DNA of 64,000 nt, taken from assembly GCA_023374045.1 (NCBI GenBank), contig CM041778.1:287409533-287473532 (forward strand). The letters are read 5' to 3'. The DNA comes from Limonium bicolor (taxonomy: Eukaryota > Streptophyta > Magnoliopsida > Caryophyllales > Plumbaginaceae). The notes below the pieces were generated by a model, which saw only the letters and a list, made by a program, of their open reading frames with translations, was not told the DNA's origin and did no database searches. Below, piece by piece: positions 1-64,000 of this stretch. The translations under genes were made by a program, and so were the position numbers. Each line of letters begins with the position of its first letter. The stretch's first letter is position 1.

Positions 1-655
1 ACAACTGACTGGTGGTGGGGGCCATCTCTCCCAATGGGTTTTATTCCACTCTTGAGTTATGGGTTCTTGGATCTCTTCTTTCATTCCCAGTCCTTGGGAC
101 TACTTGGGTCTTCCTACTCCTAGCTAGAACTGAATCTAACACAAGTAATGGATGTTCACTAACTCATGGTGTGATTTCTAGTGATTGACTAACTTTAACT
201 TTCTGTTATTTATCTCTTTCGCAACTTGATGTCTTGACTTGGTGATTTTAAAGTGCCTTGTTCCTCTGTGTGGTTTTAAGTGATTGTATTCAAGTTATTC
301 TTTATTAAAGAGTTATATTAAAAGTTTGTTTTGGAGGATCGTACCAGTTCCATTCCAGGGAACTGACTCACCCCTCTCGGGGAGGGCTGCTTGGTTTCAT
401 CTTGCAGGTACGAGTTGATATATAGGTGGCCACGAAGAGAATGAGTGGTTGGGATGGGATTAGGTTTTGTGGAGAGTTACTGTATTTCATTGCTATTATG
501 TTTATGTTAAGTTTTCTTGAGGTTTAGACCGTAGCTTTTGTAATTTTATAAGTTGTAATTGGTGAGGTTTTGTGCCAGGTGTTTGGAACCCGATGATCTG
601 CAAACGCCATTGTATTTTATTTTCCGCTGCATATTTGTTTAGTAGGGGCGTTACA
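1..655 (+). mobile_element. Right end of a truncated LTR (element G)
   Basis: The stretch ends at 645-655 with GGGGCGTTACA, the same kind of LTR terminus seen at 1408. No primer-binding site follows, so this is either a solo LTR or a 3' LTR whose start lies before the window. No reading frame of interest is seen. The next bases belong to the LTR of element D, so G probably inserted there. The boundary is inferred from the terminal motif only. Confidence 0.45.
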
Positions 656-1408
656 ATTGTTGTGTGGCAAGTGTTGAGATGTACGCGTATGTGATTACAA
701 AAAAAACAATACCAAGTTTATTTACGGGAAATAGAGAGTTGTAGCCCGAACAAAATGGATAAGTGTTAACCAATAAGAGCGAAGCTTTTGAAGTAAAAAC
801 CCTCATGGTCTAAAGACCATGTAATGTGATTTAATAAATGTTAGTGTGTTATACTTGATTAATGTATTTCAGTGTTGATTACCTGTTGATTGTATTGTGT
901 GTTTATAGTTTTTCATGCATGATTTAAATATAATCAACCGCATGCTCAGACGACAATTAGTTGCGCATGGCCCGGTAGTATACGGGCTGCACGATTACCA
1001 TGTCAGCAAAAGTGTTGAGCCCCTTTGGGGCCACCCATTACATTTCAGGTACATTGGAGCTGGTAACCGTTCAAGAGTAGGATGGGGATAGCTGCTTGAT
1101 ATGGGTAGTTATTTTAATTTTGCTTATATATTTGTAAATGGTGTAAGACCAAATTTTGATATCGGCTGTAGAATGTATTAGACTCGGTACGGTTGGAATG
1201 TAAGTGTATTGACTCGGTTATGTGCAATGCTATTTTGTAATGTATAAGTGCTCGGTGATCTTGCCCATCAGACCGGCATGATGTATGTATTAGCCTTGTT
1301 AGCCACGTGGGTGGCTAACGGCGTGTAAAACCAACAGATTAAGTTAAGTGTTGAGTTGTATTTCTGTTGTGAATTATTAAGTATGGTGTTTATGGTTGGG
1401 GCGTTACA
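656..1408 (+). mobile_element. 3' part of the 5' LTR of old element D
   Basis: Positions 935-1050 align by eye with a block conserved in the LTRs of A, B, C and the solo LTR at 58277: an AACCGCATG-like start, then GAGCCCC...GGGGC, then a CAG|GTAC acceptor-like site at 1046-1050. Positions 1300-1320 carry the GCCACGTGGGTGGC palindrome also present in C near 38500. The LTR ends GGGGCGTTACA at 1408 and is followed directly by a primer-binding site. Its beginning is lost or displaced by G. Confidence 0.65.
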
Positions 1409-1413
1409 AAAAG

Positions 1414-1425
1414 TGATATCAGAGC
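1414..1425 (+). promoter_or_regulatory. Primer-binding site of element D (tRNA-Met type)
   Basis: TGATATCAGAGC lies five bases after the LTR end and differs at one base from the plant initiator tRNA-Met primer site TGGTATCAGAGC. This fixes the LTR/interior boundary and shows that D runs on the plus strand. Confidence 0.8.
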
Positions 1426-3700
1426 GAAGTATCACTCTGATGACTAGAATTATCGAGCTTAGGAAGTACCGAGTTAGGATTAGTGACTTAGGTTTAAGGA
1501 TTGAGTGATAGCGTGAGAAATACGCTAGTTAGGAATTACCAGTGTGTACTGGATACCTACAATATGCTTCTCGCCCTCCACATCCCCTGTTTTATAACTC
1601 GGGAAGGAACACCGGAGAGATGGAAAGTCCTCTCATACTCGAGAAAAACCCAATCTAGCTGTTATAAATTATTTTTGTAAGAACCAAAACTGTCATACGG
1701 TAGACTCCAAGAATGTAAATCCTGGAGACGGTTCCCGTTTGAACAACTTTACCCACACTTTATAGCGGAAGACTAAGAACCCTACCTATAGGAAAACGAA
1801 ATTTCCGGCAACCTTGGTCGACATGCCTAGCAGTCGAGGGAACCCTGCCAGCAAGAAGGAAAGTACTAACTGTGCAAAGAAGCGGAAAATGGAGAAGTAA
1901 CAAAACCCGAGACACATGTCTACGGGACAGCAATTGTTAGATAATACCACCAACAGCATACTAACTGACTAAGGAACTAGTCCGAAGCGGGTAACTACTA
2001 CGTAGTACGTAAACAAGAGTCAAGTCTCGGTAACCACAGCTAATGCATGAGAACGAGCAATAAGGATTGAGGAAACATGTGTGAACATGGCGTATAAGCC
2101 GTGAACCAAATGTAATGTGTAAATTCAAACTGTTACGAAACCTAAATAAAATCATAAGGAGTTTTGTCAGAAATGGCACCAGTAAGGGAAAATTTTGTGT
2201 TATATAAGTTAATAGAGCGGAGAACGAACAACTACTTTAAGAGTGGGGATACCTCTCAATATTGTGAGACTGCGGGAGCGGTACTTATGTGAACCTTCAA
2301 GAAATATGTTGAAGTTTGACCATGTTGTTAATGCCAAGAAATAATTTGAATAAGAATAGTACGAAAAAGAAGCTTTTATAGCAATTATGGAAAACCGGAA
2401 GAATAGTCAGTTTAGTAGCAACCACCATAGGTGTATAATGCGAAATATAGATTGAGCAATGCTCAAGGAGCATAAAGACTTGAAGAATCGTGTATTCAGT
2501 ATTCAGCCAAGTAATTGGCAAAACATAGTATAATGGTGGAAATGCATGAGCGGAAACTAACATAATAGTGGAAGCCATGTAAGTAACTACAGTATAATGA
2601 GAAAGAACATGGTGCACAATAAGCGACCATTGTGTGAGTACTGTCAAAAATTGATATAGAGAACGAGTGGAATTACGAGTTAAACCCAGTGGACATAAAA
2701 AGCGAGAGATGGTAGACAGATTGAGCAATAAAGCTAGTAATCTGTATCATGTGACGAAAGACCTCAAGGAAAAGGCATTGTTCATTTCTATTGCATTTGC
2801 GTACGGAACTGGAGTGTATCCCTAGAGGATCAGTGGATAATATAAGTAATAAGCCTTGGGATGATAGTACCCCATTGCTAAATAACCAACCCAGACACGA
2901 AGAGTGTTGGACGTACCGACGATCACAGCAAGAATGAACTCCACCGCAATAAAAGCGGATGAGACTTATGAACATTATAAGAACTGATGCATAGAAGACG
3001 TGAGGTCATACAAATGAAAAATTACTTGTACAAAACAAAATAAGTAAGTATAATTCAAAAGAAATGATCAGGAGTCAGTGACTATAGAAGCACTGAATAC
3101 CGAATACCGGTATAGAATATATCTCAAGTGTGAGAACAACCGAGGGAGCACTACATACTAAACAGTAGCTAGACCTCAACCGATAGTAAGTTGGTAGAAC
3201 AAGGTGAGTGATCATGAAACACATAACAGTGTACACAATAGATTTCTAGAGAACTAGATAGAAAATCTATAACTCACCAATTCGTACATGGTAAGAGATA
3301 CCACGCGTCGGTTGAGAAACCGTATTCCCAGGAAAAGGGATAAATAAGAGAATTATAGTACATTAAGAATAACAAAAAGGGCGAACTAAGCTCTAAAGTT
3401 AACGGGGTCACGCAGCAGAAGCTAGTGGGCCCATAACTCAAAAGTTGTATATGCATAGTGAATACGAGTAAATGGCTAATCATCAACGCCTAAAATCCTG
3501 ACAGGCCAAAACCGAAACCGGTTAGGAGTTAAACAAACTCCAACGAGAATTCTTGGTTCAAGGACTAAACAACCAATATGGTTAAGGTCCCCTAACCAGA
3601 ACGCATTGTATAACAGACCATGTGGAAGTTAAAACACTTCACGATGGCAGAACATTTTAAACCAATGTTCAGTGATAGATTACGTGGGTGTAATCCCTTT

Positions 3701-3713
3701 TAAGGGGGGTAGA
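3701..3713 (+). promoter_or_regulatory. Polypurine-tract-like motif inside D
   Basis: TAAGGGGGGTAGA follows a conserved TAATCCC sequence. The same motif in C (42287-42299) is 1.26 kb before the real polypurine tract, so it is an internal copy and not the 3' LTR boundary. It could act as a central polypurine tract or mark an older 3' end. Confidence 0.45.
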
Positions 3714-5393
3714 GCGAAAAATCTCTTAGCGTATGTTTACTTTTTGTAACACCCCTACCGCTAATCCTTTACTTACCGTTTAATCATCCTACGTATACTA
3801 CTACTCGCAGCGGAATTATTACTACTACGGCGGGTGATACAACGCCGCTAACTGCCCATACAACTAGCTAGTCTTACACTACTTACAGTCACGGTCTGAT
3901 GTCTAAATAATACCGAGCTACTACATTACATACCTCTTACAAAGTATCATATACTTACAATGCTGGATTACCGAGTGTCAAAAGCATGATTAATTACATC
4001 CCATTCAAGTCTAGAAAAATCACGAGTTCTAACAAAGCACTCACCTATACCAATTCACAACTCTTTCAATATCCAAAAGGGTGTACCCCATGGTACACCG
4101 ACTAAACAAAAAGGCCTATAGCGGTGTACAACTTAGTACCCCATTCACAGTCTATTAATTACATCAAAAGAAAACATCTTGAATCCATCAAGTCTTCACC
4201 CTTCACGAGCACCTGTAAAATATTAAAAATGGTGCCCCAAGGGGCTCAGTAAAAGCTGCATATAAACTTCGCATATACCGTGTGCTAACAAGGGTACGCC
4301 GACTATTTAAGGTCGACTGTATATGCGGTTCATTATTATCATACATACATGCTTTACATACACCATACAATCATACACATTGCAATACACAAGCCAAAAC
4401 AACAATACAATAGCATACACAATTCTTACCTTCACAAGGGTTAGCCAATTACACATCCGGGTTAATCGGATGTTTATTACTCTTTTACTCATTACACATT
4501 ACTTACACAAACATACTCATACTTTACTTACTTACTTTACCATACTCGTTTACTTATTCATACTTACTTACTTTTACTCATGTTAAGTCGGTATGACCTC
4601 TGGGCAGGGACTACACCGTCCCACCACCGGGCTTTAGGTGGCTCACTAATCCAGGATGCTACCCATTTAAGGGGTTTGGGCCGTGGAAAAGATTAAAGCC
4701 AGGAATTGGAGCCAACCTCTTGTGACTCCGCCTCCTCACGCGTGGCCGAAACTATATCGGACTTCTACTCATTCCAATTTACCAATTTATTATGTTAGAT
4801 TGGTTTGCTTGTTAGGAATTAGTTAGAAGTCCAACACCATAACATTTGGTCACTACAATATAAGTCAAGATCTCACACATTCATCATCATCCATACATTT
4901 CATGAATTATACAAACTATGATTTAAAGATAATATCCAAACAAGGAACAATACCATATAATCACAAGTAAGCATAATAGTTCCGATTCGTGCGTTTTTCT
5001 TATTAGGTGATCAATTAGCACACAAGCACACAAATCAGAGTAGCCAAGGTAGCATACAGGGCATGAGAAGTTCATACCGTTCACCGTTGTACTTGTAACT
5101 GACTTTCCTTCTGTGTTCACAATTCAAGTCCTATCACATACTTACAATTGGGTGGTTAATTATCCATAATTAACCTTAATTATTGTTTTTCTAAAGTTTC
5201 CCAGTTTATACTTACTAACTTATTCATATACATTTACTTAAGTCACTTACTTAACATTATTTTCTAAGCTTGTTTATAGCCTTAATGACCTTTAAACATC
5301 ATTAATCATGTCTTAATTATCTTATACCATCATTACCCATCATTACCCTACCTTAGATTAGCTTTAAAATGGTTTATGTGAAGAAAATGATGT

Positions 5394-5646
5394 GGTCCGG
5401 GTTACTGTCCAGGTTTACAAACCCGGACCACTACTTTGTAAAACTCTCGGGTAAGAAAAATGACTGGTCCGGGTATGTGTACTACTTTACAAACCCGGAC
5501 CATTAGTTCACTAAACTCTCGGGTGACATTTAAGGGTGGTCCGGGTTAGTGTCCTGGTTTGTAAACCCGGACCACTCCACTGGCATAACAATCTGTCGAG
5601 TTTTATAGCTGGTCCGGGTTTCTGTACCGGTTTACAGACCCGGACC
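5394..5646. repeat. Palindromic hairpin array, LTR of A (4 units)
   Basis: Four 36-base cores start at 5394, 5466, 5538 and 5611, a period of 72, 72 and 73. Each core begins GGTCCGGGT and ends ACCCGGACC, so it can fold into a stem of nine or more pairs. The 36-base spacers are less conserved (CTCTCGGGT recurs). The right LTR holds the same array at 32058-32310. Confidence 0.9.
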
Positions 5647-6503
5647 AGTTGCAGTTTTGTAAAATATATATGTTTTTTATTATGTTTCAACTCCAAACTT
5701 CAACAAACTTCTTCCCCACTCTTCCTACATATATCCTAGCATGTTTTGACATTGATTAAGCACTTTATTCTAACCTAATCCAACCTATACCACTATCTGT
5801 CAACTTACAGATTTTTACTGCTAATTTTTTCTTTCTGTTGCAGTTTTCTTCTTCAACCAATGTTACAGATCTTTCCTTTCTTCTTCCCACTAGCTAAATG
5901 ACTCTCAATCTAGCATAACTTAGTTAAACACTTCCCATTACACCATTTCTAGTTTCACTCACTACACCTCTTCTTCCTGTTACAAACCAAGGTGAAAATC
6001 TCATTCTTTTCTTCTCTGTAAACCTCCCTGTTCTTTCTTTTCTAACAGCATTCAAGTCTCTAAATTCCTAATCAAATTTTGACAGAGTTTCCCTACAATT
6101 CTAAGTGTTCTCACTACATAATTTTGCTCACTCAACACAGTTTACAACCTGCTCAATATACACATTATTCCCACACAAACTTCTAACACTTACTGCACAC
6201 TTAATATTTACACATAGCATTTTATTTCCTTGTTTTCAAAAGCTTCAAACTACCAATGCAGTTAACATTAATATACTCCATCCCTTTCCTACTGTTATAG
6301 TAGTTTAACCATTGCTTAAGCAATGCATTTAAACATACACAAACATTGAAAACTGTACAGGGCACTTCATTACCTTGAGTTCTTGATTCTTCTTTTTTTT
6401 TTCTCTCTTTCTCCTTTCTTGCTCCTCTTCCCTTCTTGTTCTTGTTTCTTTGTTTTCTTGATTTTATTTAAGCCAAGCTACACCATGTAACAAGGCATAC
6501 ACT

Positions 6504-6524
6504 CACACACACACACACACACAC
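6504..6524. repeat. CA dinucleotide microsatellite
   Basis: About ten CA units. The right LTR of the same element has far fewer (near 33170), so length changed after insertion. Confidence 0.9.
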
Positions 6525-7557
6525 ATAAAAACTAGTAAATTTCTAACGTAGGTTTTTAAACCCTAACTTGTGATAAACCATTTAAAACTCTTAGGAAGTC
6601 TTACCTTGAGCTTCTAATGGAGTTTTTGGGTGGAAAAATGACAAGGATTCAGCTCTCAAGATGGAACACCAAACCGGCTGGATGAGGGAACAGTAGTGTT
6701 CACGTAAGTTTGATTTTTACAAGAAAAACTAGAAAAGAGGAGAGCTTTGGTCCTTTTCTTACCTTAGAACATGAAGAAGAAGATGAAGCTTCAAATGGTG
6801 CTCCTTAGGCCTCAAAAAAGGTTTCACCCATGAAAATTAAGTTGGAGGTTTTTGATTTTTGAAAGGTGTAAAACGATCTCCAAAGCAAGATGATTCCAAC
6901 GGTATATTTTTTGTAGTGTTTGGAGGTGATTTAGGGTTTCAAATGTGAGAAGGAAATGGGATGCTGTGAGTGGATTCTCAAATCGCCATTACTGGGAGGA
7001 AAGAAGAAGAGAGAGTGCTGGGCAAGGAAAAAGAACGTGAGGGTGTTTGTAAGGGAGGAGAGAGAGTTTACTTTTTTACTTTTTGTTACTTTACTTATTT
7101 GTCTCATAGTACGTAAGGAGGGAAATAAAAGAGAATGAGAGAGAGGGGGCTCTAAAATCGGCCGGCTACACACACTCCCTCACATGGGTTTTAAAATCTT
7201 ATTTGCAATAGTGGACACACTACTTTATTTTATTTACACTCTCACCCCACAACTTCCCGGTTTTTACAGTTTTTACTATTTTCTTGTTTAATTGATTTTA
7301 TTGGTTCTAAACCTTCATTAATGTTTATTAATGACTATTTGGTAGACCAAAATTATTACGAGTCTATTTGACCCGCTTAAAGTGGCGTTTTCCCGGTTTC
7401 CTCGAAAAACACGCTTTAAGATTCGTTTGTGTTTTTAATTCTTTTTAAGGATCCGTTTTCTTCGGGATTTGTTCCCTCATGATTATTTATGCATAATTAA
7501 GCTTCTAAAATACTTATTAGCCTAATTAATCACTATTTTTAATTACGGGGTATTTCA

Positions 7558-7573
7558 ATCTACCCCCCTTAAG
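7558..7573 (-). promoter_or_regulatory. Polypurine tract of A
   Basis: In element direction CTTAAGGGGGGTAGAT abuts the 3' LTR. Element C (43563-43578) and B (21065-21080) have the same tract and a nearly identical 30-base sequence before it. It would prime plus-strand DNA synthesis. Confidence 0.9.
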
Positions 7574-7987
7574 AAACTTTGCCCTCAAAGTTGCTCAAGG
7601 TTAAAGGTTTAATAATTCTACTCATTAGGCAAACCAATTGCCATAATGCATCTTACTACCACCTACGAGATGTTTACTTCTTCTACATTACAAGCATACA
7701 CAATTCAAGCACCATACGCAATCCACATACACAATGCACCATTTCCATACACATCATTCCACAATCATACACATTACACCAATACATTACACATTGCACA
7801 TACACATCCATGCATTACACATTACACATACATACCAAATACACTTCGCACTACATGTGCCATCAAAACATACTACAATACATACACACTATGCAATGCT
7901 AACCTGAAGCAATGCAAAAGCAAAATGGCACTACCACCCTTAAAAAGGGGTATGCCCCGTACCCGTACCCGCTAAGTGCTAGACTAT
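7574..7987 (-). other. 3' untranslated region of A
   Basis: Between the end of the pol frame and the polypurine tract. On the plus strand the stretch is rich in ACA/CAT triplets (7680-7880) and has no coding signature; frames across it only translate this simple sequence. B has the equivalent region at 21081-21600. Confidence 0.7.
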
Positions 7988-8710
7988 CTAGTCTATGAAT
8001 AACTGTGGGTACTTCGCCTTCATGGCGTCTTCTAACTCCCATGTCGCTTCTTCGACATCATGGTTTGACCATAGGACCTTCACCATTCGTATAGACTTAT
8101 GGCGAGTGTCTCTGGTCTTCCTATCAAGGATTATAACGGGAGTTTCAACATATCTCATGGTCGGCTCAATGGATAGTCTCTCGGGCTCTAGGACATGAGA
8201 AGGATCGGCAATATACTTCTTGAGTTGTGACACATGAAAAACATCATGGACACGCCCCAAGTCCTCGGGTAATGCTAACCTGTAGGCTACAACTCCAACT
8301 CTCTCGGTGATAGTGTATGGCCCTACAAACTTCGGGCTCAGCTTTCCCTTCTGGCCAAAATGGAATACGCCCTTCATAGGTGAAACGCGCAAGAACACTT
8401 GGTCACCCACGGCGAACTCAAGGTCGCGTCGTCGCACATCCGCATAAGATTTTTGTCTATCTTGGGCTGCTTTCTTATTAGCTTGAATTTGTTGTACTTC
8501 CACTTGGACTTGTTCTAAATACTCCGGTCCTATGATGACCGCTTCACTTGACTCATCCCAACACAAGGGTGTACGGCAAGGTCTACCGTATAGGGCTTGG
8601 AAAGGCGACATCTTAATCGAAGCATGATAACTATTATTGTACGAAAACTCGATAAGATGAAGCTTATCTAACCAACTCCCCTGAAAATCTAAGGCATATG
8701 CCCTAAGCAT
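7988..8710 (-). pseudogene. Integrase C-terminus and chromodomain of A
   Basis: A 240-residue open frame. Its first part continues the integrase core ([18 protein letters not shown]). A GPY/F-type module follows around residues 130-150 ([21 protein letters not shown] is the region; key residues G, P, Y). A chromodomain-like end contains VKVLWSNH and EEATWELED, then the stop. Chromodomains bind methylated histone H3 and steer chromovirus insertion. This part of pol is open, but upstream stops cut it off from translation. The family is recognised from the RT-RH-IN-CHD order; Tekay/Del is the best fit. Confidence 0.85.
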
Positions 8711-9383
8711 GTCCTCCAGTGTCTAGATGGTCCTTTCTGTCTGACCGTCAGTCTGAGGATGGAAGGCGGTACTCAGCTTCAATTCTGTACCCAACGCATC
8801 CTGTGTAGCTCTCCAGTATCTTGAAAGAAATCTAGTGTCGCGGTCAGATACTATGGTCTTCGGGACTCTGTGGTGTTTGATAATCTCCTTGTCGAATAGC
8901 TCTGCAAGCTTCACTACCTTCCAGGTGTCCTTCATTGGTATGAATCAGGCAACCTTGGTGAGGCGATCGACTACTACCCAGATCATGTTGAGTCCTCCCC
9001 TGGCAGGTGGGAGTCCTACAACTAAATCCATGGAGATATCATGAAATTTCTACTCTGGAATTGGCATCGATTGTACCATTCCGCCTGGTCTACGATGTTC
9101 AAAATTCACTTTCTAGCACGTGAGGCATCTCAATACATACTCTGTCACATCTGATTTCATTCCTGACCACCAGAAGTACCTCTTCAGATCTTTGTACATC
9201 TTGGAGGTTCCTGGATGGGCTGACAACGTAGAACTATGTGACTCTCGCAGGATGCGATCCCTTAGCTCAGCATTGCTTCGGGGGACGCATAGCCTGGCAT
9301 TCAGCCGAATCAGACCATCTTCATGCAACTTAAAAATCATATTTCTTCTTCTCAAATATACCATCTGTGATCTTCTGTCTGAT
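8711..9383 (-). pseudogene. Integrase zinc-binding and catalytic core of A, broken
   Basis: The HHCC zinc-binding domain is readable: H...H in the HSSTLSAH region, then CLTC. The catalytic core has MDLVVGLP (first D), VSDRDTRF (second D) and HPQTDGQTERT (E). In-frame stops occur at 9113-9115, 9050-9052, 8945-8947 and 8723-8725. By comparison with B, three of these are explained by single C-to-T or G-to-A changes at Q, W and R codons; the last needs two changes. The enzyme would insert the cDNA into the genome; this copy is dead. Confidence 0.88.
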
Positions 9384-9962
9384 TTAGGTCAGGTAAGGGT
9401 CGCTCAACTGAGCGTCTCGTACCTCGTCACCCAAGCTAGAAGAAGCGAGTAGCGAATGGAGCGGGTGTGCTTGACGACTCAGGGCGTCAGCTACAATGTT
9501 TGACTTCCCTTCCTTATACTGCAGGTTGATGTCGTAGTCTGAGAGAAACTTCATCCACCTTCTCTGTCTCAAGTTCAACTCTTTTTGCGTGAATACATAC
9601 TGTAAGCTCTTGTGGTAGGAGTAGATGGTGATGCTTACCCCATAGAGATAGTGTCGCCATATCTTTAAGGCGAAGACAATGGCTCCTAGCTCTAGGTCGT
9701 GAGTCGGGTAATTATCCTCATGCTTTTTCAGCTGGCGGGAGGCGTAGGCTACAACCTTGCCATGCTGCATGAGTACGCATCCCATTCCCTTGCCTGATGC
9801 ATCACAATACACCTCAAATCCCTCTATGCCCTCTGGAAGAGTAAGGATGGACGCTGAGGTCAATGAGTCTTTTAGGCTCTGAAATGATACTTCACACTCG
9901 TCTGTCCATACAAACGGTGCATCTTTCTTCATCAGTGTAGTCATGGGATTAGCAACTTTCAA
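9384..9962 (-). pseudogene. RNase H domain of A
   Basis: A 192-residue open frame with [12 protein letters not shown] (first catalytic Asp), [20 protein letters not shown] (Glu) and ADALSR (last Asp). The third acidic site reads TIYSYHKS, with Tyr at codon 9615-9617, where B has Asp; a catalytic residue is therefore lost. RNase H removes the RNA strand after reverse transcription. The 5' part of the frame ([18 protein letters not shown]) is the RT connection. Confidence 0.9.
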
Positions 9963-10867
9963 GAAGTCCTTTACAAATCTCGGGTAGTAACCGGCTAGAC
10001 CAAGAAAGCTCCTAATGTCAGTAACAGTCTTGGGTCTAGGCCATGATCGTACAACTTCTATTTTAGAAGGGTCAACTGAAATGCCTACGCTCGAGATGAC
10101 ATGACCAAGGAATGATACCTAATCTATCTAGAACTCCCATTTGGAGAACTTCGCATACAACTGGTTCTCGCGCAGTGTCTCAAGTTTCTCAAATGAATTT
10201 CATGTTCTTCTGCTGATTTGGAATACACAAGGATATCGTCGATAAATACTACAACTGAGGTGTCTAACTGCTCACTGAATAGTCGATTCATTAAATCCAT
10301 GAATTTTGCTAGTGCATTTGACAAACCGAATGGCATGACGGTGAATTCGTAGTGGCCATATCTGGTATGGAATGCCATTTTCTCGATGTCTTGCTCTCTA
10401 ATAGCAATCTGATGGTACCAAGAACGGAGGTCGATCTTGGAGAAGACTGAGGCTCCTTTCAGCTGGTCGAATAGGTTGTCGATGCGTGGCAATGGGTATT
10501 TATTTTTTACTGTAACCGCATTCAACTCGCGGTAGTCAATACAAAGTCAGAGGCTACCGTCCTTCTTCTTCACGAAGAGGACCAGTGCTCCCTAGGGTGA
10601 TACGCTCGGGTGTATAAACCCTTTATCGAGAAGATCGTGCAACTGTTCTTTCAGCTCTGTCATTTCTGCAGGTGCCATACGGTACGGTGCCCTAGCAATG
10701 GGACCAGTACCTGGCAAGAGGTCAATCTCAAACTCTACTGCTCTTCGAGGTGGCATACCAGGTAGCTCCTTAGGGAATACGTCAGGGAATTCAGATACAA
10801 TTGGTACTTCGGGGGTTGAACTCTGGATCTCTCTCCAGGTCTTGTACATAACACAAATACACTTCAT
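9963..10867 (-). pseudogene. Reverse transcriptase of A, broken
   Basis: Motifs in order: [11 protein letters not shown] at the RT entrance, [40 protein letters not shown] and the catalytic [11 protein letters not shown]. The FIDD box carries the two catalytic aspartates. Stops lie at 10592-10594, near 10545, and at 10128-10130 and 10119-10121. A small deletion after the FIDD box (near 10195) shifts the frame. A one-base gain near 10810 separates protease from RT. Most stops correspond to W, Q or R codons in B. Confidence 0.9.
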
Positions 10868-11405
10868 GGCCCTTTCTGAGCTCCCGGTACATAGCCATAG
10901 CGGAGATGACTATGGTCGAAGGCTCTCTCGGTCTCTGGTGGTAGGATACAGTAACCCTAGAAGGACTCTTGAGCAGCAATCGATGCTCGGCGCAGAGGAT
11001 TCGCCCCTTGTGCCGCTCCATCCAGTTCATTCCGACTATTACGTCGAATCCCAACCCATTAAACTCGATGAAGGAGATGGGAAACGCTTCACCTTTGATT
11101 TGGATCGTGGCTGCTTTATAATACTTGGTACATCGTATCCGCTCCTTCGACGGGAGAGTAACCAAGAAATTCGGTAGCTCATCCACATCTAGCCCCAACC
11201 TCTTCACGAAAGATGGTGATACAAAGGTGTGAGAGGCGTCGGAGTTGAATAACACTGAGGCTTCAATGCCGTTCACTGGGAAGGTTCCCATTAAGATGGT
11301 GCCGCTTTTACCAGCTTGTGCTTCGGTGAGGATACTCAGGTTACCTTCGGTACCGAGTCCACAACATATTGAAGTCACAAGTTCATAAGTAATGATGGTG
11401 GACAC
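10868..11405 (-). pseudogene. Aspartic protease and linker of A
   Basis: The frame holds the retropepsin region SVLFNSDASHTF followed by VSPSFVKRLGL. B has the normal DSGASHTF at the matching place, so A has lost the catalytic Asp and the Gly of the active site. The second half (IEFNGLGFDVIVGMNWMERHKGRI) contains the typical G-x-D-x-I-x-G-M-x-W stretch that ends plant Ty3 proteases. Protease would cut the Gag-Pol precursor. The start is likely an acceptor splice site in B (24988); in A that site reads AT instead of AG. Confidence 0.85.
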
Positions 11406-11506
11406 AAGTGGAATTTAAATCAACACTTCTCTTTATTGATAAACCAACCATCACACATATCGCGTATCTAATACATGTTACTAATACATTACATGATACT
11501 ACGGTT

Positions 11507-12265
11507 TTAATACTTTCTAAAGGTAAGGTTCAGGCGTCCTGGTTTCATGTGTGTGCCACTGATTATTGCCGGCGGTGCCGTATTCAACTTGATCTTGTTG
11601 ATCACGTGATACAGCATCCTAGATTTTCCACCCATGATTAGGACATCTCCCGATCTCAATACCAATTTTTCTGCGTGGTCCACACGCTTCTGCTCGCTAT
11701 ACAAAAATACGGCATCATCACCAATGGACCAAGACACTACAGGCACTCCTTGTTTAAGAGATTCCCCTGTCTCGTCCTTGTCTTGGTGTAACCCAAGTCG
11801 TCCTTCTTTCTCATAGAAGTTGACGATACAAAGGTCCGCTTCAAGTGCGGGGATCGGATCATTTTCTCATTGTTGTGCAAGTTCTACTGCTTGTGTAATA
11901 AGTGTTTGAAATTCTGGGGGTATTGTCGGTGGCGTCGCTCCGTCTTGTGTTCGTGTCTCTTGGTATGTCTTGGTATAAGGGTTCCAATCCTTTCCCAAGC
12001 ACATCATCTTCAGCTTCATCTTTGCTCCACCGGGGAATTCGGGTGTATAAAATCCTCCTGGACCCGTTCCTATCTCATTGCATCGTCGGATGATTGAGAT
12101 TTGTGCTTCGGGTGTCAGGTATCCTCTTAATAAAATCATACCTGGGCGGATGACCTGACACTGCTCGCTGGAGTAGTGGTATGTGGTGATGTCGGTCTCT
12201 TCTTGATTTGGGTTTGAAGGTATCGGGTAGCAGATATTAAAACTACCTATGGTTGTAAATTTCAT
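11507..12265 (-). pseudogene. AlkB-type 2OG-Fe(II) dioxygenase carried by A
   Basis: A 252-codon frame with one internal TGA at 11867-11869 (codon 133; B has TGT). Seen: RPGMILLRGYL (residues ~45-55), MKLKMMCLGKDWNP in the nucleotide-recognition part, then the double-stranded beta-helix core. Iron ligands: H160-Q-D162 in GLHQDKDE and H220 in MLYHV. The 2-oxoglutarate and fold motif RxNxTxR is R244-L-N246-L-T248-F-R250 in GRLNLTFRKY. AlkB enzymes oxidatively remove methyl groups from nucleic-acid bases. The sequence looks like plant ALKBH1-like proteins, not like the short AlkB domains of plant RNA viruses (from memory of both families). It lies between gag and protease in element orientation. 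Substrate and role are unknown. Confidence 0.93.
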
Positions 12266-12745
12266 CTACGGTGAGTACTAGTCTCAACTACTTCATTTCG
12301 TGCTCATTACATACTTCAATTCATTTACTCATGCATTCACTCAAACAGTTACTCCAATACTTAGACATACTTCTCAAGGATTCAAGGTTTAGTTAATTAC
12401 CTAGGCCAGACTTAGAACCGGTCCCATCTCGGTCAATAATGTGCAAGGCGGGATGCCCCTGGGGTGCGCCCTTCTAAGGACCTCGGGATCCCTGTCCTTG
12501 CGGCGCCTGCTGGGCCGATGCATCGCCAGATGCAACCTCCTTGCCTTCCCTCTGCTTGTAGCTCTGGAAGTTCCCTTTGGACTTGGCATTCTCTGGGCAC
12601 ATGTTGGCTCGATGTCCCGGTTTCTGACAGTTGTAGCACCGGATTTCTTTCCCTTGGAAATCCATGTCGGGATGGTCTTGGTTACACTTTCTGCACACAT
12701 AGCTGCGGCCGTCGGAGTAGTTCTTGGTGTAACTGGAGCCAGAAC

Positions 12746-12828
12746 CTAAGGCTTAGAGTGTTAGCACATTGGTGCAGAAATACTAGCTATGATACTTATA
12801 CAAATACAAATTTAGATTAGAAGTTTAC
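12746..12828 (-). other. Predicted gag intron 2 of A (83 bp)
   Basis: In element direction the donor is AAGG|GTAAAC at 12828 and the acceptor CTTAG|GTTCTGG at 12746. B has an intron of 92 bp at the same place with phase 1 on both sides. Reading through would hit stops, and removal joins the two conserved gag frames. No RNA evidence. Confidence 0.6.
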
Positions 12829-12921
12829 CCTTATGTGGGTGTGATCACAGTGGCTTCGCAGCCACCGGCGCAGAAGAACCTAGCTGAAGAAGCTCAACTG
12901 GTTTGCCCTTCTCAGGGGCAC

Positions 12922-14670
12922 TGCAGACGTGTTATTTGTGAGTGGTTAGAACAGGTATAATTAACATAAAAGAAAGAAATTAAAACCCAAAAATAAACGT
13001 CGGGCTGCAAATAAATCCCGGTCGCAGTAGTATAGTGAAAATGTAAGCAACCGGATGTCGAACCGTGGGACTAATGTACATATAATAGTTCCTAAGCGTG
13101 TCACAAGAGGGGGGATTAATTGACTTGTAAAAAATAATAGAAAGAAAAGATAAATAAACTAAGTTAACAGATAAATAAAATGGAACTCTGGGTCAGGTTA
13201 TTATAATCTGCATAATTAAGCTATCTCTACTGGTTTAATAATTTGGCAAGGTTCCTGTAAATATCTTAAGGACTAAGTCATAGCCTCATAAGAACTCGTT
13301 CACCTGTAATGCAAGGTTCTAATCAAGGTTCAAGCAAAAGCCTGCGAACGGCAGAGGAGTATTGAGGAATTACATTTGCAACTGAATACTAACTTATTAA
13401 ATCATAACAAGTTTCCTCCAGTTTTACGCCTTAATTAACCTGTCTATTTATCACCTGGTCTGATCAAAATAGACTTAGTAGAGCAATTTAATAAATTCGC
13501 GAGATCTATTAAAAAGGCGAGATGACTTTTAATACGTAACAAATTGTATATAAATAAACCAGTAGAAATATTGCATAATTAATACAGATACATAATAACT
13601 ATTCCCAGAGTAAACGTAAACTAGCCTAACATATTAAATAGATAGATAGAGACGAGAGTAATAGAAATCATCCGTAATCAGTCCGTCTCACTCTGCTATT
13701 TTGTGTACGTAGGGCTAGAGGTGAATTTGGTGTACTGTAAAATAAATAAAATGGAGAAGGCGGGAGAAGAGAAATGAGATGGCGTGAAGTGGTCGTGGAT
13801 CGATTGGTGAATTCGTGAGTGATTTATTGGGTGAAGCTCGTGGGTTTATATAGAAAAAGGAAGAAGCAGCAGAGGAGGTAACAGACGTGTGAAGGATTGA
13901 GCTCACTGATTGCTCACTGATTGAAGCATTGATTGCTTCATTTATTGCAGGGGACAGGAGTTGGAGACGCGCAGCGAAATAAGGTAGGCGTAGTGGACGA
14001 GTGGGCGAGTTGCAGACAGTCGGTGAAGGTAAGTTGAGCACGACGGGCGAAGAAGAAACTGGTCGCGACTAGAATTAATCACAACCGCGCCTGAAGAACC
14101 GCCCGGTATTAGGCGGTCTCCTCCTCTCCTGTCCGCCAATGAACCAGGCGGTAGCCTGTGTCTCGTCCGCCTGATAAGTGGCGGTCTCCTCTGTTGTGTC
14201 CGCCTCGCGGTTGCATGTGAGAGGTCCGCTAGAAAATAAGCGGTTGTCTCTTGTGGTGGTGTGTTCCTTGTCCGCCTGTTTACCTTGAGGACACTTGTGT
14301 CTTGTCCGCCTCTTATCAGGAGGACACTTGTGTCTTGTCCGCCTCGAGGACACTTGTGTCTTGTCCGCCTCTTATCAGGAGGACACTTGTGTCTTGTCCG
14401 CCTCTTATCAGGAGGACATGGCTTATTTCTTCTACCGGCTCTAGATTCTTTGTTTGGACTCCGTTTTTCGAGCCGTTTGCGGCTATGCGTTCGTCTCTTC
14501 GTCTACTTTACTTCCAGCTTGGTTTTCCTCATGTTAAACCAATAAATTTGTGAGATAATAATAAAACATAAACTAGAGGAAAACTAACCGAAGTGGAGAA
14601 ATGAGCAAGAAAAGTGCTAATATTATATATGAAATACACCTATAAATCATGCTCATTTGGACACTTATCA
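12922..14670 (-). mobile_element. Solo LTR inside gag of A (1749 bp)
   Basis: In its own orientation it begins TGATAAGTGTCC and ends CACGTCTGCA. Five-base target duplications GGCAC flank it at 12917-12921 and 14671-14675. Removing it and one duplication leaves gag exon 2 at exactly the length in B, which proves insertion into exon 2. It is unrelated by eye to the LTRs of A, B or C. It has no coding region; its right part carries an array of CCGCC/GGCGG hairpins. Confidence 0.92.
14098..14420. repeat. Hairpin array and minisatellite inside the solo LTR
   Basis: Stems such as ACCGCC...GGCGGT (14098-14117), CCGCC...GGCGG (14133-14151), CCGCC...GGCGG (14167-14184) and CCGC...GCGG (14226-14242) are followed by near-identical units of about 33-38 bases containing GACACTTGTGTC and GTCCGCCTC...GGAGGAC (14278-14420). 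Most units can fold back on themselves. The motif family differs from the arrays in A, B and C. Confidence 0.85.
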
Positions 14671-14859
14671 GGCACTGCTCTCACTAGGGGAGTTCTTCTG
14701 TGATTGCTGGAAGAACTTCCCCTTCTTATTTTTCCAGCTCTTGCCCTGGTTCTGCTCCTCAGCACTAGTGTTTTTGCTGTTGGCCTTGCGCTTAAGCGCA
14801 GTTTCTTCATCCCTTAGTTGGCAAGTGATCTCAACACGAGATGCCGCGTGATAGCACTC

Positions 14860-14948
14860 CTGAAGTTTCAGGTATTAGCCGGGATTCTTACTCAGAAAGA
14901 TAAGGGTAAAGTATTTACAATGGTACTAAGGGTTAAACCGATATTTAC
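14860..14948 (-). other. Predicted gag intron 1 of A (89 bp)
   Basis: Donor TAG|GTAAAT at 14948 and acceptor ACTTCAG|GAGTGC at 14860. B has CAG|GTAAAC and ATTCAG|GAGTG at the same place with an 87-bp intron, phase 0. Splicing joins the Gag core to the RDE-rich segment before the zinc knuckle. In A the last exon codon has become TAG. Confidence 0.6.
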
Positions 14949-15614
14949 CTAGAGGGAGGTAAATCTGGTGTAGCCTATGCTGTACCGAAGGCGATGGCTC
15001 AGACCGCCATAGAAGCGATCAATCAACACCTGGTCGGTGTACCCAAGGTCGGGTAAAAGACGAAGGAGGGAGGTGAAGGTGCGGTAGTACTCATCGACAG
15101 ACATCTTCTCTGTCATCTTCAAGGCATCAAGCTCTAGTCTTTTCTTTGTTTTGACATGTTCCGGGTAGTATTTGGATCGAAGGAGGGCTATGAAGGATTC
15201 CCAATCGAATGTAGGATCGTTGACATGCTCGTTCTTGACTAACTTCCACCAATCCATAGCTGCATCCGTAAGGTAATAAGCTGCTACTCTAACTCGAATT
15301 CCAGCAGGAGCTTTGAGGGTTTCAAAGGTTGTCCCCATCTCGGAGATGTAGGCTTCTAACTTAGCCGGATCACACTCGCCTCGAAAGCACGAAGGTCGGA
15401 GTTCCGCTACAGATTTAACCTAGTTCGCTTCTCTGGGTGGAGGGGGAGGGATTGGTCCCGTTTGTGTTTGTTGGTTTTGTTGGGTTTGTAGCATCGCTGT
15501 GATTACTTGGGGTAGCATTTGCACTACCGTGGCGGCGACGATCTCTGCTATCGTCTGCGCGCCTGGTCCATCAGAAGTCTCTCCCCCAGGTCGGCCTCGA
15601 CCTCGTCCTGACAT

Positions 15615-15840
15615 CTGAACATTTAACACTTACATTAGGCTTTGTAACATGTGACCAATGGGTCTTGAATTTAAGCAAGGTATCGTTCGTAAGAAGGTCA
15701 AGGGTATCCGTTGTTGACTACGGTAATTCCTAGTTAGGTTTCTAAGTATCCATTTTAAAATAGTTGAAATCTTAACTCGGTAATCCCTATGCTCGGTAGC
15801 TTAGGACATCAGAGTGTAACTACGCTCTGATACCACTTTT
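15615..15840 (-). other. 5' leader of A between LTR and gag
   Basis: Contains the primer-binding site next to the LTR and an AT-rich leader with repeated TTAC-CGAGTTA-type motifs also found in B, C and D. No upstream frame of note apart from an ATG at 15629 in frame with gag. Confidence 0.7.
15824..15835 (-). promoter_or_regulatory. Primer-binding site of A (tRNA-Met)
   Basis: In element direction TGGTATCAGAGC, a perfect 12-base match to the initiator tRNA-Met primer site, five bases (AAAAG) after the LTR end. Confidence 0.95.
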
Positions 15841-17132
15841 TGTAACACCCCTACCGCTAATCCTTTACTTACCGTTTAATCATCCTACTTATACTACTAC
15901 TCGTAATGAAATTACTACTACTACGACGGGTGATACAACGCCGCAAACCACCCATACGGCTAGCTAGGCTTACACTACTTATAGTCACGGTCTGATGTCT
16001 AAATAATACCGAGCTACTACATTACATACCTCTTACAAAGTATCATATACTTACAATGCTGGATTACCGAGTGTCAAAAGCATGATTAATTACATCCCAT
16101 TCAAGTCTACAAAAATCGCGAATTCTAACAAACCACTCACCTATACCAATTCACAACTCTTTCAATATCCAAAAGGGTGTACCCCATGGTACACCGGCTA
16201 AACAAAAAGGCCTATAGTCGTGTACAACTTAGTACACCATTCACAGTCTATTAATTACATCAAAAGAAAACATCTTGAATCCATCAAGTCTTCACCCTTC
16301 ACGAGCACCTGGAAAATATTAAAAACGGTGTCCCAAGGGGCTCAGCAAAAGCTGCATATAAACTTCGCATATACCTCGTGCAAACTAGGGTACGCCAACT
16401 ATTTAAGGTCGACTGTACATGCGGTTCATTATTATCATACATACATGCTTTACATACACCATACAATCATACACATTGCAATACACAAGCCAAAACAGCA
16501 ATACAATAGCATACACAATACTTACCTTCACAAGGGTTAGCCAATTACACATCCGGGTTAATCGGATGTTTATTACTCTTTTACTCATTACATATTACTT
16601 ACACAAACATACTCATACTTTACTTACTTACTTTACCATACTCGTTTACTTATTCATACTTACTTACTTTTACTCATGTTAAGTCGGTATGACCTCCGGG
16701 CAGGGACTACACCGTCCCACCACCGGGCTTTAGGTGGCTCACTAATCCAGGATGCTACCCATTTAAGGGGTTTAGGCCGTGGAAAAGATTAAAGCCAGGA
16801 ATTGGAGCCAACCTCTTGTGACTCCGCCTCCTCACGCGTGGCCAAAACTATATCGGACTTCTACTCATTCCAGTTTACTAATTTATTATGTTAGATTGGT
16901 TAGCTTGTTAGGAATTAGTTAGCAGTCCAACACCATAACATTCGGTCACTACAATATAAGTCAAGCACACACACATTCATCATCATCCATACATTTCATG
17001 AATTATACAAACTATGATTTAAAGATAATATCCAAACAAGGACCAATACCATATAATCACAAGTAAGCATAATAGTTCCGATTCGTGCATTTTTCTTATT
17101 AGGTGATCAATTAGCACACAAATCAGAGTAGC
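15841..17132 (-). mobile_element. 5' LTR of A, left segment
   Basis: Starts TGTAACACCCC on the plus strand and matches 3745-5042. It stops at GTAGC (17128-17132), the target duplication of element B. The LTR continues at 31712. Confidence 0.95.
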
Positions 17133-17589
17133 TGTAACACCCCAACCGCTAATCCTTCCATTATCCTCTAATCCTTCCCATAATTACCTTACTCGCAGCG
17201 GAATACTTACCTACTCCCGGCGGGTGATACGATGCCATTAACCATCCAAGGTTAACAAGGCTACTACTACTTACCGTATCGGTCTGACGATTAGAATGAA
17301 TACATACATACTACATACTTACAATACCAAATACTTAGTTTACATTTGATTACCGAGTATACCGAATATATGAATTACATTCATGTCTACTTCCCAAAAA
17401 TGATGAGTTTATACAACTACTCCTTCACAACCAATCAAGAATTCAATATCCCAAAAAGGTGTACCACATGGTACACCGGCTACCCAAAAGCTCTAGCCGT
17501 GTACAACTCGGTACACTATTCCAATTCCTACTACTACTCCAAAAAGAATTACATGCGGCCCTTACTCTACCTTCACGCCTCGCGGGTAC

Positions 17590-20276
17590 CTGTGGAGTAA
17601 AAACATTCCCCCTAGGGGGTCAGCTTACGCTGCATATGATAACCGCATACCCCGCGTACTAGCGAGGGTACGCCAACTATTTGGTCGAGTACATGCGGTT
17701 CGTTTCATTCATACATACATACATGCTTCATACAATACAATACAATACATTCATTTTATCACGCATTCATACATACAATGCATACAAGGAATACAATACA
17801 AGTCATTCATTCATAATTACCATACTCACCGCATCACGGAGATACAATTCTCCAATACATACAAGGTCTTGTTAGCCTTATTACACACCCGGGTTAATCG
17901 GGTGTTCAATACTTTTTACTCCGGGTCAATGACTTACAATAGTCAAGACCAATACAATACAATACTTACATTCTTACATACTTTACTTCCAGTTAAGTCG
18001 GTATGACCTCCGGGCAGGGAGTACTATCTCCCACCACCGGGCTTTAGGGTGGCCCACTAATCCAGGATGCTACCCATACAAGGGAATTGTCCAAGGAAAA
18101 GATCATAGCCAGGATTCGGTTCCAACCTCTTGTGGTTCCTTATCCTCACGCGTGGCCGAAACTATATCGGGCTTCTACTCATTCCATTTTACTCATTACT
18201 CATGTTAGGAGTTAGGTTGTTAGGAATTAGTAGAAGTCCATACTTACTTCCATACATACTACAATACACAATACTCATACTTACACATACACTTCATTTC
18301 CATTCATTCATTTCATGAATTATACAAACTAAATGTTCAAGACAATAAACAAGAACAATATAGTTCAAACACATTATGTGCAATATAAATCCGATTCATG
18401 CATTTATCTTGTTGGTGATCACATAAGCACACAAATCGGGGTAACCAAGTTAGGATACAGGGCATGAAGAAATCATACCGTTCACCGTCGTATACGTTTA
18501 CCGGGTTCCTTTGGAGATCAACTATTTGATTCCTATACACATGAAGTAGTATGATCAATGATCTATTATTGATCTACTTACTCCTTCATTGACTTTCAAT
18601 ATACTTACTACTTCATTACTTCTTACTTGGTTATAAACCATTCTTTTCTCATTACTCTTATTTTTACTTTCTTACCTTTACTATTCATTTATTATGTACT
18701 ACTACATATATATGCATATATGTATATAGGCATATATATGTATATATGCATGTACATATGATTGCTATAATCATATTATAAAAATACTCTTTTTTTTTTT
18801 AAAGACTCGACCGGACTTGCAAGTCCGGTCGCAAGTCCGGTCCAAGTCAGTAGCTTGCATTACGGAATTTTCTGGCCGACCGGACTTGCATGTCCGGTCG
18901 CAAGTCCGGTCCATTCCAGTAGGTTTCATCGGGGAATTTTTTTGGTCCGACCGGACTTGCATGTCCGGTCGCAAGTCCGGTCGATTCCAGTAGCATTTTG
19001 ACGGGAAAATTTTCTGCTCGACCGGACTTGCAAGTCCGGTCGCAAGTCCGGTCGATTCCAGTAACATTCTGACGGGAAACTTTTCTGCTCGACCGGACTT
19101 GCAAGTCCGGTCGCAAGTCCGGTCGATTCCAGTAACATTCCCGTCTTGTAAATCTGGGCTCGACCGACCTTGCAAGTCCGGTCGCAGGTCCGGTCGGCCC
19201 CAGTACTTCAGTTTAAAATCTGTTTTCAATTGCATTCTTTACCCATTGCTTCCCCAATCTTTACCAATACTTCCCCACATGATTTAGCACTAATCAAACA
19301 CTCTAAATCACCTTGGTTCATCCACCAAACTTACTACTCAATCCTTACATTCACTTACCCATTTTTCCTAATTCTATTTCAACACTTATACTAGTTTCCT
19401 TACACTAATGCTACAGATTTTTGTTTCCTCTTCTTATGCTACAGATTTTTACTCAACTCTTATACTCCAACACTCCCTCAACTTATGCTACTCTTAGCAT
19501 CTCGAATACAATTACTCACCACCGAGTTTCATCCCCTTAACATATTTCTTTCAAAATCTGTTACAAACTACAAAACTCTCCATTTAAACTCTTCAAAATC
19601 TGTTACAAATGTGCCTAAGTCCTCAAATTCCTAGATGAATTTTGACATAGCCTCCCCTATATTTTACCATTCTCCACACATTATTTCAGCTCACATAATT
19701 CCCATTCTCATATGTTTACCAATACACTACACACACTTCAACACTATTACAACAACACAAAATTCCTGCACATACACATACTACCCAATGTTTTCCCAAG
19801 CTTTTAAAACTCATTTAAACTTCAAAACTGTTACATTCTTTTCTCCAATACATTTCACATTACTACTACTCATACTCAATACATTACTCATTTTACTACT
19901 CCAAAAACTGTTACATACACAATACAAACTAACTCAAGGTAAGGATTTACCTTGTCTTGTTAGTTTTCTTTCTTTCTTTCCTCTTCTTCTTTCTTCTCCT
20001 TGTTCTCGGTTCCAATGTTCTCCACACAACAAGTGCTACAGCCATAACATACACCTACCATTTAGCATTCATTTTTACTAACCCTAGAATTTAAGTTTTA
20101 GGGTTTAGGAAAGAGTGTTACCTTCCAATGAGTAGATGGAGTTCTTGACTAGCAAGAGAACAATATTCCTAGCCCACAAGAGCCAAATCGGCTGGAGCAA
20201 GAAGAACAAGAGTTCAAAACTGAAAATTCTTAAAATGCCAATGAGCTAGAAACATGGATTTTCGAATTCTTTTTAC
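17590..20276 (-). other. Predicted leader intron(s) in LTR of B
   Basis: Donor-like sites on the minus strand: TGAG|GTAAAA (20276), GGAAG|GTAACA (20121), CAAG|GTAAAT (19950). Acceptor-like TCCACAG|GTACCCG at 17590. Arrangement as in A, C and the solo LTR at 58277. Motif-based only. Confidence 0.38.
18809..19195. repeat. Palindromic hairpin array, LTR of B (6 units)
   Basis: Units start at 18809, 18878, 18949, 19020, 19091 and 19162, a period of 69-71. Each core is GACCGGACTTGCAAGTCCGG or a variant with CATG in the middle, followed by a third half-site GCAAGTCCGGTC. Spacers contain ATTCCAGTA and GACGGGAAA. The stem sequence differs from A and C but the layout is the same. Confidence 0.92.
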
Positions 20277-21064
20277 CTCAAGATGAAGAGGAGGTGAAGG
20301 TGCTTCTAATGGTGGACTTGAATCTTCAAATGGTGAAACCCTCAAAAACGAAATGGTCTTTTCGATTTTTGAAAGATGAAATGCTCTCCTTGCAAGGGGA
20401 TTCCAATGGTGTATTTTGTTTTGAGTTTGGACAAGTTTGAGCTAAACAAGAGAGAGAAGGAGGAGTTTTGTGGTTTCTTCATTCTCCATGGCTTCGTAGG
20501 TAGAGAAGAGAAAAGGAATAGAGAGATAGGGGGTGAAGAACGGAGAGAGGGATGGGGGTGAGGTGAGAGAATTTTTTTTCTTTTTACTTATTCCTTTTGT
20601 CATTTAGTGAATTAGGAATAATAAAGAGAGGGGAGTGAGAGGGAAATCGGTCACACATATGCCCCTCTACAGATTTTTGCTTTTTATTTGCAAAGTGGAC
20701 ACACTAAGTTTGTTTAATTGCATTCTCACCACCCCACAACTTACCGGTTGTTACAGTTCTTACTAACCGGTACCCGTTTTCCGGAATTTTCTCGTTTAAT
20801 TAATTTTATTGGTTCTAAAGCTTCACTAATATTTATTAGTGACTATTTAGTTGACCAAAATTGTTACGAGTCTATTTGACCCGCTTAAAGTCACGTTTTC
20901 CCGGTTTCCTCGAAAACGCGCTTTAAGGTTCGTTTATGCTTTTAACCCATTTTAAAGGTCCGTTTTCTTCGGGATTTGTTCCCTCATATTTATTTAAGTG
21001 TAATTAAGCCTTTAAAAATATAATTAGCCTAATTAATCACTGTTTTTAATTACGGGGTATTTCA

Positions 21065-21080
21065 ATCTACCCCCCTTAAG
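21065..21080 (-). promoter_or_regulatory. Polypurine tract of B
   Basis: CTTAAGGGGGGTAGAT in element direction, next to the 3' LTR, identical to A and C. Confidence 0.9.
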
Positions 21081-21600
21081 AAACTTTGCCCTCAAAGTTG
21101 CTCAAGGTTACCGTTTACCATTTCTACTCATTTGGCAATTCAATTGCCACAATACATTCTACTACCACCTTACAAGGTGTTCACAATTCTTACACTACCA
21201 GCATACGCAATTCAAATACCATACGCACTACTCATCCATACACATACTTCATTCAAATACCATACACAATGCTCCATCCAATTCATACAATCCACAATAT
21301 ATTCGCAATACTTCACAATGTCATTCGTGTCATATACCGTACAACACAATGCATTACTCATTACATACATACCATACACATACATACTCACTGTATTACA
21401 TACCGAGTACTACAGCACTACTTTGTGCCAATAAATCCAATTAGCACTACATGTGCCAACCAAAATACAATTACAATACATACATACTACGCAATGCTAA
21501 CCCGAAGCAATGCAAAAGCAAAAAGGCTCTACCCCCCTTAAAAGGGGTACGCCCCGTACCCTCCGTGCTATACGGATACTAGACATCTAGTCTACAAATA
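21081..21600 (-). other. 3' untranslated region of B
   Basis: CA/TA-rich simple sequence on the plus strand between polypurine tract and pol, matching 7574-7987 of A. No coding signature. Confidence 0.65.
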
Positions 21601-22247
21601 AATTCGGGTACTTCGCCTTCATGGCGTCCTCTAATTCCCAAGTCGCTTCTTCTCGACGTCAGTCGCTTCATCGACGGTCGTGGTTAGACACAAGACCTTC
21701 ACATTCGTACCAGATTTATGGCGAGTGGTCTTGTTGGATCAAGGATTCGCAGTGGAGTCTCGACATTCATCTCGGCTCGGCTCTAGGGATAGATGTTCGG
21801 TTCTAATACATGAGAGGGATCGGCTATGTATTCTTGAGTTGTGATACATGAAAGACATCATGAACACGCCCCAATTCTTCAGGCAATGCTAGCCTATAAG
21901 CTACGGCTCCAACCCTCTCGGTAATGGCATACGGGCCTACAAATTTCGGGCTCAGTTTGCCCTTCTGGCCAAATCGGAAGACACCCTTCATAGGTGAGAC
22001 ACGCAGAACACTTGGTCGCCCACGGCGAACTCAAGGTCGCGTCGTCGCACATCCGCATAGGATTTCTGTCTATCTTGGGCTGCCTTCATATTGGCTCGGA
22101 TTTGTGTACCTCAGCTTGTACTTGTTCCAAATACTCCGGTCCTATGATGACCGCTTCGCTTGACTCATCCAACACAACGGGGTACGGCAAGGTCTACCAT
22201 ACAAAGCTTGGAATGGCGACATCTTAATCGAAGCATGATAGCTATTG
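21601..22247 (-). pseudogene. Integrase C-terminus of B, frameshifted
   Basis: Nucleotide similarity to 7995-8660 of A is clear over the whole stretch (for example TTCGCCTTCATGGCGTC near 21611). The frame is broken several times: around 21650 by a duplicated or altered segment in the chromodomain part, and by small deletions near 22010, 22105 and 22260. A chromodomain can no longer be read in one frame. Confidence 0.75.
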
Positions 22248-22990
22248 TTATACGAAAACTCGATAGATGAAGCTTCTCAATCCAGCTCCCCTGAAGTCTA
22301 AGGCACATGCCCTAAGCATATCCTCTAGTGTTTGGATGGTCCTTTCTGTCTGACCGTCGGTCTGTGGGTGGAAGGCGGTGCTAAGCTTCAACTCAGTACC
22401 AAGCGCTTCCCGTGTCGCTCTCCAGTATCTCGAAAGAAATCTGGTATCGCGGTCAGATACAATGGTTTTTGGGACTCCGTGGTGTCGGATGATCTCCTTG
22501 TCGAATAGCTCTGCGAGCTTCGCCACCTTCCAGGTGTCCTTCATCGGTATGAATCGGGCAACCTTGGTGAGGCGATCGACTACTACCCAGATCATGTTGA
22601 GTCCTCCCCTAGCAGGTGGGAGTCCAACAACAAAATCCATGGAGATGTCATGGAATTTCCACTCCGGAATGGGCATGGATTGCACCATTCCTCCCGGTCT
22701 TCGGTGCTCAAACTTCACCTTCTGGCATGTGAGACACCTCAGAACATACTCAGTCACGTCTGATTTCATTCCTGACCACCAGAAGTACCTCTTCATGTCT
22801 TTGTACATTTTAGAGGCTCCCGGATGGACATGCAATGTCGAACAATGTGACTCACGCAGAATGCGATCCCTTAGCTCAGCATTGCTTCGGGGGACGCATA
22901 ATCTGCCATTCAAACGGATCAGACCATCTTCATGCAGTTTGAAGTCGTACTTTCGGCGCTCGAAGGTACCATCTGTAATTCTGTCTGATC
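22248..22990 (-). pseudogene. Integrase of B, largely open
   Basis: A 221-residue open frame begins LCVPRSNAELRDRILRESH and contains the HHCC zinc domain (ending CLTCQK) and the catalytic core: MDFVVGLP (D), VSDRDTRF (D), HPQTDGQTERTIQTLED (E). All three acidic residues and all zinc ligands are present. The frame ends at a shift after RACALDF. Upstream of 22913 the frame is disturbed again near 22975. This is the best preserved integrase in the window. Confidence 0.9.
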
Positions 22991-23112
22991 TCTGTGAAGT
23001 AAGGGTCGCTCAACTGAGCGTCTCGCACCTCGTCAACCAAGCTAGAAGCAGAAGCGAGAAGCGAATGGTAGCGAATGGAGCGAGTGTGCTCGACGACTCA
23101 GGGCGTCGGCTA

Positions 23113-23529
23113 CTACGTTTGCCTTCCTTCTTTATACTGGAGGTTGATGTCGTAATCCGAGAGGAACTCCATCCACCTCCTCTGCCTTAGGTTCAATTCT
23201 TTCTGGGTGAATACGTACTGTAGACTTTTGTGGTCGGAATAGATGGTGATGCTTACCCCATAGAGATAGTGTCGCCATATCTTCAAGGCGAAGACAATGG
23301 CTCCTAACTCTAGATCATGTGTCGGGTAATTCTCCTCATGCTTTTTCAGCTGGCGAGAAGCATAGGCTACTACCTTGCCATGCTGCATGAGTACGCATCC
23401 CATACCCTTGCCTGATGCATCACAATACACCTCAAATCCCTCTGTGCCCTCTGGAAGTGTGAGGACGGGCGCTGAGGTCAATGAGTCTTTCTTTAGTTCT
23501 GAAATGATAGCTCGCACTCCTCTGTCCAT
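23113..23529 (-). pseudogene. RNase H of B
   Basis: Open frame with [28 protein letters not shown] and [13 protein letters not shown]; the third acidic residue, lost in A, is kept. The frame breaks after INLQYKEG just before the last motif, and at its start by a short change near 23490. Confidence 0.9.
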
Positions 23530-24198
23530 ACAAAGGGTGCATCTTTCTTCATCAATGACGTCATGGGCTTAGCGACTTTCGAGAAGTCCTTTACAAACCT
23601 CCGGTAATAACCGGCTAAACCAAGAAAGCTCCGGATGTCGGTAACAGTCTTAGGTCTAGGCCATGATCGCACTGCTTCAATTTTGGATGGATCTACTGAA
23701 ATGCCCGCGCTCGAGATGACATGACGAGGAGGAATGATACCTGATCTAGCCAAAACTCGCATTTGGAGAACTTCGCATACAGCTGGTTCTCGCGCAGTGT
23801 CTCAAGTACTTTCTCAAGTGGTTTTCATGCTCTTCTGGTGACTTCGAATACACAAGAATGTCGTCAATGAATACTACTACCGAAGTGTCCAGCTGATCAC
23901 TGAATAACCGATTCATTAGGTCCATGAACTTGGCTGGTGCATTAGACAAACCGAATGGCATCACCGTGAATTCGTAGTGGCCATATCTTGTTCGGAATGC
24001 TGTTTTCTGAATGTCTTGCTCTTTGATAGCAATTTGGTGGTAACCGGATCGGAGATCAATCTTAGAAAAGACGGATGCTCCCTTCAACTGATCGAACAGG
24101 TCGTCGATGCGTGGCAATGGGTACTTGTTCTTTACAGTGACCGCATTCAATTCGCGGTAGTCGATGCAGAGGCGGAGACTACCGTCCTTCTTCTTCAC
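23493..24198 (-). pseudogene. Reverse transcriptase core of B
   Basis: [44 protein letters not shown] and [11 protein letters not shown] are all intact, including the Gly that A has as Trp. A one-base loss after HLRK (near 23812) shifts the frame. The thumb continues at 23493-23762 with [14 protein letters not shown] and [11 protein letters not shown]. Confidence 0.92.
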
Positions 24199-24755
24199 GA
24201 AGAGGACCGGTGCTCCCCAGGGTGATACGCTCGGGCGTATAAACCCTTTGTCGAGAAGATCATGTATGTTCCTTGAGTTCTGCCATTTCTGCCGGTGCCA
24301 TACGGTATGGTGCCCTAGCGATGGGCAGTACCCGGTACAAGATCGATTTCAAATTCTACCGCCCTCTGTGGTGGCATACCAGGTAGCTCTTTCGGAAATA
24401 CATCAGGGAATTCTGAGACTACTGCTACCTCGTCACTGAACTCTGGATCTCTCTCCAGGTCTTGCACGTGACATAAATACACTTCATGCCCTTTTCTGAG
24501 CTCCCGATACATTGCCATGGCGGAGATGACTGTAGTTGAAGGCTCTTTCGGTCTCTGGCGGTATGAAACAGTGACCCCAGATGGACTCTTGAGCAGCAAT
24601 CGGTGCTCGGCGCATAGGATTCTCCCCTTGTGCCGCTCCAACCAGTTCATTCCAATAATTAAGTCGAATCCCAATCCGTTGAATTCGATGAAGGAAATGG
24701 GAAACGCTTCACCTTTGATTTGAATGGTGGCTGTGATTTGTAATACTTGGTACAT
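24199..24755 (-). pseudogene. Protease-RT linker of B
   Basis: The frame carries GEAFPISFIEFNGLGFDLIIGMNWLERH, then [14 protein letters not shown] and [14 protein letters not shown] at the RT entrance. A shift after DLVPGT (near 24325) and another before 24755 break it. Homologous to 10592-11100 of A. Confidence 0.85.
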
Positions 24756-24987
24756 TGTACCCGCTCCTTCGATGGGAGAGTAACCAAGAAGTTCGGTAGC
24801 TCATCCGCATCTAGCCCCAACTTCTTCGCAAGAGATGGCGATATGAAGGTGTGAGAGGCGCCGGAGTCGAATAATACTGAGGCTTCGATGCCGTTTACTG
24901 GGAAGGTTCCCGTTAGAATGGTGCCGCTCTTGCCGGCTTGTTCTTCGGTGAGGATACTCAGGTTACCTTCGGTACCGAGTCCACAAC
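24756..24987 (-). pseudogene. Aspartic protease of B
   Basis: Reading from 24987 the frame is GLGTEGNLSIL, then FPVNGIEASVLF, then the intact retropepsin active site DSGASHTFIS, then KKLGLDADELPNFLVTLPSK. It has no ATG of its own, in keeping with fusion to gag by splicing or readthrough. A small insertion near 24735 separates it from the linker. Confidence 0.85.
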
Positions 24988-26051
24988 CTATTGATTCATG
25001 AGATTATAAGTAAAGATGGTGGAACGCAAGTGGAATTTAATAACCAACACTGCTTTTATTGAATAACCAACCATCATACATACTGTGTCTCTAATACACG
25101 TTACTACTGGATTACATGCTACTACAAATTAATACTTTCTAAAGGTAAGGTTCAGGCGTCCTGGTATCATGTGTGTGGCATTGATTATTGCCGGTGGTGC
25201 CGTATTCAACTTGATCTTCTGGATCCCGTGATACAGCAACCTTGATTTTCCACCCATGATTAGAACATCTCCTGATCTCAATACCAATTTTCTGCGAGGT
25301 CCACACGCTTCCGCTCGCTATACAAAAATACGGCGTCATCACCAATGGACCAAGACACTACGGGCACTCCTAGTTCAAGAGATTCCGCTGTCTCGTCCTT
25401 GTCTTGGTGTAAGCCAAGTCGTCCTTCTTTCTCATAGAAGTTGACGATACACAGATCTGCTTCAAGTGCAGGGATTGGTTCATCTTCACATTGTTGTGCA
25501 ATTTCTACAGCTTGTGTGACAAGCGTTTGGAATTCTGGGGGTATTGCTGGAGGTGTTGCTCCGTCTCCTGCTCGCGTTGTTTGGTATGTCTTGGTATAAG
25601 GGTTCCAGTCCTTTCCCAAGCACATCATTTTCAGCTTCATTGTAGCTCCACCGGGGAATTCGGGTGTATAAAATCCTCCTGGACCCGTTCCTAACTCGTT
25701 GCATCGTCGGATGATTGAAATTTGTGCTTCGGGTGTCAGGTATCCTTTAATAAGATCATACCTGGGCGGATGACCTGACACTGTTCGTTGTTGAAGTGGT
25801 GTTGGCGATGTCGGTCTCTTCATGAGGTGAGTTTGAAGGTATTGGGTAACAGATATGGAATTTCCCTAAGGTGGTAAATTCATCTAGAATGAGTTCTAGG
25901 CTTACTAATTCATTTCATGCTCAATACATACTTCCATGTTACTTACTCATGCTCAATTTCATACTTCAAGTACTTACGCATTCATGCATTACTCATACAT
26001 TACTTCACTACTTAGTCATGCTCTTCAAGGATTAAAGGTTACGGTAGTTAC
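24988..26051 (-). other. Predicted gag-pol intron of B enclosing the AlkB frame
   Basis: Donor CCCAG|GTAACT at 26051 and acceptor CAATAG|GTTGTGG at 24988. Both sides are phase 1, so splicing would join gag exon 3 in frame to protease and skip AlkB. A second acceptor-like TTAG|G near 25865 would instead join gag in frame to AlkB. In A the donor is kept (12400), the pol acceptor is mutated, and an ATAG|GT sits at the AlkB-side position. Motif and frame evidence only. Confidence 0.5.
25129..25883 (-). pseudogene. AlkB-type dioxygenase carried by B
   Basis: Same protein as in A, spread over several frames. The stretch is 755 bases against 759 in A, explained by four one-base losses: near the start, near 25805, near 25746 and near 25290. 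The longest open piece (25278-25823) includes LKMMCLGKDWNP and the iron motif GLHQDKDE. The distal His is in LYHGI and the RxNxTxR motif in GRLNLTFRKY, both readable in a shifted frame. No nonsense substitution was seen. Its presence at the same place as in A shows that AlkB belongs to the element family and was captured before A and B diverged. Confidence 0.92.
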
Positions 26052-26396
26052 CTGGGCCGGACTTAGTCCCGGTCCCGTCACGGTCTATGATGTGTAAGGC
26101 CGGCTGCCTCTGCGGTGCGCCCTTCTGCGGACCTCGGGATCCCTGTCCCTGTGAGGTGTGCTGGGCATGAGCATCGCCAGATGCAACCTCCTTGCCTTCA
26201 CGCTGCTTGTAGCCCTGGTAGTTGCCCTTGGGCTTAGAGTTCTCCGGGCATGCATTGGCACGGTGGCCCGGTTTCTGACAATTGAAGCAGCGGATCTCCC
26301 TTCCTTGGCAATCTGTGCCGGGATGATCCTTGTTGCAGTTACGGCAGATGTAGCTGCGGCCATCAGATTGGTTCTTTCCTTGGCCAAATCCAGAAC

Positions 26397-26488
26397 CTAT
26401 AGCTTTCAAGTTAGCAAGGTTTGGTATACTTACAATACTCTATATACTTACAATTTCACAAGTGTACTAATTCGGTTTCGGTTCTTAC
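26397..26488 (-). other. Predicted gag intron 2 of B (92 bp)
   Basis: Donor AGGG|GTAAGA at 26488, acceptor GCTATAG|GTTCTGG at 26397, phase 1 both sides, AT-rich inside. Position and phase equal to A. Confidence 0.65.
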
Positions 26489-26765
26489 CCCTGTAGGGCT
26501 GAGACCTCAGTGGCTTAGCTGCCACTGGTGCGGTGTAGGCAATCTGTAAAGGCTCAGTTGCCTTGCCCTTCTCAGCATGGGCACCGCCGTCTCCGGATGT
26601 ATTCTTCTGATGTGGGAGGAGTGCTTCCCTTCCTTTTCTTCCAGGGTTTGGATTGGTTTTGTTCATCGGAGGGGTTACCTTGCCGCTCACCTTGCGCTTC
26701 AGCGCTTGTTCCTCATCTCTCAGCTGGCAGGTGATCTCAACTCGAGATGCAGCGTGGTAACACTC

Positions 26766-26852
26766 CTGAATTACTTAGGCATTAGGTTACATTTACATAC
26801 GGGAATACTAATTCACATTACTCATGGCTTTTTAAGGGTTCAACTTGTTTAC
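26766..26852 (-). other. Predicted gag intron 1 of B (87 bp)
   Basis: Donor TTCAG|GTAAAC at 26852, acceptor AATTCAG|GAGTG at 26766, phase 0. Unspliced RNA ends gag soon after the donor, so full Gag needs splicing. Confidence 0.65.
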
Positions 26853-27512
26853 CTGAAGGGAGGTAAACCGAGTGAAGCCCATGCCATACCGGAGTCGATG
26901 GCTCAATCCGCCGTAGAAGCGGTCGACCAAGACTTGGCCGGTATACCCAAGGTCGGGTAGAAGTCGGAGAAGAGAGGTGAAGGTGCGGTAATATTCATCA
27001 ACCGTCATCTTCTCGGTCATTTTAGTGCATCGAGCTCAAGCCTTTTCTTGGTCTTGACATGCTCGGGGTAGTACTTAGATCGGAGGAGAGAGGTAATGCT
27101 TCCCATCCGAATGCAGGGTCAGCTATGTGCTCGGCCTTAACGAGCTTCCACCAGTCCATAGCCGCGTCTTCAGATAGTACGCAGCTATCCTCACTCGAAC
27201 TCCAGCGGGAGTCTCAAGTGTCTCGAAGGCCGTCTCCATCTCGGAGAGGTAGGCCTCGAGCTTGGCGGGGTCGCTCTCGCCTCTAAAGCATGCAGGTCGA
27301 AGGTCGGCGACAGCTTTCACCCAATTCGTTTCTCGGGGATGAGGTGGGTCGGGTTGCTGCTGCTGCTGCTGGTTTGTTGCTGTGTTTGCTGTACAGCCGT
27401 GATTACTTGCGGTAGCATCTGCGCTACCGTGGCGGCGACGATCTCAGCTATCGTCTGCGCGCCCGGTCCATCAGATGTCTCTCCTAGGTCGGCCTCGACC
27501 TCGTCCTGACAT

Positions 27513-27738
27513 CTGAACAAGTGTGGATTACATTAGATGTTGTGATACTATGACCTCATGGTCTTCATTCAAGCAATGGTATCGCCTTTGCAGACGTTAA
27601 GGGTATCCGTTATTGCTAACGGTAGTTCCTAGTTAGGTTTCTAAATATCCGTCTTAAGACGGTTGAAATCCTAACTCGGTAATCACTACTCTTAAGATTC
27701 TAATCATCAGAGCGATACTTCGCTCTGATACCACTTTT
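27513..27738 (-). other. 5' leader of B
   Basis: Leader between primer site and gag with TTACCGAGTTAGGATTTC and CCTAACTAGGAACTACC motifs shared with A. No credible upstream frame. Confidence 0.65.
27722..27733 (-). promoter_or_regulatory. Primer-binding site of B (tRNA-Met)
   Basis: Perfect TGGTATCAGAGC in element direction, five bases after the LTR end. Confidence 0.95.
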
Positions 27739-30700
27739 TGTAACACCCCAACCGCTAATCCTTCCATTATCCTCTAATCCTTCCCATATTACCTTACTCG
27801 CAGCGGAATACTTACCTACTCCCGGCGGGGGTGATACAATGCCATTAACCATCCAAGGTTAACAAGGCTACTACTACTTACCGTATCGGTCTGACGATTA
27901 GAATGAATACATACATACTACATACTTACAATACCAAATACTTAGTTTACATTTGATTACCGAGTATACCGAATATATGAATTACATTCATGTTACTTCC
28001 CAAAAATGATGAGTTTATACAACTACTCCTCACAACAATCAAGAATTCAATATCCCAAAAAGGTGTACCACATGGTACACCGGCTACCCAAAAAGCTCTA
28101 GCCGTGTACAACTCGGTACACTATTCCATATTCCTACTAACTACTCCAAAAAGAATTACATGCGGCCCTTACTCTACCTTCACGCCTCGCGGGTACCTGT
28201 GGAGTAAAAACATTCCCCCTAGGGGGTCAGCTTACGCTGCATATGATAACCGCATACCCCGCGTACTAGCGAGGGTACGCCAACTATTTGGTCGAGTACA
28301 TGCGGTTCGTTTCATTCATACATACATACATGCTTCATACAATACAATACAATACATTCATTTTACCAAGCATTCATACACAATGCATACAAGGAATACA
28401 ATACAAGTCATTCATTCATACTTACCATACTCACCGCATCACGGAGATACAATTCTCCAATACATACAAGGTCTTGTTAGCCTTATTACACACCCGGGTT
28501 AATCGGGTGTTCAATACTTTTACTCCGGGTCAATGACTTACAATAGTCAAGACCAATACAATACAATACTTACATTCTTACATACTTTACTTCCAGTTAA
28601 GTCGGTATGACCTCCGGGCAGGGAGTACTATCTCCCACCACCGGGCTTTAGGGTGGCCCACTAATCCAGGATGCTACCCATACAAGGGAATTGGTCCAAG
28701 GAAAAGATTATAGCCAGGATTCGGTTCCAACCTCTTGTGGTTCCTTATCCTCACGCGTGGCCGAAACTATATCGGGCTTCTACTCATTCCATTTTACTCA
28801 TTACTCATGTTAGGAGTTAGGTTGTTAGGAATTAGTAGAAGTCCATACTTACTTCCATACATACATACAATACACAATACTCATACTTACACATACACTT
28901 CATTTCCATTCATTCATTTCATGAATTATACAAACTAAATGTTCAAGAGCAATAAACAAGAACAATATAGTTCAAACACAATTATGTGCAATATAAATCC
29001 GATTCATGCATTTATCTTGTTGGTGATCACATAAGCACACAAATCGGGGTAACCAAGTTAGGATACAGGGCATGAGAAATCATACCGTTCACCGTCGTAC
29101 GTACTACCGGGTTCCTTGGAGATCAACTATTGATTCCTATACATACATGAAGTAGTATGATCAATGATCTATTATTGATCTACTTACTCCTTCATTGATA
29201 CTTTCAATGTATACTTACTACTTCATTACATTCTTACTTGGTTATAAAACCATTCTTTTCTCATTACTCTTATTTTTACTTTCTTACCTTACTATTCCTT
29301 ATATGTACCTACATATATATGCATATATGTATATAGGCATATATGTATATATGCATGTACATATGATTGCTATAATCATATATAAAAAACTCTTTTTTTT
29401 TTTTTAAAGACCGACCGGACTTGCAAGTCCGGTCGCAAGTCCGGTCCAAGTCAGTAGCTGCATTACGGGAATTTTCTGGCCGACCGGACTTGCATGTCCG
29501 GTCGCAAGTCCGGTCCATTCCAGTAGGTTTCATCGGGGAATTTTTTTGCCGACCGACTTGCATGTCCGGTCGCAAGTCCGGTCGATTCCAGTAGCATTTT
29601 GACGGGAAAATTTTCTGCCGACCGGACTTGCAAGTCCGGTCGCAAGTCCGGTCGATTCCAGTAACATTCTGACGGGAAAATTTTCTGCTCGACCGGACTT
29701 GCAAGTCCGGTCGCAAGTCCGGTCGATTCCAGTAACATTCCCGTCTTGTAAATTGGGCTCGACCGACCTGCAAGTCCGGTCGCAGGTCGGTCGGGCCCCA
29801 GTACTTCAGTTTTAAAATCTTGTTTTCAATTGCATTCTTTACCCATTGCTTCCCCAATCTTTACCAATACTTCCCCACATGATTTAGCACTAATCAAACA
29901 CTCTAAATCACCTTGGTTCATCCACCAACTTACTACTCAATCCTACATTCACTTACCATTTTCCTAATTCTATTTCAACACTTATACTAGTTTCCTTACA
30001 CTAATGCTACAGATTTTGTTCCTCTTCTTATGCTACAGATTTTTACTCAACTCTTATACTCCAACACTCCCTCAACTTATGCTACTCTTAGCATCTCGAA
30101 TACAATTACTCACCACCGAGTTTCATCCCTTAACATATCTTTCAAAATCTGTTACAAACTACAAAAACTCTCCATTTAAACTCTTCAAAATCTGTTACAA
30201 ATGTGCCTAAGTCCTCAAATTCCTAGATGAATTTTGACATAGCCTCCCCTATATTTTACCATTCTCCACACATTATTTCAGCTCACATAATTCCCATTCT
30301 CATATCTGTTACCAATACACTACACACACTTCAACACTATTACAACAACACAAAATTCCTGCACATACACACATTACTACCCAATGTTTTCCCAAGCTTT
30401 TAAAACTCATTTAAATACTTCAAAAACTGTTACATTCTTTTCTCCAATACATTTCACATTACTACTACTCATACTCAATACATTACTCATTTTACTACTC
30501 CAAAAACTGTTACATTACACATATACACAACTAACTCAAGGTAAGGGTATTTACCTTGTCTTGTTAGTTTCTTTCTTTCCTTTCCTCTTCTTCTTTTCTT
30601 CTTGTTCTCGGTTCCAATGGTTTCTCACACAACAAGTGCTACAGCACATAATACATACACCGTCACATTTAGCATTAATTTTATACTAACCCTAGAATTT

Positions 30701-31706
30701 AAGTTTTAGGGTTTGGAAAGAGTGTTACCTTCCAATGAGTAGATGGAGTTCTTGACTAGCGAGAGAACAAGATTCTAGCCCAAAGAGAAGCCAAATCGGC
30801 TGGAGCAAGAAGAACAAGAGCATTCAAAACCGAAAATTCTTAAAATGCCAATGAGGGCTAGAAATGATGGATTTTCGAAATTCTTTTTACCTCAAGATGA
30901 AGAGGAGGTGAAGGTGCTTCTAATGGTGGACTTGAATCTTCAAATGGTGGAAACCCTCAAAAACGAAAATGGTCCTTTTCGATTTTTGAAAGATAGAAAA
31001 TGCTCTCCTTGCAAGGGGATTCCAATGGGTATTTTGTTTTGAGTTTGGACAAGTATTGAGCTAGAACAAGAAGAGAGAAGGAGGGAGTTTTGTGGTTTCT
31101 TTCATTCCTCCATGGCTATCGTGAGGTAGAAGAAAATAGAGAGAAGAAGGGAATAGAGAATAGGGTGGTGAGAGAATGAGAGGGAGAGAGAGAGAGAGGG
31201 ATGGGTGGTGAGGTGAGAGAGAATTTGTTTTCTTTTTACTTATTCCTTTTGTCATTTAGTGAATTAGGAATAATAGAGAGGGGGAGTGAGAGGGAAATCG
31301 GCACACATATGCCCCTACAGATTTTTGCTTTTATTTGCAAAGTGGACACACTAAGTTTGTTATTGCATTCTCACCCCACAACTTACCGGTTGTTACAGTT
31401 TTACTAACCGGTACCCGTTTTCCGGAATTTTCTCGTTTAATTAATTTTATTGGTTCTAAAGCTTCACTAATATTTATTAGTGACTATTTAGTTGACCAAA
31501 ATTGTTACGAGTCTATTTGACCCGCTTAAAGTCACGTTTTCCCGGTTTCCTCGAAAAACGCGCTTTAAGGTTCGTTTATGCTTTTAACCCATTTTAAAGG
31601 TCCGTTTTCTTCGGGATTTGTTCCCTCATATTTATTTAAGTGTAATTAAGCCTTTTAAAATATAATTAGCCTAATTAATCACTGTTTTTAATTACGGGGT
31701 ATTTCA
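27739..31706 (-). mobile_element. 5' LTR of element B (3968 bp)
   Basis: Same ends and content as the 3' LTR at 17133-21064. Most differences between the two are one-base or few-base gains and losses rather than substitutions, for example at 29395-29420 and 31050-31200. Confidence 0.93.
29413..29792. repeat. Hairpin array, second LTR of B
   Basis: Six units as in 18809-19195, several with one-base losses within the stems (for example CCGACTTG near 29553). Confidence 0.9.
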
Positions 31707-34209
31707 GTAGCCAAGGCAGCATACATGGAGGAGAAGTTATCCGTTCACGTTGAACTTTAACCGACTTTCCTTTGGTGTCACAATTCAAGTCCTATCACAT
31801 ACTTACAATGGGTGGTTATTATCCATAATTAACCTTAATTATTGTTTTTCTAAAGTTCCTAGTTATACTACTAACTCTTTGTTTTCATATACATTTACTA
31901 AGTCACTTACTTAACATTATATTTCTAAGCTGTTAAGCCTTAATGACCTTCAAACATCATAATAATGTCATTCAATATAATAATCTTATACCATCATTAC
32001 CCATCATTACCCACCTTAGATTAGCTTTTAAAATGGTTTATGTGAAGAAAATGATGTGGTCCGGGTTACTGTCCGGGTTTACAAACCCGGACCATCACTT
32101 TGTAAAACTCTCGGGTTAGAAAAATGACTGGTCCGGGTATGTGTACTACTTTACAAACCCGAACCATTAGTTCACTAAACTCTCGGGTGACATTTAGGGG
32201 TGGTCCGGGTTAGTGTCCTGGTTTGTAAACCCGGACCACTCCACTGGCATAACAATCTGTCGAGTATTATAGCTGGTCCGGGTTTCTGTACCGGTTTACA
32301 GACCCGGACCAGTTGCAGTTTTGTAAAATATATATATGTTTTTTATTATGTTTCAACTCCAAACTTCAACCAACTTCTTCCCCACTCTTCCTATATATAT
32401 CCTAGCATGTTTTTACATTGATTAAGCACTTTAGGCTAACCTAATCCAACCTATACCACAATCTGTCAACTTATAGATTTTTACTGCTAATTTTTCTTTC
32501 TGTTGCAGTTTTCTTCTTCAACCAATGTTACAGATCTTTCCTTTCTTCTTCCCACTAGCTAAATGAATCTCAATCTAGCATAACTTAGTTAAACACTTCC
32601 CATTACACCATTTCTAGTTTCACTCACTACACCTCTTCTTCCTGTTACAAACCAAGGTGAAAATCTCATTCTTTTCTTCTCTGTAAACCTCCCTGTTCTT
32701 TCTTTTCTAACAGCACTCAAGTCTCTAAATTCCTAATCAAATTTTGACATAGTTTCCCTACAATTCTAAGTGTTCTCACTACATAATTTTGCTCACTCAA
32801 CACAGTTTACAACCTGCTCAATCAATACACATTATTCCCACACAAACTTCTAACACTTACTGCACACTTAATATTTACACATAGCATTTTATTTCCTTGT
32901 TTTCAAAAGCTTCAAACTACCAATGCAGTTAACATTAATATACTCCATCCCTTTCCTACTGTTACAGTAGTTTAACCATTGCTTAAGCAATGCATTTATA
33001 CATACACAAACATTGAAAACTGTACAGGGCACTTCATTACCTTGAGTTCTTGATTCTTTTTTTCTTTTCTCTTTCTCCTTTCTTGCTCCTCTTCCCTTCT
33101 TGTTCTTGTTTCTTTGTTTTCTTGATTTTATTTAAGCCAAGCTACACCATGTAACAAGGCATACACTCACACACACACATAAAAACTAGTAAATTTCTAA
33201 CGTAGGTTTTTAAACCCTAACTTGTGATAAAACCATTTAAAACTCTTAGGAAGTCTTACCTTGAGCTTCTAATGGAGTTTTTGGGTGGAAAAATGACAAG
33301 GATTCAGCTCTCAAGATGGAACACCAAACCGGCTGGATGAGGGAACAGTAGTGTTCACGTAAGTTTGAATTTTACAAGAAAAACTAGAAAAGAGGAGAGC
33401 TTTGGTCCTTTTCTTACCTTAGAACATGAAGAAGAAGATGGAGCTTCAAATGGTGCTCCTTAGGCCTCAAAAAAGGTTTCACCCATGAAAATTAAGTTGG
33501 AGGTTTTTGATTTTTGAAAGGTGTAAAACGATCTCCAAAGCAAGACGATTCCAACGGTATATTTTTTGTAGTGTTTGGAGGTGATTTAGGGTTTCAAATG
33601 TGAGAAGGAAGTGGGCTGCTGTGAGTGGATTCTCAAATCGCCATTACTGGGAGGAAGGAAGAAGAGAGAGTGCTGGGCAAGGAAAAAGAACGTGAGGGTG
33701 TTTGTGAGGGAGGAGAGAGAGTTTACTTTTTTACTTTTGTTACTTTACTTATTTGTCTCATAGTACATAAGGAGGGAAATAAAAGAGAGTGAGAGAGAGG
33801 GGGCACTAAAATAGGCCGGCAACACACTCCCTCACATGGGTTTTAAAATCTTATTTGCAATAGTGGACACACTAGTTTATTTTATTTACACTCTCACCCC
33901 ATAACTTCCCGGTTTTTACAGTTTTTACTATTTCTCATTTAATTGATTTTATTGGTTCTAGACCTTCATTAATGTTTATTAATGACTATTTGGTTGACCA
34001 AAATTATTACAAGTCTATTTGACCCGCTTAAAGTCGTGTTTTCCTGGTTTCCTCGAAAAAACGTGCTTTAAGATTCGTTTGTGTTTTTAATTCATTTTAA
34101 GGATCCGTTTTCTTCGGGATTTGTTCCCTCGTGATTATTTATGCCAAATTAACCTTCTAAAATACTTATTAGCCTAATCTATCACTACTTTTAATTACGG
34201 GGTATTTCA
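31707..34209 (-). mobile_element. 5' LTR of A, right segment
   Basis: After the second GTAGC duplication (31707-31711) the sequence continues the LTR of A from the point reached at 17132, matching 5043-7557. It ends GGGGTATTTCA at 34209. The two segments minus one duplication sum to 3790 bp against 3813 bp for the left LTR. Confidence 0.95.
32058..32310. repeat. Hairpin array, second LTR of A
   Basis: Four 36-base cores with a 72-bp period, matching 5394-5646. Core 1 has GTCCGGGTTTAC where the left LTR has GTCCAGG; the second core has a stem mismatch (CCCGAACC). Confidence 0.9.
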
Positions 34210-34261
34210 CGTACAAGTGTAAGTGGTGTGCATAACACAAAATAATTGTTCTGATGATTGA
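34210..34261 (+). mobile_element. Continuation of element D between A and C
   Basis: The 52 bases align by eye with C at about 42336-42390 (GTGCGCATAGCGCAAAAG... and GTGATGATTG), just where the left part of D stopped at 3744. This links both sides of A to one older element. Confidence 0.55.
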
Positions 34262-35211
34262 TGAAATACCCCGAACTTAAAAATAGTGATTAAGATTATT
34301 CTAATCTGTATTTAAGAGCCTAATAATGTTTAGGTAATATTTATGAGGAAAAATAAATCCAAAAGAAACAAGAAAACGCTTAAAAAGCGAAAAATGCTAA
34401 ATTAAGCGTTAAGTGACCGTAAGAGGAATACAACCTTAAAGAGGGTATCAAATGAATTTAAAAGGCTTAATAATGCCTAAGTAATACATGGGAACAATTC
34501 CCGAAGAAAATGGATCCATATATAACGAATTAAAAACACTAATAAAGCGTTAGCGCACATTTTTCGAGAAAAACCGAAAACATGACTTTAAGTGGTCAAA
34601 CGAGCCTGTAAAAATTATAGTTCATCGAATGAATATAAATAAACATTAATGGGAGTATAATAACCATTAAAATTAAAGAAAAAGACGAAAATTCCGGAAA
34701 ACGGGCCCGGTTAGTGAATAGTGCTAAACCGGGTAAATAAACGAGCGCTTTCTGTAAAAGACGAAAAACGCTCCAGCTGGTACATACATGTGGGTAAGGT
34801 TTTTAAATATTAAACAGCCCCCTCACACACCACTATAAGCTAGAAAGAAAAAGAAAAAAGAAAAAAAAAGGAAATTTACATAAAGTAACTTTTTCCCTCT
34901 CTCCCCTCATTTCCTCCTCCCTCACGTACTGCCCTCCTCTCTTCTCCCCTCTCAGCCGATTTCTTCCTTCTTCCTCCCCTCTTCAATGGCGATTTGTAGC
35001 CCTCTCTCCCAACTCTCCATTCTCCTCCTTGTACAAGCCACATAAATGCTCCAAATAAAAAACAAAACACATATATGTGTTCCTCTCATCATTCTCTATC
35101 TATCTCTCTTTTCAAAATCCGAAAAATAATGAAGTTCATCTCCATGGGTTTTCCCCATTTGAAGAGGAAATAGCACCAAGGTGTAGCTTGGGGTCTCCTC
35201 ATATTTCTAAG

Positions 35212-38105
35212 GTAAAAATTTCATTGAAAAACTCATTCTTGTTCTACCTCCTTTGATGACCGATTTTTACCCCTTTGTAATGCCGTGTTTTCTTCTTGAT
35301 TTTGAGCTCCATTTCAACCCTCCAATGGTGGAGTAATCCCCTTCTTGATTCAAGGGTGAGAACCCCTCTTAAAAAGCTCAAAAAGGTAAACCCTAACTAT
35401 GTGCTTTGAGCCCTTTCATTGAATTAAGATTTCCAAAGGGTTTAGATAGTTAATTGAGTGTAATTTTGTGTTCCTTGAATGTTGGGATGGAGCTTGGAAA
35501 CTCCATTCCCTCTTGACCGATTTTGAGAAGATGAGGAGCAAGAGGAGAATTAAGGAGAAACTTGTAAATTAAGGTAAGAAATCTACCTTAAACCTTGTTT
35601 TAATTGCTTTAGGAATTGGGAAGGGTTAAATTTAAATAATGGTCCAAACTATGTGAATTAATGTAGTTGATGGAAATTGAGGGTGATTGTGAACTTGTGG
35701 TGATTTAAGGGCCTAAGTTCCATGGTATTTGAGATTTGAGCTATATTGTTGTTTGGATAATTTTTGAGGATACATTATGTGCTGGTAGGACCCTTGTAAG
35801 GGGTGTGGCTAGACTAGGAATAAAATTGGTGAGATTTGATGGTTTGGAGTATGTTAGATTTATGGGGAGGTTATGGCAAAATTTGGTAGAAAAATAAGTG
35901 TTTTAAGATGGCTTAGTGAATTGGAGAACCTAGGAGGTTATAGTGTTATGTAGAGATGTTTAGTGACCTTGAAAGGGTGAATGGAGGATGGTTTGGAAAG
36001 AGGTAGAAATCTGTAGCATAAGGAGGTTTGGTAACTTAGAAAAATTAGAAAAAAGAGTAAGTGTGCAAGACTTAGGAGATGTGAGTTGAACTTGGGTTTA
36101 GTTAATGCACTTGCCTAGGAATGAATTGGTAAGGTGGTAGGAGGTGCTAAGCTGCAAAAGGGAATTGAGCAATGCACAAGGGAACAACCTGTTACAGTCA
36201 GGAAGAAAAATTGTGGAAATTGGGCAAGGATTTGAGTAGGGATTTAACCAAATGGTTTGAAGAGGTTTAGAGCATGCTTTAGGGTGTTTCAACATGTAGG
36301 AAACATGTGGAAAGATTAGGAAATGATTTGGGGTGAATTAGGGGTTGAAAACTGGTGGAAAACTGTAAATTTTGACAGTTCAAGAGGTGGTCCGGGTTTG
36401 CAAATCGGTACGCAAACCCGGACCATAGCAAAAACAGGGCAGAAACTCATTTCAAGGGGTGGTCCGGGTTTGTAAACCTGAACACATACCCGGGCCACAT
36501 AGAAAAATAGGCAGAAATGTGTTTCAGAGGTTGGTCCGGGTTTGTAGACCCGGACACAAACCCGGACCATGTTAAAATTGTGGCAGAATGTGTTTTAAAG
36601 GTTTCTAATGATGGGGAATTGAATGGTATTGGTTTTAGGTGATGTTTAGGAGTTGTTTGGTGACCTTTAATGGTCCTAAGAAGTGTAGATAAGTTTGGGA
36701 AGTGATTAAGAAAGTTGTGAGTTTAAGTACACTTAAATAAACCTAAGATTAATGGGATGACGGGTTAACTACGGGAGTACTAATTTTACATACCGTACTA
36801 CCTTAATAATAATAGAATCACTTAATATGTAATTAGTGGTTCAAGAGTAAGACACGGGGAACAAGAGTGAACCGAGGAACGTGAGAGCACCCGGTAAAGA
36901 TAACACCCAGTGAAAAGTATGATTTCCTCATGCTCTGTATCCTAACTTGGTTACCCCGATTTGTGTGCTTATTTGATCACCTAAATAAGATAAATGCACG
37001 AATCGGATTTTAATGCACATACTTGTGCTTGTTTTATTTTGTTCTGCAATATTGCCCTGAACATTTAGTTTGTATAATTCATGAAATGAATGGATGAGAA
37101 GAGGCGTATGCATACCTTGTTGCGTAGTTGTGTGAGGTATTACTCTGAGTTGTGGATGAATTGGAAGGTTGCGATTGTAAGTGAAATGTTGTTTGATTGG
37201 TTATGGCAACCGTGAGAAACGTGAAGTGAAGTGTGAATATTGATGGTTACTTGTTGATGGCTACTCTAACTCCAACCATCTAACCCTCTAACATTGAGAG
37301 TTGGGAATTGAGTAGTTTGGAGTATTTGGGAAGCCCGATATAGTTTCGGCCATGCGTGAGGATGAGGTTGCAAGAGAGGTTGTTAACCGATTCCTGGCTA
37401 TAATCTTTTCCACGGTCCAAACCCCTTAAATGGGTAGCAACCTGGTTAAGTGAGCCAACTTTGAGCCCGGTGATGGGATAGCCTTATCCCTGCTCGGAGG
37501 TCATACCGACTTAACATTGAGTATTGGTAAGGGAAGGAAAATTGGTTGAGAATGACTTGGACTTGTTTTGAGTTGAGGATCTTGAGTATTGAGATAATGA
37601 CATCGGATTAACCCGGATGCTAATTGGGCTAACCCATCGTGAAGTTTGATTGAAGCCAAACCTTGGTTGGTGATTGTGAACTTCGTGCTTGTTGGATTGA
37701 GTGGCCTTTGTGTATTAAGTATTGATTGAGGCCTTGAGTATTGAGTATTGAGTATTGTGAATTGAGCATGCGAGTATTGAGTATGGAATTTGAGTAAGAA
37801 TAACCTGATTGAGTGGGTGACAGTGTAGAATGAATTGAGGCATAGTGAGGTATAACCCTCAAAGCCTAAGTATACAACAAATGAAACTAACCTCTTGTTG
37901 AGTGTGTTAGTGTTTGTGTTCAATGTTGAACTGTGATTGTGCCAATATACATATATAATGTATTGTTGTCTTGCATGATGTTTAAATTAAAATGAACCGC
38001 ATGCTCTCGACCAAATAGTCGTCGTACCCTCGCTAGTACACGGGGTATGCAGAAGTCATATTCAGCGTAAGCTGAGCCCCTAGGGGCAACGTTTTTAGTG
38101 TGCAG
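35212..38105 (+). other. Predicted leader intron(s) in LTR of C
   Basis: Donor-like TAAG|GTAAAA (35212), AAAG|GTAAAC (35386) and TAAG|GTAAGA (35574); acceptor-like GTGTGCAG|GTGCCCG ending at 38105. Same layout as A, B and the solo LTR at 58277. Would remove the hairpin array. Motif-based. Confidence 0.4.
36389..36568. repeat. Palindromic hairpin array, 5' LTR of C (3 units)
   Basis: Cores start at 36389, 36461 and 36533, exactly 72 bases apart, each 36 bases long, from GGTCCGGGT to ACCCGGACC. The middle unit has decayed on one arm. Spacers contain GGCAGAAA and GTGTTTCA. Confidence 0.9.
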
Positions 38106-38627
38106 GTGCCCGAAGCGGACATGATCATAGTAAGAGACCGACAGCTAAACTTGGATAGCTAGGAGTGAAATATAGATAGTAGTGAAGTGTATAGGGCTTG
38201 TGGCCGGTCACCGTTAGAGAGTAGGACGGGGTGTGGTTAAGTGGGGTAGGTTATTTGTTAATTATTGTATTGTGGTATTATGGAAATGTAAGACCGAATG
38301 GTCATTAATAATGTTGGGAATGGTAGATACTCGGTATAGCATTAAATGGAGATTGTATTGTATATCATGGGATTGAAGGTTGTATTTAGTTTGAGAATTG
38401 ATTAAGTAAAGGAAGTATCTTTTGTATAGTGTACTATGTATAAGACCCATCAGACCGATATTGTAGTGTGTTGTTGTAATTGAGTTTGGATTGGCCTAGT
38501 TAGTCACGTGGGTGACTAACGGCATTGTCTCACCCCCGGTTGTGTTGGAATTACTGCTGTGTGTTGTTGATATTTGAGACGGGTTAGGGGATAATGGCAT
38601 GATTACCGGTAGGGGTGTTACAAAAAG

Positions 38628-38639
38628 TGGTGAATACCA
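38628..38639 (+). promoter_or_regulatory. Damaged primer-binding site of C
   Basis: After the LTR end the sequence reads AAAAG then TGGTGAATACCA; only the first four bases of TGGTATCAGAGC remain. Compared with D, a stretch of about 25 bases seems to be missing here. Confidence 0.65.
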
Positions 38640-41600
38640 AGTTTAGGAAAATACCGAGTTAGGAATTAGAGACTTAGGGCTAAGGGTTGAGTGTTAGCGT
38701 GAGAGGTACGCTAGAGAGGAACTTCCAGTGTGATCTGGATACCTACATAACCAGTCCCGCCCACCGCAATTCCCGTTGTAAAGTTGGGGGAAGAACGCTA
38801 GAGAGATGGAAAGACCTCTCATACTCGGGAAAACCCGATCTAGCAGTTGTAAGATAAACCTTGTAAAGAGAAGGAACCAGTCATACGGTAGATTCCAAGA
38901 ACTGGAAATCCCGAAGACGATTCCCGTTTCCACGACAATAACCGTACTAAATGGCAGTAAATTAAAAGAACCTAAATACAGGATAATGAAATCTGCAGCA
39001 CCATGGGGCGACGTGCTTTGCAGTCGCGAGAACCATGCACATCCGACAAGGAGGGAAGCATAACTACGCAATGAAGCGGGAAGACAGGGTAACAGAACCG
39101 AGACAATAGAGTCTACGAACTGCAATGCTTGACAATACCAACAACGGTATAGAAACCGACTATGGAAATAGTCAAGGTTGGATGACTCCAAACCTACAAT
39201 GCCAAAGGGGCAGTAATACCCAAACAACATAGTTCAGACCATTATGAGATTATTTAGAAAACATAAATCAACAGGACTACGACGTAGCCCCTAAGGATCA
39301 GACAAACCTCGGTAACCACCACAAGGTGTGGGGAGCGAGCAACTAAGTAAGGTACATGGAGTACCACAAGGATCGGGAAGTACCCGAATTATCAACAACC
39401 TTGACAAGAACACTGAGAGACTACTCAGGAGATTGATCACTAAGATCAAAAATGGACGGAAGATCCAATAAAACCACCAAATACGGAGGAAAACAACTCT
39501 GTAATTGGTGCATGATAACCTAAAAACTGACGTACCCGCGCACTTGCCAAGGCAAGTGCAGCAACAACAAGACAATTGGAGGACCTCTGGATGACTAACA
39601 AGTACATACTAAGTACCACCATGACAATGGAAGCAAATGAAGGATCACTAATCCTAAGAACTTGAAGAATCAAACCCTGGAAAGGCCTAACAGCCTGACC
39701 ATTGTATTAATAAACACCAATCAACAGGAAGTTGTACTTGGCCAAAGACCTCAAGCATGGCAACGCCATGAAGATTTTCTTTCAAACTTAAGATTTTTAT
39801 GTCAAAACCTAGAATTTCTCTTTCAAAACCACAAACTTTTCTTCTAAAACCTCAGATTTTTAAAACCAAACCAGAACAACCACGGTGAGTATCATAGAAT
39901 GATACAAGAGGAGTTGACAATAGAATACTTCACCTAGGCGTGTGACGAGCACTACGAGTGTACCCAAATACAAGATGTGGGACGACCGCACTCCGAAGGA
40001 GCTTGCGGGCCTGACAGACCCTTTGTGAGTTAGTCGGGTAAGTGGTAACGTGTCAAAAAGGCACCCCACGTATGTACATGTAGTGTACGAAACACGGGAA
40101 GTAGTTTGCCCCGTTCTACAGACCATAAGTGAATTCAAACCGAAACAATTAGACACCTCGAATGAATGAAGGAACTCAGATAAGTTTACAAAGCTAAAGG
40201 AGTTGAGAACTCACTCAAAGAGTATAATTAATGGTTAAAAAGTGCAAGAAGCACTATTAATTGACTAAAGACATTGGAGATGTCTCAAGAATTTGAAACA
40301 AAAGCATGAAATAGCATGAATGGATACCCGGTCTAAACACACTAAGGCAACGCCTAACCCGAACACACCAATGTTCAAGGAACGAAGTGATATACCCGGA
40401 GTGACCATCTAAGGTACCGGAGGATACCGTTCACCACCGAAGGATATACCAAACCGGTTAAAACCATAAGAGAAATACCCATAGTCTACCCTAAGAACGG
40501 GAGACGTTGTAACCCTATATGGGACAACTTAAAACCTAGAACCGCAATGTGGAGAAGACTAAACATACTCAAATGTTAGCCGGATGTAACGGCATAACCA
40601 ACAACACCCAGAAGCAATCCATAAAGGGTATCAAAGTCAACCTAGTTGAACGAAGTGTCGTAATAAGAGCACCAGAGCTATAACGAACACTCGATTAGAA
40701 CACCAAAGGGATCCCACTTACCAGGGGATGCCCTAAAATGGATAAATGGTACCGATCAACACCAAAATACTTAAAAAGGCATCCAACGGATGGAAGCATG
40801 ATGCAATGATCCTTATCATGTAGCCCAGTGTTACATCTAAACCAATTTACGGTTACGAAGAAGCAATGCTTGTAAACAGCCTAAGATGAGCAGAGCTCTA
40901 GGCAATGGAGCTGGTATGCCACGAAACCACTACTATACAATTCAACGGTTGCAAAACCCATTGTGAACTATATGAAGAGTTGCCAAGAATGGCACCAGTG
41001 AAGACGGTATAATAACCAACGAGCAAGGATACCTCTCGTTAAGGAGGTACCGCAAGAGCGGTGAACATACAAATCCCAAAGAAGAGGATACCGTCAATAA
41101 AAGTCTAAAAGATATATCCCTTCAGAACTACCAATGTACTGAAGCAATGTGGAAATAAGCTATTATAGCAATTGTTGGAACCGAAGGGTAATCGGTTAAG
41201 AAGAAATACCGTATGTGGAAGGTGAAGTGGAAAATCAATAACGCTCAAGGAGCTTAGAGATATAAAGAATATCATATTCTATAATCAGCCAAGTAAACGG
41301 CAACCCATAGTATAAATGGTGGAAATGCATGATCTGAAGCTAGCAACAGCGGATGTCATGTAAACCAATACTGTAGAATCAGTAAGGACATGGTGCACAG
41401 CAAGCGACCAATACATGTGAATAAATCACCCTGAGATGAGGTTGATGAGTGTGATGAGTAAAGATGGTAGACAGACCAAGAAACAAGGAAACAATATTCA
41501 TTCTTATTGCTAATCTCATAAGAGATTTACTGCCAAGTGTTTACGCTTCTGCACTCTGTAGGACTGAGTGTTTTGGTATTGCACTTGTGTAGTAATGATC

Positions 41601-43562
41601 GAGTGGGATAGCTAGGAAGTTGGGAAGGTGACGATTGTGGAAAAAGGTAGAAGGAAACGTACGAAGCCATAAGGACAGAAGCATAGAAAATGCAATGTCA
41701 TAAGTCAGAAGCTCCTGACAACAGAGGAAGCACTACAATTAAGTAGTAGTTAAACCGCAACCGACAATAAGTCAGAGGAATCAAGTGAATAACCATGAAA
41801 ATATACAACAGTATGTATATAGATTCCTAAAGAGCTGGACAGAGAATCCGAAGCAAATTGAATTCGTGTGCGGTAAAAGAATACCACGCTTGCTTGATAA
41901 ACCTTATTCCCAAGATAAGAAGGGATAGAAGGATAATGTATAACACATTTAGAATAACGAGAAGGGCAAATAAACCCTAAGTTATCAGGGTCGCGCAGCA
42001 GAAGCTAGTGGGCCCAAATTCTAAGGTTTAATACACCTAGTGAATTTGTGCATAATTATTAATGCCTTGAAGCCTTTTAGGCTAGAACCGAACCCGGTTA
42101 AGAGTTAAATAAACTCCGATGAGAATTCTTGGTGCAGGGACTAACCAATAATATGGTTAAGACCCTTTGACCAAAGACCATTGTATAATAGACCGCATGG
42201 AAGTTGAACCACTCCATGACGGCTGGATGCCTTCGACATATCTCCAATGTTGACACATGGTAGATTACGTGGGCCTAATCCCTTTTTAAGGGGGGTAGGA
42301 CGAAAACCGTGAAATGTATGTTTTACGTGATAGGGCGTAAACTACAGTGCGCATAGCGCAAAAGTATTTGTGTGATGATTGGTACTTATGTTACATAAAC
42401 ATATGTATACCATTCATAATGTAATTAAGGGTGATTGTGAGATTTGAAGTAAAAAAGGGGTATTGATTGTGAGAGATTTAAGGTGAATGGAGTAGAGAAA
42501 CTCCATGAGGAATGAGGACCCTGATTGGTAATAGTTTGGAGAAATGAGTATGTTTGAGGAAATTGATGAGTATGTTTGAGGAGGTTGATGAGTATAAATC
42601 GGTACGAAACCGAGTGTTAAACCTAGAGGGAAATGAGTCCCCTAGGTGGCTTGAGTTGATTTGATTTTTCTTGTAAATGATTGAGGATAGAAACTGATTT
42701 TACTTGTGAACAATTTGGGTATGGGAAAACCAATTGGAGACTAACTTGAACTTCTTAGGTAAGTGGTTGGAAATAGTTAAGTAACAATTGATGAGTAGGC
42801 TAGTGGAGCAATAGTTGATGGTATGAGTAGTAAGGAATAAATGAATTTTAAGAATTGATAAATGTATGGTTGTATGAGTATGACTAGAAAGATTAAGAAG
42901 ATAGAAAATGGACATAATCAATGACTTGGATTGTTTGAAACTGACGTGGGAAGTCGAACTTGATCCTGATCAGATCAAGGGAAACCGAACACAAATTGGG
43001 GTGGAAGGATAGTTCAACACTGATGCTGATCACATCAGGGTCGAATGATTCTTGAAGCTCCCCTCAAGTGGTCACAAGAATCACACATAGGATAGAAGTA
43101 AGGAGTATAAATTGGAATTCGGAGTTGTGTGTTTTAGAAAGATTTCTAATTAGTAGTTGTGAAGGAATTGCCCTTAGACTGGGGATTGAGAACTTGTTGG
43201 AAGTTTATGCTGGAGAACGGTGGTAGTGTATCATATTGTATTATTCCAAGGGTAGAAGGACATAGAGGAGTCCTGTGTCTATATGACCGGAGTGCCTGCG
43301 GGATTGTAATGTGTATTGCATTGCTTTGGGGATAGCTTTGTGCTGTGTGTATGTGTAAATTTTGGTAATGTGGAACCAGATTGTTGGATGTAATGTGGAT
43401 TGGAGTGATTATGGTACATTGGTATGGAATGGTGTGTATAGACTTTGAATAACGGATTTGGGGATTTGTAAGGAGGAAGAATGTATGACTTTTGGTATTA
43501 GACATATATGAATGAGCAAGTATAGTAATCCTATAACCTTGAGCAACTTTGAGGACAAAGTT

Positions 43563-43578
43563 CTTAAGGGGGGTAGAT
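43563..43578 (+). promoter_or_regulatory. Polypurine tract of C
   Basis: CTTAAGGGGGGTAGAT directly before TGAAATACCCC of the 3' LTR, the same tract as in A and B. Confidence 0.9.
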
Positions 43579-46500
43579 TGAAATACCCCGAACTTAAATA
43601 TAGTGATTAAGATTATTCTAATCCTTATTTAAGAGCCTAATAATGTTTAGGTAATATTTATGAGGAAAAATAAATCCAAAAGAAACAAGAAAACGCTTAA
43701 AAAGCGGAAAAACACTAAATTGAGTGTTAAGTGACCGTAAGAGGAATACAAACTTAAAGAGGGTATCAAATGAATTAAAAAGGCTTAATAATGCCTAAGT
43801 AATATATGGGAACAATTCCAGAAGAAAACGGATCCATATAACGAATTAAAAACGCTAATAAAGCGTTAGCGCACGTTTTTTGAGAAAACCCGAAAACGTG
43901 ACTTTAAGTGGTCAAACGAGCCCGTAAAAATTATAGTTCATCGAATGACTATAAATAAACATTAATGGGAGTATAATAACCATTAAAATTAAAGAAACGA
44001 GAAAATTCCAGAAAACGGGCCCGGTTAGTGAATAGTGCTAAACCGGGTAAATAAACGAGCGTTTTCTGTAAAAGACGAAAAATGCTCCAGCTGGTACATA
44101 CATGTGGGGCCGGTTTTTAAATATTAAACAGCCCCCTCACACACACTAATAAGCTAGAAAGAAAGAGAAAGAAAGAAAAGAAAAGGAAAAAGTTACATAA
44201 AGTAACTTTTCCCTCTCTCCCCTCATTTCCTCCACCCTCACGTACTGCCCTCCTCTCTTCTCCCTCTCAGCCGATTTCTTCTTCTTCCTCCCCTCTCCCC
44301 CCTCTCAATGATGATTTGCAGCCCTCTCTCCCAACTCTCCATTCTTCCTCCTTGTACAAGCCATTAAATGCTCCACTCAAAAACAAAACACATATATGTG
44401 TTCCTCTCATCATTCTCTATCTATCTCTCTTTCCAAAATCCGAAAATAATGAAGTCATATCCATGGGTTTTCCCCATTTGAAGAGTAAATAGCACCAAGG
44501 TGTAGCTCGGGGTCTCCTCTTCCTTTAAGGTAAAAATTTCATTGAAAAACGCATTCTTGTTCTACCTCCTTTGGTGACCGATTTTTACCCCTTTGTAATG
44601 CCTTGTTTTCTTCTTGATTTTGAGCTCCATTTCAACCCTCCAATGGTGGAGTAATCCCCTTCATGATTCAATGGTGAGAACCCCTCTTAAAAAGCTCAAA
44701 AAGGTAAACCCTAACTATGTGCTTGAGCCCTTTCATTGAATTAAGATTTCCTAAGGGTTTAGATAATTAATTGAGTGTAATTTTGTGTTCCTTGAATGTT
44801 GGGATGGAGCTTGGAAACTCCATTCCCTCTTGACCGATTTTGAAAAGATGAGGAGCAAGAGGAGAATAAGGAGAAACTTGTAAATTAAGGTAAGAAATCT
44901 ACCTTAAACCTTATTTTAATTGCTTTAGGAATTGGGAAGGGTTAAATTTAAATAATGAACCCAAACTATGTTAATTAATGTAGTTGATGGAAATTGAGGG
45001 TGATTGTGAACTTGTGGTGATTTAAGGGCCTAAGTGCCATGGTATTTGAGATTTAAGCTATATTGTTGTTTGGATAATTTTTGAGGATATATTATGTGCT
45101 GGTAGGACCCTTGTAAGGGTGTGGCTAAACTAGGAATAAATTGGTAAGATTTGATGGTTGGAGTATGTTAGATTTATGGGGAGGTTATGGCGAAATTTTG
45201 GTAGAAAAATAATTGTTTTAAGATGGCTTAGTGAATTGGAGAACCTAGGAGGTTATAGTGTTGTGTAGAGATGTTTAGTGACCTTGAAAGGGTGAATGGA
45301 GGATGGTTTGGGAAGAGGTAGAAATCTGTAGCATAAGGAGGTTTGGTAACTTAGAAAAATTAGAAAAAAAAAAAGAGTAAGTGTGCAAGACTTAGGAGAT
45401 GAGAGTTGAACTTGGGTTTAGTTAACGCACTTGCCTAGAAAATGAATTGGTTATGGTCAATAATGAATTGGTAAGGTGGTAGGAGGTGCTAAGCTACAAA
45501 GGGAATTGAGCAATGCACAAGGGAACACCTGTTACAGTAAGAAGAAAATTGTGGAAATTGGGCAAGGATTTGAGTAGGGATTTAACCAAATGGTTTGGAG
45601 AGGTTTAGAGCATGCTTTAGGGTGTTTAAACATGTAGGAAACATGTGGAAAGATTAGGAAATGATTTGGGGTGAATTAGGGGTTGAAAACTGGTGGAAAC
45701 TGTAAATTTTGACAGTTCCAAGGGTGGTCCGGGTTTGCAAATCGGTACGTAAACCCGGACCATAGCAAAAACAGGGCAGAAACTCATTTCAGTGGGTGGT
45801 CCGGGTATGTAAACTCGGACACATACCCGGACCACATAGAAAAATAGGCATAAATGTGTTTCAGAGGTTGGTCCGGGTTTGTAGACCCGGACACAAACCC
45901 GGACCATGTTAAAATTGTAGCAGAATGTGTTTTAAAGGTGTCTAATGATGGGGATTGAATGGTATTGGTTTTAGGTGATGTTTAGGAGTTGTTTGGTGAC
46001 CTTTAATGGTCCTAAGAAGTGTAGATAAGTTGGGAAGTGATTAAGAAAGTTGTGAGTTTAAGCACACTTAAATAAACCTAAGATTAATGGGATGACGGGT
46101 TAACAACGGGAGTACTAATTTTACATACCGTACTACCTTATAATAATAGAATCACTTAATATGTAATTAGTGGTTCAAGAGTAAGACACGGGGAACAAGA
46201 GTGAACCGGGGAACGTGGAGCACCCAGTAAAGATAACCCCCGGTGAAAGGTATGATTTCCTCATGCTCTGTATCCTAACTTGGTTACCCCGATTTGTGTG
46301 CTTATTTGATCACCTAAATAAGATAAATGCACGAATCGGATTTAATGCACATACTTGTGCTGTTTTATTTTGTTCTGCAATATTGCCTCAAACATTTAGT
46401 TTGTATAATTCATGAAATGAATGGATGAGGAAGAGGCGTATGCATACCTTGTTGCGTAGTTGTGTAAGGTATTACTCTGAGTTGTGGATGAATTGGAAGG

Positions 46501-47938
46501 TGTGATTGTAAGTGAAATGTTGTTGATTAGTTATGGCAACCGTGATTGAATTGTTGTGTGATTGTGGAAGTGTGAATATTGTTGATGGCTTCTCACTAAC
46601 TCCTAACCATGTAACCCTCTAACATTGAGAGTTGGGAATTGAGTAGTTTGGAGTATTTTGGAAGCCCGATATAGTTTCGCCCACGCGTGAGGATGAGGTT
46701 GCAAGAGAGGTTGTTAACCAATTCCTGGCTATAATCTTTTCCACTCTCCAAACCCCTTAAATGGGTAGCAACCTGGTTAAGTGAGCCAACTTTGAGCCCG
46801 GTGATGGGATAGCCTTATCCCTGCCCGGGGGTCATACCGACTTAACATTGAGTATTGGTAGGGAAGGAAAATTGGTTGAGAATGACTTGGACTTGTTTTG
46901 AGTTGAGGATCTTGAGTATTGAGATAATGACATCCGATTAACCCGGATGCTAATTGGGCTAACCCATCGTGAAGTTTGATTGAAGCCAAACCTTGGTTGG
47001 TGATTGCGAACTTCGTGCTTGTTGGATTGAGTGGCCTTTGTGTATTAAGTATTGATTGAGGCCTGAGTATTGAGTATTGTGAATTGAGCATGCGAGTATT
47101 GAGTATGGAATTTGAGTAAGTGTAACCCGATTGTGTGGGTGACAGTGTAGAATGAATTGAGGCATAGTGAGGTATAACCCTCAAAGCCTAAGTATACAAC
47201 AAACGAAACTAACCTCTTGTTGTGTGTGTTAATGTTTGTTCAATGTTGAACTGTGATTGTGCCAATATACATATATAATGTATTGTTGTCTTGCATGATG
47301 TTTGAATTAAAAGAACCGCATGCTCTCGACCAAATAGTCGGCGTGCCCTCGCTAGTACGCGGGGTATGCGGAAGTCATATTCAGCGTAAGCTGAGCCCCT
47401 AGGGGCAACGTTTTTAGTGTGCAGGTACCCGAAGCGGACATGATCACAGTAAGAGACCGACAGCTAAACTTGGATAGCTAGGAGTGAAATATAGATAGTA
47501 GTGAAGTGTATAGGGCTTGTGGCCGGTCACCGTTAGAGAGTAGGACGGGGTTGTGGTTAAGCGAGGGTAGTTGTTAATTATTGTATTGTGGTATTATGGA
47601 AATGTAAGACCGAATGGTCATTAATAATGTTGGGAATGGTAGATACTCGGTATAGCATTAAATGGAGGTTGTATTGTATATCATGGGATTGAAGGTTGTA
47701 TTTAGTTTGAGAATTGATTAAGTAAAGGAAGTATCTTTTGTATAGTGTACTCGGTATAAGACCCATCAGACCGATATTGTAGTTGTTGTTGTAATTGAGT
47801 TTGGATTGGCCTAGTTAGTCACGTGGGTGACTAACAGCATTGTCTCACCCCCGGTTGTGTTGGAATTACCGCTGCGTTGTTGTTGATATTTGAGACGGGT
47901 TAGGGGATAATGGTGTGATTACCGGTAGGGGTGTTACA
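43579..47938 (+). mobile_element. 3' LTR of element C (4360 bp)
   Basis: Nearly identical to 34262-38622 with scattered substitutions and small indels, among them a 29-base partial duplication near 45440 (AATGAATTGGT repeated). The high identity suggests a fairly recent insertion. Confidence 0.92.
45726..45905. repeat. Hairpin array, 3' LTR of C
   Basis: Three cores, 180 bases in all, the same length as in the 5' LTR. The middle core reads GGTCCGGGTATGTAAACTCG and ACCCGGACC, a different state from the 5' LTR copy. Confidence 0.9.
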
Positions 47939-48199
47939 CGCTGTATATTTCTTTCCATAAAATCGGACTAATAATGCAGCGAGCAGAAATATTGTGGTCC
48001 CGATTTAACCGTTAAGCTCTTGACATATATTTATAGACCTTTTCTTCAGAGTTTTTGACCTGTTTCAACATAAACCACGAGTAAGGGAAGTTCTTCGCAT
48101 ATAACATAAAATAGCATATAAGTGAGGCATTTATCATATAAACCAATAAAATATTAATCACATTAAGCATAGAAATACACATAAATTCCGCACTTATCA
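47939..48199 (-). mobile_element. Possible LTR fragment beginning TGATAAGTG
   Basis: On the minus strand the fragment starts TGATAAGTGCGG, close to the TGATAAGTGTCC start of the solo LTR at 12922-14670. It ends at the LTR of C. It separates C from the copia remnant. No gene is seen. The call rests on one end motif. Confidence 0.3.
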
Positions 48200-48208
48200 G
48201 ACGACCTT

Positions 48209-48313
48209 CTAAACTTTGTAGTCTGCTGACATTAACTGATCCTCCATTTGTTCACACCATTTGGAGTAGTTCAGTTTTGTCAACTTAGGTGCTTTGACAT
48301 TATACAAACTCAT
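48209..48313 (-). pseudogene. N-terminus of a Ty1/copia Gag, truncated
   Basis: Minus-strand frame of 34 codons starting MSLYNVKAPKLTKLNYSKW and continuing CEQMEDQLMSADY before a TAG. The pattern L-x-x-x-N-Y-x-x-W-x-x-x-M-x-x-x-L is typical of the first part of plant copia Gag (UBN2/DUF4219-like). It begins 47 bases after a primer-site-like sequence, the right distance for a copia leader. The rest of the element is missing. Confidence 0.65.
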
Positions 48314-48359
48314 CTTTGCGATCTACTTTGAAGTATTTGCCACGTCAATAGGTAAACCT

Positions 48360-48371
48360 ACTCTGATAACA
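48360..48371 (-). promoter_or_regulatory. Copia primer-binding site
   Basis: In minus direction TGTTATCAGAGT, two mismatches from the tRNA-Met site, just after an LTR end in TTACA. Confidence 0.6.
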
Positions 48372-48373
48372 CT

Positions 48374-48908
48374 TGTAAGTTTGTTGTATAGAGATTTTGG
48401 GCACTCAGTATATGACTGAATAGTAAGATATTTGTGAACCACAGAAATCAATGGTCTTTGAAGAAAACTCTACTAGTAAACTTTATTAACAGTTTGAAAA
48501 ACTTCTCACCAGATCTGTTAACACAATGAACAATCCCTCTCACGTCTAGCACTTAGACAATAAACCAAAACGGATAAACCTCACAAGCTGGCTCTCATGG
48601 GTTGTTTCTCTTTTTATCTCGTAAAAGTGACAACCCTAACTATAACAATCCTATACATATGTTGTATCTTAACACAACAAACTAAAGAAACTAAGCGGAT
48701 ATTCTCGCTAAACAAAGGTTCTCTTTCTCTAAATACTTTCTTAATAACCTATACTATAATAGATAAAGTATAAACAGATATTGTATCCTAACAAACTCCT
48801 AAACAATAAAGATAATATTGGGTAAATAATTTGTTGAAATCCTTTACTGAAGTCGCATAACCAGTCGAGATAATTGTGAGAGTACTGATTTGACGGTTTG
48901 CCACATCA
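48374..48908 (-). mobile_element. LTR of the copia remnant (about 535 bp)
   Basis: Minus-strand start TGATGTGGCAAACCG, end AACTTACA next to the primer site. It contains AACAAACT and TATGTTGT-type motifs common in copia LTRs. The right boundary is chosen at the TG...CA end; no duplication could be checked because the other LTR is missing. Confidence 0.5.
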
Positions 48909-50289
48909 AAAACTATAAGTACCTATAGCACATACATTTACATGTAATTTATGTTATAACTTATATTTAGTTTCTAATTTGTAGGATCATGAATTTATAT
49001 TTTTTAATTATGGTAATATATATTATTTATTACATCTAATTGTATTTTCTAATCATTAAATATTTCCATGTAGTATATGAAAGAATGAATAAATTCATAA
49101 TGGTAAATATTGTCTTAAAAGTAAATAATTCATTTTTTTTACTTATTTTAATACATATGATTTTTCAGCTAATGCTATTTTCAAAATATTAAATACTAAC
49201 ATATATATTATAAAATATAATTATATATTTCAAATTATAAAAAATTATTATGTAGTATTGAGAGAGAACGGGATTAGTAAAAAAATAAAAATAAAATAAA
49301 AAATGTGTCTACGAGGAAAGAAAGGAAGTGAATGGAGAAAAACCGAAGAAAATAAAGGGGAAAAAAACTGAAGAAAACCGGAGAAAGATAGGGATGTCTG
49401 AAGCGAGAGGAATGCAAATAAAGGACTTTATAAATATAGCCCTGAATAAGTATGATCGTCTGATCTTTTTCTAAATTTTAGAGGTTAATTTAACGAATCC
49501 TATGACTCATGTGAGGATGGCACAGTTCTTGGGATTTCATCATAGCGGCTGTCCCTCAAGGGATAAAGCAAAAACTTATTTTTGGAGAATCATACGTGGT
49601 TTCATATAATAAATAAAGGATAATATTCTTTATTCTAAATAAAGCTTAGTACAAGGTTTGGTGTTCTATAATATTAATGTATTTCAAATAGTTTTACATA
49701 AAGGTTTATCCACATGTCAGCTTTTTTTTTAACATATTAATTGGTGCTACCAAATTATAACTAAAGTAAACTTGTCTAACTAAAGTAAACTTGTATAACT
49801 AACTAGAAGGACAATGATGATCGGAGAGGATTATGTGACGGACGAAACATTTCTGTCCCCAACGGATTTAATCCTCATCATCCGCAAGTTTAATAAAAGT
49901 TCAATATGAGCCGTATGTCAGTATAAACAATATAAAAAAATAATTGTGATGAACATCACATTTCTATGTGAGACGAATTCATCTACTTTTTATTTTCTAT
50001 ATTGGCTAGATACATGTTAGTCATCTATTTTATTGTGACCTGTCACGTGATGATTGACTACTCCATTATAAAATTATATATAACTGAATTTACTAATAAT
50101 TTTACTTCCTTTTAAAAATAAACCAAAATATGATTTGTAATTTTACCTTTTTATTACAAATTTAAAAATTTATACAGCCTAGATTATGTCAATACTCATG
50201 ATAATTATTATAAAATCATGGTTTTAAACTATTAGTATTTTCTTCAAAAATACTAAATATTATTTTGGTAGTATACCAAACAATTTTCA
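48909..50289. other. AT-rich stretch without genes
   Basis: Mostly AT-rich DNA with poly-A/T runs. Frames are short and no RNA gene or transposon end is recognised. GTGACGGACGAAACATTTCTGTCC near 49837 is a weak inverted repeat. Confidence 0.6.
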
Positions 50290-52090
50290 ACTATCATGGA
50301 TATATTTTAACCCAATAATATCAATTTCTTTGTATACATTTTAATCCTGTGATGGAAACATATTTCTACTATCATGAATGATTTAATGAAAACGTTCATC
50401 AATTTTCATGTATATGTTTTAATAACATAGTGATGAAAACGTTCATCAATTTTCATGCATACATTTTAAGCCAGTGATGGAAATATTTATCATTTATCAT
50501 GGATACATTTTTATTTGGTGATGGAAATATTTATCAACTATCATGTATGCATTTAAATCCAGTGATTGAAACATTTATCAACTACCATGGATACATTTTA
50601 ACATAGTGATTGTAACATTTAACAACTACCATGGATACATTTGAACATAGTGATGTCAACATTTATCAACTATATGGATATTTTAACATAGTAGTGGAAA
50701 CATTTATCAACTATCATGGATACGTTTTAACATAGTGATGGAAACATTTAACAACTATCATGGATACATTTTAATTAACATAGTGGTGGAAACATTTATG
50801 AACTATCCAGGGGCGGCTCGGTAATTTGTGGGGCCCTGTGCTGAATATTTTATGGGGCCCTATACAAATTAAACTTGAATATAAAATATAAAAAATTAAT
50901 TACTTGTGTCACAACATAATTTTGTATTAAGTTATGTAATGAGATAAAATATCAAAATATTACGATATAGACAAATAGAAGAAGTTTATTCATTATTGAA
51001 TAATCATTTTAAAATACCCATTTTTCTAGCATTCTTTACAACAAAATCTTAGTAAAACTAGACGTTAGGATTTAAAGAATAGAAAAAAGTAGGTGAAGAG
51101 GTTGTCACTGACCACATAGAAAAAGAAAAAAGATCTATACTTCGGTATTCTTTTTTTAAATAAATTGTACTAGAATATAAACAATTTCACCAACAATTTT
51201 ATTCATTTATTTATCTTCTAAAATATTTAATACTGTTAAATCAATCAACTATTAGTTATTTGTTCTATTACATAAGATATTCACTATAAGATAATTGACC
51301 ATACTTAAAAAAAAGTAGGTCTCCACAAATTTGGGGCCCCCTAAAATTGGGGGCCCTGTTCCAAGTCACCTGTTAGACTTGCTGAGAGCCGCCCCTGGAA
51401 CTATCATAGATACATTTTAACATAATGATGGAGAAATTTATCAACTATCATGGATGTATTTTAACATAGTGGTGGAAACATTTATGAACTATGCATGGAT
51501 ACGTTTTCACATAGTGATGGAAATATTTATCAACTATCATGGATATATTTTAACATAGTGGTGAAAACATTATAATGGATACATTTTTACATAGTGATGG
51601 AAATGTTTATCAACTATCATCGATATATTTTAAGATAGTGGTGGAATCATTTTTCAACTATCATGTATCCACTTACACCAAATGATGGAAATATTTATCA
51701 AGTATCATGGTATATTTTGATGTAGTGATAAAAACATTTATCAAGTATTATGTATACATTTTAAACCAATGATGGAAATATTTATCAACTATCATGCAGT
51801 GATGAAATATTTATCAACTATCATAGATTTTTTAAACTTATTGATGTAAACATTTATCATCTATCATGTGTACATTTTAAACTTCTATTGGAACATCTAT
51901 ACATAAATGTATATTACCTGTGTGGTCATTGATGCATCTTTATCTTCTTATCAATGAGCACGTTTATAGATGAACAGGGATACATTATTTAACCTTCGAC
52001 GGAAATATTCATCAACTTTATGGATATATCTTAATCAAGTGACTGAAACATTGTCAATCATCATGTATATATTTTAAAACATAGATTGAA
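50290..52090. repeat. Minisatellite with about 45-bp units
   Basis: Degenerate units on the pattern GGAAACATTTATCAACTATC then ATGGATACATTTTAACATAGTGAT recur about 25-30 times. Units are clearest at 50500-50800 and 51400-51860. A hAT MITE (50808-51397) splits the array. Outer units are decayed. Confidence 0.88.
50808..51397. mobile_element. hAT-type MITE (590 bp)
   Basis: Perfect 12-base terminal inverted repeats CAGGGGCGGCTC ... GAGCCGCCCCTG, flanked by the 8-base duplication GAACTATC (50800-50807 and 51398-51405), the hAT signature. GGGGCCCT motifs lie just inside both ends; the middle is AT-rich. No transposase, so it is non-autonomous. The duplication is a piece of the minisatellite unit, confirming insertion into the array. 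Confidence 0.95.
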
Positions 52091-53649
52091 GCATAAATAG
52101 TCATGAACGATAAAGGTGTTTAAAATTTGTTCACATGCATAAAAATCCTAGCTATTTATATTAATTTAGCCTCATTATTCTTATTATTTTGATTTGTCTA
52201 CATTTTTAGCTAATTTATTTTTATCTAATATATATATATATATATATATATAATAATTTTAGCACTTATACTTACTGGTTTATAATCCTAATTAACCAGT
52301 TTCTTCAAAAACACTCTTCCTATGTAATTATTAATTAATTTAAACATTAGGCTTTAATTTAAATTAAGACTTCTAAGTTCAATTTTCCTAAAAAATATTA
52401 CGTGACATTTATTTAATTTAAAAAATATTACATTTAAAAATTTGTATTTTATATATTAACTAATTTTATCTAATTTGTTAAGTTGAATACATTCATTTGT
52501 TTGATGATCTATACTTGTTTTTTTACATATTTATGTTGAGGACAAATATTGTAAAATTAAGAAAGTATTATTTAAATAGTTATATTGATATGTTATATAT
52601 GACTATATAATGTTTTATATAATTTATAACTTTTTCTATGATAATTATCTAATTAGTAAACAATTAGAATAAACCAACATAAAGAATACTATTTTAAAAA
52701 AATGCATATCATCATTCTTTATAGTCATCTATACACTTAGTTAAATTTATTATTTATAACTGTATTCGTTTGTATTATAGATATAGCTTATAAAAAATAC
52801 AACCAAAATTTGTTTTGTGCGACACTGATGTAGTTGTACATTAAAAACAATTTTAAACACATTAGTAAAGATGAGTTATCTCAATCACTTTTTTATTCTT
52901 TTATCATTTTAAATCAAGCTCTGTAATTTGATCCGTCAAATTGACGGACATTCTACCTCCGTCATCAAATCCCCTCCCAATGAGGGAATGATAAAGCTTG
53001 AAAACCAAACTTGATGTAAAAAATCGGAACAGACAAAGTCTTTTAAATAATTTCTTATGGACTGGTTGTCAAATATAGAAACTATAAACATAAATAAAAA
53101 ATAACTTCGTAATCCAGCTATCTAGAATATTATCTAAATTTTGTATCTATATTTTAATACGGGAGTTCAGTAAAAAGTATAATCAATCGAAATCTGATTA
53201 ACTAAAATATTTTCCGGATTTAGTAAACTAACCATTATTTTACACAGTTAACAAATAAAACTGATTAAACACTACTTCAAAATGTAGTTTATTATTATTA
53301 TTGTTATTATAATTATTATTATAAAATGACAATAAAACATATAACTTGTCATTAAAATTATACCAAAACTGATAAAACTATTATAAAAATAATGGCTAAC
53401 CAGTTGAAAACCACAGCAACATTAGTAGAATCATATTTTTTTCCCAAATTCTTGGGTACAGCTGGTTGTAGCCATCTAGCTGCATCCTAAAATGAAATAC
53501 AGGAAAGAAAGAGGGAGCACGTGTAATGTTAATTTTTTTTATTTCTTTCTTTTTCACGCGCTCAGCGTTGCGTCACTTTTGACGTCGACATTTTGCTTCC
53601 CAGTGCAAGCGTCTGACTGCTTTTCCTTTTTTTTATTTTTTTATTTTTT
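52091..53649. other. AT-rich stretch, no gene
   Basis: AT-rich DNA including a TA microsatellite at 52229-52253. The 53492-53689 frame encodes mostly Phe/Tyr/Leu from T-runs and is not credible. No promoter or RNA gene is recognised. Confidence 0.6.
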
Positions 53650-54320
53650 TCATTTATTCAACAATAATTTTAAATTTTATAACTTTTAAGATATAAGTCC
53701 AAAAAAAAAAATCATATCATTGTTTATCTAAATTTAAGCTCCTCAAAACAAGACCAGTCATAGATATGTTTTGACAACTTAAAAAAATTATGTTTAGATG
53801 TATACAATGATTTTTACTGTGAGGATGTATGTACATATTTAATGTGAGAATGTATGTTTTAATGTGACGATGTACATGTTTAATGTGAGAATGTACATGT
53901 TCTTTAATGAACATCTGTACATGTTTGTATGGTCATATGTACATGTTTGTATGACCGTCTGTACAAGTGTTCTTCCTATATGTACATGTTTTAATTTAAG
54001 GATGAACATATTTAATGATTCATACAGGTTTATATGACTATCTATATGCTTTTACTGCGAGGATGTACATGTTTTTACGTGAGGATGTACATGTTTTAGT
54101 GAACATTTGTACAGGTTTGTATGACAATCTGTACAAGTTTCTTTTACGTTCTGTGTTCCATACATGTAAAAATATATTTTTTTAAGTTGTCAAAATATAT
54201 CCATAACTGGTCTTGTTTTGAAGAGCTTGAATTTAGATGAACAATGATATAATTTTTTTTTCATTTTGGACATATATATTAAAAGTTATAACAATTTAAA
54301 GTTTTTATGATAAAAAAAAA
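53650..54320. mobile_element. Fold-back/MITE with long inverted repeats
   Basis: The arm 53714-53790 (AACAAGACCAGTCATAGATA, GACAACTTAAAAAAAT) is repeated in reverse complement at about 54174-54250 with few mismatches, and weaker similarity extends outward on both sides. The 380-base loop holds degenerate tandem units of ATGTACATGTTT. Class is unclear: a Mutator-like or fold-back element. Exact ends and duplications were not found. Confidence 0.75.
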
Positions 54321-54658
54321 AAAAAGACTAGACACCGGACGGGAGTGTTAAAAAAAAAAAAACTGACGCATGTAGCCAAGACTGACTGTTTTTTTTTTTT
54401 AATCGACATCAGTATCACCCCACCAACCAACCGTTAAGTGGACTTAATCAACGGAACTACTTACATTTAACAAATTTGAGTAACCAAATAACCAATTTTT
54501 ACACCTCTAACAAAGAGAAGAACCACTACACATAATTACTAGAAACCATCTTGTTAACTAGTAAGGTTAATAGGCTCCATTTTGTGGGTTTATAAAAAGA
54601 ATTTTTTCTTATCAGCTTATATTTTCTACACATTTGTCACATATATATCAATTATACC

Positions 54659-55262
54659 TAGGGCTGCCCATGGTAGGTTAACCGCATTATTCGGTTAACC
54701 GCTTTCGGTTAACCGGGTCTTCGGTTTTCTAAAATTCAATTCCATTATCATTCCATTTAGATCGGTTAACCGGATTCAGTTAACCGTTTAATTCGGTTTT
54801 CTAAAATCTGATTCCATGACCATTCCGTTTAGACCGGTTAACCTTTAGTTCGGTTTGGTATTATCGGTTAACCTTGTAGTCGTGTTTTTTTTATTGATAA
54901 GACCCATACCATTAATATTATAATACAAAATTGATCATTCACCTAAATCATGAGTGACAAATCAAACACATGTGACACAAAATATATAATATGCATATTC
55001 CCTCAATAGCTAACATTAACTATTATATAAGGTGAACATTAATATTTGAAGTTTTTGATTGTTTATATAATCGGTTAACCACGGTTAACCGAGCGGTTAA
55101 CCGTTCTAGAAAATTCAATACCGTTACCGAAACCGAAACCGGTCAATTTATACGGTTCGGTTAACCATACCGCAAGAACCGGTACGGTTAACCTGAAAAC
55201 AGGTACGGTTTACTTCGATTTCGGTCGGATACCGCGGTTTCGGAATTTTTTGGGCAACCCTA
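54659..55262. mobile_element. hAT-type MITE rich in GGTTAACC (604 bp)
   Basis: Ends TAGGGCTGCCCA and TGGGCAACCCTA are imperfect inverted repeats, flanked by the perfect 8-base duplication ATTATACC (54651-54658 and 55263-55270). At least ten copies of the palindrome GGTTAACC or CGGTTAACCG cluster within about 200 bases of each end, as subterminal transposase-binding repeats do in hAT elements. No coding region. Confidence 0.92.
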
Positions 55263-55497
55263 ATTATACCTCATTCTTTCACCGGCTTATGGAAACAAAT
55301 TTATCTAATCAATTTATTTTCTCTCTCTATGTCATAAATCACTAATCAAATCAACTTTTTATTTTTTCATACATATTTTGTCTCACGGCTTTTTCAACTA
55401 ACATCAGACCTAATTTTCCTTCAATCAATGAGGATGATAGATAGTCCAACTAATTTCGAGAAAAAATGATTCACATGAATTTTTCGCAACCAATTAG

Positions 55498-55621
55498 GTG
55501 GTGTTTGATGAGGTCGCGAGAGACTTCAACAATCGTATTGACTCCCTTCCAGAGAAACAAACACAACTAATTAACAAACAGCTACAAGGCCATCGCCCGA
55601 GAGACCGAGGTTTCTACTCCA
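55498..55621 (+). pseudogene. Possible orphan exon of an unknown gene
   Basis: 124 bases between an acceptor-like AATTAG|GTGGTG and a strong donor-like CCA|GTAAGT. In frame it reads VVFDEVARDFNNRIDSLPEK then QTQLINKQLQGHRPRDRGFYS, an amphipathic, compositionally normal peptide, unlike the simple frames around it. GC content is above its flanks. I do not recognise the family. No partner exon was found nearby. Confidence 0.35.
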
Positions 55622-56639
55622 GTAAGTAACCCATTGCTCCATTATATAAGTTGGTTGTTGGATTAAACCGGGAGTGGATTTTGTGACGGAAAGTTAGTCT
55701 CTGACGGAAGTGACTGGGAGAGCGCTCAATCCAGCTTGTATGATTTGTAGTAATGCACTGATGAGTGCATTATATGTACACAATACATACTGATATATAC
55801 TTTCGGCAATAGTTTTTTTAAGCTGTTTATTTTATCACTTTTTAAATATTTTACATCTTAATATATAATTATTGTTTTGTACATCATTTAAAACATTTGA
55901 AAGTGGTTATTTTTATAGTCAGATCATTTTACAATATATCTAGTTAGTTTATTGTAATTTACATACATAAATATGTAATTAATTTTAAGAATTTGTTGTC
56001 ATATATATATATATAATTTTATAAATATAATTTTAATATATTGCATATATTTCAATTACATGTGTTTTTTAAGAACAAATTTTATACACAAATAGGAATT
56101 TTTTGAACAAATTGCTAATCTACAAAACACTTAGCTAATTATATTTTTTCTAAATTAAATAAGTGACATATAATGATTTAAAAAAAATATTGAACGTACA
56201 AATATGAGCTTTCAAGTTATATGTTATCGTACATACATAAAACCAAAGGTTTAATAAATACATAAAACCATCAACTCCATTTATCATTTTTAACGTTTAT
56301 AACCTTATGGTTTTTCAATCAATCAAGCTCTGTAAAATGAAAAAATGCTAATAAAATGTTATTGTTAATAATCAAAACGTAAATAGCAATGGATATATGT
56401 AAAAACCAATGTTAATGAATACGTAAAATTGAATTTAACAACTCAGTGTATCGTTTCCAAACGTTATTGTCTTTCGGTTTATCAATCAGTCAACCTCTGT
56501 AAACTGATAAATACCAAAAAAATATTCTTATACACCATGATTAAATAAGAATAATCAAAGAAAAAGATATATAACAATTATTGTCATCTTTTCTATAATA
56601 GTCACGGACATAATTATAGAAGGTTGTTTCCATGTTTCT
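55622..56639. other. AT-rich stretch, no gene
   Basis: AT-rich DNA; imperfect repeats of a unit with ACGTAAAATTGAATTTAACAA and TCAATCAGTCAACCTCTGTAAA appear near 56270-56520 and again at 56700-56800, the decayed edge of the following array. Confidence 0.55.
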
Positions 56640-57268
56640 AATCATCAGTGGAACGTTTATAAATTATCGTGGATACGTAAAAATCAAGGTTAAATGACTA
56701 CGTAAAATTGACTCCAACAACTCAGCTTATTGTTTCCAAACGTTTATAGGCTTCACGTTCATCAATCAGTCAAGCTTTGTAAACTAATAAATTGTAAGAT
56801 AATATTCTTATACGCAATGAATCGACAAGAATGGCCAAATGAAAAGTTTATATATAATTGTGGAAACGTTCATATATAATCGTGGTGGATACATTTATAT
56901 ATAATTGTGGAAACGTTTATATATAATCGTGGAAATGTTTTATATATAATCATGAAAACGTTTATATATAATCGAGGAAATGTTTATATATAATTGTGGT
57001 GGATACATTTATATATAATTGTGGTGGATACATTTATATATAATTGTGGAAACGTTTATATATAATCGTGGAAATGTTTTATATATAATCATGGAAACGT
57101 TTATATATAATCGAGGAAGCGTTTATATATAATCGTAGTGTGGAAACATTTATATACAATCATGGAAATATTTATACATAATCGTGGAAACGTTAATTAT
57201 AATCGTGGCGTGGAAACGATTTACATATAATCATGGCGTGAGAAACATTTATATACAATCATGTAAAC

Positions 57269-57316
<48 letters not shown>

Positions 57317-58271
57317 ATCATGGAAACATTTATATATAATTGTGGAAACGTTTATAAGTTATCATGGATACGTAAAAGCTCAAGGTTAATTATATATTTA
57401 GGGTTTATGGTGGATGGTTTAGTGCTGATCTTTAAACACAATTTCCAACAGTACAAAATGAAAAAACATTCGAATATCATTTCCATTATTTTACAAATTA
57501 AAAAATTGATGTATAATATTTTTAAAAAATTTTGCCGGTTAATTTTTAACCTTCATGTTATAAGTTATCATGTAGTGCAAATATAAAAATGAAATGTTAA
57601 TAATTACGTAAAGTCGACTCCAACAATTCAGTTTATTATATAATGTTGGAAATGTTATGTATAATCATGACGTGGAAACGTTTATATATAATAATGAAAT
57701 CATAGAAACGTGGAAACGTTTATATAAAAACATGAAAACGTTATAAAAAATAAGTGGAAACGTTTATATAAACTCGTGGATATGTATATGCATAACGGTG
57801 GAAGCGTTATACTTGATAGTGGCTGGAAATGTGTCGTAGAAACGTTATATTTAATTGTGGCATATAATATATAATTGGGTAAACGTATATATGTAATCAT
57901 GGTGTGTAAACATTTATATATAAATCATGGAATCGTATTGTGGCATGGAAACAATCATATATAATTATTGAAATGTTTATAAGTAATCATGCCATGGAAA
58001 CGTTATATATAATCATGGAATCGTAGAAACGCGGAAACATTTAAATAAAAACGTGGAAACGTATATATAACAATGTGGAAATAATTAAATAAAAAGGTGG
58101 AAACGTTTAAATATAAAGTGGAAACATTATCCGAACTCGTGGACTCCTTTATGTATAACGGTGGAAACATTATATACTTGTGCCATGAAAACATCATATA
58201 TAATTATAAAAATGTTTATATATAATCATGTAGTGGAAGTGTTTATATGTACTCGTGGCGTGGAAACATTA
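56640..58271. repeat. Minisatellite with about 22-bp units
   Basis: Variable units on the theme GGAAACGTTTATATATAATC plus GTGG are repeated about 50 times. A pure TA run lies at 57272-57310. The solo LTR 58277-62725 is inserted in it, and the array goes on at 62731-62860. Its unit resembles the core of the array at 50290-52090. Confidence 0.88.
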
Positions 58272-58904
58272 TAGATTGTAACACCCCTACCGCTAATACC
58301 GTCATTACCGTACCATACTTACCTTCGCAGCGGATATTACTTACTCAACGGCGGGTGTACAATGCCGTTAGCCACCCACGTGACTAACAAGGCGAGTTAC
58401 AATTCTACATACTATCGGTCTGATGAATATGAACATACCGAGTACTCTACACAATACAATACTTCCCATTGCTTACTTACCCATAATTCAATTACAACGT
58501 CAACACATTACTATACCGAGTATACTACAATCCTTAAATTACCGATACAGCTTGGACTTCCAATTTCCCAATACATTACGAGTACAATCCCTTTTATACA
58601 ACTACCCATGCTTACGTAGCAGTCCCCGTCCTACTCTCCCGAACGGTGGTCAGCTTCGAATACCTGCACACTAAAAACGGCCCCTAGGGGGTCAGCTTAC
58701 GCTGCATATGAAATTCGCATATACTGCGTGCTAACCGCGGTATGCCGACTACTTTAGGTCGGATATACATGGAGTTCATTTTACATGCATACATACTACT
58801 CATATTACACAATACAATCAAAAATACCTACATAAATATACAAGTTCAATACTTACTAAGGAAGACAATTCAATAGTCAACCATTTGTATTTGTTATTCA
58901 TTCA

Positions 58905-59196
58905 TTACTCTTTGTACTATGTTCGATATTCGCTACTCTACTCATACTTACTCCTTACTCTAGCATACTCATCACTCCATGTTCAATACCTTACTCGTAC
59001 ACGATCCTTACTCTGTACTCGTTACTATACTTGTGTATACGTGCTACTCAATACTCCATACTTACTCACACATACTCAATATCTCAGTACTTACTCATAC
59101 TTACTCAATACTCGGTACTCATTACGTACTCATACTCACTTCTTACTCAGTACTCATTACTTACTCATACATACGCAATACTCATTACTCATTACT
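58905..59196. repeat. TACTCA/TACTTA-rich tandem stretch in LTR F
   Basis: Irregular repeats of TACTCATACTTACTCAATACTC. The shorter GAGTATT tandem in C (37733-37765) is the reverse complement at a comparable place. Frames here translate to Tyr/Ser/Leu-rich strings and are not genes. Confidence 0.75.
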
Positions 59197-60333
59197 TTGG
59201 TCTCTGGGCGGAGTCATACACAAGACTCGCCACCGGACCTACAATACGAGGGCTATACGCTTAGCTCCTCAAATACTCTTATGTTCGTGTTTACCGGACT
59301 ACTCAAATTCCCAACACTCTTCTCTCAGAGTATATTATAATCTCATGGATTAGCCTAGAAGTATCTCTCTCGATAACCTCCGCTAGCTTAGGGAATTACC
59401 ACCGTCTAGTATCCTCAGATTTAAGGGTTTCCCCAACATATCGAATACTCTCTCGTCCGAGGCATACTTACATCAGTCGGGTCCTCTCATAATGGGTCGA
59501 CTAATTACTAAGGGGTTTGGAGATCCATCATCATTCTTTACCACTCTCATGGTTCATGTTTTGCACCAAGATTAATTCCTCTATTAGAGGTTACTTATAT
59601 ACTTCCACTACGCTTGTTTGTGGATTATTCGATTCGGTTCTCCTACCGTCATCGGAAGATTATTACTCCCGTACACTCTCTCACATTCTAGTGAGTTTCG
59701 TTGGGTTGCGTTATCGTTTGTTGATTCGTTAGTTTAGTGCGTTGCTACGGTTCCATTAGTTCACAACATGACTCTTACTACGAGCCACTACACAACTAGA
59801 CTCATCTATGAGTCGTACTACGCACCAAAATGAAGCCACACAATCAATCAAGAAGGGTTAGCTCACACAACATACATCAAGGCATACAATGAAAGGCAAT
59901 AAACCATTTTCATGCTTTAGTCTTGATTAGCCGGCATACAGCACACAAATCAACGTAACTCGGTTAGCATACGGGGCATGAGAAAATCATACCTTTCACC
60001 GGAGTTAGCTCTACCGTGTGTTCCCTCGTTCCTTGGTTCACACTTGTTCCACTGATAATGTTCCATCATTATTATTAATACTATACTCTTACGATACACA
60101 AATAATTACTATCCCCGTACTTACCGTTATCCGGTATACTTAATGTTCTCATACTCTCAACCTACTTGATTACTTTCATACTTGTTTTCCTACTCCCATA
60201 CTTACTTCCTTACCATTGTTGTCACATTAATGGTATATTACTAAGATCCTTTATTTATGTACTTACCTACATACATACATACATATGATTACTATGGTAC
60301 TACTGTTTCTTTTTTTTTATATAAGTTAGGGCC

Positions 60334-60527
60334 GTCCGACCCACCGTCCGACCCAACCTATGGGTCGGACCATTCCAGTAAGTTTTCCGTCTTCTGAAAA
60401 TGTCCCGTCCGACCCAGAACTGTTCCGTCCGACCCATGCACCTCTGGGTCGGACCATTCCAGTAGCTTTCGATTCCGAGGTCTGGGTCTGTCCGACCCAC
60501 CGTCCGACCCAACCTCTGGGTCGGACC
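60334..60527. repeat. Palindromic hairpin array, LTR F (3 units)
   Basis: Cores start at 60334, 60407 and 60490. Each has two GTCCGACCC half-sites and one inverted GGGTCGGACC. Spacers contain ATTCCAGTA as in B. The stem sequence is new compared with A, B and C. Confidence 0.88.
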
Positions 60528-62725
60528 GGTCCAGAACATGCCTACAGGTTTTGTTTTCCACTTCTTTCTTTACCCATTTCTTCCCCAATCTTCCTATATG
60601 TAACCCCACATGATTTAGCACTAATTAAGCCCTCTAAATCACCTTAATTCATCCACCAAATCCATTACTAAATCCACCAAACAACTTACACAATTCTCTT
60701 ACTTCTTCTACAACACATGTAACAGTTTTGTTACACCTATGCTACAGATTTTACAATTCAATTTTCCCATCCAATACTTCCTCAACCAATGCCATTCCTT
60801 GCATTCTAAATACCTCTCCTTACCATGTCAATTCATTTCCAAGCCATTGCACTTCCTACACCCAAGTTCCAACACTCATTTTACAAAATCCTGCACACCA
60901 ATTTGTTCCTAGTTCCACAATGCATTTTGGTACCTCTTTTGCTACAGATTTTACATCCTATTACTCTCATACCACAACTACCATTCCATGGTCATTAAAC
61001 ATCTCTACTAACCCCAATACATACCTTGGTTCTCCCATACACCAAGTCAATCTTAATACACAATTCCTACTAAAATTTTGCCATAGTTCACCTACAATTC
61101 CAACTTCTCCACATATACTTTTCCACCAAATTCATTCCTAATCTAGCCACACCCATTCAAGGGTCCTACCAGCACTCAATACAATATAAATTCGGCTCAA
61201 TACATCAATACTCCATTAACAACAATACCAATACTCATTCACAATATACTTGGCCCTAAGGCCTACAATTCACTTACTAGTTCCCAAATACTTAAACCTT
61301 CATAACTACACTACTAATACAATAGTTTAGGTTCTTTTATTTGGTTACCCATTCCCATTACACTAATGCATTAAATTAAGCATTAAGAAGGAGCTCTTAC
61401 CTTGAGCTTATATTTTCCTTCTTTCTTTTCCATTTCTCTTCTTCCTCTCTTGCTGTACCAATCGGTCAAATGGGAATGGAGTTGTCAAACTCCATCCCAA
61501 CACCCAAGAACACAAGAATACATTTAATTATCCTTCTAAATCATTAAAGAATGCTAATTCAAATAAAAGGGCTTAGAGCACAAGTTAGGGTTTTACCTTT
61601 GGAGATCTTTGAGAGGGATTCTCACCCTTGAATCAAGAAGGGAATTACTCCACCATTGAAGAGTTGAGACAATGCTCAAAACAAGATAATAACAAGGCAT
61701 TAAAAGAAGCCAAAATCGGCCAAGCATGGAAATGGAGAAAATGAGTTTTCTCTTGAATCTTTTTACCTTGAGTGGAAGAGGAGACTCCAAGCTTCAAGAA
61801 TATGTGGTTTACTCTTCAAATGCCCAAAACCTATGGAGGTCAAACTCCTCCATTTGGAATTTTGAAAAGATAGAAATGTAGAGGAGGATGAGGGGAGTTC
61901 AAATATGTGTTTTATTTTACATTTCGAGCTCAAATGGAGCTAGAGCATGAGGAAGAAGGAAGGGAAGCCATTGTTGGTCATGGAGCTTCCAAAAATCGCC
62001 AGCCCCCATGGAGAGAGAGAGAGAGAAATCGCTGGAAGAGGAGGAGGGAGGTGAGAGAATAGAGAAATGAGGAAATGAGAGGTGAGAGAAAAAGAAAGTA
62101 CCTTTTCTACTTTTCTTCTATTTGCTTTTTGGTTCCCTTTACTTATTAGCTAGTTACATGTGTGTGAGAGGGCTATTTGACCCCTTAAAAATCGGCCCCA
62201 CACATTACTGCTAGTTGGAGCGTTTTTCGCCTTTTACAGAAAACGCTCGTTATTTTACCCGGTTTTGATACTATTCACTACCCGGGCCCGTTTTCTGGAA
62301 TTTTCTCGTTTCTTTATTTTGATTGGCTATTAAGCTCCCGTTAATGCTTAATAACAGTTATTTAATGATTCATAATTTTTACGGGTTCGTTTGACCACTT
62401 AAAATCACGTTTTCGGGTTTTCTCGGAAGACGTGCGCTAAAGCTCTATTAGCGTTTTAATACTTTATTTGGATCCGTTTTCTCCGGGAATCATTCCCGTA
62501 TACTAATTAGGCATGAATAAGCCTTAGGAATCCTTACGATACTATAACCGAGGTCTCGTACCACCTATGGTTATTTAACGCTTATTTTAGCGTTTTCCAC
62601 TTTCTAAGCTTTTTTTCTCATTTCTTTTGGATTTATTTTCTTTACAAAAATTACTTAGGCACTATTAGGCCGTTAAATACTATATTAAAATATTCTAATC
62701 ACCATATTAAGTTCGGGGTATTTCA

Positions 62726-62850
62726 TAGATAATCATGGAATTGTAGAAACGTGGAAACGTTTAAATGAACATGGGAAACATTTATTTGTGAATTGTGGAG
62801 ACCTTTATGTAAAACATTGGAAACATTATAATTGTGGTGTGGAAATCTAT
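62726..62850. repeat. Continuation of the 22-bp minisatellite
   Basis: After the second TAGAT copy the units (GGAAACGTTTAAAT, GGAAACATTTAT) resume for about 100 bases. Confidence 0.8.
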
Positions 62851-63390
62851 CGAGTTAGTGACAACAATATAAAGTGTAGAATTAATGCCAAAAAGATTAC
62901 CCCCCCCCCCCCCCCAAACAACAAAAAAAAAAACCACCATAGGATAACGTCGAAGGCATTTTTATGGTTTGTAGTGCAGGGTTTAGGGACAAACCCTAAA
63001 AAACTGTCGAGTTAGTGACGATAATAAAGTGTAGAACTAATGCCAAAAAGATTACCCTACCCCCCAAACACCCAAAAACCACCCTGGGTAGCTTAAAACG
63101 TCGAAGGCATTTTTAGGGTTTGTAGTACAGGGTTTAGGGTCTGACGACCCTAAACCCTAAACCACAAACCCTAAAAAATGCCGAGTCAGTGACGACAATA
63201 TAAAGCGTAGAACTAATGCCAAAAATATTACCTACCCAAACACCCTAAAAACCACCCTAGGGATGCTAAAAACGTCAAAGGCATTTTTATGGTTTGTAGT
63301 GGAGCGTTTAGGGTCTAACGACCCTAAACCCTAATCCACAAACCCAAAAAAACTGTCGAGTTAGTTGAGACAATATAAAGTGTATGTGAG
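62851..63390. repeat. Tandem array with telomere-like motifs
   Basis: Repeat starts (CGAGTTAGTGAC and variants) lie at 62851, 63008, 63182 and 63357, so units are about 157-175 bp. Each contains ACTAATGCCAAAAA-like and GTCGAAGGCATTTTTA-like blocks. Units 2 and 3 hold GTTTAGGGTCT...CGACCCTAAACCCTAA, an inverted pair of plant telomere-like TTTAGGG motifs. Unit 1 has a run of 17 C bases at 62900-62916. Confidence 0.85.
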
Positions 63391-64000
63391 CCTAATTTTA
63401 TTAGAATATTATGGTTATTTAGTACATGGATTACAAGTATTTAAATGGTTTATGGTTTTTAGTTTTTTCATGGTTTGAATCTCTTCATATTATTTTACTT
63501 AAGTTTTATTGATTATTTTTAATTTATTTTAATTTATTATTTATTCTAGTATAATTTTTATTAAAATGTTAAATTTTAAGGTGTAAGGTTCAACTTACTG
63601 TATACTTTTTACAATTCCTTCATATTTGAATTTAAGATTATATTATAATTTATAATTAATTTTGAGATTTTTAGGATTTAGCCAACAACTTCATATTTAA
63701 TTTAGTGATTTAAAGTTTTACAATTAATAAAACATATTCCGTAATTACTATCATATTTTTATATTATACATTATTATTATCCTCTAATATAAATATACTC
63801 AATACCCATACTTTTTTTGCTGTATTCCAGAGATCACACTATCAAAAAGGGATCATACACACCAGTATGTTATAGTTTAATGATTCAAATTCAATTTAGA
63901 AAAATAATAAATTAAAAGAATGGCAATCATTTCCGTCACCAAAGCCTCCGTCCCTTTTAATATCAGTCATCCATTTCTTTTTATATTTTTAGTTTCAAAA
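63391..64000. other. AT-rich end of the window, no gene
   Basis: AT-rich sequence with no recognisable gene, RNA or transposon end. Confidence 0.6.

What the first reader, a model, noticed from the sequence alone, without database searches (positions are those of the whole stretch)
11507..12265. A Ty3 retrotransposon carries an AlkB-type dioxygenase between gag and protease
A 252-codon frame with every catalytic residue of AlkB enzymes (H160, D162, H220, R244, N246, T248, R250) sits in the interior of element A, in element orientation. Standard Ty3 elements have only gag and pol domains. An AlkB enzyme could strip methyl marks from the element's RNA or cDNA and help it escape host control; that role is inference. 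AlkB domains are known in some plant RNA viruses, but this one resembles host ALKBH1-like proteins, so it looks like a separate capture. I do not know whether such an element has been published.
Basis: partly seen in the sequence, partly recalled or inferred. Interest (0 to 1): 0.96.

Follow-up and report, generated by a model that had tools for sequence, protein, structure and literature searches.

The report
Jumping gene with spliced demethylase exon
A very abundant jumping gene in a plant genome that is likely sea lavender carries an AlkB-type enzyme gene, which is predicted to strip methyl groups from DNA or RNA, as an exon that is likely spliced onto the particle protein Gag in some transcripts and skipped in others, so the element would pack its own demethylase into its particles.

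Summary
The AlkB frame is real (minus strand, 11507-12265), but broken: a stop stands at codon 133, and the second copy (nested element B) is frameshifted. The enzyme is ALKBH1-type; rice OsALKBH1 is its best structure match. The genome (matK: Limonium) holds a huge family: in 30 of 30 fetched loci AlkB is followed by protease, in 29 the Gag zinc knuckle lies upstream. AlkB dN/dS between old lineages is about 0.09-0.15, like protease. New here: AlkB is an alternative exon. One phase-1 donor at the end of gag faces two phase-matched acceptors, before AlkB and before protease, in five deep lineages. The genome also holds copies with exactly these introns gone: 13 places join Gag to AlkB, 14 join Gag to protease. 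A deletion control with longer homology gave one near match, an ordinary exon variant; a second control did not complete. So the element likely makes Gag-AlkB and Gag-Pol by alternative splicing, and AlkB would work in the particle. Precedent: orchid Ogre-type elements with a separate ALKBH5-like ORF (PMC9289625). Enzyme subfamily, element lineage and expression differ: a new variant of a known kind. RNA and enzyme activity are untested.

The parts
3739..34209 (-). Element A, Ty3 retrotransposon; 3' LTR 3739-7557, 5' LTR 15835-17121 plus 31706-34209, split by element B
   Evidence: LTR halves 96.3% over 1287 and 95.4% over 2540 bases; primer-binding site TGGTATCAGAGC beside the 5' LTR; no matching 5-bp target duplication seen
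17133..31706 (-). Element B, related nested element inside the 5' LTR of A; LTRs about 17133-21064 and 27739-31706
   Evidence: LTRs 95.7% over 4026 bases; GTAGC on both sides
14949..15338 (-). Gag capsid region of A (exon 1)
   Evidence: Retrotrans_gag PF03732 E 8.5e-18
14860..14948 (-). predicted gag intron 1 of A
   Evidence: GT-AG ends read; positions
12746..12828 (-). predicted gag intron 2 of A
   Evidence: positions; precise removal at 126 places in a sister lineage
12401..12745 (-). Gag zinc-knuckle exon (exon 3) of A
   Evidence: tblastn with the zinc-knuckle frame of B, 75% identity
12247..12400 (-). predicted intron 3, short form; donor TAG|GT at 12400, acceptor AG|G before AlkB at 12246
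   Evidence: donor 32 of 32 copies, acceptor 32 of 32, stops in all three frames in 32 of 32
11507..12246 (-). AlkB (ALKBH1-type) alternative terminal exon of A; in-frame stop at 11867-11869
11366..12400 (-). predicted intron 3, long form, skipping AlkB; the acceptor beside 11365 is changed in this copy
   Evidence: acceptor AG|G in 30 of 32 copies; A and L025 differ
10791..11365 (-). protease of A (open frame 10791-11405)
   Evidence: RVP_2 PF08284 E 2.5e-26
10124..10525 (-). reverse transcriptase piece of A
   Evidence: RVT_1 E 1.7e-21
9384..9962 (-). RNase H of A
   Evidence: RT_RNaseH E 1.7e-33
7988..8710 (-). integrase C-terminus of A with a weak chromodomain
   Evidence: SH3_Tf2-1 E 6.8e-26; Chromo E 8.2e-4, 19.7 bits, below its cut-off 25.1
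25129..25865 (-). AlkB exon of element B, frameshifted
   Evidence: PF13532 E 1.3e-24 for 25278-25823; frame breaks; exon start
26032..26409 (-). Gag zinc knuckle frame of B
   Evidence: zf-CCHC E 2.1e-6

Best explanation
This is an old, very numerous Ty3 retrotransposon family, in a genome that is likely Limonium, whose ALKBH1-type AlkB gene is an exon between gag and protease that is likely spliced to gag to give a Gag-AlkB fusion and likely skipped to give Gag-Pol, and the enzyme is predicted to remove methyl groups from the element's own RNA or cDNA inside the particle. Shown by the sequence: the AlkB domain and its iron-site residues; the order gag-zinc knuckle-AlkB-protease-RT in the family; low dN/dS in AlkB; one phase-1 donor and two phase-matched acceptors in five deep lineages; genomic copies that carry exactly the two predicted joins, and one copy with all three introns gone. 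Inferred: that those copies came from spliced RNA; that Gag-AlkB protein is made and packaged; that the substrate is N6-methyladenine or another methylated base on the packaged nucleic acid; that this helps reverse transcription or evasion of host marking.
For: PF13532 in both halves; rice OsALKBH1 best by sequence (5xeg) and by fold (5xoi, TMt 0.92, 2.1 A over 226 columns; model pLDDT 89.8). Own genome: 38,325 loose first-look PF13532 candidates against 40 for matK. Order: AlkB then PR in 30 of 30 fetched loci, NC upstream in 29, CA in 28. dN/dS of AlkB 0.09-0.15 in six between-lineage comparisons, PR 0.10-0.12 in three. Splice sites 32/32, 32/32 and 30/32; same phases in deep lineages L035 and L036 (my reading); in an alignment of 7 representatives the donor is the only GT column, and the AlkB acceptor one of three AG columns, shared by all. 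Stops in all three frames in 32/32, and first in-frame Met 76 codons inside AlkB in 4 of 4 lineage II copies with none upstream in the open frame, so neither read-through nor an own start codon can express AlkB there. Precise joins: Gag-AlkB 13 places, 3 exact; Gag-PR 14 places, 4 exact; gag intron 2 join 126 places, 23 exact; reversed-pattern controls 0 each. L049: one 570-aa Gag-to-PR frame with all three introns gone. Control deletion with 8 bases of homology: 1 near match, 3 mismatches, an ordinary exon variant. L041 (Gag-AlkB) and L048 (Gag-PR) are 96.7% alike in gag.
Against: No RNA or protein evidence could be looked at. Introns 1 and 3 have AGG at both ends, so a small-homology deletion could mimic splicing there; the wrong-donor control was sent 12 times and never answered. 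The joins are not all independent events. Loci L001-L030 were chosen by AlkB score, so intactness is biased upwards, and 22 of the 30 belong to one lineage. dS is near saturation (five of ten pairs could not be estimated), so dN/dS is rough; closer pairs give 0.11-0.21. Copy A has a Met in frame 7 codons before the acceptor, so an own start is possible there. In L012 the 2OG-site Asn is Ser. Neither window copy can code for the enzyme, and A's acceptor before PR is changed. Spliced copies L043 and L045 have a truncated AlkB. Copies that skip AlkB may have multiplied, so AlkB may be dispensable. Substrate and packaging are untested.
Confidence: 0.72

Rival explanations
1. AlkB is made as a separate soluble protein from its own start codon or by re-initiation, as proposed for the orchid elements, and acts in trans on host or element RNA; the splice sites serve only gag-pol.
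For: The orchid precedent has a separate ORF2. Most copies of the commonest sampled lineage have an in-frame Met at codon 26 of the exon, and copy A has one 7 codons before the acceptor.
Against: All four lineage II copies have their first in-frame Met 76 codons into the exon, within the fold. The acceptor before AlkB is kept in 32 of 32 copies, and 13 genomic places carry the Gag-AlkB join.
Confidence: 0.15
2. The intron-less joins are deletions at short direct repeats, not reverse-transcribed spliced RNA; AlkB expression is by some unknown route.
For: AGG stands at both ends of introns 1 and 3. The wrong-donor control did not complete.
Against: Intron 2 has one shared base at its ends and is precisely removed at 126 places, though these descend from fewer events. 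A control with 8 bases of homology gave no true match. L049 lost all three introns exactly.
Confidence: 0.08
3. AlkB is a passenger: captured, then carried along by hitch-hiking, of no use to the element.
For: Copies that skip AlkB exist and some may have multiplied.
Against: dN/dS 0.09-0.15 across lineages with dS above 1, equal to protease; iron-site residues kept in L003, L012, L035 and L036.
Confidence: 0.05
4. The main benefit is repair: the enzyme clears m1A or m3C lesions that block reverse transcription, rather than host epitranscriptomic marks. This is a variant of the best explanation in substrate only.
For: E. coli AlkB is the second best structure group, and the stretch LHQDKDE is identical.
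Against: The closest relative is OsALKBH1, reported on 6mA in single-stranded DNA (PMC10469495 passage); no assay here.
Confidence: 0.35

Closest known systems
Phalaenopsis Gypsy_Pa_2799 with paALKBH5-like ORF2 (PMC9289625; Introduction, Methods, Results and Discussion read; supplement not seen)
   Same: Plant Ty3/Gypsy element that carries an AlkB-family 2OG-Fe(II) dioxygenase; large LTRs; high copy number
   Different: The orchid element is Ogre/Tat, its AlkB is ALKBH5-like, a separate 565-aa ORF2 beside one uninterrupted Gag-Pol ORF, and is called recent. Here: weak chromodomain, ALKBH1-type, AlkB as a likely alternative exon between gag and protease, three introns, old
Ogre elements with a gag-pol intron; Arabidopsis EVADE and barley spliced gag RNAs (passages of the review PMC12786077; BARE paper PMC3735527 seen as a search listing)
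   Same: LTR elements that use introns to tune Gag against Pol
   Different: In what I saw, splicing there gives short Gag or Gag-Pol; no captured enzyme exon is mentioned
Rice OsALKBH1 (5xeg, 5xoi) and plant ALKBH1C/1D
   Same: Same fold; host homologues are about 43-55% identical
   Different: Host genes, not in a mobile element
AlkB domains of Alphaflexi-, Betaflexi- and Closteroviridae (named in the Discussion of PMC9289625)
   Same: AlkB domain in a plant parasite genome
   Different: Positive-strand RNA viruses (recalled); not compared by sequence here

Membership tests
AlkB / 2OG-FeII_Oxy_2 (PF13532) | profile match over the curated cut-off | tested here: met
   33.8 and 110.5 bits against 31.2
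AlkB / 2OG-FeII_Oxy_2 (PF13532) | HxD...H iron site and RxNxTxR 2OG site | tested here: met
   H161 D163 H221 invariant, R245 N247 T249 R251 nearly invariant (Asn is Ser in L012); all present in A
AlkB / 2OG-FeII_Oxy_2 (PF13532) | demethylase activity | not testable with these tools
   needs an enzyme assay
Plant ALKBH1 | nearest solved structure and nearest named sequences are ALKBH1 | tested here: met
   OsALKBH1 TMt 0.92; named homologues ALKBH1C/1D
Plant ALKBH1 | nests inside the host ALKBH1 clade | tested here: inconclusive
   element rows fall outside the sampled seed plant clade (98/94), but element plus Caryophyllales is not rejected, AU p 0.155
Ty3/Gypsy LTR retrotransposon | LTRs, gag, PR-RT-RH-IN order | tested here: met
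Ty3/Gypsy LTR retrotransposon | target site duplication | tested here: inconclusive
   B GTAGC both sides; A none
Chromovirus | chromodomain at the integrase C-terminus | tested here: inconclusive
   Chromo E 8.2e-4, 19.7 bits, under the cut-off 25.1
Orchid AlkB-bearing Ogre/Tat lineage | ALKBH5-like enzyme in a separate ORF beside one Gag-Pol ORF | tested here: not met
   ALKBH1-type; between gag and PR with splice sites

The most novel reading that the evidence does not exclude
A retrotransposon that uses alternative splicing to choose between Gag, Gag-Pol and a Gag-fused nucleic acid demethylase, and so loads its particles with an enzyme that clears methyl marks or lesions from the packaged RNA or nascent cDNA; an old, selected third gene product of a Ty3 element and a second, independent AlkB capture by plant LTR elements.
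Probability: 0.5. Interest if true: 0.92.

Novelty: new variant of a known kind. Interest (0 to 1): 0.83.

Why it matters
Two captures of different AlkB subfamilies by different Ty3 lineages would make demethylation a repeated route in the plant-transposon conflict, not an orchid oddity. A Gag-AlkB exon points to the particle as the place of action, which makes the question of which methylated base limits retrotransposition directly testable. The intron-less genomic copies look like a natural record of splicing in a multi-intron LTR element; a 2025 review says plant LTR elements generally lack introns (PMC12786077 passage).

Tried and rejected
Chance match or artefact: rejected. Read-through or a single frameshift from gag into AlkB: rejected, stops in all three frames in 32 of 32 copies. 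Own start codon as the general rule: rejected for lineage II only. Host origin by tree: unresolved; the element rows are not cleanly one clade (L035 beside the hosts, 82/85), so one capture or several cannot be settled. Host ALKBH1 gene: the search with the Telopea protein scored 136 of 46,815 candidates; the four fetched of the 136 (L035-L038) are element copies, so the host gene was not found. Viral-contig scan with the intact frame: nothing. The 531-aa open frame at C1:257346517 (L039) is a deletion joining AlkB to protease, not a spliced copy. One search printed a donor table with my cut one base off; the donor count rests. The acceptor patterns largely failed and were replaced. The donor of intron 1 was not tabulated (its motif was not found in the stretch). 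Novelty searches. By title and abstract start, only the orchid paper in those listings is about AlkB in an LTR element; the review PMC12786077 cites it; the other listed papers were not opened for this, except passages of PMC7264820 (no AlkB) and PMC12310839. The Limonium genome paper was not in the listings and was not read.

Full report
Observation. On the minus strand, 11507-12265 reads as an AlkB protein of 252 codons, but with an in-frame stop at codon 133. The two halves match Pfam PF13532 on their own at E 5e-8 and 1.6e-31. The frame sits in element A between the Gag zinc-knuckle region and the protease. Element A (LTRs 3739-7557 and 15835-17121 plus 31706-34209) is interrupted in its 5' LTR by a related element B (LTRs about 17133-21064 and 27739-31706), which carries a second, frameshifted AlkB copy. 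LTR identities are 96.3% and 95.4% for the two parts of A and 95.7% for B. B has a 5-bp target duplication GTAGC; A shows none. Both have a primer-binding site TGGTATCAGAGC, which I know from recall as initiator tRNA-Met type.

Host. A matK stretch of the same assembly is 97% identical to Limonium, 88% to Popoviolimon and 80% to Plumbago. The assembly has 2,924,550,425 bases; a review table gives 2.92 Gb for Limonium bicolor (passage). The host is therefore likely Limonium, perhaps L. bicolor.

Family. A PF13532 search of the own genome gave 38,325 loose first-look candidates, of which the best 150 were scored; 149 of 150 show no stop inside (my reading of the table). The same search with the matK family gave 40 candidates. 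A search with a host-type ALKBH1 (Telopea) gave 46,815 candidates, 136 scored, 125 without a stop; the four fetched are again element copies, of further lineages. In the 30 loci fetched, AlkB is followed by PR in 30 of 30; the zinc knuckle lies upstream in 29, the capsid in 28, and RT downstream in 28. These loci were chosen by AlkB score, so they over-represent intact copies, and 22 of 30 are of one lineage.

Enzyme. The unchanged frame of copy L003 (253 aa) matches rice OsALKBH1 (5xeg) at E 1.9e-70 by sequence, then E. coli AlkB. Its predicted structure (pLDDT 89.8) matches OsALKBH1 best, TMt 0.92. In the 26-row alignment the iron-site H161, D163 and H221 are invariant; R245, N247, T249 and R251 are nearly so, and the Asn is Ser in L012. 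Named homologues are plant ALKBH1C/1D. A passage of PMC10469495 says rice ALKBH1 demethylates 6mA in single-stranded DNA in vitro.

Selection. Between A, lineage II (L012) and lineage III (L003, L014, L029), AlkB dN/dS is 0.088-0.148 in six comparisons; closer pairs give 0.11-0.21. Protease gives 0.098-0.119 in three between-lineage comparisons, 0.159 for a closer pair, and one was saturated. A was not chosen by AlkB score and gives the same values. Two deeper lineages (L035, L036) are near or at saturation at silent sites (pS 0.71-0.87, five of ten pairs not estimable), with amino acid identity 54-68%. AlkB has thus been kept by purifying selection for a long time; the exact ratios are rough.

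Gene structure. Aligned copies show that gag ends at a donor [CT]AG|GT in 32 of 32 copies (A, B and 30 loci). The acceptor before AlkB is AG|G in 32 of 32, the acceptor before protease in 30 of 32, the exceptions being A and L025. In an alignment of 7 representatives the donor is the only GT column shared by all, and the AlkB acceptor is one of three shared AG columns, one of the others being the AG of the donor itself; the protease acceptor is not shared by all because A differs. The stretch between donor and AlkB has stops in all three frames in 32 of 32, and so has the stretch between AlkB and protease. The donor is in phase 1; the upstream exon is open in that phase over 150 bases in 25 of 32, and the other seven are broken or shifted. 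The AlkB acceptor leaves two bases in 29 of 32 (L017, L020 and B are frameshifted further on), and after the protease acceptor the protease frame is met in 32 of 32, with a stop within 20 codons in L030. L035 and L036, whose introns do not resemble the others, have the same phases at all three sites (my reading). In all four lineage II copies the first in-frame Met lies 76 codons into the exon, and none stands upstream in the open frame; A, in contrast, has one 7 codons before the acceptor. Two further GT-AG introns lie in gag: of 31 copies, AG stands at acceptor 1 in 30, GT at donor 2 in 30, and at acceptor 2 in 24 CAG at the same site and in 4 TAG three bases on; donor 1 was not tabulated. 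L035 lacks intron 1 exactly at the predicted join.

Intron-less copies in the genome. I predicted the joins from these sites and then searched the genome with up to 3 mismatches. Gag-AlkB join: 13 places, 3 exact; reversed control 0. Gag-protease join skipping AlkB: 14 places, 4 exact; control 0. Gag exon 2-3 join: 126 places, 23 exact; control 0. In L040 a single frame runs from the zinc knuckle into AlkB across the join. In L049 one 570-aa frame runs from the Gag start through capsid, zinc knuckle and protease with all three introns gone at the predicted bases; a stop follows before RT. These places are not all independent: L040 and L041 lie 10 kb apart and are 98.3% alike, L043 and L045 are 99.5% alike, L050 and L051 lie 9 kb apart. 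But L042 and L049 are closest to different unspliced copies, and L051 is as close to unspliced L029 as to L050, so several events are needed; and L041 (Gag-AlkB) and L048 (Gag-protease) share 96.7% of gag, so one subfamily gave both forms. L040-L042 still hold introns 1 and 2, L043-L045 lack intron 2 and keep intron 1. A deletion control with the right donor, a wrong acceptor and 8 bases of homology gave one near match with 3 mismatches, which is an ordinary exon variant. A second control with the wrong donor did not complete. Intron 2 has one shared base at its ends, so small-homology deletion explains its precise loss badly.

Mechanism. Most likely the transcript is read in three ways: cut short in gag when unspliced (the capsid frame of L003 ends in intron 1), Gag-AlkB when the near acceptor of intron 3 is used, Gag-Pol when the far one is used. 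Gag would carry AlkB into the particle, where it would remove methyl groups from the packaged RNA or from single-stranded cDNA. The splice architecture rests on sequence and on genomic copies; RNA, fusion protein, packaging, substrate and benefit are inferred.

Known work. PMC9289625 (Introduction, Methods, Results, Discussion read) reports orchid Ogre/Tat elements with an ALKBH5-like separate ORF and m6A demethylase activity in vitro; its main text does not name Limonium, and it reports the domain in Phalaenopsis alone among 121 genomes. The searches listed no paper whose title or abstract start reports an ALKBH1-type or spliced Gag-AlkB element; most listed papers were not opened. Results against my reading: copies that have lost AlkB exist and some may have multiplied, and the trees cannot say whether there was one capture or more.

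Noticed in passing
window 12829-14858: Element A has about 1.75 kb more than B between the capsid and zinc-knuckle parts of gag, inside predicted exon 2; likely an insertion that breaks gag.
   Followed up: no
window 34262-38622 and 43579-47938: Another pair of about 4.4 kb repeats, 94.4% identical, likely LTRs of a further large element; an inverted relative lies at 60932-62726.
   Followed up: no
window 18806-19224 and 29411-29793: 71-base tandem repeats inside the LTRs of B.
   Followed up: no
window 50319-51880 and 56395-57373: AT-rich tandem arrays.
   Followed up: no
window 3739 and 34209: Element A has no matching target site duplication (CTTTT against CGTAC), which may point to recombination between elements.
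   Followed up: no
G000 C1:497439466-497470353: Four AlkB copies about 10.1 kb apart with equal scores, likely a recent tandem array of element parts.
   Followed up: no
L043 and L045: Nearly identical copies with introns 2 and 3 gone; AlkB similarity ends after about 28 residues in L045 and none was found in L043; possibly a non-autonomous subfamily.
   Followed up: partly
L035: Deep lineage that has lost gag intron 1 exactly at the predicted splice sites.
   Followed up: partly
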